A stretch of DNA of 64,000 nucleotides from assembly GCA_015067305.1 (NCBI GenBank), contig SVMT01000003.1, positions 55,972-119,971 of the forward strand, in the 5' to 3' direction. The position numbers were made by a program, and so were the translations under genes. This DNA is from Oscillospiraceae bacterium. GTDB lineage: Bacteria; Bacillota; Clostridia; Oscillospirales; UBA644. Positions 1 to 64,000 of the stretch are shown piece after piece. Within the stretch, counting starts at the first letter, position 1, and each line of letters begins with the position of its first letter. Under the pieces are notes generated by a model. The model was not told where the DNA came from and ran no database searches. It saw only the letters and a list, made by a program, of their open reading frames with translations.

Positions 1-1597
1 CATTACCAAGAGATTTTGACATTTTTCTACCCTGAGAGTCACGAACAAGACCGTGATAAAGTACTGTATCGAAAGGAGCTTTTCCTGTGTGTTCAATACC
101 TGAGAAGATCATTCTTGCAACCCAGAAGAAAATAATATCATAACCTGTAACAAGAACGCTTGTGGGATAGAAATAGTCAAGATCTTCTGTTTTATCAGGC
201 CAACCAAGTGTTGAGAATGGCCAAAGAGCTGAAGAAAACCATGTGTCAAGAACATCATCTTCCTGTCTCATGACTTTTCCGCACTTAGGACAAACGGGAG
301 CGTCTTCTTTTGTAACGATCATTTCACCGCAATCATCACAATAGAAAGCAGGAATTCGGTGACCCCACCAAAGCTGACGTGAAATACACCAGTCATGTAC
401 ATTTTCCATCCAGTTTGTATATACTTTAACAAGTCTTTCGGGCTTAAATTTGATAGTACCGTTCTGAACCACTTCAAGAGCAGGTTTAGCAAGAGGTTCC
501 ATTTTTACGAACCACTGGTCGGAAGTGAGTGGTTCAACAGTTGTACCGCAACGGTAACACTGACCAACATTGTGAGCATGCGGCTCAACTTTTACGAGGA
601 AACCTTCGTCTTCAAGATCTTTAACGATAGCCTTACGAGCATCGTATCTGTCCATACCTTTATATTTGCCGCCGAATCCGTTAATAGTTGCATCATCATT
701 CATTACGCGGATCTGTTCAAGATCATGTCTGAGGCCAACCTGGAAGTCGTTGGGGTCATGTGCAGGTGTGATCTTAACACAACCTGTACCGAATTCTTTA
801 TCAACATATTCATCTGCAATAACGGGAATTTCTCTGCCAACCAAAGGAAGAATAAGAGTTTTACCAACGAGATGTGTATATCTTTCATCTTCAGGATTTA
901 CAGCTACAGCTGTATCACCAAGAAGAGTTTCAGGACGAGTTGTAGCGATGACAACAAACTCATCGGAGTCCTTAACAGGATATTTGATATGCCAGAAGTT
1001 ACCGGGCTGTTCAGAGTATTCAACTTCAGCATCGGAAAGTGCTGTCATACAATGAGGACACCAGTTTATAATTCTGTGACCTCTGTAGATGAGACCTTTA
1101 TTATAAAGATTTACAAAGACTTCTTTGACAGCTTTAGAGCAACCTTCGTCCATAGTAAAACGAGTTCTGGACCAATCGCAAGAAGAACCAAGTTTTTTCA
1201 GCTGATTGATAATAGTATCGCCGTATTCCTTTTTCCAAGCCCATACTCTTTCAAGGAACTTTTCTCTTCCAAGGTCATATCTTGAAAGACCTTCTTTTTC
1301 ACGAAGTTCCTGTTCAACCTTGATCTGAGTAGCTATACCTGCATGGTCTGTACCCGGAAGCCAAAGTGCATTGTATCCACACATTCTCTTATAACGTGTA
1401 AGTACATCCTGAAGAGTCTCATCCATTGCGTGACCCATGTGGAGTTTACCTGTTACATTTGGTGGCGGAATAACGATAGTAAAAGGTTTCTTGGTTCTGT
1501 CCTCTGAGGGTTTGAAATAACCTTTATTATTCCATTCCTCATATATACGACCCTCAACCTGTGAAGGATCGTAGTTCTTTTCAAGTTCTTTTCTCAT
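1..1597 (-). CDS. valS: Valine--tRNA ligase (partial, C-terminus beyond window)
   Basis: Class I aminoacyl-tRNA synthetase that charges tRNA-Val in the cytoplasm. The translation from the ATG at 1597 gives about 532 residues. The HIGH-type motif LHMGHAMD lies near residue 50, followed by [13 protein letters not shown]. The editing (CP1) region has the typical [18 protein letters not shown] Cys cluster (YCDDCGE...CPKCGK) lies in the catalytic region. The KMSKSLGN signature is the last sequence before the window edge, so the anticodon-binding and coiled-coil C-terminal parts are missing only because the window ends. The gene starts 8 bases after the tyrS stop, so it is probably co-transcribed with tyrS. 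No T-box leader is present directly upstream. It is not in the supplied ORF track because it runs off the edge. Confidence 0.97.
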
Positions 1598-1605
1598 AAT
1601 TTATA

Positions 1606-2826
1606 TCAATCCTTAATAATGATTTTTTTGAAGCTCTTCTTACCTTTTCTGATAAGTTGGCCGTTGATCTCATCTGCTGTATAAAAAACAGAGATAGAAC
1701 CAACCTTTTCGTCACCGACAAACACTCCGCCCTGATCTACCAAGCGGCGAGCTTCTCCCTTAGAAGGAGCCTGCTGAGTTTTGATAAGAAGTTCAAGAAT
1801 TGAGATCTTACCGTCTGTAAAATCAGCAGATGTCAATTCACAAGCAGGAGCATCTGCTGCTGCACCACCTGAGAAGAGAGCTCTTGCAGCCTGCTGAGCT
1901 TTAACAGCTTCATCTTCACCATGAACGAGCTTTGTAAGTTCATAAGCAAGAATTTCTTTCTTTTCATTGATTCGATTGTCTTCCCAGTGTTCCATTTCTT
2001 CAATAGTTTCAAGAGAAAGGAAGGTAAGCATTCTGATACATTTCATTACATCTGCATCACCCACATTTCTCCAATACTGGTAGAATTCATAAGGTGAAGT
2101 CTTTGCAGGATCAAGCCATACAGCATTACCTGCAGTTTTACCCATCTTTTTACCCTGAGAGTCTGTAAGAAGTGTAATTGTCATAGCATTTGCATCTTTA
2201 CCGAGTTTACGACGAATAAGTTCTGTACCGCCAAGCATGTTAGACCACTGGTCGTCACCACCGAACTGGAGATTGCAATCGTAATTCTTGAAGAGATAAT
2301 AGAAATCGTAAGACTGCATTATCATATAGTTAAATTCAAGGAATGAAAGTCCTTTTTCCATTCTCTGCTTATAGCATTCTGCACGAAGCATATTATTGAC
2401 GGAGAAACAAGCGCCAACTTCACGAAGCATATCAACATAATTAAGATTAAGAAGCCAGTCTGCATTGTTTATCATCATAGCTTTATCTTCGCCAAATTCG
2501 ATGAATTTTTCCATCTGACGTTTAAAACATTCTGCGTTATGATCGATATCTTCTTTTGTAAGCATTTTTCTCATATCTGTTCTTCCGGAAGGGTCACCGA
2601 TCATAGTTGTACCGCCCCCGATAAGAGCAATTGGTTTATTTCCTGCCATCTGAAGTCTCTTCATAAGTGTAAGAGCCATAAAATGACCTGCAGTAAGGCT
2701 ATCCGCTGTGCAGTCAAAACCGATGTAAAATTTAGCCTTACCATTATTGACGAGCTCTCGTATCTGAGGTTCGTCTGTTACTTGGGCTATCAGACCACGT
2801 GCCTGAAGTTCTTCATAAATTCCCAT
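1606..2826 (-). CDS. tyrS: Tyrosine--tRNA ligase
   Basis: Class I synthetase charging tRNA-Tyr. The 406-aa length is normal. The N-terminal Rossmann fold has YIGFDCTADSLTAGH at about residues 34-48 (HIGH equivalent TAGH). QFGGDDQWSNMLGG at about 187-200 is the tyrosine-binding region. The KMSKS equivalent is KKMGKT at about 226-231, as in the bacterial TyrRS type with KFGKT. The last 60 residues form an S4 RNA-binding domain (SKGEARRLVDQGGVFV). It lies 13 bases downstream of recN on the same strand and just ahead of valS. T-box control, common for tyrS in Firmicutes, is not visible because there is no leader space; expression probably comes by read-through from recN. Confidence 0.97.
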   Translation of the reverse strand: MGIYEELQARGLIAQVTDEPQIRELVNNGKAKFYIGFDCTADSLTAGHFMALTLMKRLQMAGNKPIALIGGGTTMIGDPSGRTDMRKMLTKEDIDHNAECFKRQMEKFIEFGEDKAMMINNADWLLNLNYVDMLREVGACFSVNNMLRAECYKQRMEKGLSFLEFNYMIMQSYDFYYLFKNYDCNLQFGGDDQWSNMLGGTELIRRKLGKDANAMTITLLTDSQGKKMGKTAGNAVWLDPAKTSPYEFYQYWRNVGDADVMKCIRMLTFLSLETIEEMEHWEDNRINEKKEILAYELTKLVHGEDEAVKAQQAARALFSGGAAADAPACELTSADFTDGKISILELLIKTQQAPSKGEARRLVDQGGVFVGDEKVGSISVFYTADEINGQLIRKGKKSFKKIIIKD

Positions 2827-2839
2827 TGTAAAATCTCCT

Positions 2840-4498
2840 TTATATTGTGTGTGATGTTCGTAACATTTCGTCGGCTGTCGCTAAAAGCGACTCCGTAATA
2901 TTTATACCGCCCATTATTCGGGCAAGTTCCTGTCGTCTTTCTTCATGCGAAAGTTGAGTGAGAACTGTATGTGTACGGTCATTGACCGTTTCCTTAACTA
3001 TTTTAAAATGAGTATCTGCATATGCTGCGATCTGTGCAAGATGGGTAATAACCAATACTTGTCCACAGGCAGACATTTCTTTAAGTTTTATAGCAACTTT
3101 CTGAGCCGCTTTACCGCTGATACCTGTATCTACTTCGTCAAAGATCATAGTCTGAATAGAATTATCAGCCAAAACATTTTTGATGCTCAACATAATTCTG
3201 GAAAGTTCGCCGCCGGAGGCGATCTTATTCAAGGGTTTAAGATCTTCACCTACATTTGCCGAAAGCAAAAATTCAACTTCATCAGAGCCTGTCTTATCAA
3301 ATTTCTTGTTTCTGATATTTACAGCAAATCGAACCTTAGGCATTTCAAGGAAACTCAAAGTTTCAATCATTGCGATCTCAAGTTTAGCAGCAGCCTCAAC
3401 TCTCGTTGCAGTCAAAGCCTGAGATTTAGCTCTCATTTCAGCCTTTGCAATTTTGAATTCTTCAGTCAGATCCTGCAATAAAACATCTGAGAATTCAATA
3501 CTTTCCAACTCTTTCTGGGCTTTGGCAAGATAATCGAAAATTGCCTCAATTGAATCACCGTATTTCATTTTTAAGCGATGTATAAAATCCAAACGTTCTT
3601 CTATCAGATCCAATTCATTCGGGTCAAAATCCAATTTATCAGAATACTGATTAAGATTTTCGATTATTTCATTTATATTTTCGGATATATCAATAAGCTT
3701 TTCATTTACATAGTTCTGACTGTTATCATATCGGGAAAGAAGTTTGGATTCCCTGATGCAACTTGCAATCATATCGTGAACATTAACATCGTCGTTTGAT
3801 AACAGATTTCTAACAGCGTTCAGACTATCAAGAATCTTCTCACTGTTTGCCAGGATCTCCTGTCTTTTTTCTAACTGCTTATCTTCGTCCTCTTTAAGTG
3901 CCGCAGTTTCAATTTCATTTATATGATATTTAAGGATCTCTATCCTTTTCTCTTTTTCACTTTCATTTGCAGAAAGAGCTTCAATTTTACGTTTAATTCC
4001 GATTGCTTTACAATAAGCTTCATAATACTCGTTTTTTACAGCTTCATTTTTAGCGTATTTATCTAAATAATAAATATGTACTTCAGGGTCAAGCAAAGCA
4101 GTATTATCATGTTGTCCATGGATATTGACAAGCTTTGTACCAATCTCTCGTAATATCGAAACGCTTACAGGACGGCCGTTTATTCTTGCAACACTTTTTC
4201 CTTCAGCAGAAAGTTCTCTTGAAAGGATGACTTCAGGATCGGCTCCATAACCGAGTTCCTCCAACTTATTACAAATAGATTCGTCTATATCAGTAAATAC
4301 TGCGCTGACAAAAGCTTTCTTCTCCCCTGTTCGTACCATATCACGTGACACACGCTCACCAAGGAGCATATTTATTGCATCAATTATGATACTTTTACCT
4401 GCACCGGTTTCACCAGTCAACACAACGAACCCCGAAGTTATTTCAACATCGAGGCTATCAATAATTGCTATATTTTCAATGTGAAGATTGGTCAACAT
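2840..4498 (-). CDS. recN: DNA repair protein RecN
   Basis: SMC-like ATPase that acts early at double-strand breaks. Walker A GETGAGKS is at about residues 29-36. A long coiled-coil middle follows. The ABC signature region is ASGGELSRIMLSIK and Walker B is MIFDEVDTGISG, then VLVITHLAQIAAYADTH, all in the usual order. Length is about 552 aa, normal for RecN. The ORF track starts one codon earlier at a GTG (4501); the ATG at 4498 behind GGTGAG is preferred. The gene follows argR closely. The argR-recN adjacency is conserved in Firmicutes and belongs to the tlyA-nadK-argR-recN block downstream of OLE RNA. Confidence 0.96.
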   Translation of the reverse strand: MLTNLHIENIAIIDSLDVEITSGFVVLTGETGAGKSIIIDAINMLLGERVSRDMVRTGEKKAFVSAVFTDIDESICNKLEELGYGADPEVILSRELSAEGKSVARINGRPVSVSILREIGTKLVNIHGQHDNTALLDPEVHIYYLDKYAKNEAVKNEYYEAYCKAIGIKRKIEALSANESEKEKRIEILKYHINEIETAALKEDEDKQLEKRQEILANSEKILDSLNAVRNLLSNDDVNVHDMIASCIRESKLLSRYDNSQNYVNEKLIDISENINEIIENLNQYSDKLDFDPNELDLIEERLDFIHRLKMKYGDSIEAIFDYLAKAQKELESIEFSDVLLQDLTEEFKIAKAEMRAKSQALTATRVEAAAKLEIAMIETLSFLEMPKVRFAVNIRNKKFDKTGSDEVEFLLSANVGEDLKPLNKIASGGELSRIMLSIKNVLADNSIQTMIFDEVDTGISGKAAQKVAIKLKEMSACGQVLVITHLAQIAAYADTHFKIVKETVNDRTHTVLTQLSHEERRQELARIMGGINITESLLATADEMLRTSHTI

Positions 4499-4512
4499 CA
4501 CTACTCACCGCT

Positions 4513-4980
4513 TTAAGCGTTTAAAATATTAGTTATATTATCTACGATAGACTTAGCAATATCTATCGATTTCGCAGCTATAAATATAGTATCATCACCG
4601 GCTATCGTTCCTACTATCTCACCGTTATCAAGCGTATCTATTGCAGCACAAGCCCCCTGGGCCATACCGGCAAAACATTTTACGACAACAAGATTCATTG
4701 CATTATCTACAGAAACGATACTATCTCTCATTATACTGTATGTTTTGGAAGGCATTGGCTTTTTGCCGTCCCCCTGAGAATCAGAACATTCATATCTATA
4801 CTTATTTTCATTAGTAAGAGTTTTATAGAGATGCAATTCTTTAATATCTCTTGAAACAGTTGCTTGAGTTGTTTGGAAACCGGATTGAATCAAAAGCTCC
4901 GTAAGCTCATCCTGGGTTTCGACGGGAGTTGATTTAATTATCTCAAGTATACGCGCATGGCGTTTTTCTTTATATTTCAC
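4513..4980 (-). CDS. argR: Arginine repressor ArgR/AhrC
   Basis: Hexameric transcription factor that binds ARG boxes with arginine as co-repressor. The N-terminal winged helix spans residues 1-70 and includes TTQATVSRDIKELHL. The C-terminal oligomerisation/arginine-binding domain spans about 85-150 and has the diagnostic AGDDTIFIAA. The start is a GTG with AAGGGG six bases upstream. The 155-aa length is standard. It sits between nadK and recN, as in many Firmicutes; no arginine biosynthesis genes are in the window. Confidence 0.95.
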   Translation of the reverse strand: MKYKEKRHARILEIIKSTPVETQDELTELLIQSGFQTTQATVSRDIKELHLYKTLTNENKYRYECSDSQGDGKKPMPSKTYSIMRDSIVSVDNAMNLVVVKCFAGMAQGACAAIDTLDNGEIVGTIAGDDTIFIAAKSIDIAKSIVDNITNILNA

Positions 4981-4990
4981 GACTGACCCC

Positions 4991-5821
4991 TTACTTTATT
5001 TTCTTGGAAAGTATATTATAAAATGAATCATTATCAAATGTAATAGTTTTTATTTTCTTTTCAGCTAAACGGACTTGTACTACATCATCAGCTTCAAGTT
5101 GGAAATTGTCAAGACCATCTATAGTTAGGTAGCCCACATTGCCTCTTCCAGGTGTTGAGGCTGCTTCAAGAACCGACGAGTCCTTAAAAAGAATACTTCT
5201 GCCATTAAATGAATGAGCACAAATTGGAGTTACTGCAATAGTTTCAAGCTCCGTATCTATTATTGGTCCCCCTGCTGAAAGGGAGTATGCTGTTGAGCCT
5301 GTAGGAGTTGAAAAAATCAATCCGTCTGCCCTGTAAGATGTTATTTCCTGACCGTTGCAATACAAATTTATATTCATAATCTGCGTCCAGTTACCGTGTG
5401 AAATTACTGCATCATTCAAAGCAATTACATCTTTACAGATAGTTCTGTTTTCATTTCCTGCCGAAATATTAAGCACCGATCTATACTGAATACTATACTC
5501 ACCACTGAACAAAGCATCTAATTTAAAGTATTCCGTGGGTTCCATTGAAGCCATATAACCTGTCGTACCCATATTTATACCGAGAATAGGCTTATCATAA
5601 GCATATGCCGATTTTACGACCTTAAGTATAGTGCCGTCGCCACCGACAGTTATGATAAAATCACATTCATTTATTGCATCATCAATCTTTGTAAAAACTG
5701 AACATCCAACAAAAGAATCAGACAAAACAACTGCGCCTTTAGATGTCAAATATTCAACTATTCTTGAAGATACTTCAAATCCTTTGTCTTTCTCTGGATT
5801 AGAAATCAATGCAATTTTCAT
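4991..5821 (-). CDS. nadK: NAD kinase
   Basis: Phosphorylates NAD to NADP. The signature GGDGTILK is at about residue 60, followed by GINMGTTGYMASMEP, ADGLIFSTPTGSTAYSLSAGGP and a C-terminal NGRSILF region, all typical of the PpnK family. The ORF track begins at a GTG (5833), but the GGAG lies directly against that codon; the ATG four codons later (5821) gives a better spacing and 276 aa. The gene lies between tlyA and argR in the conserved tlyA-nadK-argR-recN order. Confidence 0.95.
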   Translation of the reverse strand: MKIALISNPEKDKGFEVSSRIVEYLTSKGAVVLSDSFVGCSVFTKIDDAINECDFIITVGGDGTILKVVKSAYAYDKPILGINMGTTGYMASMEPTEYFKLDALFSGEYSIQYRSVLNISAGNENRTICKDVIALNDAVISHGNWTQIMNINLYCNGQEITSYRADGLIFSTPTGSTAYSLSAGGPIIDTELETIAVTPICAHSFNGRSILFKDSSVLEAASTPGRGNVGYLTIDGLDNFQLEADDVVQVRLAEKKIKTITFDNDSFYNILSKKIK

Positions 5822-5848
5822 TGTAATTCGCACTCCGTAAGTAATAAA

Positions 5849-6619
5849 TCACAGATTTTTTAATTCTGTATCAAATAAAGTCTTTATCAGTTCATTGATA
5901 GATCGCTTGTTTTCGGAATAACTGAAATACGAAATAAACTCTGTATTACCGTCTCCGCCTTTGATTGGAGAAACTGAAATACCATTCAAATTCAAACCAT
6001 ACCTTAAAAACTCTTCAGCAACATTGGAGATAACAGTTTTATATTGACTTTTATCTTTTACTATACCACTCTTATTTGTTTTGGCATTTTCAAATTGAGG
6101 CTTGATCAAACATATCAAATGAGTTGGCTTAAATTCAGCTATCTTATATGCAATCTTTTCAAGTGAAATAAAAGAAACGTCAACAACTATAATATCTACA
6201 GGATCAAAATCTGCAGGATCACAATCTTTTATATTTGTATTTTCAAGATTTACTACCCTATCATCATTTACAAGTTTTTCTGCAAGCTGACCATGTCCAA
6301 CATCTATGGAATATACTTTTGTAGCACCATTTTGAAGTAAACAATCAGTAAAACCGCCTGTTGAAGCACCAATATCCATCGCAATCGTGTCTTTAATATT
6401 TAAACCAAATACATTGATTGCTTTTTCAAGCTTAAGCCCACCACGTCCGACATATTTTAAATAATCGTTTATTTCAATGGAAACTTTTTCACATACTTCT
6501 AAAGAAGCTTTATTTACAACTGTTCCGTCAATAAAAACACAACCCTCTTTGATCAATGCCTGTGCATACTGACGGCTTTTTAATGAAAACTTTTCCTGAA
6601 TGTATTTATCTAATCTCAT
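5849..6619 (-). CDS. tlyA: TlyA-family rRNA 2'-O-methyltransferase
   Basis: S4 RNA-binding domain at about residues 1-60 (MRLDKYIQEKFSLKSRQYAQ) fused to an FtsJ-like SAM methyltransferase. The family linker YVGRGGLKLEKA is followed by the SAM-binding motif MDIGASTGGFTDCLLQNGA. DIIVVDVSFISLEKI and LIKPQFE complete the fold. This is the TlyA/YqxC family; the M. tuberculosis homologue methylates 16S and 23S rRNA, and I infer the same role here. Its ATG overlaps the oapA stop (ATGA), so the two are probably translationally coupled. tlyA directly after oapA is part of the known OLE operon context. Confidence 0.93.
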   Translation of the reverse strand: MRLDKYIQEKFSLKSRQYAQALIKEGCVFIDGTVVNKASLEVCEKVSIEINDYLKYVGRGGLKLEKAINVFGLNIKDTIAMDIGASTGGFTDCLLQNGATKVYSIDVGHGQLAEKLVNDDRVVNLENTNIKDCDPADFDPVDIIVVDVSFISLEKIAYKIAEFKPTHLICLIKPQFENAKTNKSGIVKDKSQYKTVISNVAEEFLRYGLNLNGISVSPIKGGDGNTEFISYFSYSENKRSINELIKTLFDTELKNL

Positions 6620-7218
6620 TTTTTATTTTTACTGAAGAATCTTTCCGGAACAATAAAACATAGTATCCTTCCGGCAATATATATTATGTTTTCGCAATAA
6701 TTCATAGCAAAATTCTTACCCAATGCCTTACCTCCAATGGTAAGAGCCGCATTAAAAGCAGTCATAAGCATCGCAGAAAGTATTTCAGGAATCGGCAGAA
6801 CAGCTGAAATTTCAACAGCTATTACTGCAGTCATCGTACCACTGATGATACCGCAAATATCGCCGACGACATCATTGCAAATATTTGATACCGTAGAAGC
6901 TTTAGTTACAAGATACAGACAAGCCTTTGCCCCTACGACCTTTCTGGCCGCCATTGAATTAAATGGCTTGGGGTCTGCGGCAGTTACAGCTGTACCAAGA
7001 AGGTCGAAAAGAATTCCCAAAAAAATAAACAGCAAAAGCAAGATAAAAGCGATAACAACATTTACTTCACTGAGTGCACTTTTTGAAATATATGATAAAG
7101 TCGCCGAAATACAGAACGACAACACCATTACTTTTATGACCCATGAATGATTACCGTTGCTCTTTTTTGTATCCTTTTGCTGCTTTTTAGGTCGGGGGGA
7201 ATTATCTGAATTTTCCAA
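6616..7218 (-). CDS. oapA: OLE-associated membrane protein OapA (predicted)
   Basis: Integral membrane protein, 200 aa (about 21 kDa) from a TTG at 7218 that has AAAGGTG six bases upstream. The ORF track's extension to 7326 runs into the structured RNA and has no ribosome site, so I reject it. There is a short basic N-terminus (PRPKKQQKDTKK). About four hydrophobic segments follow (VMVLSFCISATLSYIS, VVIAFILLLLFIFLGILFDLL, ICGIISGTMTAVIAVEI, ILSAMLMTAFNAALTIGG), then a basic tail. A DxxxD motif (NDVVGD, D116/D120) is present; I recall such a motif as functionally important in OapA. Size, topology, position immediately 3' of the putative OLE RNA and coupling to tlyA all match OapA. Known role of the family: it binds OLE RNA and places it at the membrane. 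The identification rests mostly on context. Confidence 0.85.
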   Translation of the reverse strand: MENSDNSPRPKKQQKDTKKSNGNHSWVIKVMVLSFCISATLSYISKSALSEVNVVIAFILLLLFIFLGILFDLLGTAVTAADPKPFNSMAARKVVGAKACLYLVTKASTVSNICNDVVGDICGIISGTMTAVIAVEISAVLPIPEILSAMLMTAFNAALTIGGKALGKNFAMNYCENIIYIAGRILCFIVPERFFSKNKK

Positions 7219-7224
7219 AACATT

Positions 7225-7875
7225 CACCTTTATGTATGATAATAAAATATAGAGATGATAATATTCAAAGTAAATCTTGCGCCTTAGGTCAAGTAGGTTT
7301 CCCCATACCCTACCTGTTGTCGCCAATCAGGCAGTTTCCTTTTGAAGGGTACGGTACCGCGTTACCGACGATACGACTTGATTGCCACTTAGAACGCACT
7401 GCAATCCCTTGAATACAGAATAAATAATTCTCAGTCTAGGAGTTTTCCTCAACAGTATCATGATACTCTTAGTCTCTTTTGCAGATATGATTTCTTAACG
7501 CAAAGCACTATATACTGTGGCCGCAGTATATAGCCCGAACCGTTATCCGCCATATCCACTCAAGACAGGCTACTCTGCATACAACCGAACTCATACATCA
7601 GCACTTCTAATGCTGATGCGTAAATTGCTTCAAAGAGAACGACCGCATTGCAGGTTCAATCCTGAGTCGTGGTAAGCAAATCCACAAGTACAGGTCTCCG
7701 TGAGTGAAGGGACATTAACTGTATGCCATTACAGATGCCCGGCACTCTACCTTCCAGCACCCACCCCAGACTGGGCGTAAGAAGCAAGCACAAGAAGTTT
7801 CATCGATATGCCCTTCGGTTGATTTTTAGGCCAACCCTGGTAGTCCACAATACCGACTAGAATACTGTATCATCA
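7225..7875 (-). ncRNA. ole: OLE RNA (ornate, large, extremophilic)
   Basis: About 650 bases with no ORF above 60 codons apart from an implausible N-terminal extension of oapA. Many strong hairpins are visible: CTATATACTG/CAGTATATAG (7508-7533), CATCAGCA/TGCTGATG (7597-7618), GTATCATGATAC (7455-7466), and a terminal hairpin with GTAGG/CCTAC near 7290-7312. The RNA lies directly upstream of a four-TM protein of OapA size and within nusB-xseA-xseB-ispA...tlyA-nadK-argR-recN, the published OLE locus order. Published OLE RNAs are about 610 nt. The 5' end is set from the promoter at 7882-7910; the 3' end is approximate and merges into the oapA ribosome site without a terminator. tmRNA and RNase P RNA were considered and do not fit. 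The call is inference from context and size; a covariance search was not possible here. Confidence 0.85.
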
Positions 7876-7881
7876 AAGATA

Positions 7882-7910
7882 ATTATAGCATAAAAAAACG
7901 TTTTATGCAA
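7882..7910 (-). promoter_or_regulatory. SigA promoter of OLE RNA
   Basis: On the minus strand: -35 TTGCAT, 17-bp spacer, -10 TATAAT preceded by TGC (extended -10). Predicted start is near 7875. This gives the OLE RNA-oapA-tlyA block its own transcription start, in addition to any read-through from the ispA-side genes. Confidence 0.8.
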
Positions 7911-7981
7911 TAGAAAATTGTATATTTTAATTTTTGTTAAGATTTTTTCCGATTTTTTTATGCAAACATATTACAAAACAA

Positions 7982-8012
7982 GATCACTTCATACTTTCAG
8001 TATAAAGTGACC
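7982..8012 (-). terminator. Terminator after the DUF212 gene
   Basis: Minus-strand stem GGTCACTTTATA / TATGAAGTGATC (two G-U pairs) with a 7-base loop, followed by TTGTTTTG. It lies just after the DUF212 stop and before the OLE promoter, so the upstream nusB-ispA operon is at least partly separated from OLE RNA. Confidence 0.6.
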
Positions 8013-8019
8013 TCATATA

Positions 8020-8472
8020 TTATTTTAAAAATAAGATCCAATACAACAATGAAATGATACAACCAAGAACACAACCCATAGCAACTTCAAGTTTAGTATG
8101 CCCCATCAACTCTTTGAATCGTTTTGATCTGATCTCAAAATTGTCAACATTCCAGTTTTCGATGATCTGGTTTATTATCTTTGCCTGTTCTCCAACTTCA
8201 TAGCGTACATTTGCCGCATCATAAACAGTAATAAACGCAAATGATGCTGCTAAAGCAAATTCAACAGAGGCAAATCCTTTCAAGATAAATATCATCGAAA
8301 CCAAAGCGGAAACCAATGCACTGTGAGAACTGGGCATACCACCCGAACCGAAAAATCTGTCCAATCGAAGTTTTCGGTCAATTATACTCTCAGCTACGCC
8401 TTTGATCGCCTGTGCAAAAAACCACCCCAAAACAGCGCAATTAAGATAATGATTCGATAAAATTCCCAACAT
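8020..8472 (-). CDS. Divergent PAP2-family (DUF212/YuiD-like) membrane protein
   Basis: 150 aa with hydrophobic segments at both ends. The family signature GGMPSSHSALVSAL lies at about residues 43-56, YDAANVRYEVGEQA at about 85-98, and ELMGHTKLEVAMGCVLG near the C-terminus. These are the conserved blocks of the DUF212 divergent PAP2 family (B. subtilis YuiD). The substrate is unknown; the PAP2 relationship and the position after ispA suggest action on a lipid or isoprenoid phosphate, which is only inference. It occupies the position often held by dxs in OLE loci. Confidence 0.85.
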   Translation of the reverse strand: MLGILSNHYLNCAVLGWFFAQAIKGVAESIIDRKLRLDRFFGSGGMPSSHSALVSALVSMIFILKGFASVEFALAASFAFITVYDAANVRYEVGEQAKIINQIIENWNVDNFEIRSKRFKELMGHTKLEVAMGCVLGCIISLLYWILFLK

Positions 8473-8492
8473 ATAGCTCTCCCCTAATTTAA

Positions 8493-9374
8493 TCAGTTAT
8501 TTCTCGATGCCAAATATACCGCCAAGGTCTGAAGGAAACCGTTTTTATCATAAGGTTTTACAGCCTCTATCGCTTTTTGTGTATAATCTTCTACCAATTT
8601 TTGAGACTGATCCAACCCATATATATTAACAAATGTAGTTTTTTCTTCTGCGGCATCTTTACCGAGAGTTTTACCCATATCTTCAATTGTTCCCGAAACA
8701 TCAAGAATATCATCACGGATCTGGAATGCCAAACCAATATTATCAGAATATATTTCTGCTGCCTTAAAAACATCATCTGATGCGTCAGCCGCCAAACAAC
8801 CAAGTAAAGCAGAAGCTTTTAGCATTGCAGCTGTTTTCAAATTATGTATATTCAAAACTTCAGATTCAGTAAGTCCCGGCTTATTTTCAAGATCAAGGAC
8901 TTGTCCACGGACTATACCGTTTTTACCTGAGGCATCAAGAAGGATTCTGATACCTTCAATGATCTGTTTATCTGATAGACCTGTTTCATATCCGTCAGAA
9001 ATGATCCAAGAAAAAGCTTCACCGTAAAGTCCCATTGCCGCAAGAGCCGCCGTAGATTCTCCAAATACAACATGGTTCGTAGGAATTCCTCTGCGCAAAG
9101 AATCGTTATCCATAAACGGCATATCATCAAAGATAAGTGAATATGTATGAACCATTTCAAGCGCACAAGCAAAAGGTAAAGCCTTATCTGCATCATTTGA
9201 GACCATATCGCAAAATGCAAGACAGATAATAGGCCTTATTCTCTTTCCACCTGCAAAAATACTATACCTTAATGCGGAATCAAGTTTGTCACTCTTATTT
9301 TCAGGGAGATAACGTTCCAACGTACTGTTTATCTTCTCAGAATACATTTCAATATAATCATTCAACGTCTTCAT
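8493..9374 (-). CDS. ispA: Farnesyl diphosphate synthase (geranyltranstransferase)
   Basis: Head-to-tail prenyltransferase making farnesyl diphosphate from DMAPP and IPP. The first aspartate-rich region is DDMPFMDND and the second is IRDDILDVSGT. GGKRIRP, near residue 40, binds IPP. The preferred start is the ATG at 9374, nine bases after GGAGG, giving 293 aa; the track's earlier start has no ribosome site. The start overlaps the 3' end of xseB by about 17 bases, so translation is coupled. xseA-xseB-ispA is a widespread bacterial arrangement. Confidence 0.95.
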   Translation of the reverse strand: MKTLNDYIEMYSEKINSTLERYLPENKSDKLDSALRYSIFAGGKRIRPIICLAFCDMVSNDADKALPFACALEMVHTYSLIFDDMPFMDNDSLRRGIPTNHVVFGESTAALAAMGLYGEAFSWIISDGYETGLSDKQIIEGIRILLDASGKNGIVRGQVLDLENKPGLTESEVLNIHNLKTAAMLKASALLGCLAADASDDVFKAAEIYSDNIGLAFQIRDDILDVSGTIEDMGKTLGKDAAEEKTTFVNIYGLDQSQKLVEDYTQKAIEAVKPYDKNGFLQTLAVYLASRNN

Positions 9375-9588
9375 CTTCATCGACCTCCGTAACCATTTGG
9401 ATCCTTTGTTTGGCATTCTTTATTCTATCGGAACACAATTCAGCTAGTTTGGTACCTTCAGAAAAAAGTTCTAACGCTTCATCAAGTCCACATTCGCCCT
9501 TTGATAAAATCAAGTTTATTTCCTGTATGCGATTTAATGCATCTTCAAATTTTAATTCTTCAGTTTTTGATGATTTCCTCTGCGGCAC
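9358..9588 (-). CDS. xseB: Exodeoxyribonuclease VII small subunit
   Basis: 76-aa acidic protein with the XseB pattern LKFEDALNRIQEINLILSKG, then LDEALELFSEGTKLAELC, forming the two-helix small subunit that binds XseA. The C-terminus is highly acidic (DEDEDVE). It overlaps xseA by 29 bases and ispA by 17 bases, so the three are translated as a coupled block. Confidence 0.94.
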   Translation of the reverse strand: MPQRKSSKTEELKFEDALNRIQEINLILSKGECGLDEALELFSEGTKLAELCSDRIKNAKQRIQMVTEVDEDEDVE

Positions 9589-10756
9589 CTTTAACTACCC
9601 CATCTCTCATTTTCATTTCAAATTTTTCGCCTATAATAATATCATTTATACTTTTCAAAACCTTACCGTCCTTTGAGGGTAAGGCAAACCCCCTCATCAA
9701 CACCGAAAGAGGATTCAACGCTTCAAGTTTTTCACATTCATTTATTATTTCTCGCTCTTTGACATTGATCATATGCTTTATATATGAACCCAAATTAGCT
9801 TCTGCATTTTTAAACATTTGTTCTTTGGAAAAGATAACTGATGATATACTCAAGCCCGAAGAACAAATTTCTATCAGATGTTCATACTTATATACAAGAT
9901 CCTGAACAGCTCTTGCCATAGAAGTTTTTTGATATTCCAGTTCATCAAGAATTGAATCTCTGTGAGGCACGACCAATTCAGCAGCGGCAGAAGGTGTAGG
10001 GGCTCTGAGATCAGCAACAAAATCAATTATAGTAAAATCAATTTCATGTCCGACCGCACTGATTATAGGAATATCCGATTCAAAAACTGTCCAAGCAAGC
10101 TTTTCACTGTTAAACTCTATGAGATCTTCATATGAACCGCCGCCACGTGTAACGATTATAACATCCACATCTTTTGTTTCATTAAAATGATTTATCGCTT
10201 CTATTACAGTTTCTGCGGCACCAAGCCCTTGAACCTGACAAGGAAACAACACCGGAACTGCTAAAGGATAACGACGCTCAAGAATACTGATAACATCAAA
10301 GAATGCAGCACCTGTCGGAGAAGTAACGATTCCAATACGTTCCGGATATTCAGGAATCGGTTTTTTATACTGAGGATCAAAGAGTCCTAATTCTTCAAGT
10401 TTATCTTTGAGCTTATTGAATGCCGCCTGATATGCCCCAATACCGTCAGGTGCAATATCTTCCGCATACAGTTGATAAGTACCGTCACGTTCATAAAGGG
10501 ATACTCGTCCCTTTACAAAAACAGAGATTCCGTCCTCCAGAAAAAAAGCAAGCCTGTCTGCATTTGATTTAAACATTACTGTTTTGATTGCAGCATTTGA
10601 ATCTTTCAAAGTAAAGTAAACATGTCCGCTTTTCAAATGTCTGGTAAAATTAGATATCTCACCTTTTACAGTCACAGAACGAAGATTCATATCACTTTCG
10701 ATAAGAGAACGTGTATACATATTCAATTGTGAAACTGTAAGCGGTTTAGGATTCAT
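9560..10756 (-). CDS. xseA: Exodeoxyribonuclease VII large subunit
   Basis: Catalytic subunit of the single-strand exonuclease. The N-terminal OB fold spans about 1-100 (VKGEISNFTRHLKSGHVYFTLKD). The catalytic domain has RIGIVTSPTGAAFFDVI, VIIVTRGGGSYEDL, and SAVGHEIDFTIIDFVADLRAPTPSAAAE. A coiled coil and C-terminal domain follow. The 398-aa length is slightly short but within range. The start overlaps the stop of the TsaD-like gene by ATGA. Confidence 0.96.
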   Translation of the reverse strand: MNPKPLTVSQLNMYTRSLIESDMNLRSVTVKGEISNFTRHLKSGHVYFTLKDSNAAIKTVMFKSNADRLAFFLEDGISVFVKGRVSLYERDGTYQLYAEDIAPDGIGAYQAAFNKLKDKLEELGLFDPQYKKPIPEYPERIGIVTSPTGAAFFDVISILERRYPLAVPVLFPCQVQGLGAAETVIEAINHFNETKDVDVIIVTRGGGSYEDLIEFNSEKLAWTVFESDIPIISAVGHEIDFTIIDFVADLRAPTPSAAAELVVPHRDSILDELEYQKTSMARAVQDLVYKYEHLIEICSSGLSISSVIFSKEQMFKNAEANLGSYIKHMINVKEREIINECEKLEALNPLSVLMRGFALPSKDGKVLKSINDIIIGEKFEMKMRDGVVKGAAEEIIKN

Positions 10757-11715
10757 ATTTCACCCTTATTAAACATTAAATTATTATATGCAAGATACGC
10801 AATGCCAACAGCATTATCACCGGAAAGCTCAACAGAAGCAAAATTCGGTGGTTCATAGTCGTTTTTACTAAAGGAATCGTTTATTATATTCTTAATGCGT
10901 TCATTCGCCATTACTCCGCCCGCACAAAGAACAGGTCTGGAATCTTGTTTCTGGAGAAACAACAGCATCTCAGAAAGTGTATAACCGCACACTTCTGTTA
11001 TATAAGAGGCAATATATTCGGAAGTTTTACCTTGATTTATGAAATCAGAAACTTTATTTTCATAACCTGAAAGACAGCAATCACCATCTTTAAGATTTAT
11101 TTTGATCTTAAATTTATCTTTACAGCCATCGGCCAGATTTTCAAGTTCCGGTCCGCTGGGAAAACTCAATCCGAGAGCTACACCTGTCCTATCTATGAGT
11201 TGTCCGATACTGATATCTCTGGTCTTTGCAGATATAGTAATATTCTCAATACCTGCGACAGATACGATTTCAGTCGTACCCCCTGAAGCATGAACAGCAT
11301 AAAAAGGATGTTCAAACAAATCCAAACGGCCGCAAGATACCAGTCCTGCGGCAATATGACCTTGTTGATGTGAAAATCTGAGACAAGGGACATTCATAGT
11401 ATGAGCTAAGGCTTCAGCAACAGAGCAACCAAATGAAAAGCAGGGCATATAAGACCCTGCAGTATTTCTTGGGGCAAATGAAACGCCGACACCCTTTATT
11501 ACTGTATTTTCAAGGTCCAATTTATCAAAAACCTCAGAAAACTGTTTTACATGGGCAAAGACGGCATCATTTTGTCTTAAACCTTTTTCTCCGAAAGGAA
11601 CAGGTAAAAGTTTTCGGGAACTGATATATGTACCATCAGTATAATATAAAGCCACAGAAGTACGATAATTTGAAGTATCTATGCCAAGGAAAGCTTCCCT
11701 ATTTATTTCTGACAT
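10753..11715 (-). CDS. TsaD/Kae1-like ATPase paralogue (peptidase M22 family)
   Basis: 320-aa ASKHA-fold protein. The N-terminal phosphate loop is FLGIDTSNYRTSVAL. Metal-ligand candidates are H116 and H120 in SHQQGH, plus the Asp of SGDNAVGIAYL near residue 300; VHASGGTTE and LCAGGVMANE match other TsaD motifs. It is shorter and more divergent than true TsaD, and it sits between nusB and xseA, where Clostridia carry an extra copy annotated as O-sialoglycoprotein endopeptidase. Whether it takes part in t6A tRNA modification is unknown. It overlaps nusB by 17 bases and xseA by 4 bases. Confidence 0.8.
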   Translation of the reverse strand: MSEINREAFLGIDTSNYRTSVALYYTDGTYISSRKLLPVPFGEKGLRQNDAVFAHVKQFSEVFDKLDLENTVIKGVGVSFAPRNTAGSYMPCFSFGCSVAEALAHTMNVPCLRFSHQQGHIAAGLVSCGRLDLFEHPFYAVHASGGTTEIVSVAGIENITISAKTRDISIGQLIDRTGVALGLSFPSGPELENLADGCKDKFKIKINLKDGDCCLSGYENKVSDFINQGKTSEYIASYITEVCGYTLSEMLLFLQKQDSRPVLCAGGVMANERIKNIINDSFSKNDYEPPNFASVELSGDNAVGIAYLAYNNLMFNKGEI

Positions 11716-12094
11716 ATGAGCCTAAAACTCCATTCACGTATGAAGCAGATTCCTGTGTATCATATTTTTTTACAAGATTTACAGCCTCATTTATAGCTAC
11801 AGACTCAGGTACATCATCCTGATCGGATATTTCATATACCGCAATTCTGAGCGCAGAGAGCGCAACTCTTGAAAGACGAGATATACTCCTGTTATTGAGA
11901 TACTTTTCAATGGAAGAATCAACTTCTGTTAATTTCCCATGAATCTCCTCAAAAGCATGTTTTGCATAATCGTCTATTTGAATTTCTCCCTCTTCGGTAG
12001 CATTTTCAATTATCTCATTAAAATCAGCGTCTTTATAAAAAGTTGACTGAAACATAAGAATAAACAATGCTTCTCTTGACTCGCTTCTTTTCAT
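11699..12094 (-). CDS. nusB: Transcription antitermination factor NusB
   Basis: 131-aa all-helical protein that joins NusE/S10 at boxA RNA. The N-terminus SRSREAL-type helix (MKRSESREALFILMFQ) and the conserved C-terminal block AINEAVNLVKKYDTQESASYVNGVLG are diagnostic. Its ATG overlaps the stop of the Asp23 gene (ATGA). The order Asp23-nusB-xseA is typical of Firmicutes. Confidence 0.95.
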   Translation of the reverse strand: MKRSESREALFILMFQSTFYKDADFNEIIENATEEGEIQIDDYAKHAFEEIHGKLTEVDSSIEKYLNNRSISRLSRVALSALRIAVYEISDQDDVPESVAINEAVNLVKKYDTQESASYVNGVLGSYVRNK

Positions 12095-12450
12095 TTTGTT
12101 TTTACTTTCTCCTCAGCCACACTAGTAACGATAACATTGACTCTCTTAATAACAAGACCTGTCATACCGGAAAGTGCATCAGCCACATTTTTCTGTACCT
12201 TCTGAGCAATTTCAGGAATGTTGAAACCGTGCTTAACTGTTATCTGAAGAGTGATATCCACACCGTCTTCAGAATTGATAATATTTACACCCTTAACAAT
12301 ATGTTTGAGTTGAGCGCTGATATTTTTTACTGAAGGAGACATTTTCTGATTCACCTTCAATACACCGTCGATCTCCAATGCGGCAGTTGTAGCTATTGAA
12401 GCAATAACCTCTTCTGAAATTTTAATTGTTCCGTTAATTTTTTCGTCCAT
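12091..12450 (-). CDS. Asp23/Gls24 family envelope stress protein
   Basis: 119 aa from the ATG at 12450, which has GGAG six bases upstream; the track's longer form adds 22 residues without ribosome-site support. The domain is recognised by GTIKISEEVIASIATTAALEIDGV, VDITLQITVKHGFNIPEIAQKVQKNV and the C-terminal LVIKRVNVIVTSV. The YqhY subgroup lies upstream of nusB in B. subtilis and has been linked to acetyl-CoA carboxylase control; I infer this is the equivalent. First gene of the nusB-xseA-xseB-ispA operon. Confidence 0.9.
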   Translation of the reverse strand: MDEKINGTIKISEEVIASIATTAALEIDGVLKVNQKMSPSVKNISAQLKHIVKGVNIINSEDGVDITLQITVKHGFNIPEIAQKVQKNVADALSGMTGLVIKRVNVIVTSVAEEKVKTK

Positions 12451-12585
12451 GATAGACTCCGTTTCTCCGATCATATATATTTTACTCAATAACAATGCTG
12501 ATCGGGACATTGCCATATTTTAAAGAAATCGGCAGTAACGACATAAACTGTAACATCGAACTGTCATTTATTTTGTTATATACTT

Positions 12586-12614
12586 ATTATAGCACATTTT
12601 TTTAATTTTGTATA
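12586..12614 (-). promoter_or_regulatory. Candidate promoter of the Asp23-nusB-xseAB-ispA operon
   Basis: Minus strand: extended -10 TGC-TATAAT, 17-bp spacer, weak -35 TATACA. The -35 lies inside the 3' end of spoIIIAH. It would separate housekeeping transcription from the sporulation operon upstream. Confidence 0.5.
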
Positions 12615-13135
12615 CTGCTAATTTCGATTATTTTTATGACATCGTTGGAAAATTTCGTTTCCGAAGAGGCAATATCCATAATTTGAGCCGCTTCATGAGC
12701 CTCTAAACCGTCACTTTCAACAACTATGCTTACGCTGTCAGTTCCGAGATATACTATGCAATCTGAAAAACCTTTTGCTGTAATGAGGTTTTCAAGTGTA
12801 GATTCAGTCTCTGTATTCTTCGCATAAACAGTTATTGCATCTGCGGCAGCCTTTTTGGCAGATTCATCAGCATCGTTATTGGATATAAGCTGATTCAAAA
12901 CTGAAACAGCGTCATCACGATTCTTTTTGCGTAAATACCTTGCATTATCGAAATATCCCTCAGCTTCAGCATTAACGTAAGAACTTTGACCAAGTATTTT
13001 TTCATACTCATCACATTCGTCATTTCCTGCAACAGTAAAAACATCATCACCGTCGCGAACAAACCACCAATTCAGATAAACCGCAACACTGATCATCAAT
13101 GTAAGTCCGAGAATAATCCATCTTGTTTTTTTCAT
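12602..13135 (-). CDS. spoIIIAH: Stage III sporulation protein AH
   Basis: Mother-cell membrane protein whose extracellular domain forms a zipper and channel with forespore SpoIIQ. A single N-terminal TM segment (WIILGLTLMISVAVYLNWWFV) is followed by a charged helical region rich in Ala/Asp/Lys and the ring-building domain FSDCIVYLGTDSVSIVVES. Start chosen at 13135 with GGAG eight bases upstream (177 aa); the track extends it upstream without support. Last gene of the spoIIIA operon. Confidence 0.93.
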   Translation of the reverse strand: MKKTRWIILGLTLMISVAVYLNWWFVRDGDDVFTVAGNDECDEYEKILGQSSYVNAEAEGYFDNARYLRKKNRDDAVSVLNQLISNNDADESAKKAAADAITVYAKNTETESTLENLITAKGFSDCIVYLGTDSVSIVVESDGLEAHEAAQIMDIASSETKFSNDVIKIIEISSIQN

Positions 13136-13183
13136 TTTTATTACTCCAATCTGATTCTTATTATTTTCCGTCACCGGAATTGA

Positions 13184-13564
13184 TCAACCTTTTGCATTTA
13201 TTGAAATTCTGCTCCCCGATATACCAAACAAACGGGTAAGAACGTCAACTATCATAGTTTTTACATTTATATCACCCCCGCCTTCACAAATTACGGCGAT
13301 TCCTGAAATATATTCTGAAACAGTAGCTGAAAAAGATGAAACTGAATCTGTTTCAGTAAACACAATAACATCGCACTCTCCTACTCCTTGTAGATTTGTC
13401 AGGAAAGATTCGAGCCTGACCTCAAGATCATCGCCGTTTTTAATTGCAGATCTATCATCTCTGAAATTTTCTGACAAAAACACAAGTAAAACCAGAGCAC
13501 TTATACCTATAGCTATTATAAAAAAATTTTTCCTGATGAAATTCGATATATTATTAAATTTCAT
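13184..13564 (-). CDS. spoIIIAG: Stage III sporulation protein AG
   Basis: 126 aa; one N-terminal TM (FFIIAIGISALVLLVFL) and a ring-building domain. The segment LQGVGECDVIVFTETDS followed by ISGIAVICEGGGDINVKTMIVDVLTRLFGI matches the family pattern. It forms an oligomeric ring in the SpoIIIA-SpoIIQ complex between mother cell and forespore. Shorter than B. subtilis SpoIIIAG (229 aa) because the linker is reduced. Confidence 0.92.
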   Translation of the reverse strand: MKFNNISNFIRKNFFIIAIGISALVLLVFLSENFRDDRSAIKNGDDLEVRLESFLTNLQGVGECDVIVFTETDSVSSFSATVSEYISGIAVICEGGGDINVKTMIVDVLTRLFGISGSRISINAKG

Positions 13565-13576
13565 ATTTAAATCTTC

Positions 13577-14026
13577 CTATTCATTTAGTTTGGAAATATA
13601 AACTTTACCTGTCAATTCAAGTTTCCTTTCAGCAAAATCCAGAATTTCTACAAGAGGAATATCAGCATCGACCGCAATAGTTATTTTCTGTATTTCATAA
13701 CCTTGTTCTCTCCAAAAGCCTTTAACCTTTACTTCAAGTTCCCTTACGGGAAATTCCTCTATTATGATTTTTTTCACATTATCACATATCAGCTCCTCAA
13801 TAACACTATCTACAATATCAGAACTATTATAGATTATTGATCCATCAGAATTACTGTAACTGAAATCTATGTTATTTAAATCCGAGGTAAAAGATATTAT
13901 AAATATAACTATTATCAAAGAACTCAAAGCTCTGATATTTCCTTTAAACTTATCACTGACAATTATTGACGACAATAGTGCTGTTCCGAAAGATACGGTG
14001 ATAAGAGATGATATAACTTCTTTCAT
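13577..14026 (-). CDS. spoIIIAF: Stage III sporulation protein AF
   Basis: 149 aa. Two N-terminal membrane segments (SLITVSFGTALLSSIIV and ALSSLIIVIFIISFTSDL) and a soluble C-terminal domain with EEFPVRELEVKVKGFWREQGYEIQKI. Position between spoIIIAE and spoIIIAG confirms the identity; sequence similarity alone is moderate. Part of the mother-cell sporulation transenvelope complex. Confidence 0.88.
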   Translation of the reverse strand: MKEVISSLITVSFGTALLSSIIVSDKFKGNIRALSSLIIVIFIISFTSDLNNIDFSYSNSDGSIIYNSSDIVDSVIEELICDNVKKIIIEEFPVRELEVKVKGFWREQGYEIQKITIAVDADIPLVEILDFAERKLELTGKVYISKLNE

Positions 14027-14029
14027 AAT

Positions 14030-15130
14030 CTATGAGACCTTTATTATAAAATAGAACAAGAGAACCGTCAATATAGTAACCGACAATGAGACACAAATCA
14101 AAATTGAAACGAGATCACGTACAGTATTTATAAATTCACTTAACCTGAAATTCTCAAAAAAACTCAAAACAAAGCAAACAACAGATAATACAAAAAACAG
14201 GATCAAAAGTTCAGAGATAGGAGCCAGGGACAATATAACTGATACAGTAATACCAAGAATTCCTATACTGTTTTTTACCCCGACAGCTGTAGTAAAAAAA
14301 GTATCAAGGCCATCTGAAACAAAACCGCCGAGAACAGGAAATCCTGATGAAACGATCTGTTTTACAGTTTTCTTGAATAACGTGTCTTTATTCATTGAAA
14401 TAACGGACTGTACAGACATGAGACCGCTGAAAAAAGACAAGAAAACAGCCAATATACTTATCAGAAAATTTCTGATAAAAACAGAAATTCTTCTGAGATT
14501 GAAATCTCCTGTCATCCCACCACTCATAGCCAAGGCTAAGTATGTATTCGAGAACGGAAACACAAAAGCATTACAAATATGATTATAGACAGAAACAAAA
14601 ACTGTACAAATTGAACCAAGGACCGTTGCTGTCCCTGCATAACCGGATGCTGACATTGAAGCCAATGCAGATACTGATACTGAAGAAATATAGCCTGATA
14701 TTTGAACATAACTTTCAATAAAACCGTTGATGATCTTTATCACGATTTCAAAGACAGAAATACCACATAAGAGTAAAACAACAATATCTGCAATTTCGGC
14801 TGTTTTCCCTTGGAATATATTTCCCAAAGATTGGTATATAAAAACTATGACGATAAGTAATACAAAACTCAAATATTCATTCTTATATTTAAAAAATGAT
14901 TCTGTTAACAGATCCATAAAAATTTTTATTATATTCAAATCAGACAAATAGTCATTAAAATCAATATCTTTATCAAATCCTTTTCCTGAAATCTCATAAA
15001 ACAGATCTGGAACCAAATCATATGCAGATTTTAAATCTTCATTCAATTTATCAGTAGGATTTGACAATGTCGGAACAGAAAACAGTATCAAAACAAGAAT
15101 AAAAATTACAATTTTCACACATCTTAGCAT
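14030..15130 (-). CDS. spoIIIAE: Stage III sporulation protein AE
   Basis: 366-aa polytopic membrane protein with an N-terminal signal segment (IVIFILVLILFSVPTLS) and about seven further hydrophobic stretches. The family-typical GGFVSDGLDTFFTTAVGVKNSIGILG lies in the C-terminal half, and FMDLLTESFFKYKNEYLSF precedes the first membrane block. Probable export-apparatus-like component of the SpoIIIA complex. The gene lies 15 bases after spoIIIAD. Confidence 0.93.
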   Translation of the reverse strand: MLRCVKIVIFILVLILFSVPTLSNPTDKLNEDLKSAYDLVPDLFYEISGKGFDKDIDFNDYLSDLNIIKIFMDLLTESFFKYKNEYLSFVLLIVIVFIYQSLGNIFQGKTAEIADIVVLLLCGISVFEIVIKIINGFIESYVQISGYISSVSVSALASMSASGYAGTATVLGSICTVFVSVYNHICNAFVFPFSNTYLALAMSGGMTGDFNLRRISVFIRNFLISILAVFLSFFSGLMSVQSVISMNKDTLFKKTVKQIVSSGFPVLGGFVSDGLDTFFTTAVGVKNSIGILGITVSVILSLAPISELLILFFVLSVVCFVLSFFENFRLSEFINTVRDLVSILICVSLSVTILTVLLFYFIIKVS

Positions 15131-15145
15131 TTTATTTTTTCCTAT

Positions 15146-15523
15146 TCAAAATACATTTATGGTATCCAGTATCTTATCTATTAAAGGTACGCAAAGAGAT
15201 GTAAGATATACCTTCCCAAACATTTCAGTTTTTGATGCAACGGATTCAAGCCCGCAATCCCGACACAGTTCAGATATATACTGACATAAAAATGAAGCTC
15301 CGACAGCTTTATATAAAATCGTAAAACTATGATTTCCGATATTGGAACTCATCAAATCTGAAGTAAACCCTAAAACATCTCCGACAACAGGCATAACCTG
15401 AAGTAACAAATACACTCCTAACAAAATACTTGCTATAACAGCGTATTCAGGTTTGATCTCGCGTAATGGAATAATTATAAATATTCCTACAAGTACAGAG
15501 ATCATCACGGTGTAGATACTCAT
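15146..15523 (-). CDS. spoIIIAD: Stage III sporulation protein AD
   Basis: 125 aa, four predicted membrane segments. The family has the same pattern: IIPLREIKPEYAVIASILLGV near the N-terminus and FLCQYISELCRDCGLESVASKTEMFGK in the second half. It starts 2 bases from the end of spoIIIAC. Membrane component of the SpoIIIA complex. Confidence 0.93.
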   Translation of the reverse strand: MSIYTVMISVLVGIFIIIPLREIKPEYAVIASILLGVYLLLQVMPVVGDVLGFTSDLMSSNIGNHSFTILYKAVGASFLCQYISELCRDCGLESVASKTEMFGKVYLTSLCVPLIDKILDTINVF

Positions 15524-15525
15524 AG

Positions 15526-15720
15526 TCAGATTCTAAACGTCAAACGGATCGTATCAAAAAGTCTTCCGACCTCGCCGATTATCATTATCATAACCATAAC
15601 AAGCCCTGCTATAGTTACCATCAATGCATGTTCTCCATGGTCTGTTTTTGCAAGCAACTGATTCAATACTGCAACTATTATTCCAACTGCAGCTATTTGA
15701 AAAAGTATATCAGAATTCAT
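15526..15720 (-). CDS. spoIIIAC: Stage III sporulation protein AC
   Basis: 64-aa protein with two hydrophobic helices (ILFQIAAVGIIVAVLNQLL and ALMVTIAGLVMVMIMIIGEVG) joined by KTDHGEHA. Size and the family motif LLAKTDHGEHALMVTIAGLV are exact for SpoIIIAC. Confidence 0.94.
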   Translation of the reverse strand: MNSDILFQIAAVGIIVAVLNQLLAKTDHGEHALMVTIAGLVMVMIMIIGEVGRLFDTIRLTFRI

Positions 15721-15738
15721 TTTTGTTTTCCTCCGCTT

Positions 15739-16236
15739 TCAGATACATATCATTACAGCAAATAAACCTACGGCAATTCCGATTTTTACACTTACAGACC
15801 CCTTGGTTTCAAAATCCGAAACAGAATCATTTCGGTGTTTTACAAGTTCATTAATAACATTATCCAAAAGCTTTATCTGATCTTCTTCCTGAGTTTTACC
15901 CAACAAAGAAAACAAACGGTCCAAACACTGAATATCATCAACGGTCAATGAAGATGAATTCAAATAATTTGTTTTGACCTCGTCATATCTATCATATAGT
16001 TGAGTTTTTTCAGATGACGACAGATTACGGAAAAACTGCCCTAATTTTAATACTCTTTCATCATTTATTATAAGATTCAATGGGGTATTACGATAAAGTA
16101 TCTCATTTTTCACATACTCCGTAAAAATTATCATACATTCAAGTTCATCTTTCCGATTCTTAAGTTCTTGCCTTTTAATTACTCCCATTGCAGTACAGAT
16201 GACGAAGATCAAGCTCAAAAACAGACCCTTTAACAT
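15739..16236 (-). CDS. spoIIIAB: Stage III sporulation protein AB
   Basis: 165 aa from the ATG at 16236 with AAGGTG six bases upstream; the track start is a GTG three codons earlier. An N-terminal TM is followed by the conserved RQELKNRKDELECMIIFTEYVKNEILYRNTPL and a C-terminal TM (VKIGIAVGLFAVMICI). The family resembles the type II secretion protein GspF. It overlaps spoIIIAA by about 62 bases, more than usual. Confidence 0.92.
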   Translation of the reverse strand: MLKGLFLSLIFVICTAMGVIKRQELKNRKDELECMIIFTEYVKNEILYRNTPLNLIINDERVLKLGQFFRNLSSSEKTQLYDRYDEVKTNYLNSSSLTVDDIQCLDRLFSLLGKTQEEDQIKLLDNVINELVKHRNDSVSDFETKGSVSVKIGIAVGLFAVMICI

Positions 16237-17146
16237 CACATTCACCTTTTAAATATTTCACTTCATTGACCTTACCCATATCATATGAAACTACTACATC
16301 AACAGCTTTGATATCAATCAGCTTACGGACTACAGGCCTGCTCAACAACTCATTCAAACTCTTAGCATGTGCCGATGTTATGAAACTAACTCCGCAGTTT
16401 AATGTCGTTGCGATAGCTTCAGCCTCTAAGGAATTTCCCAACTCATCAAAAACAATTACATCCGGAGAAAGAGTTCTTACTGCACGCTCTATCCCCTCTG
16501 CTTTAGGAAAACCGTCAAGAACATCACAGTAACCAATATCAAATGTAGAATAACCGCAACTTTGTGCAGCTATCTCATGACGTTCATCGATGATCGAAAC
16601 TTTAAACCCCATTTTGGAAAGCTTACAGGCTGCATCACGCAAAACAGTAGTTTTACCTCTTCCAGGCGGTGAAGCTATTATAGTATTCAAAACAGATCCA
16701 TTAACAAGGATTTTTGGAAACAATGTATTTGAACAACCTATATACTCCTGCGCAATTCTGAAAAACAACCCATTGATCTCTTTCATGCCAACAATTTCGC
16801 CATTCTTCATAACTGCTGAACCACTTAATCCAACACGATGTCCGCCATCTGCAATAACATAACAATTTATGATCTGTTCATTATAAGCATAAACACTTTC
16901 ACAAGTAAGCATATTATATGTATATTCAACATCTTCCGCATAAACAATAACTCCCTCAGAAAGATCCGTCAATTTATTTTTCATTGAAACAGAATACAGC
17001 TTATTGCTAACCAATACAATGATTGGACACATTGTCTTCAAACGGATCTCTCTTATATGCTCAAGAATACCGATCTCCATATTTAAAAAAATATTGCGTA
17101 ACCTCAAAGGCATATATTTTATTATTTCTGCTATACTGCAATTCAT
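16175..17146 (-). CDS. spoIIIAA: Stage III sporulation protein AA (secretion ATPase-like)
   Basis: About 323 aa; first gene of the operon. AAA/secretion-type ATPase: Walker A ASPPGRGKTTVLRD, then VSIIDERHEIAA, Walker B DVIVFDELGNSLEAEAI and SFITSAHAKSLNELLSRP. An N-terminal domain with YAYNEQIINCYVIADGGHRVGLSG precedes the ATPase core. It powers the SpoIIIA apparatus. Start could be 17155 or 17146; the latter has GAGGA nine bases upstream. In B. subtilis the operon is driven by SigE; I could not place a convincing SigE promoter here. Confidence 0.94.
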   Translation of the reverse strand: MNCSIAEIIKYMPLRLRNIFLNMEIGILEHIREIRLKTMCPIIVLVSNKLYSVSMKNKLTDLSEGVIVYAEDVEYTYNMLTCESVYAYNEQIINCYVIADGGHRVGLSGSAVMKNGEIVGMKEINGLFFRIAQEYIGCSNTLFPKILVNGSVLNTIIASPPGRGKTTVLRDAACKLSKMGFKVSIIDERHEIAAQSCGYSTFDIGYCDVLDGFPKAEGIERAVRTLSPDVIVFDELGNSLEAEAIATTLNCGVSFITSAHAKSLNELLSRPVVRKLIDIKAVDVVVSYDMGKVNEVKYLKGECDVKGSVFELDLRHLYCNGSN

Positions 17147-17243
17147 AACGATCATTCCTCACCTAAATTATAATCAACTCGTCCTTAATACAGTCTATTA
17201 GTGAAAATATAATAATATTACTATAAAAAAACTAAAAATCGTC

Positions 17244-17272
17244 TTGACAACTTCAAATCATTATGATAAAAT
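17244..17272 (+). promoter_or_regulatory. SigA promoter of the apbE operon
   Basis: TTGACA, 17-bp spacer, TAAAAT. Predicted start near 17279, leaving a leader of about 45 bases before apbE. Confidence 0.8.
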
Positions 17273-17298
17273 TAATCTAAGCATTTCGGAGGTACAGT

Positions 17299-17325
17299 GT
17301 GAAAGAACACGCTGTGATAATATAA
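17299..17325 (+). other. Possible 8-codon leader peptide coupled to apbE
   Basis: GGAGG at 17288-17292 is the only good ribosome site in the leader. It stands six bases before a GTG that opens an eight-codon frame (VKEHAVII) whose TAA overlaps the apbE ATG as TAATG. apbE has no strong ribosome site of its own, so termination-reinitiation coupling is plausible. It could also be chance. Confidence 0.4.
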
Positions 17326-18341
17326 TGAAAAAAATTATTTCTTTAATTACGGTTATTGTTTTGTTAATGTCAACTTCTTGCACAAAACCAACATTCACAA
17401 AAGATTATTGGGTTATGGATACATATTGCACTGTAACTTTGTATGAAGGAGTATCTAAGGAAACAACGAAGATCGTTTCGGATATACTTAATGATTGCGA
17501 AGAAAGATTACTGATAAAAGATGATTCAAAATCATTTTTCGCTGAAACCGACAACTGTAGTATTCCTATACAAAATGATATTTACGAAATGCTTGAATTA
17601 TGTCTGAAAGTTTCTGATTTATCAGACGGAAAGTTTGACATAACAATAGCGCCACTCTCAGTACTTTGGGATATTCAAAACAGAAAAATGCCGCCTGAAA
17701 AAACGGATATCTATGAAGCCAAAAAACTTGTTGACCATAATAACATAATACTTACAGAAAACAGTTTAACCTTATTGAAAGAAGATACAGGAATTGATAT
17801 TGGTGCTGTAGGAAAAGGTTATGCGGGAGACAGAACTGCTGAATTGCTGAAAGAAAAAGGGTTCAACTCCGGATTATTGAATCTCGGTGGCAACATCACT
17901 GTCTTCGGAGAGAATCCAAACAGAGATGACGGTTATTTTATTATCGGTATAAAAGACCCCGTAAATACTTCATCGGTCTATGCCTCGTTAAAGATCCAAA
18001 ACACCAACATGGTAACCGCAGGAGGATACGAAAGGTATTTCGAATTCGAAGATCAGATATATCACCATATAATCGATCCCGAGACAGGTTACCCTGCAAA
18101 CAGCGGTATCAAAAGTTCAACAATTGTCTGTGAAAACGGAATTATAGCCGATGCCTTAGCTACTGCAATTTATGTAACAGGAGCTGAAAAAGGTATTGAG
18201 ATGTTAACTGTATTGAAAAATGAATACCCGAATATCGCCGCAGTTTTATACACAGACGATGGAAATATCATAACTTTCAACATAGCAAATTACGAGTTTA
18301 CCACATATAATTTTAATGGAGAAATATCATATTATGAGTAA
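17325..18341 (+). CDS. apbE: FAD:protein FMN transferase (ApbE lipoprotein)
   Basis: Attaches FMN covalently to Thr residues of secreted flavoproteins, outside the membrane. The 338-aa protein begins with a lipoprotein signal (IISLITVIVLLMSTSC, Cys about residue 22). Family motifs: TYCTVTLYEG, DIGAVGKGYAGDRTAELL, GLLNLGGNITVFG, and YHHIIDPETGYPANSGIKSSTIVCENGIIADALATA (FAD-binding and catalytic Asp). The ATG at 17325 is chosen because the signal peptide begins there; the track's upstream extension runs into the promoter. First gene of a seven-gene operon with a NusG_II protein and a Gx transporter, a set associated with flavin-based extracellular redox functions. Confidence 0.95.
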   Translation: MKKIISLITVIVLLMSTSCTKPTFTKDYWVMDTYCTVTLYEGVSKETTKIVSDILNDCEERLLIKDDSKSFFAETDNCSIPIQNDIYEMLELCLKVSDLSDGKFDITIAPLSVLWDIQNRKMPPEKTDIYEAKKLVDHNNIILTENSLTLLKEDTGIDIGAVGKGYAGDRTAELLKEKGFNSGLLNLGGNITVFGENPNRDDGYFIIGIKDPVNTSSVYASLKIQNTNMVTAGGYERYFEFEDQIYHHIIDPETGYPANSGIKSSTIVCENGIIADALATAIYVTGAEKGIEMLTVLKNEYPNIAAVLYTDDGNIITFNIANYEFTTYNFNGEISYYE

Positions 18342-19251
18342 AAGCATAAAAGTATCTGTTTTTATACTTCAGGTATTATTGTTAATATCGTGCTCTTCAA
18401 ACGCCGCATTGGTAATGCCCTTTGAGGCAACATTTCACAAATTCGTATACACCTTGACTAAAGATCTGGAACAGATAGATTATTCAAATGATGCAGAATA
18501 CTTCACTCTGTGCGAAAGCAGTAATTATGCAGTAGCTATAAAAGAAGGAACTCTCGCATTTATTGACAAAGAAAATGAAGTCTTCATCGACACTTTTGGG
18601 AACGAACACTCAAATATGCCCGAGTCAGGATTAAATATTCGAATAACACAAGGTTCAGATTACGAACTCACATATAAAACAAGCCGATATTATAACTCCG
18701 AAACAGACGAACATATTGACTCTTTAACTGCTTTCAAACTCAATGAAAACACCGTAAGATTACTTATAATAACAGGTATTGATGAGTTCCAGATAATTGA
18801 CAAAATACCGATTGTTTTACCTCCAGAATTTGTTTCAGGTGATCCAAACCTCAAACAGTATTATTCCAATGAACCTCAAGCAAAAGAAAAAGCTTTGAGC
18901 CTGTATCCTTTACTTGCAGAGCGTTTTGATCTGCAAGACAATCTTTACTACCTCACCCAAGCCATCCCTGACAGCGAATTTGAAAGCCTTGGATTCACCA
19001 AGAATACAGCACGAGAGATCGCGCTTCAATTAAACTATGATTATTCGGCTGTTAAAATGATTTTAACAGTAGTTGATATAACCGTAAATGATGACGGCAT
19101 AATTTTTGATATAAGTAAAAACAGACAATTCAGATCTGAACTTATCAGAGACAAAAGCTTCAAGCATGAAATCTTTGAATTCGATATTGACTTTGTCGAA
19201 AAGACCGCATCTGAAAGCCCAAAGATAACTAACGCACAGAGTAAATACTGA
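18334..19251 (+). CDS. Putative lipoprotein of unknown function
   Basis: About 305 aa. The N-terminal signal SVFILQVLLLISCSSNA has a good lipobox (LISC). The rest is a soluble extracellular domain without motifs I recognise; it is rich in Asp, Glu, Tyr and Ile. It overlaps apbE by 8 bases and its stop overlaps the start of the NusG_II gene, so it is made as part of the same unit. A role in the extracellular flavin or redox system is suggested only by position. No FMN-attachment motif (D-x-x-S/T-G-A-T/S) is evident in it. Confidence 0.8.
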   Translation: MSKSIKVSVFILQVLLLISCSSNAALVMPFEATFHKFVYTLTKDLEQIDYSNDAEYFTLCESSNYAVAIKEGTLAFIDKENEVFIDTFGNEHSNMPESGLNIRITQGSDYELTYKTSRYYNSETDEHIDSLTAFKLNENTVRLLIITGIDEFQIIDKIPIVLPPEFVSGDPNLKQYYSNEPQAKEKALSLYPLLAERFDLQDNLYYLTQAIPDSEFESLGFTKNTAREIALQLNYDYSAVKMILTVVDITVNDDGIIFDISKNRQFRSELIRDKSFKHEIFEFDIDFVEKTASESPKITNAQSKY

Positions 19252-19625
19252 TGGAAAACAAAATTAAAATCTGCGATCTCATATTTATCGCAATTCTTAT
19301 AATTATAGTTATCATTTCTTCAATTCTGATTTTTGCGATCAATTCAAAAGAGATTGGAAACAATGCAAAAGTCTATATTGAAGTAAACGGATCTCAACAT
19401 TCAGTTGTTCCGTTGAGTGAAGATACTGAAATAAATATAGAAAATGTCGGAACTGTAATAATTGAAGATAGTAAAGTTCGCATTGAAAATGCTTTATGTA
19501 ACGACAAAGTTTGTGAGCATATGGGGGAAATATCGAAATCCTATCAATCTATAATTTGTCTCCCCAACAGAACAATTATAAAGATCATTTCAAACTCGGA
19601 AGAATTCGACGATATTGCGGGGTAA
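19251..19625 (+). CDS. NusG domain II-containing membrane protein (DUF1312)
   Basis: 124 aa. One N-terminal TM (LIFIAILIIIVIISSILIFAI) and an extracellular NusG_II-type beta domain. CNDKVCEHMGEISKSYQSIICLPNRTIIKI matches the family pattern C-x4-C-x2-x-G-I/W-I. Proteins of this type are encoded beside Gx transporters and ApbE in many anaerobes; as I recall, the Listeria extracellular electron transfer pair EetA/EetB has this make-up. Overlaps the next ORF's upstream region. Confidence 0.85.
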   Translation: MENKIKICDLIFIAILIIIVIISSILIFAINSKEIGNNAKVYIEVNGSQHSVVPLSEDTEINIENVGTVIIEDSKVRIENALCNDKVCEHMGEISKSYQSIICLPNRTIIKIISNSEEFDDIAG

Positions 19626-19629
19626 ACAA

Positions 19630-20151
19630 ATGAACAGAAGAGAAAAAATCGTATACACCGCAATTCTCACAGCGACAGCGTTGATATTAGCATATGTCGA
19701 ATCAATTATATCGTTTGGAGTTATATTACCGGGGGTCAAGCTCGGATTATCCAATATTTCAGTTGTTGTAGCACTTTATACCATAGGTTTTCCATATGCA
19801 GTAGTTATCGGAATTTTAAAATGTTTTATATCTTTGATGATATTCGGCAGGCTGTCAGGACTATTCTATTCTCTTTCAGGAATTATTCTGGCAATCATAA
19901 CAATGTATTTACTGAAAAAAATAAAACATCTTTCACTTTTATCTGTCAATATAGGTGGCTCATTCTTTCATATTATCGGTCAACTGATTGCAGCATCTGT
20001 TATGCTTGGAAGTTCAGATGTCTGGACCCTGTTCCCTTTATTGGGAGCACTTTCAATCGTTTCAGGTGCAATAACTTATATACCGGAGCATATAACTTTA
20101 AATACTATTTTAAAAATCAAAACAAAAAGAGGTAAATTAAATGTTGAATGA
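19630..20151 (+). CDS. Gx transporter family protein (heptaprenyl diphosphate synthase component I-like)
   Basis: 173 aa, about five membrane segments. KIVYTAILTATALILAYVES at the N-terminus, then LPGVKLGLSNISVVVALYTIGFPYAVVIGILKCFISLMIFGR, which is the signature of pfam07456. The family is often mis-named as a heptaprenyl synthase component. Start at 19630 (MNRREK) is preferred over the track start five codons earlier. Probably works with the NusG_II protein encoded just upstream. Confidence 0.88.
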   Translation: MNRREKIVYTAILTATALILAYVESIISFGVILPGVKLGLSNISVVVALYTIGFPYAVVIGILKCFISLMIFGRLSGLFYSLSGIILAIITMYLLKKIKHLSLLSVNIGGSFFHIIGQLIAASVMLGSSDVWTLFPLLGALSIVSGAITYIPEHITLNTILKIKTKRGKLNVE

Positions 20152-20692
20152 AATCAAAAGTACAGCTCTTACAGCAATTAAAGAGCTTGTTGAAATTGCA
20201 AAGCTTGAAAAAGGTGATATTTTGATCGTTGGATGTTCTTCAAGCGAGATGCTGGGCGAAAAAATAGGTTCACACTCAAGCATAGAAGCTGCAGAAGCCG
20301 CATTTGAAGGTATTTATCCATATCTCAAGGAAAGAGGAATATTCCTTGCTACACAATGCTGTGAACATCTGAACAGAGCAATAATCATTGAAAAAGAAGC
20401 TGCAAAAAAATACGGTTATGATATAGTAAATGTTGTTCCTCAACCTAAAGCAGGCGGATCATTTTCCACTACAGCATATAAGAATTTCAAAGAACCCGTT
20501 GCAGTTGAAAATATTAAGGCGCAAGCAGGAATCGATATTGGTGGTACACTTATCGGTATGCATCTTGCACCCGTTGCTGTCCCTGTACGCCTCTCAGTCA
20601 ATAAAATCGGAATGGCAAATATAATTTGCGCTAGAACAAGACCAAAGTTTATTGGCGGTTCACGCGCCGTATACAATGAAGAACTTCTTTAA
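20141..20692 (+). CDS. ywlG: UPF0340 / YwlG family protein (TIGR01440)
   Basis: 183-aa soluble protein. DILIVGCSSSEMLGEKIGSHSS, LATQCCEHLNRAIIIEKE, PQPKAGGSFSTTAYKNF and GIDIGGTLIGMHLAPVAVPVR are the conserved blocks of the family. Biochemical function is unknown. Starts with an ATG inside the end of the Gx gene after AGAGGTAAATTAA. Confidence 0.92.
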   Translation: MLNEIKSTALTAIKELVEIAKLEKGDILIVGCSSSEMLGEKIGSHSSIEAAEAAFEGIYPYLKERGIFLATQCCEHLNRAIIIEKEAAKKYGYDIVNVVPQPKAGGSFSTTAYKNFKEPVAVENIKAQAGIDIGGTLIGMHLAPVAVPVRLSVNKIGMANIICARTRPKFIGGSRAVYNEELL

Positions 20693-20710
20693 TCAGGAGG
20701 TAAATTATAA

Positions 20711-21013
20711 ATGAAAAAATTTATTATCATAATCTGTTCATTACTGATGACATTTTGTACAAGCTTTAATATGATTGCAAATGAGCCTGAAAATCAACCC
20801 CAAGAAAATGAAATAGTATCAATCGAAAATAACATATCAGAAGAGGAAGATGTAACACCGGAGAACGAATCCACTATGAATGAAATTTCAGAACAGCAAG
20901 AAAAAGCTCAAGAAAGATTGGTTCTGATCCTCATTATCATTGGCATGGTTATTTCACTCGGTACTCTTTACACATTAAAATATATATCATACAAAAAGGA
21001 GAATAACAAATGA
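20711..21013 (+). CDS. Small secreted/membrane protein, unknown function
   Basis: 100 aa after a strong AGGAGG site. An N-terminal signal-like segment (IIIICSLLMTFCTSFNMIA) and a C-terminal TM (LVLILIIIGMVISLGTLYTL) flank an acidic linker rich in Glu and Asn. I do not recognise a family. It is co-translated with the YhhN gene (ATGA overlap at 21010). Confidence 0.75.
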   Translation: MKKFIIIICSLLMTFCTSFNMIANEPENQPQENEIVSIENNISEEEDVTPENESTMNEISEQQEKAQERLVLILIIIGMVISLGTLYTLKYISYKKENNK

Positions 21014-21636
21014 GCTCATTCTTTAAATGGTTCGGACTCCCAGGTAGTTTTGTTTTAACGATCTTAATGTCACTTTTCGCCCTTGTTCTGTTTTTAGTTT
21101 TCCGTAAAAAGGATAGATTCATCTGCTTTATAGGTATGGTTGTATCTACAATCGGTGATATCATTCTTATGAATTTCAATGATATCGGTGACTTGCTTCC
21201 CATACCCTATTTTTATGTAGGAGCAGCATTCTTTATAATAGCGCACATAATTTACACATATGCATTTTTGTCCATGATTAAAGAAAATAAATTCAAATAT
21301 GTAAATCCCGGATTTTGGGTCTCAATTACGGTATCTGCTTTAACCGGAATAATCGTAACATATCTTTACTTTACAGGATCTAACCCGAATATTGTTATGT
21401 ATATACTTTGCATGGTTTATCTTGTTATTATTGCTACAAACTGTGCAACAATATTTTCTTTCTCATACTCAGTCAAAGATTACAGATGTATAGCTGCGGT
21501 CGGCGCACTTTCATTCTTTGTTTCAGACTTATTTATCGGTCTTGATAAACTTGCAGGAATATCAACTGATTTGCTTCAGGAATGTATTTGGTGGTTTTAT
21601 CCTATTGGACAAATATTACTCCTTATTGGTGGCTAA
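21010..21636 (+). CDS. Lysoplasmalogenase (YhhN/TMEM86 family)
   Basis: 208 aa, seven to eight membrane segments. Family-typical STIGDIILMNF near residue 55, VGAAFFIIAHIIYTYAFL near 80, and VGALSFFVSDLFIGLDKL near 165. The family hydrolyses the vinyl-ether bond of lysoplasmalogens; anaerobic Clostridia make plasmalogens, so this fits. Activity is inferred from family only. Last gene of the apbE operon. Confidence 0.88.
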   Translation: MSSFFKWFGLPGSFVLTILMSLFALVLFLVFRKKDRFICFIGMVVSTIGDIILMNFNDIGDLLPIPYFYVGAAFFIIAHIIYTYAFLSMIKENKFKYVNPGFWVSITVSALTGIIVTYLYFTGSNPNIVMYILCMVYLVIIATNCATIFSFSYSVKDYRCIAAVGALSFFVSDLFIGLDKLAGISTDLLQECIWWFYPIGQILLLIGG

Positions 21637-21650
21637 TTATATTAAGTTTA

Positions 21651-21676
21651 GGGAATGTACCGTTATGTACATTCCC
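21651..21676 (+). terminator. Terminator of the apbE operon
   Basis: Perfect stem GGGAATGTAC/GTACATTCCC with a 6-base loop followed by TGTTCTTATAT. It lies between two convergent genes and may also stop transcripts of the MecA-like gene from the other side. Confidence 0.8.
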
Positions 21677-21690
21677 TGTTCTTATATGTA

Positions 21691-22206
21691 TTAATATAAT
21701 TTATTACCATGCTCCTGCAGAGCTTCCAAAGATAATGAAGATTTATCCCCGAATTCCAACAGTTCTGTCAGTAGTTTTCTTGCCTCTTTATGAGTAGATA
21801 AAACTTCAAAGTAAATATAATAGCAACCATCATAAGAATAAAGCGATTTTGATTTAATTATTTCCTTATAAGTATCAAAGATGATATCAGAATCAAGAGT
21901 ATCATCCAATGTTGAAAACTTTACAGTTTGGCCGAACAGTTCCTGTTTTTCTTTTTCAGAAATCGGAATTTTGGATAAAAATAAAGTAACCGTTCCGTTC
22001 AGACCTTGTTTTGCCTCTACAAGAAGCTTTGAATCCCCCACAGAAAACCCAACCTCGTTTTTTGCTCGTTCCACAATACGTTCACATAGCTTTCTGGTGT
22101 TACAGTCACAATATGTCATTGTTTCATATGTAATACCGTATCTACGCTGTTCATCGGTGTCTACAACTACTTTGATCTTATTTTGATCTACTTGCTCTAT
22201 TATCAT
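21691..22206 (-). CDS. MecA-like adaptor protein
   Basis: 171 aa from the ATG at 22206 (GGGGGAC upstream). The N-terminus MIIEQVDQNKIKVVVDTDEQRRYGI and ERAKNEVGFSV look like the MecA N-terminal substrate-binding domain. The C-terminus (SLYSYDGCYYIYFEV...LLEFGDKSSLSLEALQEHGNKL) matches the MecA ClpC-binding domain. MecA adaptors deliver proteins such as ComK to ClpC-ClpP. It is transcribed alone; no competence or clp genes are nearby. Sequence is divergent, so the target cannot be guessed. Confidence 0.75.
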   Translation of the reverse strand: MIIEQVDQNKIKVVVDTDEQRRYGITYETMTYCDCNTRKLCERIVERAKNEVGFSVGDSKLLVEAKQGLNGTVTLFLSKIPISEKEKQELFGQTVKFSTLDDTLDSDIIFDTYKEIIKSKSLYSYDGCYYIYFEVLSTHKEARKLLTELLEFGDKSSLSLEALQEHGNKLY

Positions 22207-22244
22207 AATTAAGTCCCCCATTACGTTTATACCGTCTACTATTT

Positions 22245-22273
22245 ATTATATAAAATAAAATGCGTTTTGACAA
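22245..22273 (-). promoter_or_regulatory. SigA promoter of the MecA-like gene
   Basis: Minus strand TTGTCA, 17-bp spacer, TATAAT. Confidence 0.75.
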
Positions 22274-22296
22274 TACAAAAAAAATGGAAATAATAA

Positions 22297-22327
22297 AAAA
22301 AGATGTCTCTTCATGAGACATCTTTTT
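22297..22327 (-). terminator. Terminator embedded in the end of the CotH gene
   Basis: Minus strand stem AAAAAGATGTCTC / GAGACATCTTTTT with a 5-base loop. The stop codon of the CotH gene lies in the loop, so the 5' arm is coding. Symmetric A and U tails make it potentially bidirectional. Confidence 0.85.
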
Positions 22328-25325
22328 CAATTTCTTCTATTTCAGTAAAATAATGATCAAAAGTAGCATCGTCAAGTTGGAATATTTGCCTGATCTCTTC
22401 CAATAATTGATCCTTACGGGTCATGCCCTTGCCATCTACATTAGTAACAAATTCAATCATTGACTGGATCTGCCAACTCCATGAAGCATAATTATACCCC
22501 CATTTATCAATGTTGCGTCTAATTTCAGGCTCAATGACAGATTTCAGTTCCATAATTTTTTCAGTAATACGATCAGCAGAAAAAGTATTATCAAGATGAT
22601 AATCAAATCTTGTAAGGAACATATCACGGAATTCCGCATTCATCAATAAAGAATTTATAAGATCCGTATTGAATTTTTTCATATATCCGGTTCCCTCAGG
22701 ATCTATCATGAACCATAGCCCATACGAAGGATCGTCTGCAAGAGCATAATCAAGGTCAAAAAGTATCCACCGCCATTTTCCGTCGATAAGATCACTCTTA
22801 TAAACCTTTGCGTTACCTGAATCTCGATTTCCGAAAAATGCCTGAGCAATTATGAAGTCCGCAAAAGATTCAACATCCATGATAGTTTTCATATATTCAT
22901 ATTTGGACGGATCACTGAGATCATAATTACGAGCGCACCATAAGAGACTGTAATAACCGTTAGGATCACCAAGAATAGCTTCTCCGTTCCCTCGTATCAT
23001 GCTGAAACTGTCACCATCAACATTATAAAGCGAAGAAAACCAATCCTCATCTATTTTTTCACGCATAAAGAATAATCCGTAATACTCGCCATTTATATAC
23101 AGAACACAAGGCTTATACGCCTGCGCTATCATATTCATATACCCCTCAGCCAAGGAAGTACATAACTCATCACGAATCATCGCTCTGCGGTAATCCTGAG
23201 ACCCTGAACGAAGGACAACAGTATCATAACGTGAAACCTCGGGACGAGTTTCAAAAAGAGGATAATATAAAGCAGACTCTCCGTATTTTTGTTTAAATTT
23301 TAACTGAAAGGACTTTTTGGCAAGTGTTCTGTTTGATTGTCCGAACAGCTTAAGCCCGCAATTTATATTAAAACTGCTCCCATCTGGTTCATACAGTTCG
23401 GCAGATGCGGCAAGTTCTATATTCTGATAAATATTAGCATCTGATGGGTAGACACCTTTTTCGTCAGGAACTCCCATTGAACACATTCCAACTTCTTCAT
23501 CCCAAAGGAGAACAGGATCAGCAGTAACACAAAGAACCGGAACGGTATGAGCCTCATTAAAAACATAACTGTAGGTTTTGATATCACTTGGAACCTGATC
23601 TTTTTTATAAGCAATGGTTTTTATTGATACCGTTTTTTCAATAGTAATAGGATCTGTATATTTCAATGAATCTTTATTTGGAATGCTTCCGTCAACCGTA
23701 TAGTAGATATCCCCTTCACCTTGTAATTCAACAAAGAAAGGGGTGGAATCGTTATAAACACCTGCAGAAACTGACGGAGTCGGAGTTTGTGTTATCTTCA
23801 GAAAACCATCGTTATTACTGTCATTAGGAGTCGGAATGTCAATATAAACAAACCAATCGTCAGAACCTCTGCCATATGAATAACCGTACGGAATATTTTT
23901 TAAGATACAACCATCGATATGATCAATATGTCCAGCATTATCCGGTTTGAAAATATAGAGACTTTCATACTCAGAATCAAGTCTGAAATTGCAATGGAAA
24001 TAAATATCCGTTGAATATTTATTCTCACCCGAAGCATACACAACATAGACTTCACCCGGAGCAAGTGTTATATGGGGAAGTTGCTGTCTCAATGGATTTT
24101 TTGTACTTGTTGCTAAATAGTATTCACTTAAAACTATAGGTTCGTTTGAATTGTTTTTCAATTCGATCCAATCATAATACTGCCCCTGATTCTGAACCAT
24201 AAACGAATCATTGTAAGTCATGACCTCATTGATTATAAGATCATTCCTCTTTTTAGTAAAATCTTTAAGAAACGATTTTATACCATTGTCATTATTAGGA
24301 TAACCGGGTGAAGGATAATCTGAAAACCTTAAACCAAGTCCGTCAGGGTCTCTTTCAAAAACAGAGTCTGATTCAAGACCCACATAAGAAACAGTATCTA
24401 TCAGAATTCCACCTTCTCGGCAAAGATAAATGTTCTCGCCTTCGCTGTCCAGATTAAATGAAAGATGAAGTTCTTCACCTGTTCTGAATTTATCCTTACC
24501 TGACGCAAATACAACGACAGACTCCCCAGATTTCAATTTTACGGACGGAAAATTCCATTTATATAAGTTTTGAGGATCATTTGATATCGTGAAATTCTCA
24601 AGGTCAACAGTTTCGTTACCGTAATTGGTAATTTCAATATAATCGGAAAAATCCCCATCTTTATCGGTGATCCAAATGGTATTTTTAGCCATGACCTCGG
24701 ATATTTTTACGGGGAAATCGTTATCGGTCCGGGATTGAATAAACATTGCTTTCCCTTCGTTGGAGTTGCTGTATCCGGGAGAAATATTTGCGCTTTCAAA
24801 AAGATTACCGTCTTCCCTGCGTTCAATTACGGAATTCTGTGACACCTCAAATGTCTGAACCCTGTCTATTACATTTCCATCTGCGTTTCTGAGATAGAAT
24901 ACTTGACCGCCTTCTTTGGAAAGTTTGAGATTAACATAATTCTTCCCCTGATTATCGCCACTGAAAAACAGGACAATATAGCCTTTTGGCTCGATTGTAA
25001 GTCCAGAAGGAAATACCCATGAAAGCTGAGATCTTTCATTATACAATTCAAAACCTTCAAGGTCAACAGTTGTATCTGTAGTATTATAAAGCTCACAATA
25101 ATCATAAAACTGACCTTTAGCATCAGGATATGCTCCGTCATTTGAAAGCATCAATTCATTAAACACAATACCCCCATAAAGAATGGTACCGTCATTTGTA
25201 ACGCCATCCTTTACGGGAGTATTATAATTTGTTGATCCGACACAAAGAACCACTGCGAGGATCAGAACAAGAGTTATGACCATCGCAATGATATATTGAA
25301 TTTTAGAATCGGATCGTTTTTTCAT
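22311..25325 (-). CDS. CotH kinase family protein with lamin-tail domains
   Basis: 1004 aa. An N-terminal TM/signal anchor (YIIAMVITLVLILAVVLCVG) leads to three lamin-tail domains at about 52-160, 205-310 and 358-470. Each has the pattern YxExxN/YN...L.GF.L...W.FP...L..G..VV.F.SG.D. A chitobiase-type C-terminal domain follows (about 515-590; IYYTVDGSIP). The CotH domain at about 590-950 contains TLAKKSFQLKFK, VLRSGSQDYRRAMIRDEL, LYINGEYYGLFFMREKID and WRWILFDLDYALAD. CotH proteins are atypical kinases; in Bacillus they phosphorylate spore coat proteins. The extracellular lamin-tail parts suggest a surface location here. The gene is followed 2 bases later by the epimerase gene's end, so both probably share a transcript. 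Confidence 0.93.
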   Translation of the reverse strand: MKKRSDSKIQYIIAMVITLVLILAVVLCVGSTNYNTPVKDGVTNDGTILYGGIVFNELMLSNDGAYPDAKGQFYDYCELYNTTDTTVDLEGFELYNERSQLSWVFPSGLTIEPKGYIVLFFSGDNQGKNYVNLKLSKEGGQVFYLRNADGNVIDRVQTFEVSQNSVIERREDGNLFESANISPGYSNSNEGKAMFIQSRTDNDFPVKISEVMAKNTIWITDKDGDFSDYIEITNYGNETVDLENFTISNDPQNLYKWNFPSVKLKSGESVVVFASGKDKFRTGEELHLSFNLDSEGENIYLCREGGILIDTVSYVGLESDSVFERDPDGLGLRFSDYPSPGYPNNDNGIKSFLKDFTKKRNDLIINEVMTYNDSFMVQNQGQYYDWIELKNNSNEPIVLSEYYLATSTKNPLRQQLPHITLAPGEVYVVYASGENKYSTDIYFHCNFRLDSEYESLYIFKPDNAGHIDHIDGCILKNIPYGYSYGRGSDDWFVYIDIPTPNDSNNDGFLKITQTPTPSVSAGVYNDSTPFFVELQGEGDIYYTVDGSIPNKDSLKYTDPITIEKTVSIKTIAYKKDQVPSDIKTYSYVFNEAHTVPVLCVTADPVLLWDEEVGMCSMGVPDEKGVYPSDANIYQNIELAASAELYEPDGSSFNINCGLKLFGQSNRTLAKKSFQLKFKQKYGESALYYPLFETRPEVSRYDTVVLRSGSQDYRRAMIRDELCTSLAEGYMNMIAQAYKPCVLYINGEYYGLFFMREKIDEDWFSSLYNVDGDSFSMIRGNGEAILGDPNGYYSLLWCARNYDLSDPSKYEYMKTIMDVESFADFIIAQAFFGNRDSGNAKVYKSDLIDGKWRWILFDLDYALADDPSYGLWFMIDPEGTGYMKKFNTDLINSLLMNAEFRDMFLTRFDYHLDNTFSADRITEKIMELKSVIEPEIRRNIDKWGYNYASWSWQIQSMIEFVTNVDGKGMTRKDQLLEEIRQIFQLDDATFDHYFTEIEEIEKDVS

Positions 25326-25327
25326 TT

Positions 25328-26212
25328 TTATTCTTTGATATCAATGGAGAATCCTGCAGAATATGTCTCATCAGGTTGAAGTTTGAGGATAGCAGGTTTC
25401 TTTGTCAATTCTTCGTTATCCTTAACGCCTGAGGGCAGACCGTTCCAAGGTTCGATACAAATGTAAGGAGCATCGGAATGAGGTTTATGCCAAAGACCAA
25501 GATATGCAAAATCGGAGAAATCTACGGTTACGGATTTATCGCCGCCGACTTTTTTAAGAGTAACGATACGGGAATCCATAGAAGAAAGGATAATTGCATC
25601 ATTATCAAAAAGGTTATGGTTCAAACGAATGATTCTGTCGTCTTCAAGTTTATAAGGTGTGAACTGACCTGTAATAAAGCAGTTATCGCACACAACTTCA
25701 TTGGGATGACATTCGCCGTCAAATTCAATATAGTATTCAGAGAATTTATCTTCATCCTCAAAAGGAACATTGAATCCTGGATGTCCACCTACTGAGAAAT
25801 ACATTTCTTCAAGTGAATTATTCATTACATAGTAACGGCATGTAAGTTTTCCGCCATCAAGCTGATAATTGATATAGAAATCAAACTCAAAAGGATAAGA
25901 TTTAAGAGTTTCTTCACTTGATTTGAGATTGAAAACAAGTGTATTATCAGTATGTTCTGCGACGTCCATTTCGGAGATCTTAACAAAACCGTGAGGACTG
26001 TTTATAGCAAATTCTTCGCCCTTATATTTATATTTACCTTCTTTTACTCTGCCAACAATGGGGAAAAGATTTGTAGCTCTGCCTGTCCAATACTGAGGAG
26101 CACCCTGCCAAAGATATTCAATATCAGTTTTATTTGATTTGATGGAACGAATTTCTCCGCCAAGAGTAGAAAATTCAACAGTAAGAAGATCGTTTTTAAG
26201 AATAAGATTCAT
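25328..26212 (-). CDS. Aldose 1-epimerase family protein (LacX-like)
   Basis: 294 aa with the galactose-mutarotase beta-sandwich fold. NLILKNDLLTVEFSTLGGEIRSI opens the fold, and SPHGFVK contains the conserved His. FSVGGHPGFNVPF holds the second, and ICIEPWNGLPSG is the conserved C-terminal block. Start at 26212 (nine bases after AAAGGG); the track start is an unsupported TTG. It lies directly downstream of galU, which suits a role in hexose handling, though the LacX branch has no settled substrate. Confidence 0.9.
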   Translation of the reverse strand: MNLILKNDLLTVEFSTLGGEIRSIKSNKTDIEYLWQGAPQYWTGRATNLFPIVGRVKEGKYKYKGEEFAINSPHGFVKISEMDVAEHTDNTLVFNLKSSEETLKSYPFEFDFYINYQLDGGKLTCRYYVMNNSLEEMYFSVGGHPGFNVPFEDEDKFSEYYIEFDGECHPNEVVCDNCFITGQFTPYKLEDDRIIRLNHNLFDNDAIILSSMDSRIVTLKKVGGDKSVTVDFSDFAYLGLWHKPHSDAPYICIEPWNGLPSGVKDNEELTKKPAILKLQPDETYSAGFSIDIKE

Positions 26213-26230
26213 ATATTCAAGCCCTTTCAA

Positions 26231-27109
26231 TTAAAGTGTTTTTACAAATTCTTTAAGATATGCTTTGAAATCTTCACCGATTTCTTTGTGTTTCAGAGCT
26301 CTTTCAACCTGAGCCTGCATAACACCGAGTTTATTACCCATATCATAACGTTTACCTATAAAGTCAACCGCGATCATGCCTTTTGTCTGAGAGAGTTCTT
26401 TCATTGCGTCAGTAAGATATATTTCACCGTTATGGAGTGGGGTGTGGTCTAATATTTCGTATATCTCTGCAGGAAGAACCATTCTGCCAAGCATAGAATA
26501 AAGAGACATGATCTCTTCAGGCTTCGGTTTTTCGATCATATCAGTAAGATCATAATGGTTATCAGCAATATGATCTACTTTCAAAGTGCAGTACATCTGA
26601 ATTTGTTCACGGGTAACAGCCTGAACACCTGCAACACCTTTTTCATATTTATCATAAGCATCAATAAGCTGTTTTGTAACAGGATAATCATCATTGATAA
26701 TTACATCATCACCGTAGCAAACGACAAAGGGATCATTGCCTGTAAATTCCCTTGCGCTGAAAAGGGCATGACCTGTACCGAGCATATGTTTCTGTCTTGC
26801 ATATACTATATCAGCAAGATTGGAGATTCTCTCAACTTCATCAAGTATTGCTTTTTTCTTTTCGCCTGCATCACGAAGTTTTTGTTCAAGTTCAAAAGAA
26901 ACATCAAAATGATCTTCAATCAGAGTTTTACCTCTGGAAATAATGATCATGATATGCTTGATTCCTGAATCAACAAGCTCTTCAACTATGTATTGAAGTG
27001 CAGGTTTATCAACGATTGGGAAAAGTTCCTTGGGAACAGCTTTTGTTGCAGGAAGCATTCTTGTTCCGAGACCCGCAGCAAGGATAACAGCTTTTTCTAC
27101 TTTACTCAT
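26231..27109 (-). CDS. galU: UTP--glucose-1-phosphate uridylyltransferase
   Basis: Makes UDP-glucose for glycans and glycolipids. 292 aa with the nucleotidyltransferase signature VILAAGLGTRMLPATKAVPKELFPIVDKPALQYIVEE, FVVCYGDDVIINDDYPV, the lysine of MIEKPKPEE and GEIYLTDAM. GGAG precedes the ATG by eight bases. Adjacent to an epimerase and upstream of the CotH gene. Confidence 0.97.
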   Translation of the reverse strand: MSKVEKAVILAAGLGTRMLPATKAVPKELFPIVDKPALQYIVEELVDSGIKHIMIIISRGKTLIEDHFDVSFELEQKLRDAGEKKKAILDEVERISNLADIVYARQKHMLGTGHALFSAREFTGNDPFVVCYGDDVIINDDYPVTKQLIDAYDKYEKGVAGVQAVTREQIQMYCTLKVDHIADNHYDLTDMIEKPKPEEIMSLYSMLGRMVLPAEIYEILDHTPLHNGEIYLTDAMKELSQTKGMIAVDFIGKRYDMGNKLGVMQAQVERALKHKEIGEDFKAYLKEFVKTL

Positions 27110-27140
27110 AATGATCGCTCCTTATATTTTAATAAATCTT

Positions 27141-27761
27141 TTATTCAAATTTTTCTCCGTTTGCCTTATAGAAGCAATGACGGATTATATTGAAATCATT
27201 GTCGTATTCTGAATATTCATCAAGAAAAGCTTTTGTCAAAAGAAGAGGGCTGAGATTCATATCTGTACCGCATGGGAGAGTAACTTTAAATGTATTACCT
27301 TCCTTTTCATACTTGATATGATCTTTAAGATTTACCTCAATAAAACCTTTTTTGGTCTTCTTTGAAATATTTATTTCATCTCTTTCAAGAAATTCGGTGA
27401 ATGACTTAATGCATGAATCCGGAAGCTCGATCGTATACAAAGCTGAAACGATCTCAGAGAAAGAATTATCAGCATTATATATCTTTTTAAACTCCAAGCC
27501 TCTTGGAGCCTCCTTGTTCATACGTTCACAAAGTTCATCAAAATCACATTCTTCAGTAAGTTTGATATCCAGAAATTCATTTTCACCTGTAATTCCGATT
27601 GGTAAAGCGGCACTGAACACCATATACGGATGAGGGTTAAAACCTTGTGTAAACCAAATGGGAACATCAGCTCTGGAAAACAGTCTTGACACGCAACGTG
27701 TCATATCAAGATGAGAAATATATGTCGCAAAGGAAGACTTTGAAAATACTATTCTGATCAT
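27141..27761 (-). CDS. DUF2344 / TIGR03936 radical SAM-associated protein
   Basis: 206 aa. The conserved opening SMIRIVFSKSSFATYISHLDMTRCVSRLFSRADVPIWFTQGFNPHPYMVFSAALPIGITGENEFLDI is diagnostic of TIGR03936. It is almost always encoded next to or fused to the TIGR03960 radical SAM protein, as here (overlap of 4 bases). The joint function is unknown. Its frequent neighbours are rng, rplU and rpmA, none of which appear here. Confidence 0.93.
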   Translation of the reverse strand: MIRIVFSKSSFATYISHLDMTRCVSRLFSRADVPIWFTQGFNPHPYMVFSAALPIGITGENEFLDIKLTEECDFDELCERMNKEAPRGLEFKKIYNADNSFSEIVSALYTIELPDSCIKSFTEFLERDEINISKKTKKGFIEVNLKDHIKYEKEGNTFKVTLPCGTDMNLSPLLLTKAFLDEYSEYDNDFNIIRHCFYKANGEKFE

Positions 27762-29521
27762 GGACAAAGATCCCCCTTACAATATTTATTTACACCGCAA
27801 CCCGCACATTTTTCAAGACAATTCGGTGTGGTAAGTCCCTTATAAGCTCTTTCGCGCTCACGCAAATGGAAAGATTTCGAAACTCCTACATTCACAAAAT
27901 CCCAAGGTAATGTCTCGTTGAGATCATAATCACGTTGTGAATACGTATCGAAGCCTATTCCATTTTCAGTCATGGCTTCACACCATGCATCGAAATTAAA
28001 ATGCTCACTCCATGCGTCAAGCTTACAGCCTTTCCTGTAGGCACTTTCAAGAACATGTGACAAACGTCTGTCGCCCCTCGCAAAAACACCCTCAAGAACG
28101 CTTGTAGTCCCGTCATGGTAATTCAGAGTTATCTTCCTGGATTTAATAAGACTTCTGAGATACTGTTGTTTTCTGTCTATCTCTTCAAGAGAAATTTGTC
28201 TCTCCCATTGGAATGGCGTATGAGGCTTCGGAACAAATGTAGCAAGAGATATAGTTACCTTGACACTGCCCTTTCTCGAAGGAGCATATTTGTAGTGGTA
28301 ATCTATAATCTTTTCCGCAGTTTCTGCAATTCCCGCAATATCCTCATCAGTTTCTGTCGGAAGACCGATCATGAAATAGAGTTTTACAGCACTTGCTCCG
28401 CCTTCAAAAGCAATTTTACAAGTATTCTCAATATCTTCATCGGTGACATTTTTATTTATTACATCACGAAGTCTCTGCGTTCCCGCCTCACATGCAAAAG
28501 TCAAGCCACTCTTTCGAACAGAAGTTACTTTTTCAAGCAGAGAATTTGTAAAGTTATCTACACGCAATGAAGGCAATGAAAGATTGATATGCTTAGGAAT
28601 ACAATAATCAAGAAGGTTGTCCGCAAGAGTTTCAAGTTTAGTATAGTCACTGGTAGATAATGACGTGAGAGAGATCTCATCGTATCCTGTGCTTTTACAA
28701 AGTTTTTTAGCATTTTCAATAAGGACCTCAGGAGATTTCTGTCTGTAGGGTCGATAGATCATACCTGCCTGACAAAAACGGCAACCTCGAATACATCCAC
28801 GCATGATCTCAAGCATGATCCTGTCATGAACAACATCAGCAAAAGGCACAACGAATTTATCGGGATAATAAAGCTCGTCCAGATTTTCAAACATGATCTT
28901 TTCGACTTCTCTGCCGTGGTCGATTTCGGGAATATAAATACCTTTGAGACTGCGGGCTTTTTCCAAAAATTCAGCTCTGTTTCTTCCGCATTCTTTGTAG
29001 AGATGCATAAGGTCAGGAAGGATCTCTTCACCTTCACCCATGATGATAAGATCAAAGAAATCTGCTATAGGTTCAGGGTTACAGCAACAGGGACCGCCTG
29101 CCATCAAAATAGGATCGCCTTGTTTACGGTCTTTGGATCTGAAAGGAATCTTTGCAAGATCCAACATTGCGAGAATATTTGTATAACAGAGTTCATACTG
29201 TAAAGTAAATCCGATAAAATCAAAATCATTAAGAGGAGATTTGCTTTCCAATGCAAACAACGGCATATCATGTTTACGCAAAAGTTCTTCCATGTCGGTG
29301 TTAGGCATAAAACATCTTTCACACCAGACATCAGATTCTTCATTAAGACGATGGTAAAGTATTTTTATACCCAAATGAGACATTCCGATATCATAGAGAT
29401 CGGGAAAACAAAATGCATATCTTACAAGATCATCCGTTATGGGTTTAACAACGCTGTTTAATTCATTTCCCGCATACCAGGACGGTTTTTGAACGGTTCT
29501 TAACAAAGTGTCTATAGTCAT
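27758..29521 (-). CDS. B12-binding radical SAM protein (TIGR03960)
   Basis: 587 aa. An N-terminal cobalamin-binding-like domain (about 20-200; GGPCCCNPEPIADFFDLIIMGEGEE) and a radical SAM barrel with MRGCIRGCRFCQAG, where the three Cys bind the 4Fe-4S cluster. A Cys-rich C-terminus (CLEKCAGCGVNKYCKGDLCP) could hold another cluster. The substrate is unknown; the neighbour DUF2344 protein is its constant partner. Confidence 0.94.
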   Translation of the reverse strand: MTIDTLLRTVQKPSWYAGNELNSVVKPITDDLVRYAFCFPDLYDIGMSHLGIKILYHRLNEESDVWCERCFMPNTDMEELLRKHDMPLFALESKSPLNDFDFIGFTLQYELCYTNILAMLDLAKIPFRSKDRKQGDPILMAGGPCCCNPEPIADFFDLIIMGEGEEILPDLMHLYKECGRNRAEFLEKARSLKGIYIPEIDHGREVEKIMFENLDELYYPDKFVVPFADVVHDRIMLEIMRGCIRGCRFCQAGMIYRPYRQKSPEVLIENAKKLCKSTGYDEISLTSLSTSDYTKLETLADNLLDYCIPKHINLSLPSLRVDNFTNSLLEKVTSVRKSGLTFACEAGTQRLRDVINKNVTDEDIENTCKIAFEGGASAVKLYFMIGLPTETDEDIAGIAETAEKIIDYHYKYAPSRKGSVKVTISLATFVPKPHTPFQWERQISLEEIDRKQQYLRSLIKSRKITLNYHDGTTSVLEGVFARGDRRLSHVLESAYRKGCKLDAWSEHFNFDAWCEAMTENGIGFDTYSQRDYDLNETLPWDFVNVGVSKSFHLRERERAYKGLTTPNCLEKCAGCGVNKYCKGDLCP

Positions 29522-29554
29522 TTATATACTCCATATTAAACTGTATTCTATATA

Positions 29555-29583
29555 ATTTTAATACATACTGAGCAAAAATTCAA
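29555..29583 (-). promoter_or_regulatory. Promoter of the radical SAM-DUF2344(-galU) unit
   Basis: Minus strand TTGAAT, 17-bp spacer, TAAAAT, start near 29548; GGAG lies just ahead of the radical SAM ATG. Confidence 0.6.
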
Positions 29584-29614
29584 GTAGGTTTACAAATTTG
29601 TCAAAACTAAAAGA

Positions 29615-30214
29615 TCAAAAACTGTCCAAAGAAGTGAAAATGTACAAAAAAAGATACATACCGATCAGTAAAACAGAAACATTGTATCCAGTTGTATAAT
29701 AAATATAAAAACCCAAAACAATAATAACTGCAGTTAAAATACAACTTATCGTTTTAATAACTACAGAACAAGTCCTTAATTTAAATTTTAATAACAATAC
29801 AAAATATAATATACGACCGCCGTCAAGAGGGATAACCGGGAGCATATTTAAAACAAAAAAAGCAAAATTACAATATATGAAATAGTCTGCACCTTTTATA
29901 AAAGATTCTGACATTAGGATAAATATTGCAGACAAAACAAGATTCATAAGAGGTCCGCAGAAAGCACAGAGTATCTCATCTTTACAAGTTAATCTGTCCG
30001 TTTTCCCTACAGACGCTGAAATACCGAAAGGTAATATTTCAAGAGATAAAACAGAAGCCCCGCAAGACAAATACGCCGCTATATGAGCAGCCTCATGCAA
30101 TGATGCACAAACAAAAGAACACAACATGAATTGAGCTTGACCGAAATACAATAAAAATAGCCAAACTATATAAGTTAAAGGATTTATCTTAACACTGATA
30201 TCAGATTTTAACAA
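29615..30214 (-). CDS. spoIVFB: Site-2 protease SpoIVFB-like (M50)
   Basis: 199 aa, about five membrane segments. The zinc motif is LHEAAHIAAY (HExxH) in the first half; FGISASVGK and FCGPLMNLVLSA are family typical, and NMLPVIPLDGGRIL supplies the third ligand (Asp). SpoIVFB cleaves pro-SigK in the mother cell. Directly downstream of a SpoIVFA-like gene, which supports the assignment. The start is uncertain: a TTG at 30214 opens the frame and no ATG lies ahead of the first membrane segment. Confidence 0.88.
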   Translation of the reverse strand: MLKSDISVKINPLTYIVWLFLLYFGQAQFMLCSFVCASLHEAAHIAAYLSCGASVLSLEILPFGISASVGKTDRLTCKDEILCAFCGPLMNLVLSAIFILMSESFIKGADYFIYCNFAFFVLNMLPVIPLDGGRILYFVLLLKFKLRTCSVVIKTISCILTAVIIVLGFYIYYTTGYNVSVLLIGMYLFLYIFTSLDSF

Positions 30215-30223
30215 TCAGAATCA

Positions 30224-30847
30224 CTACCCCGGAGATTTTTCCCAAGTTTCAAAGTCTAAATAAACATTTGGATCAACGGGGGTGTTTTTATAATAAAACC
30301 CAAAATGCAAATGAGGTCCCGTAACGATACCGCTTTCACCTGAAAGTCCTATCACTTGACCTACAGATACTTCTTCACCTTTTTTCACTTTTATACTTGA
30401 AAGATGCCCATAATAACTTACAAAACCGTTATCGTGGCTGATCTTTATGTAGTTACCACCAATATCATCATATTCAGCATCTATAACTATACCGTTGGCT
30501 ATTGCGTAAACCTCCGAATTCTTCTTAACGGAAATATCTATTCCGTTATGCACCTCTATTTTTCCAGAGTCATTCAAAGGATCTTTTCTATATCCAAAAT
30601 CTGATGTGATATTTCCCGATTCAAGCGGTAAAATACAATCCATAAAAGTCGGAATCTCCAACAAAACAGGCTCGCAGATATCATTAAAATATACATTTTC
30701 TGCCATCAATGAAAACTCTGTCAAGCGATCAGAATCCTGCAAAAGCATTTTCTGTTTTTCTTCATTTGAAAACCTCCATAATGAAGTAAGAAACAACGAT
30801 GCTGTAAACAGATATATCAAAATTGCATTCTTTCTTTTTATTCTCAT
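30224..30847 (-). CDS. spoIVFA: SpoIVFA-like M23 metallopeptidase domain protein
   Basis: 207 aa. N-terminal TM (AILIYLFTASLFLTSLW) and a LytM/M23 domain at about 95-200. It keeps the zinc-ligand pattern HNGIDIS, YYGHLSS and GPHLHFGFY, whereas SpoIVFA in B. subtilis is regarded as a non-peptidase regulator of SpoIVFB. In sporulation this protein holds SpoIVFB inactive until forespore signals arrive. GGAGG five bases before the ATG. Whether it retains peptidase activity cannot be told. Confidence 0.87.
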   Translation of the reverse strand: MRIKRKNAILIYLFTASLFLTSLWRFSNEEKQKMLLQDSDRLTEFSLMAENVYFNDICEPVLLEIPTFMDCILPLESGNITSDFGYRKDPLNDSGKIEVHNGIDISVKKNSEVYAIANGIVIDAEYDDIGGNYIKISHDNGFVSYYGHLSSIKVKKGEEVSVGQVIGLSGESGIVTGPHLHFGFYYKNTPVDPNVYLDFETWEKSPG

Positions 30848-30983
30848 TTTAACCTCCGTCTAATTACTAATGTTTTCTGTTTATATACGGTTAATAATAT
30901 TCAAATGATAGAATAAATATGACGTTTTACTTTATTTTGTACATTAAAGTTATGAATAAAAAATGATATTACATACTTCAACC

Positions 30984-31012
30984 TTGACATTAAAAAGATT
31001 TTATCGTATAAT
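30984..31012 (+). promoter_or_regulatory. SigA promoter of the rodA-type gene
   Basis: Near-consensus TTGACA, 17-bp spacer, TATAAT; start near 31019, leaving about 44 bases of leader. The divergent spoIVFA start is 137 bases away; I see nothing else in this gap. Confidence 0.85.
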
Positions 31013-31062
31013 ATATGTGTATACTTATATATATTGACTTTGATTGGAATACTCTAAATATA

Positions 31063-32208
31063 ATGAAAAAACAAGCTTCTTTTATACTTGAAGATATTGC
31101 TGATTTTTTTATAAAATTAGATAAAAAACTTATTTTCGCAACGCTCCTGCTGTCTTCTTTTGGCGTAGTAGCAATATCTTCAGCTACAAGCGGTGAAAGA
31201 TATGTGCCATTGCAAATATTTGGTATTGCGGTGGGCTTTGTTTTGATGCTTATAATTGCAAGGATCGACTACGAGGTTATGTGTGACCTTTATATACCGT
31301 TAATACTTGTCTGCTCTGCCCTGCTGTTGTTTACGGCTTTTGTTGCTGATAATATAGGCGGTAACCGAAATTGGCTCAATTTAGGTTTTATAAATATTCA
31401 GACATCAGAATTCACAAAAATGGCGTTTATCATTACGATTGCGGCTCACATCAATAAACTGGGAGATAAACTTAACAGACCAACATCATTATTATTACTC
31501 GGTGCCCATTTTTTGATGTATTTCATTCCTATCGTTTTGCAAGGCGACATCGGGTCTTCACTCATTTATATTTTCACCTTTATCGTAATGGTCTATATTG
31601 CAGGTCTCAAATACCGTTATTTTATATTTGGTATTGCAGCTGTTTTTGCTGCTGCTCCAATTATTTGGAGTGTTTTAAGAACTGACCAAAAGAAACGTTT
31701 AATATACGGTTTCCAGCCAGAACTCGACCCTTTAGGATACGGTTATCAACCTATTATTTCTAAAATCGCACTTGGTTCAGGACAGATGAAAGGTCTTGGA
31801 TATTTAAATGGCATTCAGACACAAAACGAACTTTTACCTGCAATGCATACAGACTTCATATATGCAGTAATTGGGGAAGAATTCGGTTTTATCGGATGTG
31901 TACTCACTTTAACACTCATTTTACTTGTAGTTTTTTTGATACTTTTCAATATACGAAAAGTCGATACATTGCACGGTAGACTCATATGTGTCGGTGTCGC
32001 GTGTATAATAATGTTTCAGACCATCATAAATCTGGGAATGGTTCTCGGGTTATCACCTGTTATTGGAGTAACACTTCCATTTGTAAGCTATGGCGGCTCT
32101 TCAGTTATGAGTCTGTTTATGGCTATCGGTCTGGTTTTAAGTGTCAGATATAAGTCACGCCAAACAAGAACTCTTTCATTCAACAGAAAAACAAAACATT
32201 ACAGATAA
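31063..32208 (+). CDS. rodA: FtsW/RodA/SpoVE family peptidoglycan glycosyltransferase
   Basis: SEDS membrane enzyme that polymerises lipid II with a class B PBP. 381 aa from the ATG at 31063 with about ten membrane segments. Family motifs: GNRNWLNLGFINIQTSEFTKMAFI, VLQGDIGSSLIY, QPELDPLGYGYQPIISKIALGSGQMKGLGYL, and LPAMHTDFIYAVIGEEFGF, with VTLPFVSYGGSSVMSLF at the end. The sequence is closest in feel to RodA. Adjacent to spoIVFAB, which in other Firmicutes lies with mre/min and rodA shape genes. The track's 16-residue upstream extension overlaps the transcription start and is unlikely. Confidence 0.92.
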   Translation: MKKQASFILEDIADFFIKLDKKLIFATLLLSSFGVVAISSATSGERYVPLQIFGIAVGFVLMLIIARIDYEVMCDLYIPLILVCSALLLFTAFVADNIGGNRNWLNLGFINIQTSEFTKMAFIITIAAHINKLGDKLNRPTSLLLLGAHFLMYFIPIVLQGDIGSSLIYIFTFIVMVYIAGLKYRYFIFGIAAVFAAAPIIWSVLRTDQKKRLIYGFQPELDPLGYGYQPIISKIALGSGQMKGLGYLNGIQTQNELLPAMHTDFIYAVIGEEFGFIGCVLTLTLILLVVFLILFNIRKVDTLHGRLICVGVACIIMFQTIINLGMVLGLSPVIGVTLPFVSYGGSSVMSLFMAIGLVLSVRYKSRQTRTLSFNRKTKHYR

Positions 32209-32249
32209 CATATATACCCTATCGGCTAAACTAATAGGAGGTAATTATA

Positions 32250-34202
32250 ATGAAAAATCTTCCATTTCGCGAAGTACATCTCGACTTCCATACATCGGAA
32301 TTGATCAAAGATATCGGTTCAGATTTCTCAAAAGAGAATTTCAAAGCAGCATTGATCAGAGGACATGTAAATTCCATAACAGTTTTTGCAAAATGCCATC
32401 ATGGTATGTTCTATTATCCGTCAATAAAATTCGCTACTCATCCGTATCTAAAAAGAAATCTTCTTAAGGAAATGATTGAAGCATGTCATGAAATCGGGGT
32501 AAGAGTCCCTGTATATATTAGTGCAGGTCTTGACGAACATAATGCAAGAAATCATCCCGAATGGTTAATTTCAGAAAAACACGGCGGTCAGAGCTTTTTG
32601 GATGCACATTATCATGTTATGTGCTTTAATACAGAATATCTGGACATGCTCGAAGAGCAAACAAAGGAAGTAGTTCGTACTTTTGATGCGGATGCAATAT
32701 TCTTTGACATCTGCGGCGAAAGAAGATGTTATTGTGCTAAATGCATAGCCGATATGCTTGAAAAGGGTTTAGATCCTCAAAATGACAATGACTGCGACGA
32801 AATGGCTCGTGAAGTCTACGCAAATTACTGCAATCGAATGGAAAAAGCTGTTCATTCGATTAAACCTGGTATTCCAATATTTCACAACAGCGGTCACATA
32901 ACCAGAGGCAGACGAGATCTTGCTGATTTTGATACACATCTTGAGCTTGAATCTCTCCCAACAGGTGGTTGGGGATACGATCACTTTCCCCTTTCTGCCA
33001 GATATGTACAACAGCTCGGAAAAGAGTATCTTGGCATGACAGGAAAATTCCACACAACATGGGGCGAATTCGGCGGATATAAACATCCAAACGCTTTAAT
33101 ATACGAAACTGCTCTCAGTATCGCAATGGGTGCAAAATGTTCAATAGGAGATCAACTTCACCCTAACGGTATGATGGATTATGCAACATATAATCTTATC
33201 GGAGAAGCATTCAGCCGTGTTGAAGAACGTGAAGAATGGTGCGATAACGTAACCAATATTGCAGATGTCGGTATTGTTTCTCAGGAAGCCATAACGGGAA
33301 AAAGAGATCAAAAAGGTGATACAGGAGCAAACAGAATAATGCTTGAAGGTAAATTCACCTATGACATTCTTGATCTCGAAAGCGATTTCACAAAATACAA
33401 GCTTCTTATTTTGCCTGACAATGTAAGAATAAGCCCTGAACTAAAGAAAAAATTAGACTATTTAATAAAATACGGAGGAAAACTCCTCTGTACGGGTGAA
33501 TCAGGATTGGATGATGAAAACAAATTCATATACGACATTGGAGCCGAATATATAAACGAAAGCCAATTTTCACCTGAATACGTTAAACCACTGTTTAACA
33601 TAGAAGCATTAGAAAATGCTTATTATGTTGTATATGCAAAAGGCATCAATATTCGTGCTACAGGTACTGTTTTGGCAGAAAAAGCCGAACCGTATTTTAA
33701 CAGGACATACTACTCTTTCAGCTCACATCAGCATGCACCTTACAACAAAAATAACGATCATTACCCCGCAATAACCGAAGGAGCAAACGGTATTTATATT
33801 TCATGGCCATTATTTACCGAATATGCAACTATAGGTTCTATCACAACTCAAAAGGTCCTTATATCGCTTATCAATAGATTGTTGGGTTATGACAAAACCA
33901 TATCAATAGATCTTCCGACCCAAGGTATAACGACCTTAATGCATCAGGAGAATAAGCACAGATATGTAAACCATATTCTTTACGCAACACCCGTAAGACG
34001 CGGTGAAAGAATTGAAATAATTGAAGATATCCCATCCCTTTACGGTATAAACGTAAAGATCAGAATGCCCCAGAGCGAAAAAGTAAAGAGTGTGTACATC
34101 GTTCCCGACAAAGCAGAAATTCCATTCACTCAGGAAGGATGCGAAGTATCATACAGAATTCCCCGACACTGGTGTCACACAATGGTAGTAATTGAATACT
34201 AA
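32250..34202 (+). CDS. Glycoside hydrolase-like protein with beta-galactosidase trimerisation-type domain
   Basis: 650 aa, no signal peptide, so cytoplasmic. The N-terminal part resembles a TIM-barrel glycosidase of the hypothetical GHL6/alpha-fucosidase-like type: VHLDFHTSELIKDIG, DADAIFFDICGERRCYC, and FHTTWGEFGGYKHPNALIYE. The middle (DVGIVSQEA...YKLLILPDNVRISPELKKKLDYLIKYGGKLLCTGESG) looks like a GH42 trimerisation or Rossmann-like domain. Acid residues suitable for catalysis are present but I cannot assign them. It starts an operon with an Ldh-family dehydrogenase and malic enzyme; strong AGGAGG upstream. Confidence 0.7.
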   Translation: MKNLPFREVHLDFHTSELIKDIGSDFSKENFKAALIRGHVNSITVFAKCHHGMFYYPSIKFATHPYLKRNLLKEMIEACHEIGVRVPVYISAGLDEHNARNHPEWLISEKHGGQSFLDAHYHVMCFNTEYLDMLEEQTKEVVRTFDADAIFFDICGERRCYCAKCIADMLEKGLDPQNDNDCDEMAREVYANYCNRMEKAVHSIKPGIPIFHNSGHITRGRRDLADFDTHLELESLPTGGWGYDHFPLSARYVQQLGKEYLGMTGKFHTTWGEFGGYKHPNALIYETALSIAMGAKCSIGDQLHPNGMMDYATYNLIGEAFSRVEEREEWCDNVTNIADVGIVSQEAITGKRDQKGDTGANRIMLEGKFTYDILDLESDFTKYKLLILPDNVRISPELKKKLDYLIKYGGKLLCTGESGLDDENKFIYDIGAEYINESQFSPEYVKPLFNIEALENAYYVVYAKGINIRATGTVLAEKAEPYFNRTYYSFSSHQHAPYNKNNDHYPAITEGANGIYISWPLFTEYATIGSITTQKVLISLINRLLGYDKTISIDLPTQGITTLMHQENKHRYVNHILYATPVRRGERIEIIEDIPSLYGINVKIRMPQSEKVKSVYIVPDKAEIPFTQEGCEVSYRIPRHWCHTMVVIEY

Positions 34203-34244
34203 AAAGTATTTTAATAAATATATAATTTTAGGAGGACAAAGAAA

Positions 34245-35354
34245 ATGTCTAAAACAAATATCGTTGATTGGAAAACAATCACAAATTTCGTAATCGATTC
34301 TTTTGTAGGTTACGGCGTTCCCCGTGAAGACGCTGAAATTTGCGCTGATGTACTTCTCGAATCAGACAAACGCGGTATTGAATCCCATGGTTGCAACAGA
34401 TTTAAGCCCGTTTACCTTGACAGAATCAAGGCAGGCATCCAGAATCCTGTCACAAACTTTGAGATCATCAAAGAAACTGAAACAACAGCAGTTGTTGACG
34501 GTCATGACGGTATGGGTCAGGTAATTGGTCATAAAGCAATGAGTATGGCAATAGAAAAGGCTAAAAAATACGGTATGGGTATGGTCGTTGTACGTAACTC
34601 CTGCCACTACGGTATTGCAGGTTATTACACTTCAATGGCAACAAAAGCCGGTTGCATCGGTCTTACAGGTACAAATGCACGTCCTACTGTTGCTCCTACT
34701 TTTGGCGTACAGGGTGCATTCGGTACAAACCCATTGACATTGGGCGTTCCTACAGACGAAGCTTTTGATTTCAACTTTGACGCAGCATCCTCCACATATC
34801 AGAACGGAAAACTTGAATACTATGCACGTATCGGTAAGGACGCTCCCAAAGGCGCACTTGTAAACCTTGAAGGTGAAGCTTATGAAGGTACTTCTGAAGA
34901 TGCACTTAAGACTATGGCTCGCGGTGAAGCAGCACTCTGCACGCTTGGCGGCCCCGGCGAAGAAGGCTGCGGTTACAAGGGCTACGGTTTTGCAATGTTC
35001 GTTGAGCTCCTTTCTGCAGCGCTCCAGGACGGTCACTACGGTCAGTATCTGACAGGTAAAGACGAAAACGGTAACAAACGCCCCTTCGGTCTTGGACACT
35101 TCTTTATTGCTATTGATACAGAACACTTCCTTGGTGAAGAAGCTTGCCGTAAGAACGCAGGTGACATCATTCGTGAAGTTCGCTCTGTCAAGAAAGCTCC
35201 CGGAGCTGAAAGAATCTACTCCGCAGGCGAAAAAGAATACGAGATCCGTCTTGCTCGTCATGCAGGCGTTCCCATTAACGAATCTGTTCAGAAAGAATTC
35301 ATAGCTGTCAGAGACGAACTTGGCCTGGACTACAAGTTCCCCTTCGAAGACTAA
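34245..35354 (+). CDS. Ldh-family NAD(P)-dependent 2-hydroxyacid dehydrogenase
   Basis: 369 aa of the type-2 malate/L-lactate dehydrogenase (YlbC/ComC/AllD) family. Catalytic His region VVRNSCHYGIAGYYTSMA, then GLTGTNARPTVAPTFGVQGAFGTNPLTLGVPT, and GYGFAMFVELLSAALQDG near the end. Family substrates include malate, sulfolactate and ureidoglycolate. The next gene is a malic enzyme, so malate is the best guess. Codon choice (GGT, CGT, CTC, CCC) is strongly biased, suggesting high expression. Strong AGGAGG site. Confidence 0.9.
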   Translation: MSKTNIVDWKTITNFVIDSFVGYGVPREDAEICADVLLESDKRGIESHGCNRFKPVYLDRIKAGIQNPVTNFEIIKETETTAVVDGHDGMGQVIGHKAMSMAIEKAKKYGMGMVVVRNSCHYGIAGYYTSMATKAGCIGLTGTNARPTVAPTFGVQGAFGTNPLTLGVPTDEAFDFNFDAASSTYQNGKLEYYARIGKDAPKGALVNLEGEAYEGTSEDALKTMARGEAALCTLGGPGEEGCGYKGYGFAMFVELLSAALQDGHYGQYLTGKDENGNKRPFGLGHFFIAIDTEHFLGEEACRKNAGDIIREVRSVKKAPGAERIYSAGEKEYEIRLARHAGVPINESVQKEFIAVRDELGLDYKFPFED

Positions 35355-35372
35355 TTAAAGGAGATCATAATA

Positions 35373-36551
35373 ATGACAATCAGAGAAGAATCCTTACAGA
35401 AACATTATGAATGGAATGGTAAGATCGAGGTCGTATCACGTGTTCCCGTTGAGAACCGTCAGGATCTCTCTCTTGCATACACCCCCGGTGTTGCTGAACC
35501 TTGCCTTGAAATTCAGAAAGACATTAACAAATCATATGAACTTACAAGACGTAAGAATCTTGTAGCTGTTATCACAGACGGTACAGCAGTTCTTGGTCTC
35601 GGAGATATCGGTCCTGAGGCAGGTATGCCAGTTATGGAAGGTAAATGCGTACTCTTCAAGGAATTTGCAGACGTTGACGCATTCCCCCTCTGCATCCGTT
35701 CTAAAGACGTAGATACTATCGTAAACACTATTACACTTCTCGCAGGAAGCTTCGGTGGAATCAACCTTGAAGATATTTCTGCCCCCAGATGTTTTGAAAT
35801 CGAACGCAGACTCAAGGAAACATGTGACATTCCCGTATTCCATGATGACCAGCACGGTACAGCTATCGTAGTTGCGGCAGCTCTTCTTAACGCACTTAAA
35901 GTCGTTAAGAAAAATCTCGGTGATGTACGTATCACAATGAGTGGCGCAGGTGCAGCAGGTATCTCCATTGCTAAACACCTCATCAATATGGGCGCTGATC
36001 CCAAGAAAATGCTCATGTGCGATATCAACGGTATTCTTTGCGAAGGCGATGAAAGAATGAATCCTGCACAGGCTGCAATGGCTGCTATTACAAATGCTGC
36101 CCACAAACAGGGAACGCTTGCAGACGCACTTGTTGGCGCTGACATCTTTGTAGGTGTTTCTGCTCCCGGCATCGTAACAAAAGAAATGATCGCATCCATG
36201 GCTCCTGATTCAATCGTATTCCCCATGGCTAACCCCACACCTGAGATCATGCCCGATCTTGCAAAAGAAGCAGGCGCTCGTATCGTTGGTACAGGACGCT
36301 CCGACTTCCCCAACCAGATCAACAATCTCCTCGCATTCCCCGGTATTTTCCGCGGTGCACTTGATTGCAGAGCTTCCTGCATCAATGATGAAATGAAAGT
36401 TGCTTCATCTCATGCTCTTGCATCACTCATTCCCGAAGAAGAGCTCAATGAAGAAAATATCATAGTTTCAGCTCTTAATAAGAACGTTGCTCCTGTAGTT
36501 GCTAAAGCTGTTATAGATGCGGCTCACGAAACAGGCGTTGCAAGAATATAG
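35373..36551 (+). CDS. NAD(P)-dependent malic enzyme
   Basis: Converts malate to pyruvate and CO2. 392 aa, the short bacterial type without a phosphotransacetylase domain. LAYTPGVAEPCLEI opens the catalytic part. DGTAVLGLGDIGPEAGMPVMEGK and PVFHDDQHGTAIVVAAALLNALK carry substrate and metal residues. MSGAGAAGISIAKHL is the dinucleotide loop. Very biased codon use, as in the gene upstream. 18-base gap with AAAGGAG indicates co-expression. Confidence 0.96.
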   Translation: MTIREESLQKHYEWNGKIEVVSRVPVENRQDLSLAYTPGVAEPCLEIQKDINKSYELTRRKNLVAVITDGTAVLGLGDIGPEAGMPVMEGKCVLFKEFADVDAFPLCIRSKDVDTIVNTITLLAGSFGGINLEDISAPRCFEIERRLKETCDIPVFHDDQHGTAIVVAAALLNALKVVKKNLGDVRITMSGAGAAGISIAKHLINMGADPKKMLMCDINGILCEGDERMNPAQAAMAAITNAAHKQGTLADALVGADIFVGVSAPGIVTKEMIASMAPDSIVFPMANPTPEIMPDLAKEAGARIVGTGRSDFPNQINNLLAFPGIFRGALDCRASCINDEMKVASSHALASLIPEEELNEENIIVSALNKNVAPVVAKAVIDAAHETGVARI

Positions 36552-36576
36552 TTTATTTTAATTAAAATATAATTAT

Positions 36577-36614
36577 GGGAAAACCTTATTTTCACGAAAA
36601 AATAAGGTTTTCCC
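36577..36614 (+). terminator. Terminator after malic enzyme gene
   Basis: Long stem GGGAAAACCTTATTTT / AAAATAAGGTTTTCCC with a short loop, then TAATTATAT. Strong A/U-rich hairpin; also functional from the opposite side in principle. Confidence 0.75.
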
Positions 36615-36624
36615 TAATTATATA

Positions 36625-36756
36625 TGAGTTAGTAGCGAATTCTCCTTCCACCGCAAATTGCGGTCCCCCTCCCTCCCGGAGGGAGGTTGTATTGAGCTCC
36701 CTCCAAGAGGGAGCTGGCGGCGTACGCCGACTGAGGGAGAATTCGTAATCAACTCA
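36625..36756 (+). repeat. MITE-like palindromic element
   Basis: About 132 bases bounded by 21-base imperfect inverted repeats (TGAGTTAGTAGCGAATTCTCC at left; its partner GGAGAATTCGTAATCAACTCA at right, 4 mismatches). The inside is GC-rich, unlike its surroundings, with hairpins CCTCCCGGAGGG and AGCTCCCTC..GAGGGAGCT and GGCGTACGCC. No coding capacity; the 60-aa ORF over it (36658-36840) is a shadow. Elements of this style are common multicopy inserts in Oscillospirales genomes. Strand is arbitrary. Confidence 0.75.
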
Positions 36757-36796
36757 CTTGCAAATCAGAATCTCAACTATATTACCAAACATCAAA

Positions 36797-36822
36797 AAGG
36801 ACTGTTCCGAAGAACAGTCCTT
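36797..36822 (-). terminator. Terminator of the CBM9 protein gene
   Basis: Perfect stem AAGGACTGTTC/GAACAGTCCTT with a 4-base loop; on the minus strand followed by TTTTTGATGTTT. It stands 39 bases after the stop. Confidence 0.85.
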
Positions 36823-36860
36823 ATGATTAACTTACGTTAAATTTTAACCTTATTGGTTAA

Positions 36861-37850
36861 TTATTTTCTCTTGGAGATTGCAAGACCTGCAACTGCAGAG
36901 AGAGATGCAAGAGCGTAGAAGATAACGCTTACGTCAGCTGTACCGGGGTTAACGGGAGCTACAGGAGCGGGATCTACGGGTGCGGGATCTGCAGGAGCGG
37001 GAGCGGGATCAACAGGAGCGGGATCTACGGGTGCGGGATCTACAGGAGCGATTTCGCCTGTTGCGCTGAAGTAGCCAGCTTCACCAGAAGCGAGAAGTGT
37101 AGCTGTAGCGATGGGATGTGTCCATCTGTACATCTGAGAACCGAAGGGAGAAATTGTAACGTTACCTACACGGCCGCCTTCACCGTTTTCACCAGCAGCA
37201 GAAGCGTTTGTGAAACCAACTTCGAAACCAACTTTCATGCCGTCTTTAACTTCTACGAGTGTAGCAGGAACGGGAAGCTGAGCTTCATAGTAGATTTTAC
37301 CAGCATCGGAATCGATGATAGCTTTTGTCTGTGTGAGGTTGTAGAGGGGCATACCTTCCTGAACGAGGTGGTAACCTGTGAAGAAGTTAGAGTCGCCGTC
37401 AGCAGCAATGTTGATATAAACTACATTGTCACCGTTGTCATCATAGGAGTATCCGTATTCGATTGTTCTGTTGTAGTCGAAGTCGAACATGATACCGAGG
37501 TGGTCACCGGACCAGATGTCGCCAGCGTCGCCTTCATGGTCTGTCCAGATTTCAGCGTCGTTACATTCAGCATAGATGTAGATGTAAGCGCCGTCCCAGA
37601 TAACCCACATGTTAGCGTTTGTGTCGCAGGGAGATTCGTCCCAAGAGCTAAGGTTCTGTTCATTTACGAAGATAGCGGATGTTGCGTCGTAAGCAGCATC
37701 TTTCTTACCATCGATAACTACGGAACCAGCAGCTACTTTAACGATACCAACCTGTACGGGAGATTCGTCAAGTTCTGTAAGAGCAAATGCAGGAGCTGCA
37801 AGTGCAAGAGCCATAACGATTGCGATTGCGATTGCGAAAATCTTTTTCAT
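36861..37850 (-). CDS. Secreted CBM9-like surface protein with Pro repeats
   Basis: 329 aa. Signal peptide (IFAIAIAIVMALALAAPAFA) and a family 9 carbohydrate-binding-like domain at about 35-245 (VVIDGKKDAAYDA, WVIWDGAYIYIYAECND, DIWSGDHLGIMFDFDY). A Pro/Ala/Asp/Val linker of PVDPAP units spans about 265-300. The C-terminus VNPGTADVSVIFYALASLSAVAGLAISKRK has a sorting-signal layout: NPGTAD, hydrophobic stretch, basic tail. It may therefore be a sortase substrate or simply membrane-anchored. Codon use is highly biased, so it is probably abundant. Ligand unknown. An AraC-type regulator gene lies just upstream on the same strand. Confidence 0.85.
   Translation of the reverse strand: MKKIFAIAIAIVMALALAAPAFALTELDESPVQVGIVKVAAGSVVIDGKKDAAYDATSAIFVNEQNLSSWDESPCDTNANMWVIWDGAYIYIYAECNDAEIWTDHEGDAGDIWSGDHLGIMFDFDYNRTIEYGYSYDDNGDNVVYINIAADGDSNFFTGYHLVQEGMPLYNLTQTKAIIDSDAGKIYYEAQLPVPATLVEVKDGMKVGFEVGFTNASAAGENGEGGRVGNVTISPFGSQMYRWTHPIATATLLASGEAGYFSATGEIAPVDPAPVDPAPVDPAPAPADPAPVDPAPVAPVNPGTADVSVIFYALASLSAVAGLAISKRK
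36956..37050 (-). repeat. Tandem coding repeats (PVDPAP linker)
   Basis: Near-identical 18-24 base units built from GGAGCGGGATC / TACGGGTGCGGGATC encode PVDPAP repeats. Such a region can change length by slippage or recombination. Confidence 0.85.
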
Positions 37851-37905
37851 TTTCTTAACCTCTTTCTTTTTTTATAAAATTTTTAAACCTTTTAGGTTCG
37901 TTAGT

Positions 37906-37934
37906 ATTTTATCATAAAATCGCTCATACTTCAA
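37906..37934 (-). promoter_or_regulatory. Promoter of the CBM9 protein gene
   Basis: Minus strand TTGAAG, 17-bp spacer, TAAAAT; start near 37899. The leader of about 48 bases holds AACC-TTTT-GGTT and an AGAGG ribosome site. Confidence 0.65.
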
Positions 37935-37988
37935 TAGATTATATTATCACAAAGTAGTACTAATTTATCATTCTTGACTTTATGCTGC

Positions 37989-38900
37989 TTATTTCGCATT
38001 TATTCCACTTTTTTGTACTTTTTTTCTATAAGTCCTTGCATTTTCTCCTGTCATTTTTTTGAAGAGTCTGGAGAAATAGTTGGTATCGTCGAAACCTAAA
38101 CCTTGAGCAATTTCAGTAATCGAATAATCAGATTCAGCAAGTAAAGACTTAGCTTTCTTTATCTTAAGATCGTTCACATATTCGGTAAAACTCATTCCAA
38201 ACTCATTTTTTACAAGCCTGCAAAGATGTGCCTGACTGATACTCAACGCATCGGTTATATCCGAAAGTTTTATATGTTTGTCAAGATTTTTTTGTACATA
38301 ATATGCAAATTCGACCATCAAACTGCTCTTTGAGGCACTTATCAGACCGTTATCAACACAGATCGGCATAAAACGCTCCAACAAATTACAGAGAGAAACG
38401 ATGGAATCATCTGACATTATTCGCATTGAGTTAAATTCGGCAAACAGCTCTTCCCTATTATTATCTTCAAAAAAATCAGGATCAATATGGATTATTTTAT
38501 CACACAACTTGGTGAAATCGGGAAATCCAATGCTATTTTTCAACTGTCCGATAAAGCAGATAGCAACAACATTTCCATTTATCAAGATTGGGATCAATGC
38601 TTCTTTAAATCCGAAGTGACAAGTATAAATATATGTTTTTTTAGTATTTTCAACTATACGGATCGCGTCATTATCACAATTAAAACAAAGCTCGTCCACC
38701 TTTTTGCATTTTCTTACACTGCGACAAAAACATGGTGGCATTGTGGGAGGATATGAAACGCAGTTAAAAAAATGAAAGCTTGCATCGTTCAACGAATATC
38801 TTATCGGAGGTTCAAAAACAGAAACTCTGACACCTGTCACCATGTAAATATCATGAAATATTTTCGTTAAGGCTTTCTCATTAAATGTTATGTTAGACAT
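37989..38900 (-). CDS. AraC-family regulator with PocR sensory domain
   Basis: 303 aa from the ATG at 38900 (AAAGGG upstream). The N-terminal PocR ligand-binding domain (about 5-165) has the Cys pattern of the family: FFNCVSYPPTMPPCFCRSVRKCKKVDELCFNCDNDA and TYIYTCHFGFKEALIPI. The C-terminal AraC domain has two helix-turn-helices, LSDITDALSISQAHLCRLVKNEFGMSF and YSITEIAQGLGFDDTNYFSRLFKKMTG. PocR domains sense small molecules such as propanediol-type compounds. Target unknown; the CBM9 gene right downstream is a candidate. Confidence 0.92.
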   Translation of the reverse strand: MSNITFNEKALTKIFHDIYMVTGVRVSVFEPPIRYSLNDASFHFFNCVSYPPTMPPCFCRSVRKCKKVDELCFNCDNDAIRIVENTKKTYIYTCHFGFKEALIPILINGNVVAICFIGQLKNSIGFPDFTKLCDKIIHIDPDFFEDNNREELFAEFNSMRIMSDDSIVSLCNLLERFMPICVDNGLISASKSSLMVEFAYYVQKNLDKHIKLSDITDALSISQAHLCRLVKNEFGMSFTEYVNDLKIKKAKSLLAESDYSITEIAQGLGFDDTNYFSRLFKKMTGENARTYRKKVQKSGINAK

Positions 38901-38963
38901 TAAAACTACCCTTTCTATTAGTGTATAATACATTTAATCAATATATAATGATTGCCTGTAATT

Positions 38964-38992
38964 ATTATATCACATTTTCACATAAATGTCAA
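38964..38992 (-). promoter_or_regulatory. SigA promoter of the PocR-AraC gene
   Basis: Minus strand TTGACA, 17-bp spacer, TATAAT. Confidence 0.85.
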
Positions 38993-39034
38993 CAATATAT
39001 TTTACTCATTTTTTTCTTTTACACACATTCGGTA

Positions 39035-39063
39035 TTGATTTTTTACGAAATTTATGATATAAT
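39035..39063 (+). promoter_or_regulatory. Promoter of the DUF2461-NfeD-SPFH genes
   Basis: TTGATT, 17-bp spacer, TATAAT; start near 39070, only about 16 bases before the ATG. Confidence 0.7.
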
Positions 39064-39085
39064 TAATACGAAAGGAATGATACCG

Positions 39086-39802
39086 ATGGAATTCAGTGGG
39101 TTTTCAGACAAAACACTTAAATATTTAAATGATATCGTCGTAATGAACGATAGAAAATGGTATGAAGAACATAAACCTGATTACAATAAATATATAAAAG
39201 AACCTTTCTATGAATTGATCGAACTTCTTACACCTACAATAAGAAAAATTGACCCACAACTTATTACTGACCCTAAGAAGTGTCTTTCAAGGATATACAG
39301 GGACGCAAGAAGAGTTAAAGGCGGCTGTATGTACAGAGATCATGTTTGGCTCGTTTTCAAAAGGCAACAAAATGATACCCTTTTTGAAAATCCGTCTTTC
39401 TATTTCGAGATAACACCTTATGGCTGCAGTTGCGGAATGGGTTTCTACTGTGCGCATGCAAGGATAATGGAAAAATGGCGTAATTACATCGCAGAAAATC
39501 CAAGAGCTTTTGAGGAAGCAATAGACCCCATAGAAGAAAGTGAAATTCTTGACGCTCACGGACAATCATACGCACGCCCCAAACCTGACTGTCCCCCAGG
39601 ACTCGAAAAATGGTATAACTTCAAGACATTTTTCATAAATACTGATATGGATATCTCTTTCATAAAAAGTCCCGATCTGGCGGATTTTCTGGCTGAACAG
39701 TTCAATACCTGCGCTCCCCTTTATAAAATTCTCAGCGATGAGATATTGAACAAAGACAGTGAATTCAACGACACGGGTTACATCTATAATTTTAATATAT
39801 AA
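39086..39802 (+). CDS. DUF2461 domain-containing protein
   Basis: 238 aa from the ATG at 39086 (AAAGGA nine bases upstream). The track's 55-residue extension crosses the promoter and is rejected. FSGFSDKTLKYLNDIVVMNDRKWYEEHKPDY at the N-terminus and LSRIYRDARRVKGGCMYRDHVWLVF with FYFEITPYGCSCGMGFY are the family blocks. Function unknown; soluble. Confidence 0.9.
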   Translation: MEFSGFSDKTLKYLNDIVVMNDRKWYEEHKPDYNKYIKEPFYELIELLTPTIRKIDPQLITDPKKCLSRIYRDARRVKGGCMYRDHVWLVFKRQQNDTLFENPSFYFEITPYGCSCGMGFYCAHARIMEKWRNYIAENPRAFEEAIDPIEESEILDAHGQSYARPKPDCPPGLEKWYNFKTFFINTDMDISFIKSPDLADFLAEQFNTCAPLYKILSDEILNKDSEFNDTGYIYNFNI

Positions 39803-39814
39803 GGAGATGATACT

Positions 39815-40249
39815 ATGCCTGAAATCGGAACGATTTTTTGGTTAATACTTTTAATAGTATTTGTAGTAGCAGAATCAATTACAACAACACTTGTTTCCAT
39901 CTGGTTTGCTGCAGGATCACTGGTCGCATTGGTAATTGCGGGATTCAAAGGAGAAATATGGATACAAGTAGCAGCGTTTGTGGCTGTTTCAATCATTTTA
40001 CTTCTGGCAACAAGACCTTTGGCGAAGAAATACCTTGAGCCGAAAATAACAAAAACGAACTACGACAGAATCATCGGGGAAACATGCCTGGTTGAAGAAG
40101 AGATAAATAATCTCAATGAAACAGGATCTGTCAAGATCAAAGGTACAACATGGACAGCAAGAAGCTGTGACGACACGGTCATTCCCGAAGGTTCGACGGT
40201 TGAAATCAAAAGAATCGAAGGCGTTAAAGTCTTTGTTTCAATAAAATAA
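39815..40249 (+). CDS. NfeD family membrane protein
   Basis: 144 aa. Two or three membrane segments in residues 1-70 and a C-terminal OB-fold domain (RIIGETCLVEEEINNLNETGSVKIKGTTWTARS...IPEGSTVEIKRIEGVKVFV). NfeD proteins pair with SPFH proteins at membrane microdomains; the SPFH gene is directly downstream. Confidence 0.92.
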   Translation: MPEIGTIFWLILLIVFVVAESITTTLVSIWFAAGSLVALVIAGFKGEIWIQVAAFVAVSIILLLATRPLAKKYLEPKITKTNYDRIIGETCLVEEEINNLNETGSVKIKGTTWTARSCDDTVIPEGSTVEIKRIEGVKVFVSIK

Positions 40250-40268
40250 ATAAACGGAGGTAACTCAA

Positions 40269-41219
40269 ATGTTATTACTTACACAACTCTCAACACCCAT
40301 CATTGTTGCTCTTGCCGTAATCATCCTTTTGTTCCTCATCATCGTAAGCAACATCAAAATCGTTTCTCAGGCTCAGGCACTTGTTGTGGAACGACTCGGC
40401 GCATATGTCAAAACATGGCATACAGGTCTTCATATCAAGATTCCGTTCATTGAGAAAGTGGCTAAATCCGTTACCTTGAAAGAACAGGTAGTGGACTTCG
40501 CACCACAGCCCGTTATCACAAAAGATAACGTAACTATGCAGATTGATACGGTCGTATATTTCCAGATAACAGACCCGAAGCTTTATGCATACGGTGTAGA
40601 CAATCCAATGTCCGCCATTGAAAATCTCACAGCCACTACACTCCGTAACATCATCGGCGATCTTGAACTTGATGCTACTCTGACTTCAAGAGATCTCATT
40701 AATACAAAAATGCGTTCTATCCTTGACGTAGCAACAGACCCCTGGGGCATTAAGATCAATCGTGTGGAATTGAAAAATATTATTCCGCCAAAAGAGATCC
40801 GTGATGCAATGGAAAAACAGATGAAAGCAGAACGTGAACGTAGAGAAGCGATCCTCAGAGCTGAAGGTGACAAGAAGAGTGCTATCCTTGTTGCAGAAGG
40901 TCAGAAACAGGCAGAGATCCTCAAGGCTGAAGCTGCAAAAGAAGCTCTCATTCTTGAAGCGGAAGCTCAGAAAGAAGCTCAGATCAAGAGAGCAGAAGGT
41001 GAAGCCGAAGCTATCCTCAAAGTTCAGAATGCACAGGCAGAAGGTCTCAGAATGCTTAATGAAGCAGCACCCACAGACAAGGTAATTGCTATAAAATCCC
41101 TTGAATCCTTTGAAAAAGCCGCTGACGGCAAAGCTACAAAGATCATTATCCCCTCTCAGATACAGTCCCTTGCAGGTCTTGCAACAAGCTTATCGGAATT
41201 GACAAAGGAAGATAAATAA
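40269..41219 (+). CDS. SPFH/Band 7 (stomatin/QmcA-like) protein
   Basis: 316 aa. N-terminal TM (IIVALAVIILLFLIIVS), SPFH domain at about 30-190 (VSQAQALVVERLGAYVKTWHTGLHIKIPFIEKV, TLRNIIGDLELDATLTSRD), then a long Ala/Glu coiled coil of repeats such as KAEAAKEALILEAEAQKEA. Membrane scaffold protein that works with NfeD. Biased codons in the coiled-coil part. Confidence 0.93.
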   Translation: MLLLTQLSTPIIVALAVIILLFLIIVSNIKIVSQAQALVVERLGAYVKTWHTGLHIKIPFIEKVAKSVTLKEQVVDFAPQPVITKDNVTMQIDTVVYFQITDPKLYAYGVDNPMSAIENLTATTLRNIIGDLELDATLTSRDLINTKMRSILDVATDPWGIKINRVELKNIIPPKEIRDAMEKQMKAERERREAILRAEGDKKSAILVAEGQKQAEILKAEAAKEALILEAEAQKEAQIKRAEGEAEAILKVQNAQAEGLRMLNEAAPTDKVIAIKSLESFEKAADGKATKIIIPSQIQSLAGLATSLSELTKEDK

Positions 41220-41225
41220 TATATT

Positions 41226-41247
41226 CGGTACGGCAATTGCCGTACCG
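41226..41247 (+). terminator. Terminator after the SPFH gene
   Basis: Perfect palindrome CGGTACGGCAATTGCCGTACCG followed by ATCTTTTATAT. Confidence 0.75.
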
Positions 41248-41263
41248 ATCTTTTATATAATGT

Positions 41264-41289
41264 GACCTATGCATATTTTTTGTCGTCTA
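41264..41289 (+). promoter_or_regulatory. ECF-type promoter of the sigma gene
   Basis: GACC, 16 bases, CGTCTA, fitting the general ECF pattern (GAACC-N16-CGTC). It precedes the ECF sigma gene by about 45 bases, which suggests autoregulation. No SigA promoter is evident here. Confidence 0.6.
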
Positions 41290-41330
41290 TATAAGTGAAA
41301 GGCCTTATCAAACAAGAAAGGAGTAACAAA

Positions 41331-41891
41331 ATGGAAGACCATAATATCATTGAATTATTTTTTCAAAGATCTGAAAATGCTATTACAGAAACAGCTAAAA
41401 AATACGATAAATATTGCCGTAAAATAGCTTATAATATTCTTCAAAACAAAAGAGATACCGAAGAATGTTTGAATGACACCTACTTGAAAACATGGAACGC
41501 TATACCGCCACAAAAGCCCCTCAATTTAAGGGTATTCTTAGGTAAGATCACACGAAATCTTGCATTAGATAAATATAAAAACACCAATAGGTTAAAACGT
41601 GGAAACGGACAAGTAAATCAAGTTTTAGATGAAATCACTGAAATCTTACCATCAGAAATCAGGACTGAAAAAGTAATAGATGATATCGTAATTACTGAAA
41701 CCATAAACAGATTTTTAGCTTCTATTTCATTAGAGAACAGAACTATTTTCATGAGAAGGTATTGGTATATGGATACAATACAGGAAATCGCAAATGAATA
41801 TGGTTACAGTATTAGTAAAGTTAAAATGTCACTTATGAGATCAAGAAATGAACTTAAATTACTTTTAGAGAAAGAAGGAATTATTGTATGA
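41331..41891 (+). CDS. ECF-type RNA polymerase sigma factor
   Basis: 186 aa from the ATG at 41331 after AAAGGAG. Sigma region 2 (ITETAKKYDKYCRKIAYNILQNKRDTEECLNDTYLKTWNAIPP) and region 4 (LENRTIFMRRYWYMDTIQEIANEYGYSISKVKMSLMRSRNELK) are clear. Its stop overlaps the start of the membrane protein gene downstream (ATGA), the usual arrangement with an anti-sigma factor. Confidence 0.93.
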   Translation: MEDHNIIELFFQRSENAITETAKKYDKYCRKIAYNILQNKRDTEECLNDTYLKTWNAIPPQKPLNLRVFLGKITRNLALDKYKNTNRLKRGNGQVNQVLDEITEILPSEIRTEKVIDDIVITETINRFLASISLENRTIFMRRYWYMDTIQEIANEYGYSISKVKMSLMRSRNELKLLLEKEGIIV

Positions 41892-43222
41892 AATCTGAAA
41901 GATTACTTAATTGCATAGGTCAGATAGACGATAAATACATCGAAGAAGCCAAAGATATCGGAAACACAAAGAGTCGTTTTATAAAGACATCCATTTCGGT
42001 TGCGGCGTGTATTTGTCTTGTTATAGGTGCAATCACAGTTCCAAAGCTGTTAAATACTGTTGAGCCACCGATTGATATAATAGAAAAATATCCCCCGATT
42101 GATGACCCAATAGATATAATAGAAGAAGACCCCAAAACCGACAATGTCTCAGAAAAAGACCCTACACAATCAACCGATTCGGTTAATGTTCCCGATGACA
42201 GCACAGACCCGGATGTTCCCAAAACGGAAATTCAATACATTGACGGCCTGCAAGTGTTGAACATAAGCAAAAGTTATTCAGATATGGGATATGAAGGATA
42301 CGACGTCTATGATATATCCGAGTTGGGCTCAAACAATCCGTGGAATGAAGCAATTAACCTTGAATATCTTCCCGTATTCAAAAACAACCATGAATTGAAT
42401 AATCGGCACAGCATAGTAAATCCCAATACAGAAAAAATGACTGAACTGATGATTGATATCTGCACCCGTCTCGGACTTGATAGCAACACCTTGGAAATAA
42501 AGGACTATACAGACGGCAAAGACCCTCGCCACGGTATTGAATTGGAAGTGAAAACTGACGGTATTACGGTTAATGTATTCGCTGATTACAGTATCAAAAT
42601 CACGTTCGACCCCGCAATAGATATACCCGAAGACTACAACTTCAATTACCATTCATCATTGAATGAGATGCAAAAGGCCGCAACTTACATTGAAGAAGAA
42701 TATCAAGCCCTTATAGACATGGAATCAATACAGGAAAGTGTATCAAGCATAGGTTATAATATTTATCTGCAACTTTCTGTCGATTTGTACTTCTATGAAA
42801 GCGCAGGAACCGATTTGGACAGAATTCTCAACTATAATTTCAATAAAATCAAATTCAGCCCAAATGATAACGGTCAGCTTTGGATAATTTGGATATACAA
42901 TACGGACATATCTGAAAAGGTTGCGGATTACCCGATCATAACTGTCGAAGAAGCAATAAATCTGTTGGAAGCCGAACATTATTACACATCAGCACCAAGA
43001 GAGAATTTTCCGGGAGAAGAATATATAGGAAAGGTAGAACTTGTATATAATACAGACTACTATAACGAATTTTATATGCCATACTATAAATTGTACGTAG
43101 AACTCCCGCCCCCGGATGGCGCAGTCAACCCAAACGGGTTAAAGAATTATGGAACATATTATGTGCCTGCAATCAATCCCAAATGGATAGCGCAAGAATA
43201 TGTATCATACAGTGATTATTAA
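41888..43222 (+). CDS. Putative anti-sigma factor, single-pass membrane protein
   Basis: 444 aa. Cytoplasmic N-terminus (1-36) with IGQIDDKYIEEAKD, TM at about 37-58 (TSISVAACICLVIGAITV), and a large extracellular domain. After the TM comes an acidic Pro linker with a duplicated PIDIIE unit. The extracellular part is not a family I know. Overlap with the sigma gene supports an anti-sigma role, with the outer domain sensing a signal. Function is inferred from context. Confidence 0.75.
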   Translation: MKSERLLNCIGQIDDKYIEEAKDIGNTKSRFIKTSISVAACICLVIGAITVPKLLNTVEPPIDIIEKYPPIDDPIDIIEEDPKTDNVSEKDPTQSTDSVNVPDDSTDPDVPKTEIQYIDGLQVLNISKSYSDMGYEGYDVYDISELGSNNPWNEAINLEYLPVFKNNHELNNRHSIVNPNTEKMTELMIDICTRLGLDSNTLEIKDYTDGKDPRHGIELEVKTDGITVNVFADYSIKITFDPAIDIPEDYNFNYHSSLNEMQKAATYIEEEYQALIDMESIQESVSSIGYNIYLQLSVDLYFYESAGTDLDRILNYNFNKIKFSPNDNGQLWIIWIYNTDISEKVADYPIITVEEAINLLEAEHYYTSAPRENFPGEEYIGKVELVYNTDYYNEFYMPYYKLYVELPPPDGAVNPNGLKNYGTYYVPAINPKWIAQEYVSYSDY

Positions 43223-43223
43223 A

Positions 43224-43252
43224 AAGCGGTCAGGAGAAAATCCTGACCGCTT
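43224..43252. terminator. Bidirectional terminator between anti-sigma gene and ribU
   Basis: Stem AAGCGGTCAGGA / TCCTGACCGCTT with a 5-base loop. Followed by CATTTTT on the plus strand and TTTAATAAT on the minus strand, so it can serve both converging genes. Confidence 0.85.
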
Positions 43253-43266
43253 CATTTTTATACTTT

Positions 43267-43824
43267 TTAAATCATTATGTATTTCTTCGCTACTTTTTCC
43301 AGATGTTTGAAGAGAAGTCCTGTAACAACAGCATTTATACCGGCTTTCATAAAATTGAACGGCAATATTATGGGTAAGATCATTTCGAGAACAGCCGCAA
43401 CAGGTGTACCGTTAAACAAAGGAATAAATATAAGATTTAAAGGTATCATTATCAATGCCTGCGTCAAGCAACCCAAAGCAAGAGCCATTACAGAACCGAA
43501 AAACGATTTATTATATTTATACACAACGCCAGAAACAAGCACAAAGGCACTTGTAGCAAATATGTGCATAAGAATACCGTGTATACCGCTTCCAGCACTG
43601 ACTGTAAGCCCCTGAAGAAGCGAAACAATGACTGTAAGAGCTATCCCCCACCAAGGCCCGAAAACGAACGAGACGATGAATATGGGAATGTCAGCAGGGT
43701 CATATTCCAAAAAAGGCGCCGGCGGAAACGGAATATGTATGAAAAAAGCAAGTGCAATACTCAATGCTGCCATAACACCCAATGTCGTAATTTTCTTTAC
43801 GGTAATCTGTTGATTCTTTTGCAT
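43267..43824 (-). CDS. ribU: Riboflavin ECF transporter S component RibU
   Basis: 185 aa, about six membrane segments. IPFPPAPFLEYDPADIPIFIVSFVFGPWWGIALTVIVSLLQGLTV is the riboflavin-binding S-component signature. Energised by the shared EcfAAT module, which is not in the window. An FMN riboswitch with a terminator lies directly upstream, confirming flavin specificity. Ribosome site AGAGGG seven bases ahead of the ATG. Confidence 0.95.
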   Translation of the reverse strand: MQKNQQITVKKITTLGVMAALSIALAFFIHIPFPPAPFLEYDPADIPIFIVSFVFGPWWGIALTVIVSLLQGLTVSAGSGIHGILMHIFATSAFVLVSGVVYKYNKSFFGSVMALALGCLTQALIMIPLNLIFIPLFNGTPVAAVLEMILPIILPFNFMKAGINAVVTGLLFKHLEKVAKKYIMI

Positions 43825-43852
43825 TATAAAACCCTCTTTAAATAAAAAAATT

Positions 43853-43872
43853 CCCCGAAAATAAATTCGGGG
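43853..43872 (-). terminator. Riboswitch expression-platform terminator
   Basis: Minus strand CCCCGAATTTATTTTCGGGG followed by AATTTTTTT, between the FMN aptamer and the ribU ribosome site. It should form when FMN is bound and stop transcription before ribU. Confidence 0.85.
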
Positions 43873-43918
43873 ATAACATTACGCAGAAAACATACGAATA
43901 TAAAATCCATATGAACAA

Positions 43919-44032
43919 AAGTTTCTTTCATCCGGACTTTAACCGTCGGCACAGGAATCTCACCTGTTCGGCACCTGAAAAGTGTTAGCGGGCTTTACCG
44001 CCGGTAGAGAATTACACTCAACCCCAAAACTT
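43919..44032 (-). promoter_or_regulatory. FMN riboswitch (RFN element)
   Basis: Minus strand shows the RFN core: CTACCGGCGGTAAAGCCCGC, then CAGGTGAGATTCCTGTGCCGACGG and TTAAAGTCCGGATGAAAGAA. The closing P1 pairs AAGTTT (44032-44027) with AAACTT (43924-43919). Followed by a terminator before ribU. Confidence 0.97.
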
Positions 44033-44038
44033 AAGTAT

Positions 44039-44067
44039 ATTATACTACATTATATGCAGTTTGTCAA
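44039..44067 (-). promoter_or_regulatory. Promoter of the FMN riboswitch-ribU transcript
   Basis: Minus strand TTGACA, 17-bp spacer, TATAAT; the RNA would begin within a few bases of the aptamer's P1. Confidence 0.85.
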
Positions 44068-44081
44068 TACCTTGAGCAGAA

Positions 44082-44609
44082 TTATTTTAAAAATCTGAAA
44101 CCGCCTATAATGGGAAGTTCTTTAGCCTTGCCCTGAACAGCATTGATAATACCGATCACAATGAAAATAAATGAAACGATACCAACCAATGAGAATACAG
44201 CGCTGAGTAAGCCGCCAATGAAACTTGCAATGAAATAGCCTATTGTTGTTATGATAGAACTTGCAACACCGATAACTGCTTCAGCGATGAAAAGGATAAG
44301 TCCTTGATTTGCATGGAATTTAGCAAACTTAGACTGAGGTGCAGCAATCAGAGGAATAATGAACAGGAAACCGATATATGACAAGATAGACAAAGCCTTA
44401 TTCTTGTTTATATCATCAGGGTCAAAACCATCTGTTTCGTCTTTTGTATTTACAAAATCAGTAACAGCATCTTCGATCTTCTTCTGATACTCCTCTTTCT
44501 TTGCATCGTTGTTTACATTTTCATTTTTAGCTTCAGTTGCCTGACCGCATGAAGGACAAAATTTTGTTTCATCGGTAAGTTCTGCGCCGCATTTTGTACA
44601 GTATTTCAT
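44082..44609 (-). CDS. Zinc-ribbon, DUF4870 membrane protein
   Basis: 175 aa from the ATG at 44609 (GGAGG eight bases upstream). N-terminal zinc ribbon YCTKCGAELTDETKFCPSCG, a charged linker, then three membrane segments in the DUF4870 pattern (ALSILSYIGFLFIIPLIAAPQSKFAKFHANQGLILFI and a C-terminal VFSLVGIVSFIFIVIGIINAVQGKAKELP). Function unknown. Confidence 0.87.
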   Translation of the reverse strand: MKYCTKCGAELTDETKFCPSCGQATEAKNENVNNDAKKEEYQKKIEDAVTDFVNTKDETDGFDPDDINKNKALSILSYIGFLFIIPLIAAPQSKFAKFHANQGLILFIAEAVIGVASSIITTIGYFIASFIGGLLSAVFSLVGIVSFIFIVIGIINAVQGKAKELPIIGGFRFLK

Positions 44610-44640
44610 ATGTATTACCTCCATATTTTTTCTTTATTAT

Positions 44641-44669
44641 ATTTTATCATGTTTCTTTCAATTTGTCAA
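44641..44669 (-). promoter_or_regulatory. Promoter of the zinc-ribbon DUF4870 gene
   Basis: Minus strand TTGACA, 17-bp spacer, TAAAAT. Confidence 0.8.
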
Positions 44670-44690
44670 GACCTTTTATAAAAACTTAAA

Positions 44691-45362
44691 CTATAAAAGA
44701 ACATCTTTATTTGTACCGTAAAAAATATCGTCTTTTCCGCTGATAAGTTTGCAGAATTCTTCTATTCTCTTCCACATACCGTCTTCGTGATCAAATTCAT
44801 ACGTATGACCCCAAATATAAAATATCTGCGGTGATTCTGGCTTAAGAGTGATAAACTTTTCTGCCAACTCAAAAAGCTTTTCGTCATTATGGTGTAATGT
44901 CGGTTCGAATCTTAAAAGATCTGTTTGAATTTCAAATTTATGAGTAGAATTAACTGTTCTGGAATATTTTACACCTGTATTCTTTTTAATAATATCCACT
45001 ACCCTGTCATTATATGTTCCGTAAGGATAAGCCATTCCTATAACTTCATATCCTGCAATATCGCTGAGTCGGAGTCTGTCTTCTTCGACCTCTTTAATTA
45101 TTTCAGCATCATTAAGTTTGGTAAGATCAGGATGTTTCAAAGTATGAACTGCTACTTCATGCCCTTCATATAAACTGCGAACCTCATTAGATTTTATATT
45201 GCTTTTTCTGTTTTCATTATCAGTAACATCACCAAGGAGCATTGTATTTATGTTAAATGTACCTTTCAATCCATATTTATTAAGTATTTCAATGAAACGC
45301 TTATCCTGTTTTACATTGTCATCGTAACTGAAAGTTACCGCTTTAAGCTTACCGTCAAACAT
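44691..45362 (-). CDS. Polysaccharide deacetylase family protein (cytoplasmic)
   Basis: 223 aa with NodB-fold motifs: TFSYDDN (catalytic Asp and metal Asp), EVAVHTLKHPDL (HxxxH-type metal ligands), GMAYPYGTYND, and IWGHTYEF. No signal peptide, so it acts inside the cell or is atypical. It starts inside the 3' end of the purine nucleoside phosphorylase gene (8-base overlap). Substrate unknown. Confidence 0.88.
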   Translation of the reverse strand: MFDGKLKAVTFSYDDNVKQDKRFIEILNKYGLKGTFNINTMLLGDVTDNENRKSNIKSNEVRSLYEGHEVAVHTLKHPDLTKLNDAEIIKEVEEDRLRLSDIAGYEVIGMAYPYGTYNDRVVDIIKKNTGVKYSRTVNSTHKFEIQTDLLRFEPTLHHNDEKLFELAEKFITLKPESPQIFYIWGHTYEFDHEDGMWKRIEEFCKLISGKDDIFYGTNKDVLL

Positions 45363-46197
45363 CGTAAAAATTCTCCTTTAAATTATAAAATATTCTTTTT
45401 ATCAATCTTTTGAAGTTATCAGAAACTTTATTGGCAACAACTTTAACCTCTTCATGCGATAACGGACTTTCTGAAATTCCCGATGCTTTATTGGTAATAC
45501 AGCTTATGCCGCAAACACTCATTCCGCAATGTTTTGCAGCCATTGCCTCGCAAGCCGTACTCATTCCTACAGCGTCAGCACCTAAAAGTTTAAACATCCT
45601 GACCTCTTCCGGAGTTTCATAATTAGGTCCGGTAGTCTGTAAATAAACTCCTTTTGAAAGCGCTATATTTTCCTCATCTGCAGATTTTTCTATCATCATT
45701 TGTAATTCCTTATTGTAAATGTTTGACATATCAGGGAAACGTATACCCAATTCATCATGATTTTCCCCTATTAACGGTGAAGGTACAAAAGAACTTATAT
45801 GCCCTGTTATCATCATCAAAGTACCCGGATCCCAATTCTCATTCAATCCTCCTGCGGCATTAGTTAAAATGACCGTTTCAACTCCAAGAAGCCTCATAAG
45901 ACGTATAGGTTTCACCACATCAGTCATGGCATAGCCTTCATAATAATGGACCCTTCCCTGCATTAAAACAGCAGTAACACCATTAAACTCAACAAAAACA
46001 AACTGTCCTGAATGTCCGCTTACAGTAGATACAGGGAAATCTTTCAATTCAGAATAATGTACTCTTTCCGATAGAGGAAATTCATCGGCAAGAGAACCCA
46101 ATCCGGAGCCCAATACCAACGCAACTTTTGGAATAATTGATATTTTACTTTTGATATAAGCCGCATTTTCATACAAACTTTTCATGTAATCACTCAT
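45355..46197 (-). CDS. punA: Purine-nucleoside phosphorylase (PNP class I, trimeric)
   Basis: Cleaves inosine and guanosine with phosphate to free base and ribose-1-phosphate. 280 aa with VALVLGSGLGSLADEF, the phosphate-binding GRVHYYEGY, LTNAAGGLNENWDPG, and GADAVGMSTACEAMAAKHCGMSVCGISCITNKASG. Coupled to the deacetylase gene by overlap. A purine permease gene lies 1.9 kb away on the same strand. Confidence 0.95.
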   Translation of the reverse strand: MSDYMKSLYENAAYIKSKISIIPKVALVLGSGLGSLADEFPLSERVHYSELKDFPVSTVSGHSGQFVFVEFNGVTAVLMQGRVHYYEGYAMTDVVKPIRLMRLLGVETVILTNAAGGLNENWDPGTLMMITGHISSFVPSPLIGENHDELGIRFPDMSNIYNKELQMMIEKSADEENIALSKGVYLQTTGPNYETPEEVRMFKLLGADAVGMSTACEAMAAKHCGMSVCGISCITNKASGISESPLSHEEVKVVANKVSDNFKRLIKRIFYNLKENFYDV

Positions 46198-46410
46198 AAT
46201 AGACCTCTTTTCTTATATATTAAACTTGTGGATAGCAAAGAATTCACACTTTAGTCACCATAGCACAATAATCCAGTTTCATGCTATTATATTGTATATT
46301 TCATGTCAAAAGAAGTAAGACTTCTGTTTTTTGTTCACGTACAAATAAGCTATTATTAGACTATGATAAAATATCAATTAATATTTGAAACAATATGGCT
46401 AAATTGCGAT

Positions 46411-46439
46411 TTGCTAAAAATCCGTTTTTGATTTATAAT
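46411..46439 (+). promoter_or_regulatory. SigA-type promoter of spo0A
   Basis: TTGCTA, 17-bp spacer, TATAAT; start near 46446. The rest of the 270-base gap between punA and spo0A holds no gene; I see no clear SigH promoter or consensus 0A box there. Confidence 0.65.
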
Positions 46440-46468
46440 AAAATAAAAAACTCAAAGGAACAGACATC

Positions 46469-47281
46469 ATGGATAATTCAGTAAAAGCAGTAATAGTAGA
46501 GGGGGATATAGAATACAGGAAATTATACATCGACACGATCCAGTCTCTTGGAGCGCAAATAATATCTTCTACGGGAGATCCGATGGCAGCATTAAAAACC
46601 ATAATTGAAAAGCAACCAAAGATACTCATTATGGACATAGTATTACCAGGTATTGACGGAACAGAATACATAACAACTGTAAGGTCTTTAGCTCCTGCCA
46701 CAAATATCATAATCATAACTAATCTTATAAATGAAACCGTCATGAAGCAATGTAACAGTCTTGGAGTTGCAAGATATACAAACAAACCATTGAAACAGGA
46801 TATGATCTCATTCATTCTATCACAATACATAGGATTTGAATCAGTACGAAAAAATATAAAACCTATATCAGACATAATTGAAAATATGAGTAATGAAGCT
46901 TTGGAAAAAACATTGCTTGAATTGAAACTACCGTTTCATATAAAAGGAACCCTTTTCACAAGGTGCGCCTTGAGATTCATGATAAAACAAAATGTGCCTT
47001 TTGAAAAGATCCTTATCACAAAAGAAATATACCCTACAGTCGCAAAAGAATGTGATACCACACCTTCAAAAGTTGAACGAGGTATTCGATATTGTATTGA
47101 TTATATACTTGAAAATGAAACGATGGATATAATATCACCTGATAAATACGGAGTAAACATTGATGGAAATCATAAGTTATCGAACGCCAAATTTCTTATG
47201 ATACTCGCTCGTCACGTTTTGGATAAGCTGGAAGAAACAAATTCATGCGATGACATTGTCAGCATTAATGTACGCAGTTGA
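46469..47281 (+). CDS. spo0A: Stage 0 sporulation response regulator Spo0A (divergent)
   Basis: 270 aa. Receiver domain at about 1-120 with the phospho-acceptor Asp in LIMDIVLPGIDG and the conserved Lys of YTNKPL. The C-terminal Spo0A DNA-binding domain (about 140-265) has LKLPFHIKGTLFTRCAL and ITKEIYPTVAKECDTTPSKVERGIRYCIDYI, including the recognition helix. The acidic pocket reads VIVEGDIEYR where B. subtilis has a DD pair, so one Asp is replaced. Master regulator of entry into sporulation. AAAGGA nine bases upstream of the ATG. Confidence 0.9.
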   Translation: MDNSVKAVIVEGDIEYRKLYIDTIQSLGAQIISSTGDPMAALKTIIEKQPKILIMDIVLPGIDGTEYITTVRSLAPATNIIIITNLINETVMKQCNSLGVARYTNKPLKQDMISFILSQYIGFESVRKNIKPISDIIENMSNEALEKTLLELKLPFHIKGTLFTRCALRFMIKQNVPFEKILITKEIYPTVAKECDTTPSKVERGIRYCIDYILENETMDIISPDKYGVNIDGNHKLSNAKFLMILARHVLDKLEETNSCDDIVSINVRS

Positions 47282-47304
47282 TTTTTATTTTTTCAAAAAA
47301 ACAC

Positions 47305-47333
47305 TTGACTTTCATACCGAACTGATGTATAAT
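47305..47333 (+). promoter_or_regulatory. Promoter of the nitroreductase gene
   Basis: TTGACT, 17-bp spacer, TATAAT; GGAGG follows eleven bases later. Confidence 0.8.
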
Positions 47334-47358
47334 AAAAGAAAAACATCGGAGGAAAATT

Positions 47359-47865
47359 ATGCAAACAAAAGAATGTATTCGCAAAAGACGAAGTATAAGA
47401 GGATATACAGACGAGCCTATCGAGTATTCAGTAATTGAAAAGCTTGTTGAAGATGCAACACTTGCACCATCGGGAATGAACAGACAGCCCTGGAAATTTT
47501 TAATTGTAAGCGATAAAAATAAAATAGAGAAAATTTCAGAGTTATCAGAATCCCAAGGTAATTGGATAAAAACCTCTAAATATCTGCTATTTGTTTTTCT
47601 TGACAAATCAGCATCATACAATTCAGAACGAGATCTTATGTCTATCGGGGCATCAATAGAAAACTTTATGCTATCCGCATGTGACGAAGGTATCGGAACG
47701 TGTTGGTTAGGAGGAATATTATCCTATACAGACGAAATTCTGAATATAATTGGATATGGTGATGACAACTTGTCACTTAAAGCAATTATTACATTGGGAA
47801 AATTTGAAGACAAAGAAATAGTTCCAAACAGAAAACCATTTGCAGATGTTTTAATAAAAATATAA
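47359..47865 (+). CDS. Nitroreductase family flavoprotein
   Basis: 168 aa. ECIRKRRSIRGYTDEPIEYSVIEKLVEDATLAPSGMNRQPWKFLIV is the FMN-binding opening; GIGTCWLGGI and ITLGKFEDKEIVPNRKP match the C-terminal part. FMN-dependent, NAD(P)H-using oxidoreductase of unknown substrate. Shorter than the classical 200-220-aa enzymes but normal for this subfamily. Transcribed alone. Confidence 0.92.
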   Translation: MQTKECIRKRRSIRGYTDEPIEYSVIEKLVEDATLAPSGMNRQPWKFLIVSDKNKIEKISELSESQGNWIKTSKYLLFVFLDKSASYNSERDLMSIGASIENFMLSACDEGIGTCWLGGILSYTDEILNIIGYGDDNLSLKAIITLGKFEDKEIVPNRKPFADVLIKI

Positions 47866-47977
47866 TATCAATAAAAGATGTATTCGAAAGTATTGCAGTC
47901 AGCATTGCAAATATCAAGAAAATTCTTTGATTTATTATAGCACATTTTTTTATTTAAGTCAATACATAACAGAAAAA

Positions 47978-48001
47978 GCACCTCAGAAAACTCTGAGGTG
48001 C
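47978..48001 (-). terminator. Terminator of the purine permease gene
   Basis: Minus strand GCACCTCAGA / TCTGAGGTGC with a 4-base loop, then TTTTTCTGTT. Confidence 0.85.
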
Positions 48002-48051
48002 AAATCTTTCGCAAAAAAACTTTCAATGTTGTTATTACTGTACAATTATGA

Positions 48052-49518
48052 TTACATTGTAACTGTTGCGAACTTGAAGATAAAGAGGATCGCAATGATT
48101 GTAATAACGATATCACGTTTAGAATACTTACCTGTAAGAAGAGTAAGAAGAACATAAGAAATCGCACCGATACCGATACCGTTTGAAATAGAATATGTCA
48201 AAGGCATCATGATAAGTGTAAGGAATGCAGGGATAGCAGCTCTCATATTTGTCATATCAACTTTAGCAAAGCTCTTAAGCATAAGAACGCCTACAAAGAT
48301 AAGCGCAGGAGCTGTTGCGCAAGAAGGAATGATACTTGCGAGAGGGCTGAGGAAGAGTGCTACAAAGAAACAAGCAGATGTTACAAGGCTTGCAAGACCT
48401 GTTCTTGCACCTGCAGCAACACCGGAAGCGGATTCAACGAATGTTGTACATGTAGAAGTACCGAGAACTGCACCTGTTACTGTACCTACAGAGTCACAAA
48501 GCATACATTTATCAACGTCAATGGGATCTCCGTTTTCATCAAGCATATTAGCCTCGGAAGCTGCACCGTAGAGAGTACCGATAGTATCGAACATATCAAC
48601 GAGACAGAAAGAGATAATAAGAATGATTGCAGAGAATACACCACCGATATAAGGAGCTGTAAATGCACTTGTCCAAGCTTCACCATTAAAAAGACCAAAG
48701 AGACCAACATCAGCAAAATCTTTGAAGGACTGACCTACCTGGCTCATATCAAAAGAAGGAACCTGAAGAGTCAGAACATAATAAAGAACAGAGCTGATAA
48801 GGATACTGATAATAACAGCACCTTTAACCTTGAAGTGTGTAAGAACACCAATAATGATGAGACCGATGAAAGCTACAAGTACAGGAGACATTTCTGCAAT
48901 AGCATTAGCCCATGTGAAGCCATCAACGCCAACTTTGGAAATAACACCGTGGAAATCAAAGAACTGAACCAATGTATACTGGTTTGTCTGAATGAGACCT
49001 ACGTTCTGGAATCCGATGAAAGCAATAAACATACCAATACCTGCAGGAATAGCCTGTTTAAGAGCTTCAGGGAGAGCTTTAGCTATATAAGAACGAAGAC
49101 CTGTTACGGAAAGAACAAGGAATACAATACCGGAAAGGAAGATTATAACCAAACCTGACTGATAACCGGTAACAACGTCTGAACCGGAGAAGAATGCACC
49201 GGATACAAAACATGTGCAGAAGAAAGCATTAAGACCCATACCGCAAGCCTGAGCAAAAGGCATACGAGCATAAAGAGCCATAAGAAGAGTACCAACGATT
49301 GCAACGAGGATAGAAGCGATATAAACCGCATTCCATATCTGTCCCATTACACCTGCGTCAGCACCTGCGCCAACGAGCCAACCGCCTGCGCCACCGGCAG
49401 CAACCTGATTGGGGTTAACGAAAATGATATACGCCATTGCGAAGAATGTTGTGAGACCGCCAATAACTTCAGCTCTCACACTGGATCCGCGTTCACGTAT
49501 TTTGAAAAACTTGTCCAT
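48052..49518 (-). CDS. AzgA-type (NCS2) adenine/guanine/hypoxanthine permease
   Basis: 488 aa, about 13 membrane segments. RAEVIGGLTTFFAMAYIIFVNPNQ at the N-terminus is typical of the AzgA/PbuG branch. ACGMGLNAFFCTCF, PAGIGMFIAFIGFQNVG and TCTTFVESASGVAAGARTGLASL are transport motifs. No purine riboswitch is visible upstream; the gap to the CPBP gene is under 60 bases. AGGAGG ribosome site. Probably takes up bases also used with the PunA salvage enzyme encoded nearby. Confidence 0.93.
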   Translation of the reverse strand: MDKFFKIRERGSSVRAEVIGGLTTFFAMAYIIFVNPNQVAAGGAGGWLVGAGADAGVMGQIWNAVYIASILVAIVGTLLMALYARMPFAQACGMGLNAFFCTCFVSGAFFSGSDVVTGYQSGLVIIFLSGIVFLVLSVTGLRSYIAKALPEALKQAIPAGIGMFIAFIGFQNVGLIQTNQYTLVQFFDFHGVISKVGVDGFTWANAIAEMSPVLVAFIGLIIIGVLTHFKVKGAVIISILISSVLYYVLTLQVPSFDMSQVGQSFKDFADVGLFGLFNGEAWTSAFTAPYIGGVFSAIILIISFCLVDMFDTIGTLYGAASEANMLDENGDPIDVDKCMLCDSVGTVTGAVLGTSTCTTFVESASGVAAGARTGLASLVTSACFFVALFLSPLASIIPSCATAPALIFVGVLMLKSFAKVDMTNMRAAIPAFLTLIMMPLTYSISNGIGIGAISYVLLTLLTGKYSKRDIVITIIAILFIFKFATVTM

Positions 49519-49575
49519 ATTTTCTTTACCTCCTGAAAAATATTTATATAAGTATTTTTGCGAACAAATTAAAGA

Positions 49576-50607
49576 TTATATTGATAATTGCATTACTGCA
49601 ATATTTATAACCGTAGTAAAAAGATAAATAACAGTAAATAACCAAAATCCCCATGAATGCATAACAGCTGACAGAAAATCAGCTTTTGTATATCCAGGTG
49701 AATCTTTTGTATATTCTGCAATATTTACAGAATCAATCTGAAACATCGACACTTTATCTTTTTTCTCATGAACTGAAAGAATAATAAAAATAGCAAGAGC
49801 AAGTACAGACACCGCAACAAAGAAAATGTCAACGCATAATGAAATATTATTTAAAAGAGCATTGTCAACGTATTCCTGAAGAACCATAAACAAGCAGGCT
49901 ATAAAATTATTTATAAAATGCAGGACCATAGGAAGTACTATAGAATTGAATCTGATAGCAATATATCCGAGGAATAAACCTATCGCAAATGCAAAAGGAA
50001 TTTGCTGAACAGTTGCATGCATAAGACCGAATGCTATAGAAGATACCACAACAGCGCCGACTTTTCCATATTCAGAAAGACCTGTAAGAACAAATCCTCT
50101 GTATATGAGTTCTTCGCAAATAGCAGGGAGAACCGCCATTACAAAAAACAGCAAAAATATTTCGCCTAAACCATTCGGTGTCGGTATAGCTGAATTTATA
50201 TCCCCTACAGGTATGCCTATCATATTAAACAATTCGGATATCATGTAAGAAATATATGAAAATACCGTAGAAAGACCGGGAAAGATAAGCACGCTCAAAA
50301 GCGAATATACTACAGGAACTTTCTCTTTTTTAATACAGGACCTGAATTTGAACTTACCGATTACAGGTATCAAACACGCAAGCAGAGCTGTTGATATCGG
50401 AAGCAAAAACTGCGGAATGATAAACAAACAGTAAAAATTCGATTTGAGATATACAGCCTCCCCTAAAGAGAAACCGTCAATTATTATCTGAGCTATAAAA
50501 TATAGAATTGCAGAAATAATTGAAACAGCACCGGAAACTACTGAAAATAAAGATAAAATACCAAATGTTGAATTAAGTCTTGATTTTAATTCAAGCGTTT
50601 TTTCCAT
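49576..50607 (-). CDS. CPBP family intramembrane metalloprotease
   Basis: 343 aa, about eight membrane segments. CAAX-protease/Abi motifs: AICEELIYRGFVLTGL (EExxxR), FGLMHATVQQIPFAFAIGLFLGYIAIRF, and VLHFINNFIACLF. The family includes prenyl endopeptidase-like and bacteriocin self-immunity proteins; substrate unknown. Follows the acyltransferase gene by 15 bases. Confidence 0.92.
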   Translation of the reverse strand: MEKTLELKSRLNSTFGILSLFSVVSGAVSIISAILYFIAQIIIDGFSLGEAVYLKSNFYCLFIIPQFLLPISTALLACLIPVIGKFKFRSCIKKEKVPVVYSLLSVLIFPGLSTVFSYISYMISELFNMIGIPVGDINSAIPTPNGLGEIFLLFFVMAVLPAICEELIYRGFVLTGLSEYGKVGAVVVSSIAFGLMHATVQQIPFAFAIGLFLGYIAIRFNSIVLPMVLHFINNFIACLFMVLQEYVDNALLNNISLCVDIFFVAVSVLALAIFIILSVHEKKDKVSMFQIDSVNIAEYTKDSPGYTKADFLSAVMHSWGFWLFTVIYLFTTVINIAVMQLSI

Positions 50608-50622
50608 TCAAAGAACTCCCCC

Positions 50623-51462
50623 TTAATCAACAAGAATAACACCGAGAGCATTACCTAAATGTCCGCCTTCATCAAGAAGTTTTCGAGCTTTGATCTGTAA
50701 TGATGTAAGAGGTGCCTTACTATCTTTAAACTTAGTATCAAAGATACGTTCAATAGCCTGACCGTCATTCTGGGCTTGATTTTCAATAATAGTAAAGCGT
50801 TTACCGAACTTGATTATATTTGATGTTTCGGGAAGAACCTGCGAAAGTCCAGGAGACAACAGCCATGAATGGCAAATAAAACCCTTAAAATCATATTCAG
50901 GGAAATATTTACGGTAAAATGTTTTCGCCAACTCAAGAGACTCACCGCAAAGTTCATCGGTGAAAGAACCTTCCTGTTGAATATGTACATCCAACATTTT
51001 ATCGCCGTTCTTTAAACCGACTGAAATGTCATGGGATGAGCTTTCGGTAAATTCAGTAAAGTTATATTGAAGTCTGCCCAATTTAAATCTGAACAAAACA
51101 ACACTTCCGTTGACCCAAGCTAAATCGGAAAGTCCCAATTTACCATATACTCGTCTGTAATTGTATGCCCAGACTTTAATATCAGACATTGTGTCCTTAT
51201 AAATATCATAAGAGATTCCACGTTTTTCATACTCAGACCAAGCTAATAATGCTTTGCAGAGCATTGCAACGAGTGCTGCCATTCCGTATGTAGTATCATC
51301 ACAAACCTTAGAATTTAAAGATTCACAGTCATCTTTCATTAAATGAAACATTGCAAAATCACGAAACTCTCTTGTATTTTCATCAGAAGAAAAGCTCATA
51401 ATTTCATTTTTTTCGTCTTGTGTGAAACCAATTTCAGTTATCAATTTTTCAAAAGTCATCAT
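50623..51462 (-). CDS. NAT_N/GNAT_C acyltransferase-like protein
   Basis: 279 aa from the ATG at 51462. The C-terminal GNAT_C-type domain shows NGSVVLFRFKLGRLQYNF, DVHIQQEGSFTDELCGESLELAKTFYRKYFPEYDFKGFICHSWLLSPGL and LPETSNIIKFGKRF. The N-terminal helical domain resembles NAT_N. Members are annotated as acyltransferase domain proteins; substrate unknown. The track's extra 20 residues overlap the promoter region. Confidence 0.8.
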   Translation of the reverse strand: MMTFEKLITEIGFTQDEKNEIMSFSSDENTREFRDFAMFHLMKDDCESLNSKVCDDTTYGMAALVAMLCKALLAWSEYEKRGISYDIYKDTMSDIKVWAYNYRRVYGKLGLSDLAWVNGSVVLFRFKLGRLQYNFTEFTESSSHDISVGLKNGDKMLDVHIQQEGSFTDELCGESLELAKTFYRKYFPEYDFKGFICHSWLLSPGLSQVLPETSNIIKFGKRFTIIENQAQNDGQAIERIFDTKFKDSKAPLTSLQIKARKLLDEGGHLGNALGVILVD

Positions 51463-51493
51463 AAGACACCACCGTTCATAATAATACATACAT

Positions 51494-51522
51494 ATTTTAG
51501 CAGAAAATGAAAGAAAAATCAA
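51494..51522 (-). promoter_or_regulatory. Promoter of the acyltransferase-CPBP genes
   Basis: Minus strand TTGATT, 17-bp spacer, TAAAAT with TGC extension. Confidence 0.7.
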
Positions 51523-51638
51523 GATGTTTCTTTCATAAATATTTGATAAATTTATTTGCTGAATTTGTCAACTTTGACTATTTGATTAAACTTCACCATA
51601 AAAATGCAGTTTGGAAGAAAAAATTTTCTTTTAAACTA

Positions 51639-51667
51639 TTGACTTTTTTAAAGTTAAGTTGTATAAT
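51639..51667 (+). promoter_or_regulatory. Promoter of the acidic-tail membrane protein
   Basis: TTGACT, 17-bp spacer, TATAAT. Confidence 0.8.
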
Positions 51668-51705
51668 ATATAGGATACAATAAAATGATTGGAGTATTTA
51701 CCCAA

Positions 51706-52644
51706 ATGAAAACAAAACATTACATAAAATTACTTGCACCGATATGTGTATTCGGTTTCATTTTCAGAGTTCTCGAAATAATGTTCGCAATCGAACCTGA
51801 GACAGGATATTTCGTAACAGGAAGTGTTATCCCTCTTCTGTTCAATATTTACATTATACTTGCGGTGCTGTTCTTCATGTCAGTGATATTTTTCACAAAA
51901 ACAGAGCAAAAACCAGTCAAGAACAGATTTGTTAAATTTACATTTACAGACAATGTCTTCACGATGCTCAGCGCTGTCTTTATTTTAGCAGGCAGTTTGC
52001 AGACATTTGTAAACAAATACTTTATTGACGGAACCCTGACAGATTTCAAGGTGCTTTTCAGCGATATTACTTTCTACACCATAGTTGCCGCTGTTCTTTC
52101 TACATTCTTCCTTGTACAGTTTGCAACATCTCCCAAATCTGTAGCAAAATCAGGTTTTTATACAGTTCTTTCACTTTCAGTTCCCATTTACTATGTGCTC
52201 AGACTTTTTGTGGAATTCACAGATATGTCCAACATACTCTCTCATTCTTACGGTACATATACTATTGTGTTCCTCAGTTTCCTTACATTGGCATTTATAA
52301 ATCTTTCAAAAGTACTTGCAGGTTCACTTTGCAGGAAATATCTGATGGCATTTTCTCTCTGTTCAGTATTCATGGGTGCTATCCACCTTGCAGAATGTGT
52401 TCTTGCATTTATTCCCGGTAACCCTTACAATATTTCGATAAATCTCCTCACATATCTTGCAGACCTGTTCATTTGTCTCATGCTTGTTGCTATTTTCATG
52501 AAAGTATCAAAGAAACAGAAGATCTCTGCAAAAGCAGAAAAAGAACCTGAAGTAACAGAAAAGCTCCCATCTGAGGAAACGATTGAAGACTCCCCTGAAG
52601 CAGAAGAAAAACCTTCTGAAGAAATAAAAGAAGAAAACAACTAA
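51706..52644 (+). CDS. Polytopic membrane protein with acidic tail, unknown
   Basis: About 312 aa. Eight hydrophobic segments fill residues 5-270, then a charged C-terminal tail rich in Glu, Lys and Pro (KQKISAKAEKEPEVTEK...EEKPSEEIKEENN). The start at 51706 has GGAG eleven bases upstream; 51685 is possible. I do not recognise a family. Transcribed alone between its own promoter and terminator. Confidence 0.75.
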   Translation: MKTKHYIKLLAPICVFGFIFRVLEIMFAIEPETGYFVTGSVIPLLFNIYIILAVLFFMSVIFFTKTEQKPVKNRFVKFTFTDNVFTMLSAVFILAGSLQTFVNKYFIDGTLTDFKVLFSDITFYTIVAAVLSTFFLVQFATSPKSVAKSGFYTVLSLSVPIYYVLRLFVEFTDMSNILSHSYGTYTIVFLSFLTLAFINLSKVLAGSLCRKYLMAFSLCSVFMGAIHLAECVLAFIPGNPYNISINLLTYLADLFICLMLVAIFMKVSKKQKISAKAEKEPEVTEKLPSEETIEDSPEAEEKPSEEIKEENN

Positions 52645-52650
52645 ATATCT

Positions 52651-52674
52651 GTCCTCCGAAAGAATTCGGAGGAC
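52651..52674 (+). terminator. Terminator of the acidic-tail membrane protein
   Basis: Stem GTCCTCCGAA/TTCGGAGGAC with a 4-base loop, then ATTTTTTAAT. Confidence 0.9.
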
Positions 52675-52679
52675 ATTTT

Positions 52680-52955
52680 TTAATCTTTCAGTTTATTACC
52701 GTTCTTGATAAGATCCATTTCAGTTAACAACTGATCTATAAACTCTTTATCATTAAGCTCCGTATTGAAATGAGATGCAAATCCTTTTTTGATAAAAATA
52801 CCATTCATTTCCTCAGCAACGGATCTCAATTCAGTTACCGCTTTATCATCTTGTTTATCCTTCACAAAGAAAACACGTGACAACTTCATAAACAGCTGCC
52901 AGCATTTAAAACGGTCTGAACCTTCAAGCTTATTTATAATATCCATACAAGTCAT
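52680..52955 (-). CDS. Small hypothetical protein
   Basis: 91 aa, soluble and mixed charge, no known motif. AAAGG nine bases upstream of the ATG and a promoter further upstream support a real gene. The neighbour downstream is a convergent gene with a terminator only 6 bases from this stop; function cannot be suggested. Confidence 0.65.
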   Translation of the reverse strand: MTCMDIINKLEGSDRFKCWQLFMKLSRVFFVKDKQDDKAVTELRSVAEEMNGIFIKKGFASHFNTELNDKEFIDQLLTEMDLIKNGNKLKD

Positions 52956-52991
52956 ATAATCAAACCTTTCACATTAATTACTTACCCGAAA

Positions 52992-53020
52992 ATTATATCA
53001 CATATTGAAACAAAAATCAA
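52992..53020 (-). promoter_or_regulatory. Promoter of the 91-aa protein
   Basis: Minus strand TTGATT, 17-bp spacer, TATAAT with TGA ahead of the -10. Confidence 0.65.
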
Positions 53021-53080
53021 GCATTTTCCCTGTCAATTTAAGATGTTAAAGTTATTTCAAACAAAAAAAACATATAGCTC

Positions 53081-53109
53081 TTTACAAATCGACAATAAAT
53101 TGATATAAT
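53081..53109 (+). promoter_or_regulatory. Promoter of glyA
   Basis: TTTACA, 17-bp spacer, TATAAT; start near 53116. No glycine, THF or SAM riboswitch fits in the 30-base leader. Confidence 0.75.
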
Positions 53110-53148
53110 ATAGAATATTATAATAATTTATACAAATGGAGAACACTA

Positions 53149-54396
53149 ATGAGAAACATTGATTACGTAAAAAGATTTGATCCCGAAGTCGGCGCTGCTA
53201 TGGACAGCGAACTTGAAAGACAGCAGGGTAATATTGAGCTTATAGCTTCAGAAAATATTGTATCCGAAGCTGTTATGGCAGCTATGGGCACAGTGCTCAC
53301 AAACAAATATGCTGAAGGTTATCCCGGAAAAAGATATTATGGCGGTTGTGAAAAAGTAGATATCGTTGAAGATATTGCCAGAGACAGAGCCAAAAAGCTT
53401 TTCGGCGCTGAACACGCAAATGTACAGCCCCACAGCGGTGCTCAGGCAAACACGGCTGTATATTTTTCTTTCCTTAAACCAGGAGATACGATCATGGGTA
53501 TGAACCTTGCACACGGTGGTCACCTTACACACGGTTCTCCCGTAAATATGTCCGGCTCTTATTTCAATATCGTACCTTACGGCGTAGATGATGTAACACA
53601 CAGAATCGACTATGATCAGGTAGAAGCTCTCGCAAAACAGCACAAACCCAAAATCATTGTAGCAGGCGCAAGTGCTTACCCCAGATTTATTGATTTTGAA
53701 AAATTCGCACAGATCGCTCATTCTGTAGGCGCACTTCTTATGGTAGACATGGCTCATATTGCAGGTCTCGTTGCCGCCGGTCTCCATCCCTCTCCTGTTC
53801 CTTACGCAGACATCGTTACAACAACAACTCATAAAACACTCAGAGGTCCCAGAGGCGGTATGATCCTTTGTAAAGAAGAATACGCAAAGGCTATTGATCA
53901 AGCTATATTCCCGGGAACACAGGGTGGTCCCCTCATGCACGTTATTGCATCTAAGGCAGTTTGCTTCGGCGAAGCACTCAAGCCTGAATTCAAAGAATAT
54001 CAGACTCAAGTAGTTAAGAATGCAGCAGCTCTTGCAAACGGACTTGTTGAAAAAGGCTTTGATCTTGTTTCAGGCGGTACAGATAACCACCTCATGCTCG
54101 TTGACCTCAGAAAGTTCAACATCACAGGCAAAGACCTTGAAAAGAAACTTGATGAAGTTCGTATCACAGCAAATAAGAATGCTATTCCCAACGATCCTCA
54201 GACACCCTTCATCACAAGCGGTGTAAGACTTGGCTCTCCCGCAGTTACAAGCAGAGGCTTTAAAGAAGAAGATATGAAACTTGTAGCAGATCTTATTTAC
54301 AAAACAGCTTCCGATTTTGAAGCAAACGCAGAAGAAGTACGTGCAGCAGTTGCAGGTCTCTGCGCAAAATATCCTATCTACGCAAATATTGACTAA
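53149..54396 (+). CDS. glyA: Serine hydroxymethyltransferase
   Basis: PLP enzyme interconverting serine and glycine with tetrahydrofolate. 415 aa. [48 protein letters not shown] and [20 protein letters not shown] (PLP-lysine) are diagnostic. [24 protein letters not shown] marks the C-terminal part. Highly biased codons, as expected for an abundant enzyme. Own promoter and terminator. Confidence 0.98.
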
Positions 54397-54405
54397 TCAC
54401 TTAAC

Positions 54406-54432
54406 ACCCGTCTGCCAAGTCGGTAGACGGGT
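54406..54432 (+). terminator. Terminator of glyA
   Basis: Stem ACCCGTCTGCC / GGTAGACGGGT (one mismatch) followed by ATTTTC. Read-through into rarA is possible since rarA has no clear promoter of its own. Confidence 0.8.
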
Positions 54433-54460
54433 ATTTTCTACATAAACGGAGTTTTATTAT

Positions 54461-55726
54461 ATGTATTCACCATTAGCGGCAAGGCTTCGTCCCACGTCTC
54501 TTGATGATTTCGTAGGACAAAAGCACCTTGTAGGTCCCGGAAAACCGTTACGTAAAATAATCGAAAGCGGAATAATTCCAAACATGATATTTTACGGTTA
54601 TTCAGGTATCGGAAAAACAACACTTGCAAAAATAATCGCAGACAGAACAAACAAAACACTTTATGTTCTCAATGCGACAACAGCATCCACAGGAGATATC
54701 AAACAAATAATTTCTGACCTTGATTCTCTGGCAGGTCAGAACGGTGTTATTCTGTATTTGGATGAGATCCAGTATTTCAACAAAAAACAACAGCAGATAC
54801 TTCTGGAATTTATTGAAAACGGTTCCATAACACTTATTGCATCAACGACCGAAAACCCGTATTTTTACGTTTACAATGCCATACTCAGCCGTTCAACAGT
54901 TTTTGAGTTTAAACCTGTTGACAGATACGAAGTGATCAAAGCGGTAAACAGAGCATTTGAAATTGTAAAAAGTGAAAATGCTGAAGTTGAATATACCATA
55001 GAAAAAGGTGTTTCCGAACATATTTCTCAGACCTGCGGTGGTGATGTACGAAAAGCAATGAATTCGGTAGAGCTTCTGACGGCTCTGAAAGTCGGACAGA
55101 CATCGGTAAATATAACCCTTGAAGACGCAAAGGCAATATCTCAAAAAAGCAATATGCGTTACGACAGAGACGGAGACGCACATTATGATATCCTTTCAGC
55201 CTTCCAGAAGTCTATAAGAGGTTCAGATGAAAATGCCGCATTGCATTACCTTGCACGCCTTCTTGAGGGTGGAGACTTAGCTTCAATATGCAGAAGACTT
55301 CTTGTTATCGCTTCCGAAGATATAGGTCTTGCATACCCTCAAGCCGCTTCAATAGTAAAATCCTGCGTAGATTCTTCTTTACAGTTGGGTCTTCCGGAAG
55401 CAAGGATACCCTTAGCTCAAGCAGTAATACTGTTAGCGACTGCACCGAAGTCTAACTCAGTCGTTTGTGCAATAGACGCAGCTATTGAAAAAGTAAGAAC
55501 CGGTGAATATGGTGATATTCCCGACCATCTCAAGGACTCGCATTATGCAGGTGCAGAGAAAATGGGACGGGGAACTGAATACAAATATCCTCATTCATAC
55601 GAAAATAACTATATTAAACAGCAATATTTACCTGATAAAATTAAATATGACATTTATTACAGCTACGGCAACAATAAAAATGAACAGGCGGCGAAAGCAT
55701 ATTGGGACAAAATAAAGAAAAAATGA
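54461..55726 (+). CDS. rarA: Replication-associated recombination protein A (RarA/MgsA)
   Basis: AAA+ clamp-loader-like ATPase acting at stalled forks. 421 aa. PLAARLRPTSLDDFVGQKHLVGPGKPLRKI, Walker A YGYSGIGKTTLAKI, Walker B ILYLDEIQYF (here LDEIQ rather than VDEIH), sensor 1 IASTTENPYF, and C-terminal SHYAGAEKMGRGTEYKYPH. First of rarA-nth-prmA, each overlapping the next by a few bases. Confidence 0.95.
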   Translation: MYSPLAARLRPTSLDDFVGQKHLVGPGKPLRKIIESGIIPNMIFYGYSGIGKTTLAKIIADRTNKTLYVLNATTASTGDIKQIISDLDSLAGQNGVILYLDEIQYFNKKQQQILLEFIENGSITLIASTTENPYFYVYNAILSRSTVFEFKPVDRYEVIKAVNRAFEIVKSENAEVEYTIEKGVSEHISQTCGGDVRKAMNSVELLTALKVGQTSVNITLEDAKAISQKSNMRYDRDGDAHYDILSAFQKSIRGSDENAALHYLARLLEGGDLASICRRLLVIASEDIGLAYPQAASIVKSCVDSSLQLGLPEARIPLAQAVILLATAPKSNSVVCAIDAAIEKVRTGEYGDIPDHLKDSHYAGAEKMGRGTEYKYPHSYENNYIKQQYLPDKIKYDIYYSYGNNKNEQAAKAYWDKIKKK

Positions 55727-56379
55727 TGCTGATCTCAAAGGAAACAGCATTGGAAATACATAAAAGACTTCTGGAACTGTATCCGGAACGAAAATGCGCT
55801 CTTAATTTCAAATCCCCTTATGAATTACTTGTAGCTTCAAGGTTATCAGCACAATGCACTGACATCAGAGTAAATATAGTGACCGAAGAACTTTTCAAAA
55901 AATATCCTACAGAAAAGGAACTATCGGAAGCTGATTTTGAAGATGTTGCTTCCATAATAAAATCATGCGGTCTGGGTAACACAAAAGCACGCGATATCAT
56001 TACGGCATCAAAACAACTTTGCGAACTCAACGGGATTTTACCCGACACAAAGGAAGGATTGTTAAAGATCAAAGGGGTTGGAAGAAAGATCGCAAATCTG
56101 CTTTTAGGTGAGATATATCATCAGGACGGAGTTGTAATAGTAGATACTCACTGTATCAGATTAACAAACAGAATGGGCTTCTGCGACGAGGAAAACCCTA
56201 AAAAAATCGAAGACATTCTAAGAACTGTTATACCTGCTAAAGAAAGCCTTGATTTTTGCCATGCGATAGTATTCCATGGCAGACAGATTTGTAAAGCACA
56301 AAAACCTAATTGCAATGAATGTATTCTAAATGATATATGCTTAAAGAATTTCAAAGAGAAAGGAAAGAATAAAAAATGA
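55723..56379 (+). CDS. nth: Endonuclease III
   Basis: Base-excision glycosylase/AP lyase for oxidised pyrimidines. About 218 aa starting at one of two ATGs that overlap the rarA stop. Helix-hairpin-helix LLKIKGVGRKIANLLL contains the catalytic Lys, and VVIVDTHCIRLTNRMG the catalytic Asp. The 4Fe-4S motif CKAQKPNCNECILNDIC has the C-x6-C-x2-C-x5-C spacing. Confidence 0.96.
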   Translation: MMLISKETALEIHKRLLELYPERKCALNFKSPYELLVASRLSAQCTDIRVNIVTEELFKKYPTEKELSEADFEDVASIIKSCGLGNTKARDIITASKQLCELNGILPDTKEGLLKIKGVGRKIANLLLGEIYHQDGVVIVDTHCIRLTNRMGFCDEENPKKIEDILRTVIPAKESLDFCHAIVFHGRQICKAQKPNCNECILNDICLKNFKEKGKNKK

Positions 56380-57314
56380 AATACAACGAATTACTCATAA
56401 AAATAAGTTCCGTTGACGGAGAAAAAGCTTCTGCCATAGCTGCAATGCTTGATATAGGAGGACTTTATCTCGAAGATTATTCCGATATGATGGATTGTGA
56501 CCTCGTAAAGCAGATTGGTCTTATTGACGAGGAACTTCTCGCAAAGGACACAACGAAAGCTACACTTCATGTATATCTCCCTGAAAATATCAGCGTGGAC
56601 GAAGCCTCCGCATATCTTGAAGAAAGATTTACAAGTGAAAATGTTAAATACGAACTATCTCACGAACTTATCGATGAAGAAGCGTATGCAAATTCCTGGA
56701 AAAAATATTATAAACCACTTAAGATAGGCGAAAAGATCGTAGTATGTCCTCTTTGGGAAAACTACGACCTTAAAGACGGAGAAGTCATGCTTAAAATTGA
56801 TCCCGGAATGGCATTCGGAACAGGAACTCATGAGACAACAAGTCTTTGTATTGAATATCTGCAGAAAGTTGTAAAAGAAGGAGATAAAATACTCGATGTG
56901 GGTTGTGGAAGTGGAATACTTTCTATCACTTCCCTGCTTTGCGGTGCAAGGGAAGCCCTCGCTTTGGATATTGACCCCAACGCAGTAAGAGTATCTTATG
57001 AAAACGCCGAACTCAATAAATATGACGGGAAATTCGAAGCTGTTTGCGACAATATACTCGATCCCGAAAGCGATATAAGAAAGAAACTTAACGGTAAAAA
57101 ATACGATGTTATCGTTGCCAATATTGTAGCCGACATAATAATCAGACTTTCTGATTTCATTCAAGAATATCTTGAAGATAACGGAACTTTTATCGTTTCA
57201 GGCATAATAACAGAGCGTGAAAACGATGTTCTCGACGCACTTGCTAAAAACGGTTTTAAAGTGCTTGACCGCAGCGAAAAGAAAGGCTGGGTCTGTATTA
57301 AAAACGGCAGATAA
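56376..57314 (+). CDS. prmA: Ribosomal protein L11 methyltransferase
   Basis: 312 aa. N-terminal L11-binding domain (about 1-95) and SAM methyltransferase domain with DPGMAFGTGTHETTSLCIEYL, ILDVGCGSGILSI, DIDPNAVRVSYENAELN and ANIVADIIIRL. Trimethylates L11. Coupled to nth by ATGA; converges with ung with only 3 bases between stops and no visible terminator. Confidence 0.96.
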   Translation: MKYNELLIKISSVDGEKASAIAAMLDIGGLYLEDYSDMMDCDLVKQIGLIDEELLAKDTTKATLHVYLPENISVDEASAYLEERFTSENVKYELSHELIDEEAYANSWKKYYKPLKIGEKIVVCPLWENYDLKDGEVMLKIDPGMAFGTGTHETTSLCIEYLQKVVKEGDKILDVGCGSGILSITSLLCGAREALALDIDPNAVRVSYENAELNKYDGKFEAVCDNILDPESDIRKKLNGKKYDVIVANIVADIIIRLSDFIQEYLEDNGTFIVSGIITERENDVLDALAKNGFKVLDRSEKKGWVCIKNGR

Positions 57315-57317
57315 TAT

Positions 57318-57986
57318 TTAATTTAGATTCCAATCAATGGGTTCCATACCGTGTTCGGTAAGGAACTCATTTGTTTTTGAAAAGTGCTTACATCCAAAGA
57401 AACCGTTATATGCAGAAAGAGGACTCGGATGTGCAGCAGTTAAAATACAATGATGTTTATTTTTAATTATCTTAGCTTTCTCCTTGGCGTTAGCACCCCA
57501 AAGAATAAAAACGACAGGTTTTTCACGTTGGTCAAGGAGCTCAATAACTTTATCTGTAAAATATTCCCAACCAACCCCCCTATGGCTGTTTGCCTGACCT
57601 GCACGAACCGTAAGAACATTGTTCAAGAGAAGAACTCCGTTATCTGCCCAACGGGTCAATGTACCGCCTGCAGGAGGTCTGATACCAAGATCGGATTCTA
57701 TCTCTTTATATATATTTACCAGCGACGGAGGCGTTTGTATGCCCTCACGCACGGAAAAACAGAACCCATGAGCCTGACCTGGACCGTGATATGGGTCCTG
57801 ACCGATTATAACAGCTTTTACATTACTGTAAGAAGTGTGTTTCAAGGCGTTAAAAATATCATACATATTGGGATATATCCGTCTTGTACTGTATTCCTGT
57901 TTTAAAAACTCCCTGAGCTTAAGATAGTATGGTTTTTCAAATTCATCCTTAAGAAGAGCATCCCATTCGTTGCCAAGATTTACCAT
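57318..57986 (-). CDS. ung: Uracil-DNA glycosylase
   Basis: Removes uracil from DNA. 222 aa from the ATG at 57986 (GGAG seven bases upstream). Family 1 motifs AVIIGQDPYHGPGQAHGFCFSV (catalytic Asp) and AAHPSPLSAYNGFFGCKHFSKTN (His motif and DNA-intercalation loop) are complete. Overlaps or abuts the end of the cca gene. Confidence 0.97.
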   Translation of the reverse strand: MVNLGNEWDALLKDEFEKPYYLKLREFLKQEYSTRRIYPNMYDIFNALKHTSYSNVKAVIIGQDPYHGPGQAHGFCFSVREGIQTPPSLVNIYKEIESDLGIRPPAGGTLTRWADNGVLLLNNVLTVRAGQANSHRGVGWEYFTDKVIELLDQREKPVVFILWGANAKEKAKIIKNKHHCILTAAHPSPLSAYNGFFGCKHFSKTNEFLTEHGMEPIDWNLN

Positions 57987-57988
57987 TG

Positions 57989-59332
57989 TCATTCTCCTTT
58001 ATATTCTGCTGCCTTTTGCAGAAGACTATTCTTATCATTAGGTATTCTGTTCTCAATAACATTTTCAAGAAGATCGTTCAATATTCTGCCGATCAGCTTC
58101 CCTTTTGGTATTCCCAGAGAGATCAGATCATTGCCATTAACTGCAAGATCTGCCAAAGAAAAACAAGCTTTTTCTGCAAGTATTCTTTTTGCCGTTTCTT
58201 CAACAGCATCAAATCGAGATTTTCTATGAAAAACAATTTCAGACTGCGCAGCATTATCTGCCCGCTGTAAAGCAATCAGTCTGAAAAATTGTTCCTCACC
58301 TAAATTTCTTAAAAGTTTTTTTATCCGTTTTTCATCGTTTTCTATCGGTGCATCATGATATTTTATCAATGTCACAACGTATGATCTGAAATTATTATCA
58401 AAACGAAGCTTTTTCATTATTTCATCTGTAATTTCCATACTTCGCTGTGCATGACCGTAAAAATGTCCGACACCTGCCGAATCAGTAAAAAAACATTCAG
58501 GCTTACCGATATCATGAAAATACAATGCGGTTCTTAATATTTTATCTTCCTTATCTGCGGCAGCAACCGCTTTTACGGAATGAGTATATACATCATATTT
58601 ATGATACGGAGTATGCTGTTCGAAATCAAACATCTCGGAGATCTTGGGAACAAAAACAGTAAAAACATCACGATAATCAAGTAATATTTTTTCAGAATAT
58701 TCACCGCAAAGAAGCTTAATAAATTCTGTAGTTATTCTTTCTATTGAAATATTTTCAAGCAAATGAGCTTTCTTATGAATCTGAGAAGAAGTATTTTCTT
58801 CTATCTCAAATCCAAGTATCGAAGAAAAACGTAAAGCCCTTAAAATACGAAGAGAATCCTCTTCAAATCTCACAGCAGGATCCCCTACACATCGAATCAC
58901 ACCGTTATCAAGATCATCAAGTCCGTTAACATGATCTTTAAATCCATGCTTTGGCGAATATGCCATTGAGTTTATTGTGAAATCACGACGAAGAACATCT
59001 TCTTTAAGCTCTGGGGAAAACCGAACGACCTCAGGATGTCTGTTGTCAGAATAGTCTCCGTCAACACGGTATGTAGTAACTTCCACCGAAACATGATCTT
59101 TTATGACAGTAACCGTACCGTGCTTAAGTCCTGTAGCTACCAAATGAGCAGAATCCTTGAAAATTTCGATGATCGTTTCTGGACGGGCGTTTGTTGTCAC
59201 ATCGAAATCCGACGGTGTTTTACCTAAAAGATAGTCTCTGACACATCCACCGACAAGATATGACTCATAACCGTATTCGTTTATTTTATCAAGTACAAAA
59301 CTGACCTCTGAAGGGATCTTAAACTCTCTCAT
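57989..59332 (-). CDS. cca: CCA tRNA nucleotidyltransferase with HD domain
   Basis: 447 aa. Class II nucleotidyltransferase motifs YLVGGCVRDYLLGKTPSDFDVTT and RRDFTINSMAYSPKHGFKD, then VRCVGDPAVRFEEDSLRILRALRFSSIL. The HD domain follows (ALYFHDIGKPECFFTD, FYGHAQRSMEI). Adds or repairs the 3' CCA of tRNAs. Co-transcribed with ung. Confidence 0.95.
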   Translation of the reverse strand: MREFKIPSEVSFVLDKINEYGYESYLVGGCVRDYLLGKTPSDFDVTTNARPETIIEIFKDSAHLVATGLKHGTVTVIKDHVSVEVTTYRVDGDYSDNRHPEVVRFSPELKEDVLRRDFTINSMAYSPKHGFKDHVNGLDDLDNGVIRCVGDPAVRFEEDSLRILRALRFSSILGFEIEENTSSQIHKKAHLLENISIERITTEFIKLLCGEYSEKILLDYRDVFTVFVPKISEMFDFEQHTPYHKYDVYTHSVKAVAAADKEDKILRTALYFHDIGKPECFFTDSAGVGHFYGHAQRSMEITDEIMKKLRFDNNFRSYVVTLIKYHDAPIENDEKRIKKLLRNLGEEQFFRLIALQRADNAAQSEIVFHRKSRFDAVEETAKRILAEKACFSLADLAVNGNDLISLGIPKGKLIGRILNDLLENVIENRIPNDKNSLLQKAAEYKGE

Positions 59333-59341
59333 ATTTTCAAC

Positions 59342-59593
59342 CTAATTCTTTTTGTAAATATCGTTTATCTCACATAAGATATAAAAAGTCGAACAGTTGA
59401 TACTGAATACCCCCAAAGAACCCAACAATAGTTCTTTAGCAGAAAGAAGCAATTCATAATTATAATTCAAACAGTAAATAAACATACATAACAAAGCAGA
59501 AAGTATCATAAGTATTGATATAATCTGCAATACATTAAAAAATACATATTTAAATTTATCTGTTTTTTTGATCATCTCAAAGATTTTATTCAT
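59342..59593 (-). CDS. Small two-TM membrane protein, unknown
   Basis: 83 aa with two membrane helices (VFFNVLQIISILMILSALLCMFIYC and LLLGSLGVFSINCSTFYIL). GGAGG eight bases before the ATG and a clear promoter upstream. Nine bases ahead of cca, so it may lead the cca-ung transcript. No family recognised. Confidence 0.75.
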   Translation of the reverse strand: MNKIFEMIKKTDKFKYVFFNVLQIISILMILSALLCMFIYCLNYNYELLLSAKELLLGSLGVFSINCSTFYILCEINDIYKKN

Positions 59594-59625
59594 TTATACA
59601 ACCTCCAATTATTGAATACACAATA

Positions 59626-59654
59626 ATTATAGCATATAAATGCAGAAAACTCAA
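59626..59654 (-). promoter_or_regulatory. Promoter of the two-TM protein-cca-ung unit
   Basis: Minus strand TTGAGT, 17-bp spacer, TATAAT with TGC extension. Confidence 0.75.
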
Positions 59655-59682
59655 CCGCTAAAAAATGGAACTATATGATAAA

Positions 59683-59707
59683 GTCCCACATATACAAAAT
59701 GTGGGAC
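59683..59707 (-). terminator. Terminator after yabR
   Basis: Minus strand GTCCCACA / TGTGGGAC, 9-base loop, followed by TTTATC; 8 bases after the yabR stop. Confidence 0.75.
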
Positions 59708-59715
59708 AAATATTA

Positions 59716-60129
59716 TCATTTACGGGAACGTTTTTCGTAGTTTGCCTTACGGCTTTCTTTTTGTCCTTTGACATCGGAAAACTTCTCGTCACTATCCTGC
59801 TTAAATTTCTGAAGCATATCTTCAAAAGAAACAGTTTTCTTCGGAGTATGTACCGGTGGAGGTGGAGGCGCTGAAGTTTTTACAGGTGCGGGATTATCCA
59901 TTGCCTTTTTGATTGAAAGGCTGATGCGTCCCTTTTCATCAACGGAAAGTATTTTTACTTTTACCTCTTGTCCTTCGGAAAGATGATCTTTGATCTCAGA
60001 AATATAATTATTTGAAATTTCCGAAATATGTACCATGCCGCTTTTGCCGGTTTCCATCTTAACAAAAGCTCCGAATTTCGTGATACCTGTTACGGTACCT
60101 TTAACGATTTGTCCCAATTCAACATTCAT
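59716..60129 (-). CDS. yabR: S1 RNA-binding domain protein YabR
   Basis: 137 aa. S1 domain at residues 1-75 (GQIVKGTVTGITKFGAFVKMETGKSGMVHISEIS, LSEGQEVKVKILSVDEKGRISLSIKKA), then a Pro-rich linker (PPPPPVH) and a basic tail (ESRKANYEKRSRK). B. subtilis YabR/GSP13 relatives bind ribosomes or RNA. It follows divIC, matching the yabP-yabQ-divIC-yabR order. Confidence 0.92.
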   Translation of the reverse strand: MNVELGQIVKGTVTGITKFGAFVKMETGKSGMVHISEISNNYISEIKDHLSEGQEVKVKILSVDEKGRISLSIKKAMDNPAPVKTSAPPPPPVHTPKKTVSFEDMLQKFKQDSDEKFSDVKGQKESRKANYEKRSRK

Positions 60130-60152
60130 AAATTGCTTGGTTCCCCCTAAAT

Positions 60153-60428
60153 TCAGTGACCTGAAATATCTATATATATTTTTTCATCGCGAGATGCATA
60201 ACCGAGTTCACTTTCAGCAACATCTCTGTAAAAATCATCGGTGTTTGCATCTGCGAGGATATCCTCGTATTCTTCATTACGAAGTTTCTGTTCTATTATC
60301 TGTCTGTTGATATCTGCGATCTGTTCTTCAGTAGCGGCGATATCTGCACGCATAGTTATAAGGTTGACAATAAAAACAGATGTTGTCAACATAAGCGCTA
60401 TAAGTATCGCCAATCTAAACTTTGACAT
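60153..60428 (-). CDS. divIC: Septum formation initiator family protein DivIC
   Basis: 91 aa. N-terminal TM (FRLAILIALMLTTSVFIVNLI), a coiled coil (RADIAATEEQIADINRQIIEQKLRNEEYEDIL), and a short C-terminal part with VAESELGYASRDEKIYID. DivIC joins FtsL and DivIB in the divisome. Two perfect 0A boxes lie upstream of its promoter. Confidence 0.92.
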   Translation of the reverse strand: MSKFRLAILIALMLTTSVFIVNLITMRADIAATEEQIADINRQIIEQKLRNEEYEDILADANTDDFYRDVAESELGYASRDEKIYIDISGH

Positions 60429-60485
60429 AATGGTTTCAGCCTACTCCCTTTAAAGCAAATACTATCTCATTTTTCTATCCCTTAT

Positions 60486-60514
60486 ATTATATCACGTTTT
60501 TCTCCGAAATGCAA
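60486..60514 (-). promoter_or_regulatory. Promoter of divIC-yabR
   Basis: Minus strand TTGCAT, 17-bp spacer, TATAAT; start near 60479. It separates divIC-yabR expression from the sporulation genes yabP-yabQ. Confidence 0.75.
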
Positions 60515-60519
60515 GCCCT

Positions 60520-60526
60520 TTCGACA
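60520..60526 (-). promoter_or_regulatory. 0A box (Spo0A site) 1 near divIC
   Basis: TGTCGAA on the minus strand in the context ATTTGTCGAAAGG, five bases upstream of the divIC -35. Exact match to the Spo0A box core. Confidence 0.5.
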
Positions 60527-60542
60527 AATTTTTTTAGTTTTT

Positions 60543-60857
60543 TTATTGTTGTTTTCGACATTTTTTGATTACAAAATTTGTAAGTTTCCCGTAAGTGTGA
60601 AAACCAAGCATCCAACCGAGAAAAATTCCACCTAAAATATATATCTGAACATCCCCATTATTGACCGCAAACACAAATATCAATACTGAAATGACCAACA
60701 TAAAAAAATATAAAAAATCCTGAATAAAGACAGACAAAACCCCACAGTGAAATACAGACCGTATTATACGAAACATATCAAAAAGTATAAAAGCCGCAAA
60801 ACCGAACAGTAAAGACCTGAAAAAGTTCAAAACCTGCATAGAAATATCAAGTTCCAT
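60543..60857 (-). CDS. yabQ: Spore cortex biosynthesis protein YabQ
   Basis: 104 aa, three to four membrane segments. ISMQVLNFFRSLLFGFAAFILFDMFRIIRSVFHCGVLSVFIQDFLYFF matches the YabQ family (conserved FDxxR and DxxFW/YFF pattern). Needed for cortex formation in the mother cell. Three bases after yabP. Confidence 0.9.
   Translation of the reverse strand: MELDISMQVLNFFRSLLFGFAAFILFDMFRIIRSVFHCGVLSVFIQDFLYFFMLVISVLIFVFAVNNGDVQIYILGGIFLGWMLGFHTYGKLTNFVIKKCRKQQ
60554..60560 (-). promoter_or_regulatory. 0A box (Spo0A site) 2, in the end of yabQ
   Basis: TGTCGAA on the minus strand inside the last codons of yabQ, 34 bases from box 1 and in the same orientation, about 40 bases upstream of the divIC -35. 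Confidence 0.4.
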
Positions 60858-60860
60858 ATA

Positions 60861-61154
60861 CTACCCTAACAATTTAGAAATAAAGCTTTCATTTTTCTTT
60901 TTAATTCTGCTTTTATCATATTCCAATGAATTTATATTTCCTTCGATCATAACCTCACCTTCAAGTTCAGTAATCTCAAGTTTTGTTATGTTCAAAGCTT
61001 CACCTTTTATACTGAGTTTTCCCAATTCAGTATACAAAACAACGGAACTTTCATCAAACTTTTCAACATCAAGAACTCCTGTCAATTCAAGATGTTTTCT
61101 GTCTTTCAAATACGCATTGTGAGACATGATCTCTTCGTTTTTAATCTCAGGCAT
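60861..61154 (-). CDS. yabP: Sporulation protein YabP
   Basis: 97 aa from the ATG at 61154 (GGAG six bases upstream). HNAYLKDRKHLELTGVLDVEKFDESSVVLYTELGKLSIKGEALNITKLEITELEGEVMIEGNINSLEY is the compact YabP/YqfC beta domain. First gene of yabP-yabQ. The usual upstream S4-domain gene (yabO/rqcP) is not here; a divergent WYL regulator takes its place. Confidence 0.92.
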   Translation of the reverse strand: MPEIKNEEIMSHNAYLKDRKHLELTGVLDVEKFDESSVVLYTELGKLSIKGEALNITKLEITELEGEVMIEGNINSLEYDKSRIKKKNESFISKLLG

Positions 61155-61284
61155 AAAAAACTCCATTCTGCCGCTACAAAATCAGCGTATATAAAATAAA
61201 ATCTCCAATCAGCGGCTTATGGAGACTTATACATGCCGCAATACCTATTATATGAGAGTTTTTATCTACTTAGAACTCAAACAC

Positions 61285-61313
61285 TTGACAAAACAAATGT
61301 TTAATGTTATAAT
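61285..61313 (+). promoter_or_regulatory. Promoter of the WYL regulator
   Basis: TTGACA, 17-bp spacer, TATAAT. Confidence 0.85.
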
Positions 61314-61351
61314 ATATATGTCAGTTTGAATGAAAGGCTTGTAAATTATAA

Positions 61352-62338
61352 ATGGAAAAACAAAACGGAAAACTGAAACTTCTTCATTTATTGAGGATAC
61401 TTATCACAGAATCCGATAAGGATCACCCTGTAACCATAGGATACATAATAAATGAACTTGCCCAATTAGGTATTTCAGCAGAAAGAAAGTCGCTGTACAG
61501 CGATTTTGCAGCCTTAAAAGAATGTGGTTATGATGTAAAAACCATAAGAAGCAAGGATGTCGGATACTATCTTGAAGACTGTCCTCTCTCATATGAAGAT
61601 GCCGAAGATTTTTGGGATATGCTCCATGCTCAGAATATTTTCGATGAAGATAAAGTCAATTATCTCAAACGGAAACTCGAAAGCTGTATCAGCCTCAATG
61701 AAAAAAAGAAACTGCGAAACAGAATATATACTACAGATAGGGTTTCAATGAAGAGCGACAACTTCAAAAGAAATCTTGACATTATACATGATGCTGTAGC
61801 TTCTAAAAAGAAAATATCATTCATTTATGCAGATCCAATACTAACATTTGAAGAAACACGAAAGAAAAAACACACATATGTCGTAAGCCCATATGTTATA
61901 TCATGCAATGACGGAAGGTTTTTTCTGATTGCAGGAAGTGAAGAAATTGAAGGACTCAGCCACTTCTATATCGACAGGATCGAGAATATCCAGATAACAA
62001 AGCAATACGCAACAGACGTAAGAGTTATTGCCGGAGATCTTGACTTTGACCTGAACTGCTATTCAAAAGGGCTGTTTGATGAATACTCAAAAGTCACACA
62101 GTCTGTGACTCTAAGCTGCGACAAATCAATACTTACAACAGTAACCGCACTTTTCAATGTGTCTGACATGAAATATACAGGAGAAGACAGATACGACGTT
62201 ACATTTGAAATGGAAATAACCGAAGAATTCCTTGCCTGGTTATTCGTAAATCATAGTGCAGTTAAGATACTCTCACCAAAAACGCTTACGGAATCAATGG
62301 CAAATGCCGCAAAAAGCATATATATTTCATATATTTAA
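61352..62338 (+). CDS. WYL-domain transcriptional regulator
   Basis: 328 aa. N-terminal winged helix (about 1-75; HPVTIGYIINELAQLGISAERKSLYSDFAALKECGYDV), then a WYL domain at about 140-215 (KKISFIYADPILTF, HTYVVSPYVISCNDGRFFLIAGSEE, LSHFYIDRIENIQIT) and the WCX C-terminal extension. Ligand and targets unknown; no defence genes next to it. Ribosome site is weak. Confidence 0.92.
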   Translation: MEKQNGKLKLLHLLRILITESDKDHPVTIGYIINELAQLGISAERKSLYSDFAALKECGYDVKTIRSKDVGYYLEDCPLSYEDAEDFWDMLHAQNIFDEDKVNYLKRKLESCISLNEKKKLRNRIYTTDRVSMKSDNFKRNLDIIHDAVASKKKISFIYADPILTFEETRKKKHTYVVSPYVISCNDGRFFLIAGSEEIEGLSHFYIDRIENIQITKQYATDVRVIAGDLDFDLNCYSKGLFDEYSKVTQSVTLSCDKSILTTVTALFNVSDMKYTGEDRYDVTFEMEITEEFLAWLFVNHSAVKILSPKTLTESMANAAKSIYISYI

Positions 62339-62348
62339 GAGTCAAAAC

Positions 62349-62376
62349 GCATCCCGTCTTAAATCAAACGGGATGC
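62349..62376. terminator. Bidirectional terminator between WYL and DUF4956 genes
   Basis: Stem GCATCCCGT/ACGGGATGC with a 10-base loop; ATTTACTATATTTT on the plus side and GTTTTG on the minus side. Confidence 0.8.
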
Positions 62377-62395
62377 ATTTACTATATTTTATATT

Positions 62396-63076
62396 CTATT
62401 TTTCTTTTGGGACATCAAAGGAGAAAGTTACGGGCATATTTCCGTTCCTTGCCCTGAGTTTATCCATAAGTTCTTTCCTATCGACATTTTTATCAAGTCT
62501 AACTGCAAACATCAGTTCTACCATGGAACCGAAATCTGTGGATCTTATTCTTACGAGTCTGTAAGATTTAGTGTACTCGGAAAGAACTTCTTCAAATGGA
62601 TCAGGCATTTCCATATCTTCCGGAACAACGATCTTAAGGTTCATTCCAACCGTACCACCGTCACCGAAATTCAAAGCTGTGAGAATTATGATGACAGCAG
62701 AGAGAAGAACTGCGAAAAGTAAAGAATAATGTATGTACCCGATACCGCAAGTAAGACCTATACCCATACAAACAAAAATAAATGCAAGATCCTTGGGGCT
62801 GGTTTGTTCGCTTCTGTATCTTACGAGTGTAAACACCCCTGCCAAACTGAACGCCGTAGCAACATTGTTACCAACAAACATAACGACTATTGCGGTCATT
62901 GTAGTAACTACCACAAGAGTCAATGCAAAACCTCTTGTCAGACCTGTTTTCTTTGAAGTAAATATATATACCCAACTGACAAGAAGTCCTAAAAGACAAG
63001 CGGAAAGTGCTATTATTACAGCTTTTGTCATTGTCATAGTAGTTGAAGATTGAAGCATTGTTAAAATTTCTGTCAT
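62396..63076 (-). CDS. DUF4956 membrane protein
   Basis: 226 aa. Four to five membrane segments in residues 15-150 with the family signature GNNVATAFSLAGVFTLVRYRSEQTSPKDLAFIFVCMGIGLTCGIGY, then a soluble C-terminal domain. Encoded with a VTC-domain protein (start overlaps the VTC stop by ATGA). These two occur together, often with CotH kinases, and may form a membrane polymerising or secretion unit; the function is not established. Confidence 0.92.
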   Translation of the reverse strand: MTEILTMLQSSTTMTMTKAVIIALSACLLGLLVSWVYIFTSKKTGLTRGFALTLVVVTTMTAIVVMFVGNNVATAFSLAGVFTLVRYRSEQTSPKDLAFIFVCMGIGLTCGIGYIHYSLLFAVLLSAVIIILTALNFGDGGTVGMNLKIVVPEDMEMPDPFEEVLSEYTKSYRLVRIRSTDFGSMVELMFAVRLDKNVDRKELMDKLRARNGNMPVTFSFDVPKEK

Positions 63077-63849
63077 TTTAGATTTATCTCCTTTGAAATA
63101 TCAGATTCAAAATCGTTTGAAAACATTTTATATTCGTTTCCATATTTAGAAAAAGGTCTCATTCTCATTTCTTCAGACGAAAGAGCCTTGACTAACCACA
63201 GGGGAAATGAATTGCTGACTTTTATTTCTATCAGACGAGGATCAACTATATCCAACTTTTTATATTTCACCCATTTAGCAAGGAGATCCTCTCCATGGTC
63301 TCCTCTATCCAGTCTGAGCTCTGTTCTGCGGGTTCGTATGTTTCGGTCAATAGAAATTCTTATGGATCTGTCTTCGTTAGCAAAATAAGCAGTTCGGTCA
63401 TATGCAATAAATATCTTAGGCTTAACCTTATGACACTCAAGATAATAATCAATTTCGGAAAGTACCTGCTTATTTATATATTTTAAATCCTCAGGTCTTT
63501 CACCCGTTTCAAAATATCTGTACATTTGCTGAAGAGTCATTTTGGCTCTGCGTTTTAATGTAAGCCCATTTACCTTCTTCTTAAGTTCCACATATACTAC
63601 AGAATCATCATCGGGAATCCCATAAGATCTGACTCTTAATTTTTCTTTATATTTAGGTTTTGAAAGCGAATGCTCAATAACCGTATTGTTGTCATCGTCA
63701 AAATAGATATTGGATATGGAATATTCCTTACCGCCAATGCAATAAGGATCTGCAGTAACGTACGGAGATACCTTTTCAACAAAACGACGAGCCGCTTCAG
63801 CTGAAACCAAAAACTTTTTTTCATACCGACAAAAAGACATTATCGCCAT
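63073..63849 (-). CDS. VTC domain-containing (polyphosphate polymerase-like) protein
   Basis: 258 aa from the ATG at 63849 (GGAGG eight bases upstream). CYTH-fold tunnel enzyme pattern: CRYEKKFLVSAEAARRF, SNIYFDDDNNTVIEH, KYKEKLRVRSYG, VYVELKKKVNGLTLKRRAKM, KIFIAYDRTAYF, LIEIKVSNSFPLWL. Basic residues of the tunnel (R/K) and acidic metal ligands appear kept. VTC4 in yeast makes polyphosphate; activity here is inferred. Confidence 0.9.
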   Translation of the reverse strand: MAIMSFCRYEKKFLVSAEAARRFVEKVSPYVTADPYCIGGKEYSISNIYFDDDNNTVIEHSLSKPKYKEKLRVRSYGIPDDDSVVYVELKKKVNGLTLKRRAKMTLQQMYRYFETGERPEDLKYINKQVLSEIDYYLECHKVKPKIFIAYDRTAYFANEDRSIRISIDRNIRTRRTELRLDRGDHGEDLLAKWVKYKKLDIVDPRLIEIKVSNSFPLWLVKALSSEEMRMRPFSKYGNEYKMFSNDFESDISKEINLK

Positions 63850-63910
63850 ATCCATACCCTCCTTTATTATGATTATAATGATTATAGAAATTCGAAATTG
63901 TATTTCAATA

Positions 63911-63993
63911 GGGTTGGCTCCATTTTAAAGGTGCTTAAACAGCCTAGTTAGTGCTAAAAGAGCCAATCCCATCAAATTTTCCTTGAAAATTTG
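63911..63993. other. Structured intergenic sequence upstream of the VTC gene
   Basis: Inverted pair GGGTTGGCTC (63911-63920) / GAGCCAATCCC (63960-63970), continued inward by TTTTA / TAAAA. A second perfect hairpin, CAAATTTTC/GAAAATTTG (63973-63993), follows. No ORF. It may be a leader RNA, an operator or a repeat; the window ends before this can be judged. Confidence 0.35.
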
Positions 63994-64000
63994 TCTATAC

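Follow-up and report, generated by a model that had tools for sequence, protein, structure and literature searches.

What is the long noncoding stretch that lies directly in front of a small membrane-protein gene in the genome of this uncultured, gut-type clostridial bacterium (Oscillospiraceae), and what might the two do together? An earlier note, made from the letters alone, proposed that positions 6616-7910 of the window (the whole stretch of 64,000 nucleotides analysed here) hold an OLE RNA and its membrane partner OapA, and it named a covariance search with RF01071 as one check. We know of no biochemical job for OLE, which is among the largest conserved bacterial RNAs. In the following sections, we describe the RNA, its gene neighbourhood, its partner proteins, and the mechanisms by which they may act.

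Identification of the OLE RNA

Two features make up the locus.

7239-7889, minus strand, OLE RNA gene; span of the RF01071 match, with a transcript probably covering about 7875 to about 7250
6616-7218, minus strand, oapA, 200 aa; TTG start at 7218, ribosome-binding site AAAGGTG at 7225-7231, stop codon overlapping tlyA

The covariance search with RF01071 (OLE) matched 7239-7889 of the minus strand with 444 bits (E 4.4e-127), far above the cut-off of 50 bits, and the match covers model positions 1-616 of 616. The reading proposed in the earlier note is borne out. This is the top OLE score within the bacterial family, and the window's genome carries a single copy. The score places the RNA in the full-length class and not in variant 1 or 2, by a cut of 390 bits that was taken from PMC11332333 and set there with a similar but non-identical model. 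Of the highly conserved consensus letters, 212 of 249 are kept in the window copy and 37 differ. The model has 159 pairs; the window copy forms 144 of them as standard pairs and 8 as non-standard ones, and the other 7 touch a gap.

The stretch had also been described as about 650 hairpin-rich bases free of open reading frames, and this description agrees with what was found. If a spurious extension of the oapA frame at its upstream end is set aside, open reading frames in 7239-7889 reach 58 aa at most, on either strand. The predicted folding free energy of 7250-7875 (minus strand) is -204.7 kcal/mol, compared with -180.2 +/- 6.2 kcal/mol for shuffled sequences (z -4.0). A tmRNA, an RNase P RNA, or another RNA family had been named as readings that would overturn the OLE assignment, and all were looked for. 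A permissive Rfam search returned no other RNA family on the OLE stretch at E<=0.1; RNase P RNA and other Rfam families are excluded because only RF01071 matches. The tmRNA reading is excluded as well, since ARAGORN found no tmRNA anywhere in the window. Elsewhere in the window, an ordinary full-length FMN riboswitch (RF00050, 103 bits) lies at 43916-44035 on the minus strand.

The identity of the feature as a full-length OLE RNA is practically certain. It is a further member of a known family and no new kind of RNA; published surveys have already counted OLE in about 2,800 species.

Structural elements of the RNA

The following elements were located within the RNA.

7868-7874, minus strand, 5' strand of the end-closing helix P1, GAUGAUA, pairing with the 3' end
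7254-7260, minus strand, 3' strand of helix P1, UAUCAUC, pairing with the 5' end
7799-7807, minus strand, strand J4a/5 of the kink turn, AUCGAUGAA, where OapC binds in the OLE RNA of Halalkalibacterium halodurans
7694-7701, minus strand, kink-turn partner strand J6/7, ACGGAGAC
7515-7526, minus strand, tip of hairpin P9 with a self-complementary GGCC loop, through which two OLE copies form a symmetric kissing contact in the dimer
7596-7618, minus strand, extra hairpin in a variable arm of 52 nt, compared with 2 nt in the model; the arm is probably P7/P8, a name that we infer

The window RNA resembles the Rfam OLE in its full length, its conserved boxes, P1, the P9 kissing loop, the kink-turn strands, and its site upstream of oapA. 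It differs in one variable arm, which has a 52-nt longer loop and the extra hairpin. P1 belongs to the published OLE model (PMC12265935). Across 62 OLE RNAs, the longest run of pairs between the 5' and 3' ends averaged 7.8, compared with 6.5 when partners were shuffled; the maximum mean in 500 shuffles was 6.9, with shared ancestry left in the comparison.

In H. halodurans, OapC is known to bind at the OLE kink turn (PMC9723947 and PMC12286853). The window's J4a/5 strand has the commonest form, seen in 42 of the 67 OLE RNAs compared, and the RNA retains both strands predicted to form the OapC site (AUCGAUGAA and GGAGAC). The P9 loop reads GCGGCCAC in the window, and its GGCC is kept in all 25 OLE hairpins that were read. 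This GGCC is the kissing contact in the cryo-EM OLE dimer (PMC12286853, PMC12265935). A helix of about 12 bp, P3, has been proposed to cross the membrane. In the window, 8 pairs between GGUAUUGU and AUGAUACU are possible by eye, and cofolding of both segments favoured a local hairpin.

Gene neighbourhood and transcription unit

The genes on the minus strand run in the order nusB, TsaD-like, xseA, xseB, ispA, DUF212, OLE, oapA, tlyA, nadK, argR, and recN.

11699-12094, minus strand, nusB (PF01029)
10753-11715, minus strand, TsaD-family protein between nusB and xseA (PF00814, 82.8 bits)
9358-10756, minus strand, xseB and xseA (PF02609 for xseB; xseA by position and sequence)
8493-9416, minus strand, ispA-type polyprenyl synthase (PF00348)
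8020-8472, minus strand, DUF212 divergent PAP2 family protein, upstream of OLE (PF02681, 150.6 bits)
7978-8016, minus strand, terminator-like hairpin 3' of the DUF212 gene and upstream of the OLE promoter (18 pairs, loop of 3, T-rich tail)
7882-7910, minus strand, OLE promoter: TTGCAT (7905-7910), 17 nt, TGC-TATAAT (7882-7887)
5849-6619, minus strand, tlyA, S4 and FtsJ-type methyltransferase (PF01479, PF01728)
4991-5833, minus strand, nadK (PF01513, PF20143)
4513-4980, minus strand, argR (PF01316, PF02863)
2840-4501, minus strand, recN (PF02463, position and order)

All members of the nusB-xseAB-ispA-tlyA-argR-recN arrangement that had been expected were found, but this order is not exact: the TsaD-like and DUF212 genes are additional, and nadK lies between tlyA and argR. 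Several relatives also seem to have a DUF212-like gene in front of OLE.

An own promoter had been predicted for the RNA, and a perfect TATAAT -10 box with an extended TG was found at 7882-7887, together with a weak -35 element (TTGCAT) at a 17-nt spacing. A simple scanner overlooked this promoter because its -35 element matches only 3 of 6 positions. In most relatives, TTGAAA or a similar hexamer, 17 nt, and TGnTATAAT occur at a near-constant distance upstream of the CAGTATYCTAGTC box. This spacing indicates that the promoter is conserved and not a chance match. The earlier note extended the feature to 7910. At its 5' end, the Rfam match already includes ~14 nt of promoter, and the RNA should therefore start near 7875. 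From the sequence, the RNA probably runs from ~7875 to ~7250.

Terminator-like hairpins number 2 in the region, compared with 0.5 expected. The hairpin upstream and the conserved promoter suggest a separate transcription unit for OLE. No terminator was found between OLE and oapA/tlyA, and we infer that OLE, oapA, and tlyA are cotranscribed. In H. halodurans, the ole cluster is reported to form a single polycistronic transcript, whereas the OLE of the window has its own promoter with a terminator upstream.

OapA and its CNNM-like fold

The oapA frame begins most plausibly at TTG 7218, behind AAAGGTG and about 20 nt from the OLE span; the longest-ORF start of this frame, at 7326, falls inside OLE. 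Its TGA overlaps the tlyA ATG at 6619, an overlap that had been noticed from the letters. A search against an OapA family profile had been suggested, but neither Pfam nor NCBIfam holds a model that names OapA. The identity of the protein was therefore tested by its DxxxD motif, synteny with OLE, co-occurrence with OLE, and a CNNM-like fold, and by these the proposed homology holds.

The DxxxD motif, which marks OapA and is absent from CNNM domains (PMC11332333), is D116-V-V-G-D120 in the window protein. It is present in all 80 homologues and is invariant in a 49-sequence alignment. The AlphaFold2 model (pLDDT 87.7) has long helices at 24-49, 54-80, 107-140, and 145-173, in line with the 200-aa protein with four TM helices first read from the sequence. 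With this model, the top four Foldseek matches are the CNNM structures 7m1t (two chains), 7m1u, and 7cff, with probability 1.00, TM 0.47-0.56, and weak E-values (0.02-0.23). OapA has been likened to 7M1U in published work, with which the Foldseek result agrees. A sequence profile of OapA found no solved structure, and viral contigs held no OapA relatives.

The protein resembles the OapA of H. halodurans and clostridia in its size of about 200 aa, its four long helices, DxxxD, and a gene directly after OLE. It is 37-56% identical to the homologues fetched, a set that leaves out the H. halodurans sequence itself. Known OapA proteins bind OLE RNA 2:1 and localise it to the membrane, where OLE is an abundant RNA of ~600 nt. 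The CNNM Mg2+ transporters MpfA, CorB, and CorC share the fold of the membrane domain. Unlike them, OapA is shorter, has no CBS and CorC domains, carries DxxxD, and shows a reciprocal distribution. An MpfA-type transporter is excluded as a reading of the window protein, since the CNNM profile reaches 14.5 bits, below the Pfam cut-off of 28.4, and 200 aa is too short to include CBS and CorC. The protein encoded downstream of OLE is OapA, as DxxxD, the CNNM-like membrane model, and the linkage to OLE indicate.

Linkage of OLE and OapA across genomes

In 76 of the 80 named genomes that encode a close OapA, OLE lies directly upstream of oapA, a few of the loci being partial at contig ends. An Rfam check confirmed OLE at 17 of 20 OapA loci. 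In the same bacterial family (20 genomes), OLE and OapA are both present in the same 12 genomes and both absent from the same 8; in the order, 79 of 247 genomes have OLE. The window very probably carries one ole-oapA unit, made up of a full-length gene for OLE RNA and the partner gene oapA.

The four separations were mostly dissolved on inspection. At L120, the oapA locus is cut by a contig end and the genome has OLE. In an Oscillibacter metagenome genome (L066, see L144), a 2.4-kb lipoprotein-like gene (1-2388) separates OLE from oapA. In a Bacilli metagenome genome (L099, see L143), oapA and OLE sit on separate contigs, and the neighbours of OLE are recG-like and glycosyltransferase genes on its two sides. 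In the metagenome assembly L073, OapA is present and no OLE was found. The confinement of OapA to OLE genomes holds in 20 of 20 genomes of the family, and this metagenome-assembled genome is the one case among the 80 in which OapA is present and no OLE was found.

OapB, OapC, and the kink turn

According to work on H. halodurans and on clostridial structures, OLE forms dimers, attaches to an OapA dimer in the membrane, and brings in OapB and OapC (PMC9723947, PMC10898510, PMC11332333, PMC12286853, PMC12265935). Of the 12 OLE genomes of the family, 10 have a homologue of OapB (YbzG, PDB 7k9b) encoded between map and infA, and these homologues match 7k9b with E 0.003. OapB was not found in the window's own incomplete assembly, and a recognisable infA is missing there and in G014. 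A general KOW family search of that genome returned only a NusG-sized protein, which is uninformative for OapB. In G002 and G015, which have no OLE, map abuts infA with no OapB between them. Next to a second infA, G002 also has an OapB-like frame, a weak match (E 0.002) that may be contamination or a real copy.

A homologue of OapC (YbxF, PDB 3v7e) is present in the window's genome at its usual place between rpoC and rpsL (L024 1474-1716, contig C29 of G000), and it matches the solved YbxF with E 2.7e-6. The RpoC of this contig is 78-79% identical to that of the genus, so contamination is not suggested, although it is conceivable. Protein searches found no OapC in the relatives, and in those that could be read, rpsL follows rpoC directly without ybxF. 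A search of the relatives for the L7Ae family gave two weak matches by nusA-infB genes, which look like YlxQ.

The kink-turn bulge (compared in L001-L012) is GAU in 4 family members, including the window, and UGU in 8. C85 and the GA neighbours that follow it (numbering from PMC9723947), which are important in H. halodurans, are kept. All 8 UGU relatives and 3 GAU relatives are without detectable OapC. A strict tie of OapC loss to the changed kink turn was dropped, since these 3 relatives keep GAU. OapC loss may permit the change from GAU to UGU, in an association that is not strict.

Anticorrelation with MpfA

Full-length CNNM proteins of the MpfA type, mostly in frames of 416-475 aa, occur in all 6 OLE-lacking genomes that are at least 71% complete. 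None was found in the 12 OLE genomes, whose OapA proteins match the CNNM profile only marginally. Two further OLE-lacking genomes (57-61% complete) are uninformative for MpfA. With genomes treated as independent, a split like this has a probability of 1 in 18,564, but the six OLE-lacking genomes come from two genera (one genus of five genomes and one other genome), and the evidence therefore amounts to about two events, not six. An anticorrelation of OLE and MpfA has been published for Bacillota (PMC11332333) and is repeated here within one family.

A broader scenario is that OLE-OapA and MpfA replace each other in the family, that OapB is lost with OLE, and that the OapC-binding bend is changing from GAU to UGU in species that lost OapC. 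We consider this combination unlikely. If it is true, the family would be a natural replacement experiment, in which OLE is shown to regulate a metal transporter as one of its parts. This family of gut-type anaerobes offers both OLE-bearing and OLE-lacking sister genera for comparison, and the anticorrelation with MpfA holds genus by genus, so the replacement hypothesis can be tested with close relatives.

Proposed mechanism and alternatives

H. halodurans cells that lose OLE become sensitive to Mg2+, cold, ethanol, and poor carbon sources (PMC11332333, PMC10898510). By analogy with this organism, the OLE RNA of the window would be made in one transcript with oapA and tlyA, starting at its own promoter, and trimmed at its 3' end. 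Two copies would then pair, using the P9 GGCC kissing loop among other contacts, as in clostridial cryo-EM structures, and bind an OapA dimer in the membrane together with OapB and OapC. The membrane-bound RNP may sense or adjust divalent-metal (Mg2+/Mn2+) and energy stress, with OapA serving as a CNNM-like membrane core and OLE taking the place of the CBS/CorC domains of MpfA-type proteins. This idea is already in the literature, where authors hold several OLE hypotheses, including a ribozyme. By analogy, we tentatively regard metal homeostasis through such a core as the most likely single mechanism. The CNNM-like OapA, the MpfA split, the H. halodurans phenotypes, and the location of OapB by infA and of OapC at rpoC-ybxF-rpsL point to it. 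The weak CNNM E-values and the small number of independent MpfA/OLE losses speak against it, as does the fact that these phenotypes are broader than metal stress.

The CNNM-like fold and the distribution reciprocal with MpfA would also be expected if OapA were an ion transporter working alone, with OLE merely localising or stabilising it. We think this improbable, as OLE and OapA are lost together and never singly in the family, and the conserved RNA greatly exceeds the size required of a tether. It is similarly improbable that OLE is a ribozyme for which OapA is a membrane anchor or a substrate-delivery subunit. The size, complexity, and conservation of OLE speak for this proposal (PMC11332333), against which stands the lack of a known catalytic activity.

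OLE ends about 20 nt before the start region of oapA with no terminator between them, as would a long riboswitch-like 5' leader that controls oapA translation and has no function of its own. However, this reading is highly improbable. A 2.4-kb gene intervenes at L066, and at L099 OLE is on another contig among unrelated neighbours. The dimer loop and the protein-binding strands are conserved far from oapA, and in H. halodurans OLE is reported to be abundant and to act in an RNP. It is hardly credible that the 37 changed conserved letters and 8 non-standard model pairs mark a decaying, non-functional relic, since the match is full-length with 144 standard pairs, the promoter, dimer loop, kink-turn strands, and oapA are all intact, and the family's highest OLE score, 444 bits, belongs to this copy.

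Follow-up and report, generated by a model that had tools for sequence, protein, structure and literature searches.

A flavinylation operon with an additional, genus-restricted lipoprotein gene in an Oscillospiraceae bacterium, probably serving the Rnf complex

The operon at positions 17325-21636 of the window (the whole 64,000-nucleotide stretch of DNA analysed here) most probably serves the Rnf complex as a flavinylation-maturation module, with an extra lipoprotein as a candidate accessory. Operons of this type, which export flavin and couple it to electron-transfer proteins of the membrane, are already known, and the only new piece is the lipoprotein, which is restricted to one genus. The operon is assigned here to Rnf maturation, not to an extracellular electron wire, and the lipoproteins define a small family inside a conserved flavinylation operon, confined to a single genus and known here from MAGs alone.

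Operon layout and flavin context

Seven closely spaced genes occupy 17325-21636 on the plus strand, each at the place and on the strand given in the earlier note, which had described a flavin-linked extracellular operon; the genes do form a flavin-linked operon with extracytosolic functions. The first gene, apbE (17325-18341, +), encodes an FAD:protein FMN transferase that matches PF02424 far above the curated cut-off (E = 2.6e-67, 227.6 bits versus 25.6) and has a lipobox-like LMSTSC at the N-terminus, in keeping with a secreted or lipid-anchored protein. It is the single ApbE match in the genome, located on contig C51, and a search of viral contigs for ApbE found no relative. Next come the lipoprotein gene (18334-19251, +; 305 aa, ATG at 18334, lipobox LLLISC), a gene for an EetA-like membrane protein with a NusG_II domain (19251-19625, +; PF07009, E = 4.3e-23) and a Gx transporter gene (19631-20151, +; PF07456, E = 3e-33), the product of which is an EetB-like ECF-S subunit and a putative FAD exporter. 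Downstream of these four genes lie ywlG (DUF436; 20141-20692, +; PF04260, E = 1.4e-77; TIGR01440, 219.9 bits versus a cut-off of 145.3), a gene for a 100-aa small secreted or membrane protein (20711-21013, +) that has sub-threshold Pfam and NCBIfam matches only and belongs to no convincing family, and yhhN of the lysoplasmalogenase family (21010-21636, +; PF07947, E = 1.3e-24). We take NusG_II to be EetA; the Pfam name does not appear in the text of the paper on EetB.

Start and stop codons along the operon overlap or nearly touch, with short gaps elsewhere. The apbE and lipoprotein genes overlap by 8 nt, and the lipoprotein gene ends one base inside the start of the NusG_II gene (19251). Upstream of apbE, a consensus scan identified a promoter-like site, TTGACA-17-TAAAAT (17244-17272, +; 11 of 12 matches, with TG ahead of the second hexamer), a consensus match that by itself is not evidence of function, and a terminator-like stem-loop of 12 pairs with a T-rich tail (21649-21678, +), likewise a consensus match, is located at the operon end. 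Framed by these two sites, the seven genes are presumably co-transcribed.

In Listeria, EetB, for which PF07456 serves as the definition, is an FAD-binding ECF-S subunit needed for flavinylation and for exporting flavin to FmnB, the homologue of ApbE (PMC9973259). Genomes in which its gene is colocalised number 2,169 for apbE, 3,328 for eetA and, within Clostridia, 572 for Rnf, and deletion of Listeria eetA produced no EET phenotype (PMC9973259). The PF07456 gene of the window adjoins apbE together with an eetA-like gene. The FMN riboswitch previously noted on ribU in the window is present as well (43916-44035, minus strand, 103 bits). The ECF-S gene that it immediately precedes (43267-43824) matches PF07155, the family of riboflavin transporters.

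Various other elements were identified in the window. The genes immediately before the apbE operon run in the opposite direction (13577-17155, minus strand) and by eye resemble the spoIIIA sporulation operon; one of them (13577-14026) has no Pfam match. The gene at 22311-25325 (minus strand) encodes a 1004-aa protein with Lamin Tail Domain repeats, a CotH kinase domain and Fn3_assoc/CHB_HEX_C_1 domains. An OLE RNA (7239-7889, minus strand; Rfam RF01071, 444 bits, full-length model match) lies beside a 236-aa membrane-protein ORF (6616-7326) with no Pfam match, and nearby ORFs resemble, by eye, a DUF212-type protein (8020-8472), a polyprenyl synthase (8493-9416) and xseA (9560-10756).

Conserved core and variable tail

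The lipoprotein was detected in 8 of the 59 related genomes searched, all from one genus, with about 30% identity to the window member. It co-occurs with the flavin genes in all eight, and the order apbE, lipoprotein, NusG_II, Gx/PF07456 is kept throughout. Because this order recurs in 8/8 genomes at such an identity, it is not a product of chance. These four genes are the conserved core. In the seven other lipoprotein-bearing genomes of the genus, no ywlG, small-protein or yhhN gene was detected next to it; seen there in the window only, these three genes are a tail, not part of the core. In one of the relatives, Gx is followed instead by genes for a sulfatase-family protein, a glutaredoxin-like protein (sub-threshold match) and a URO-D-like protein; a gene of this last kind is also located downstream in another relative.

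Wider searches gave the same distribution. Among 394 genomes from 168 genera of the order, the lipoprotein profile had matches in 8 genomes of one genus (E <= 1e-4), and a scan of 84,980 species genomes yielded 7 lipoprotein loci, apparently from seven of the genus genomes already counted and including goat and water-deer gut MAGs. Six loci from sister genera in the family lack the lipoprotein, with NusG_II and Gx coming straight after apbE. Across the order, PF07456 is adjacent to NusG_II in most of the 30 loci sampled, and apbE often precedes NusG_II. The simplest reading is that the ancestor of the genus gained the lipoprotein gene within an operon that it already had. At a locus from another family of the order (L081, 1836-2426, minus strand), the gene between apbE and NusG_II encodes an FMN_bind protein (47.6 bits), and the slot is therefore able to hold a likely ApbE substrate.

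Rnf as the candidate target of ApbE

The genome encodes a complete RnfCDGEAB operon on contig C63. RnfG contains the canonical [ST]GA[ST] motif as SGAT (AVSGATVTS), so that the genome does encode a predicted ApbE target protein, for which the earlier note had counted Rnf and Nqr subunits. The substrate search covered FMN_bind-domain proteins, among which RnfG is the only one in the genome. Exactly one such protein is encoded in each of the 10 genomes of the genus (10/10), within about 1.5 kb of RnfD in those with both coordinates listed. Among 197 genomes of the order, NusG_II was detected in 155 of the 182 with RnfD versus 4 of the 15 without detected RnfD (Fisher p = 2.8e-6, relatedness of the genomes ignored), and the two genes lie a few kb apart in many genomes, at a distance of about 3 kb or less in at least five of these.

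Some observations stand against this reading. The apbE module and the rnf genes are not adjacent, being on different contigs; RnfD has SAATPL, not the canonical [ST]GA[ST], at what we take to be the place where its motif is expected; and NusG_II does occur in those four genomes without detected RnfD. The lack of an EET phenotype in the Listeria eetA deletion also counts against it. Nevertheless, given the co-occurrence and the lack of any other FMN_bind protein, ApbE most likely flavinylates Rnf despite the separate contigs, and this is the best-supported function of the operon. In Firmicutes, apbE is often linked to rnf (PMC7074142).

In the mechanism that we propose, EetB (PF07456) and ECF transporter subunits would export FAD, with the EetA-like NusG_II protein assisting in this export and flavinylation module, and the lipid-anchored ApbE would transfer FMN from FAD to the SGAT motif of RnfG at the outer face of the membrane; RnfD is a probable second target. 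The lipoprotein, encoded between apbE and nusG_II and presumably transcribed with them, would most likely be a non-catalytic, membrane-anchored accessory. It might serve ApbE, EetA or Rnf as a scaffold or partner on the outer side of the membrane, or bind a ligand. The computation covers gene content, the conserved order, the restriction to one genus, the sole FMN_bind substrate and the distant homology described below; the function of EetB is taken from the literature on Listeria, and the action of ApbE on Rnf, RnfD as a target and the role of the lipoprotein are inferred.

The Listeria FLEET, or EET, locus consists of fmnB, pplA, ndh2, dmkA, dmkB, eetA and eetB. In the earlier note, the lipoprotein was cast as a component of a Gram-positive extracellular electron route, and the operon could accordingly be read as a FLEET-like locus with the lipoprotein in the place of PplA, as the flavinylated carrier of electrons to outside acceptors. 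ApbE, EetA-like and EetB-like proteins are indeed common to the Listeria cluster, and the lipoprotein is encoded together with them. However, it has no FMN_bind domain and no electron-carrier feature: 6 of the 8 members, including that of the window, lack the [ST]GA[ST] motif, which appears in the other two as TGAS at a non-conserved place, and the 8 members share no invariant cysteine besides that of the lipobox. Moreover, a Listeria-type route needs both a PplA-like protein and a demethylmenaquinone branch, and neither was detected. A PplA-like FMN_bind lipoprotein was not found among the FMN_bind proteins of the genome, and the check for dmk genes in this approximately 85% complete genome yielded a single match to DHNA prenyltransferase (UbiA/DmkA), at 15.7 bits versus a cut-off of 34.2, so that the branch is not evident. 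The electron-route reading is thus not supported and, in a genome with a complete Rnf, appears highly improbable. The presence of Rnf and the lack of a PplA-like protein fit the finding that pairs of cad (pplA-like) and apbE occur where rnf is missing (PMC7074142).

The lipoprotein and comparison with known systems

Searches of Pfam, NCBIfam and PDB sequences with the window lipoprotein and with the family alignment returned nothing over threshold, and none of the members (0/8) matched PF18952 (DUF5696). Three proteins from sister genera, each about 1000 aa long, match the lipoprotein profile weakly, and the one of these that was scanned contains DUF5696 (PF18952, 229.8 bits) from residue 304 onward. 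When the profile was compared by hhalign with eight N-terminal regions of DUF5696 proteins, the probability was 98% (E = 2.6e-13, 250 columns), or 96% with signal peptides trimmed (E = 3e-9, 196 columns), versus 1.3% (E = 0.04) for the best of 60 column shuffles and 0.2% for the reversed profile. The two align collinearly across the mature protein. Against the DUF5696 profile, the window member scored poorly (E = 0.027) and the other seven members gave E-values of 1e-8 to 6e-5, all from tiny databases and not comparable with those of library searches. The AlphaFold2 model of the lipoprotein is moderate (pLDDT 77, pTM 0.74), and Foldseek found no match for it in PDB and BFVD at E <= 0.001, with TM-scores of about 0.1. 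Because this gave nothing usable, no fold is assigned and the homology is claimed from the profile comparison, by which the lipoprotein appears distantly related to the N-terminal part of DUF5696 lipoproteins, the part not covered by Pfam.

In these genomes, full-length DUF5696 genes are found among ABC-transporter permease and Yip1 genes. At locus L084 (29-12100), the DUF5696 lipoprotein gene of the genome is surrounded by ABC-transporter permease, NHL-repeat and Yip1 genes, and three further loci are similar.

The tie of the lipoprotein to flavin would come from position and co-conservation, its only link, and our best guess at its role is an accessory of the cell envelope with a connection to flavin or Rnf. 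A role as accessory factor in flavinylation or for Rnf, whether as a scaffold or in substrate presentation or FAD handling, has in our estimate slightly less than an even chance. The conserved slot between apbE and nusG_II, the start-stop overlaps with both neighbours and the use of the same slot by an FMN_bind protein in another family all point this way, as does a strongly conserved C-terminal tail (KTxSESxxIxxAxSK), which could bind a partner and the last residues of which have low confidence in the model. Against it, the lipoprotein carries no biochemical signature, and sister genera manage without it.

The persistence of the operon without the lipoprotein in those genera is also consistent with a role unrelated to flavin, namely, that of a DUF5696-derived envelope module, for example, a polysaccharide-binding one, that entered the operon in the ancestor of the genus and was kept there for co-expression. 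The distant homology to the DUF5696 N-terminal region and the location of DUF5696 genes between ABC-transporter permease genes agree with such an origin, but the occupation of the same slot in 8/8 genomes, despite about 30% identity and changed downstream genes, does not, and we regard this explanation as plausible but somewhat improbable. The accessory role remains our slightly preferred reading. In its most specific form, in which a DUF5696-type lipoprotein was recruited as a novel accessory to ApbE-dependent flavinylation or to Rnf on the outer side of the membrane, it is tentative and rather unlikely. A lipoprotein that alters how ApbE or Rnf works would be a component of Rnf biogenesis that has so far gone unrecognised; otherwise, this would be an instance of a conserved flavin operon that has taken up a DUF5696-related domain.

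The lipoprotein resembles the DUF5696 lipoproteins, whose genes adjoin those of ABC-transporter permeases, in being collinear with their N-terminal 330-400 or so residues, but differs from them in lacking the PF18952 part, in its location in a flavin operon and in having a conserved C-terminal tail of its own. With Listeria FLEET, the operon shares genes for FmnB/ApbE, EetA-like and EetB-like proteins, whereas no PplA-like FMN_bind lipoprotein and no UbiA/DmkA were detected in this genome and Rnf is present. A further likeness is to the apbE-eetA-eetB module for flavinylation and FAD export, which is Rnf-linked in Clostridia (PMC9973259, mBio 2023): here, too, ApbE is encoded beside NusG_II and PF07456 in a genome with a complete Rnf, although Rnf is on another contig, the lipoprotein is inserted between apbE and nusG_II, and the operon additionally includes ywlG and yhhN.
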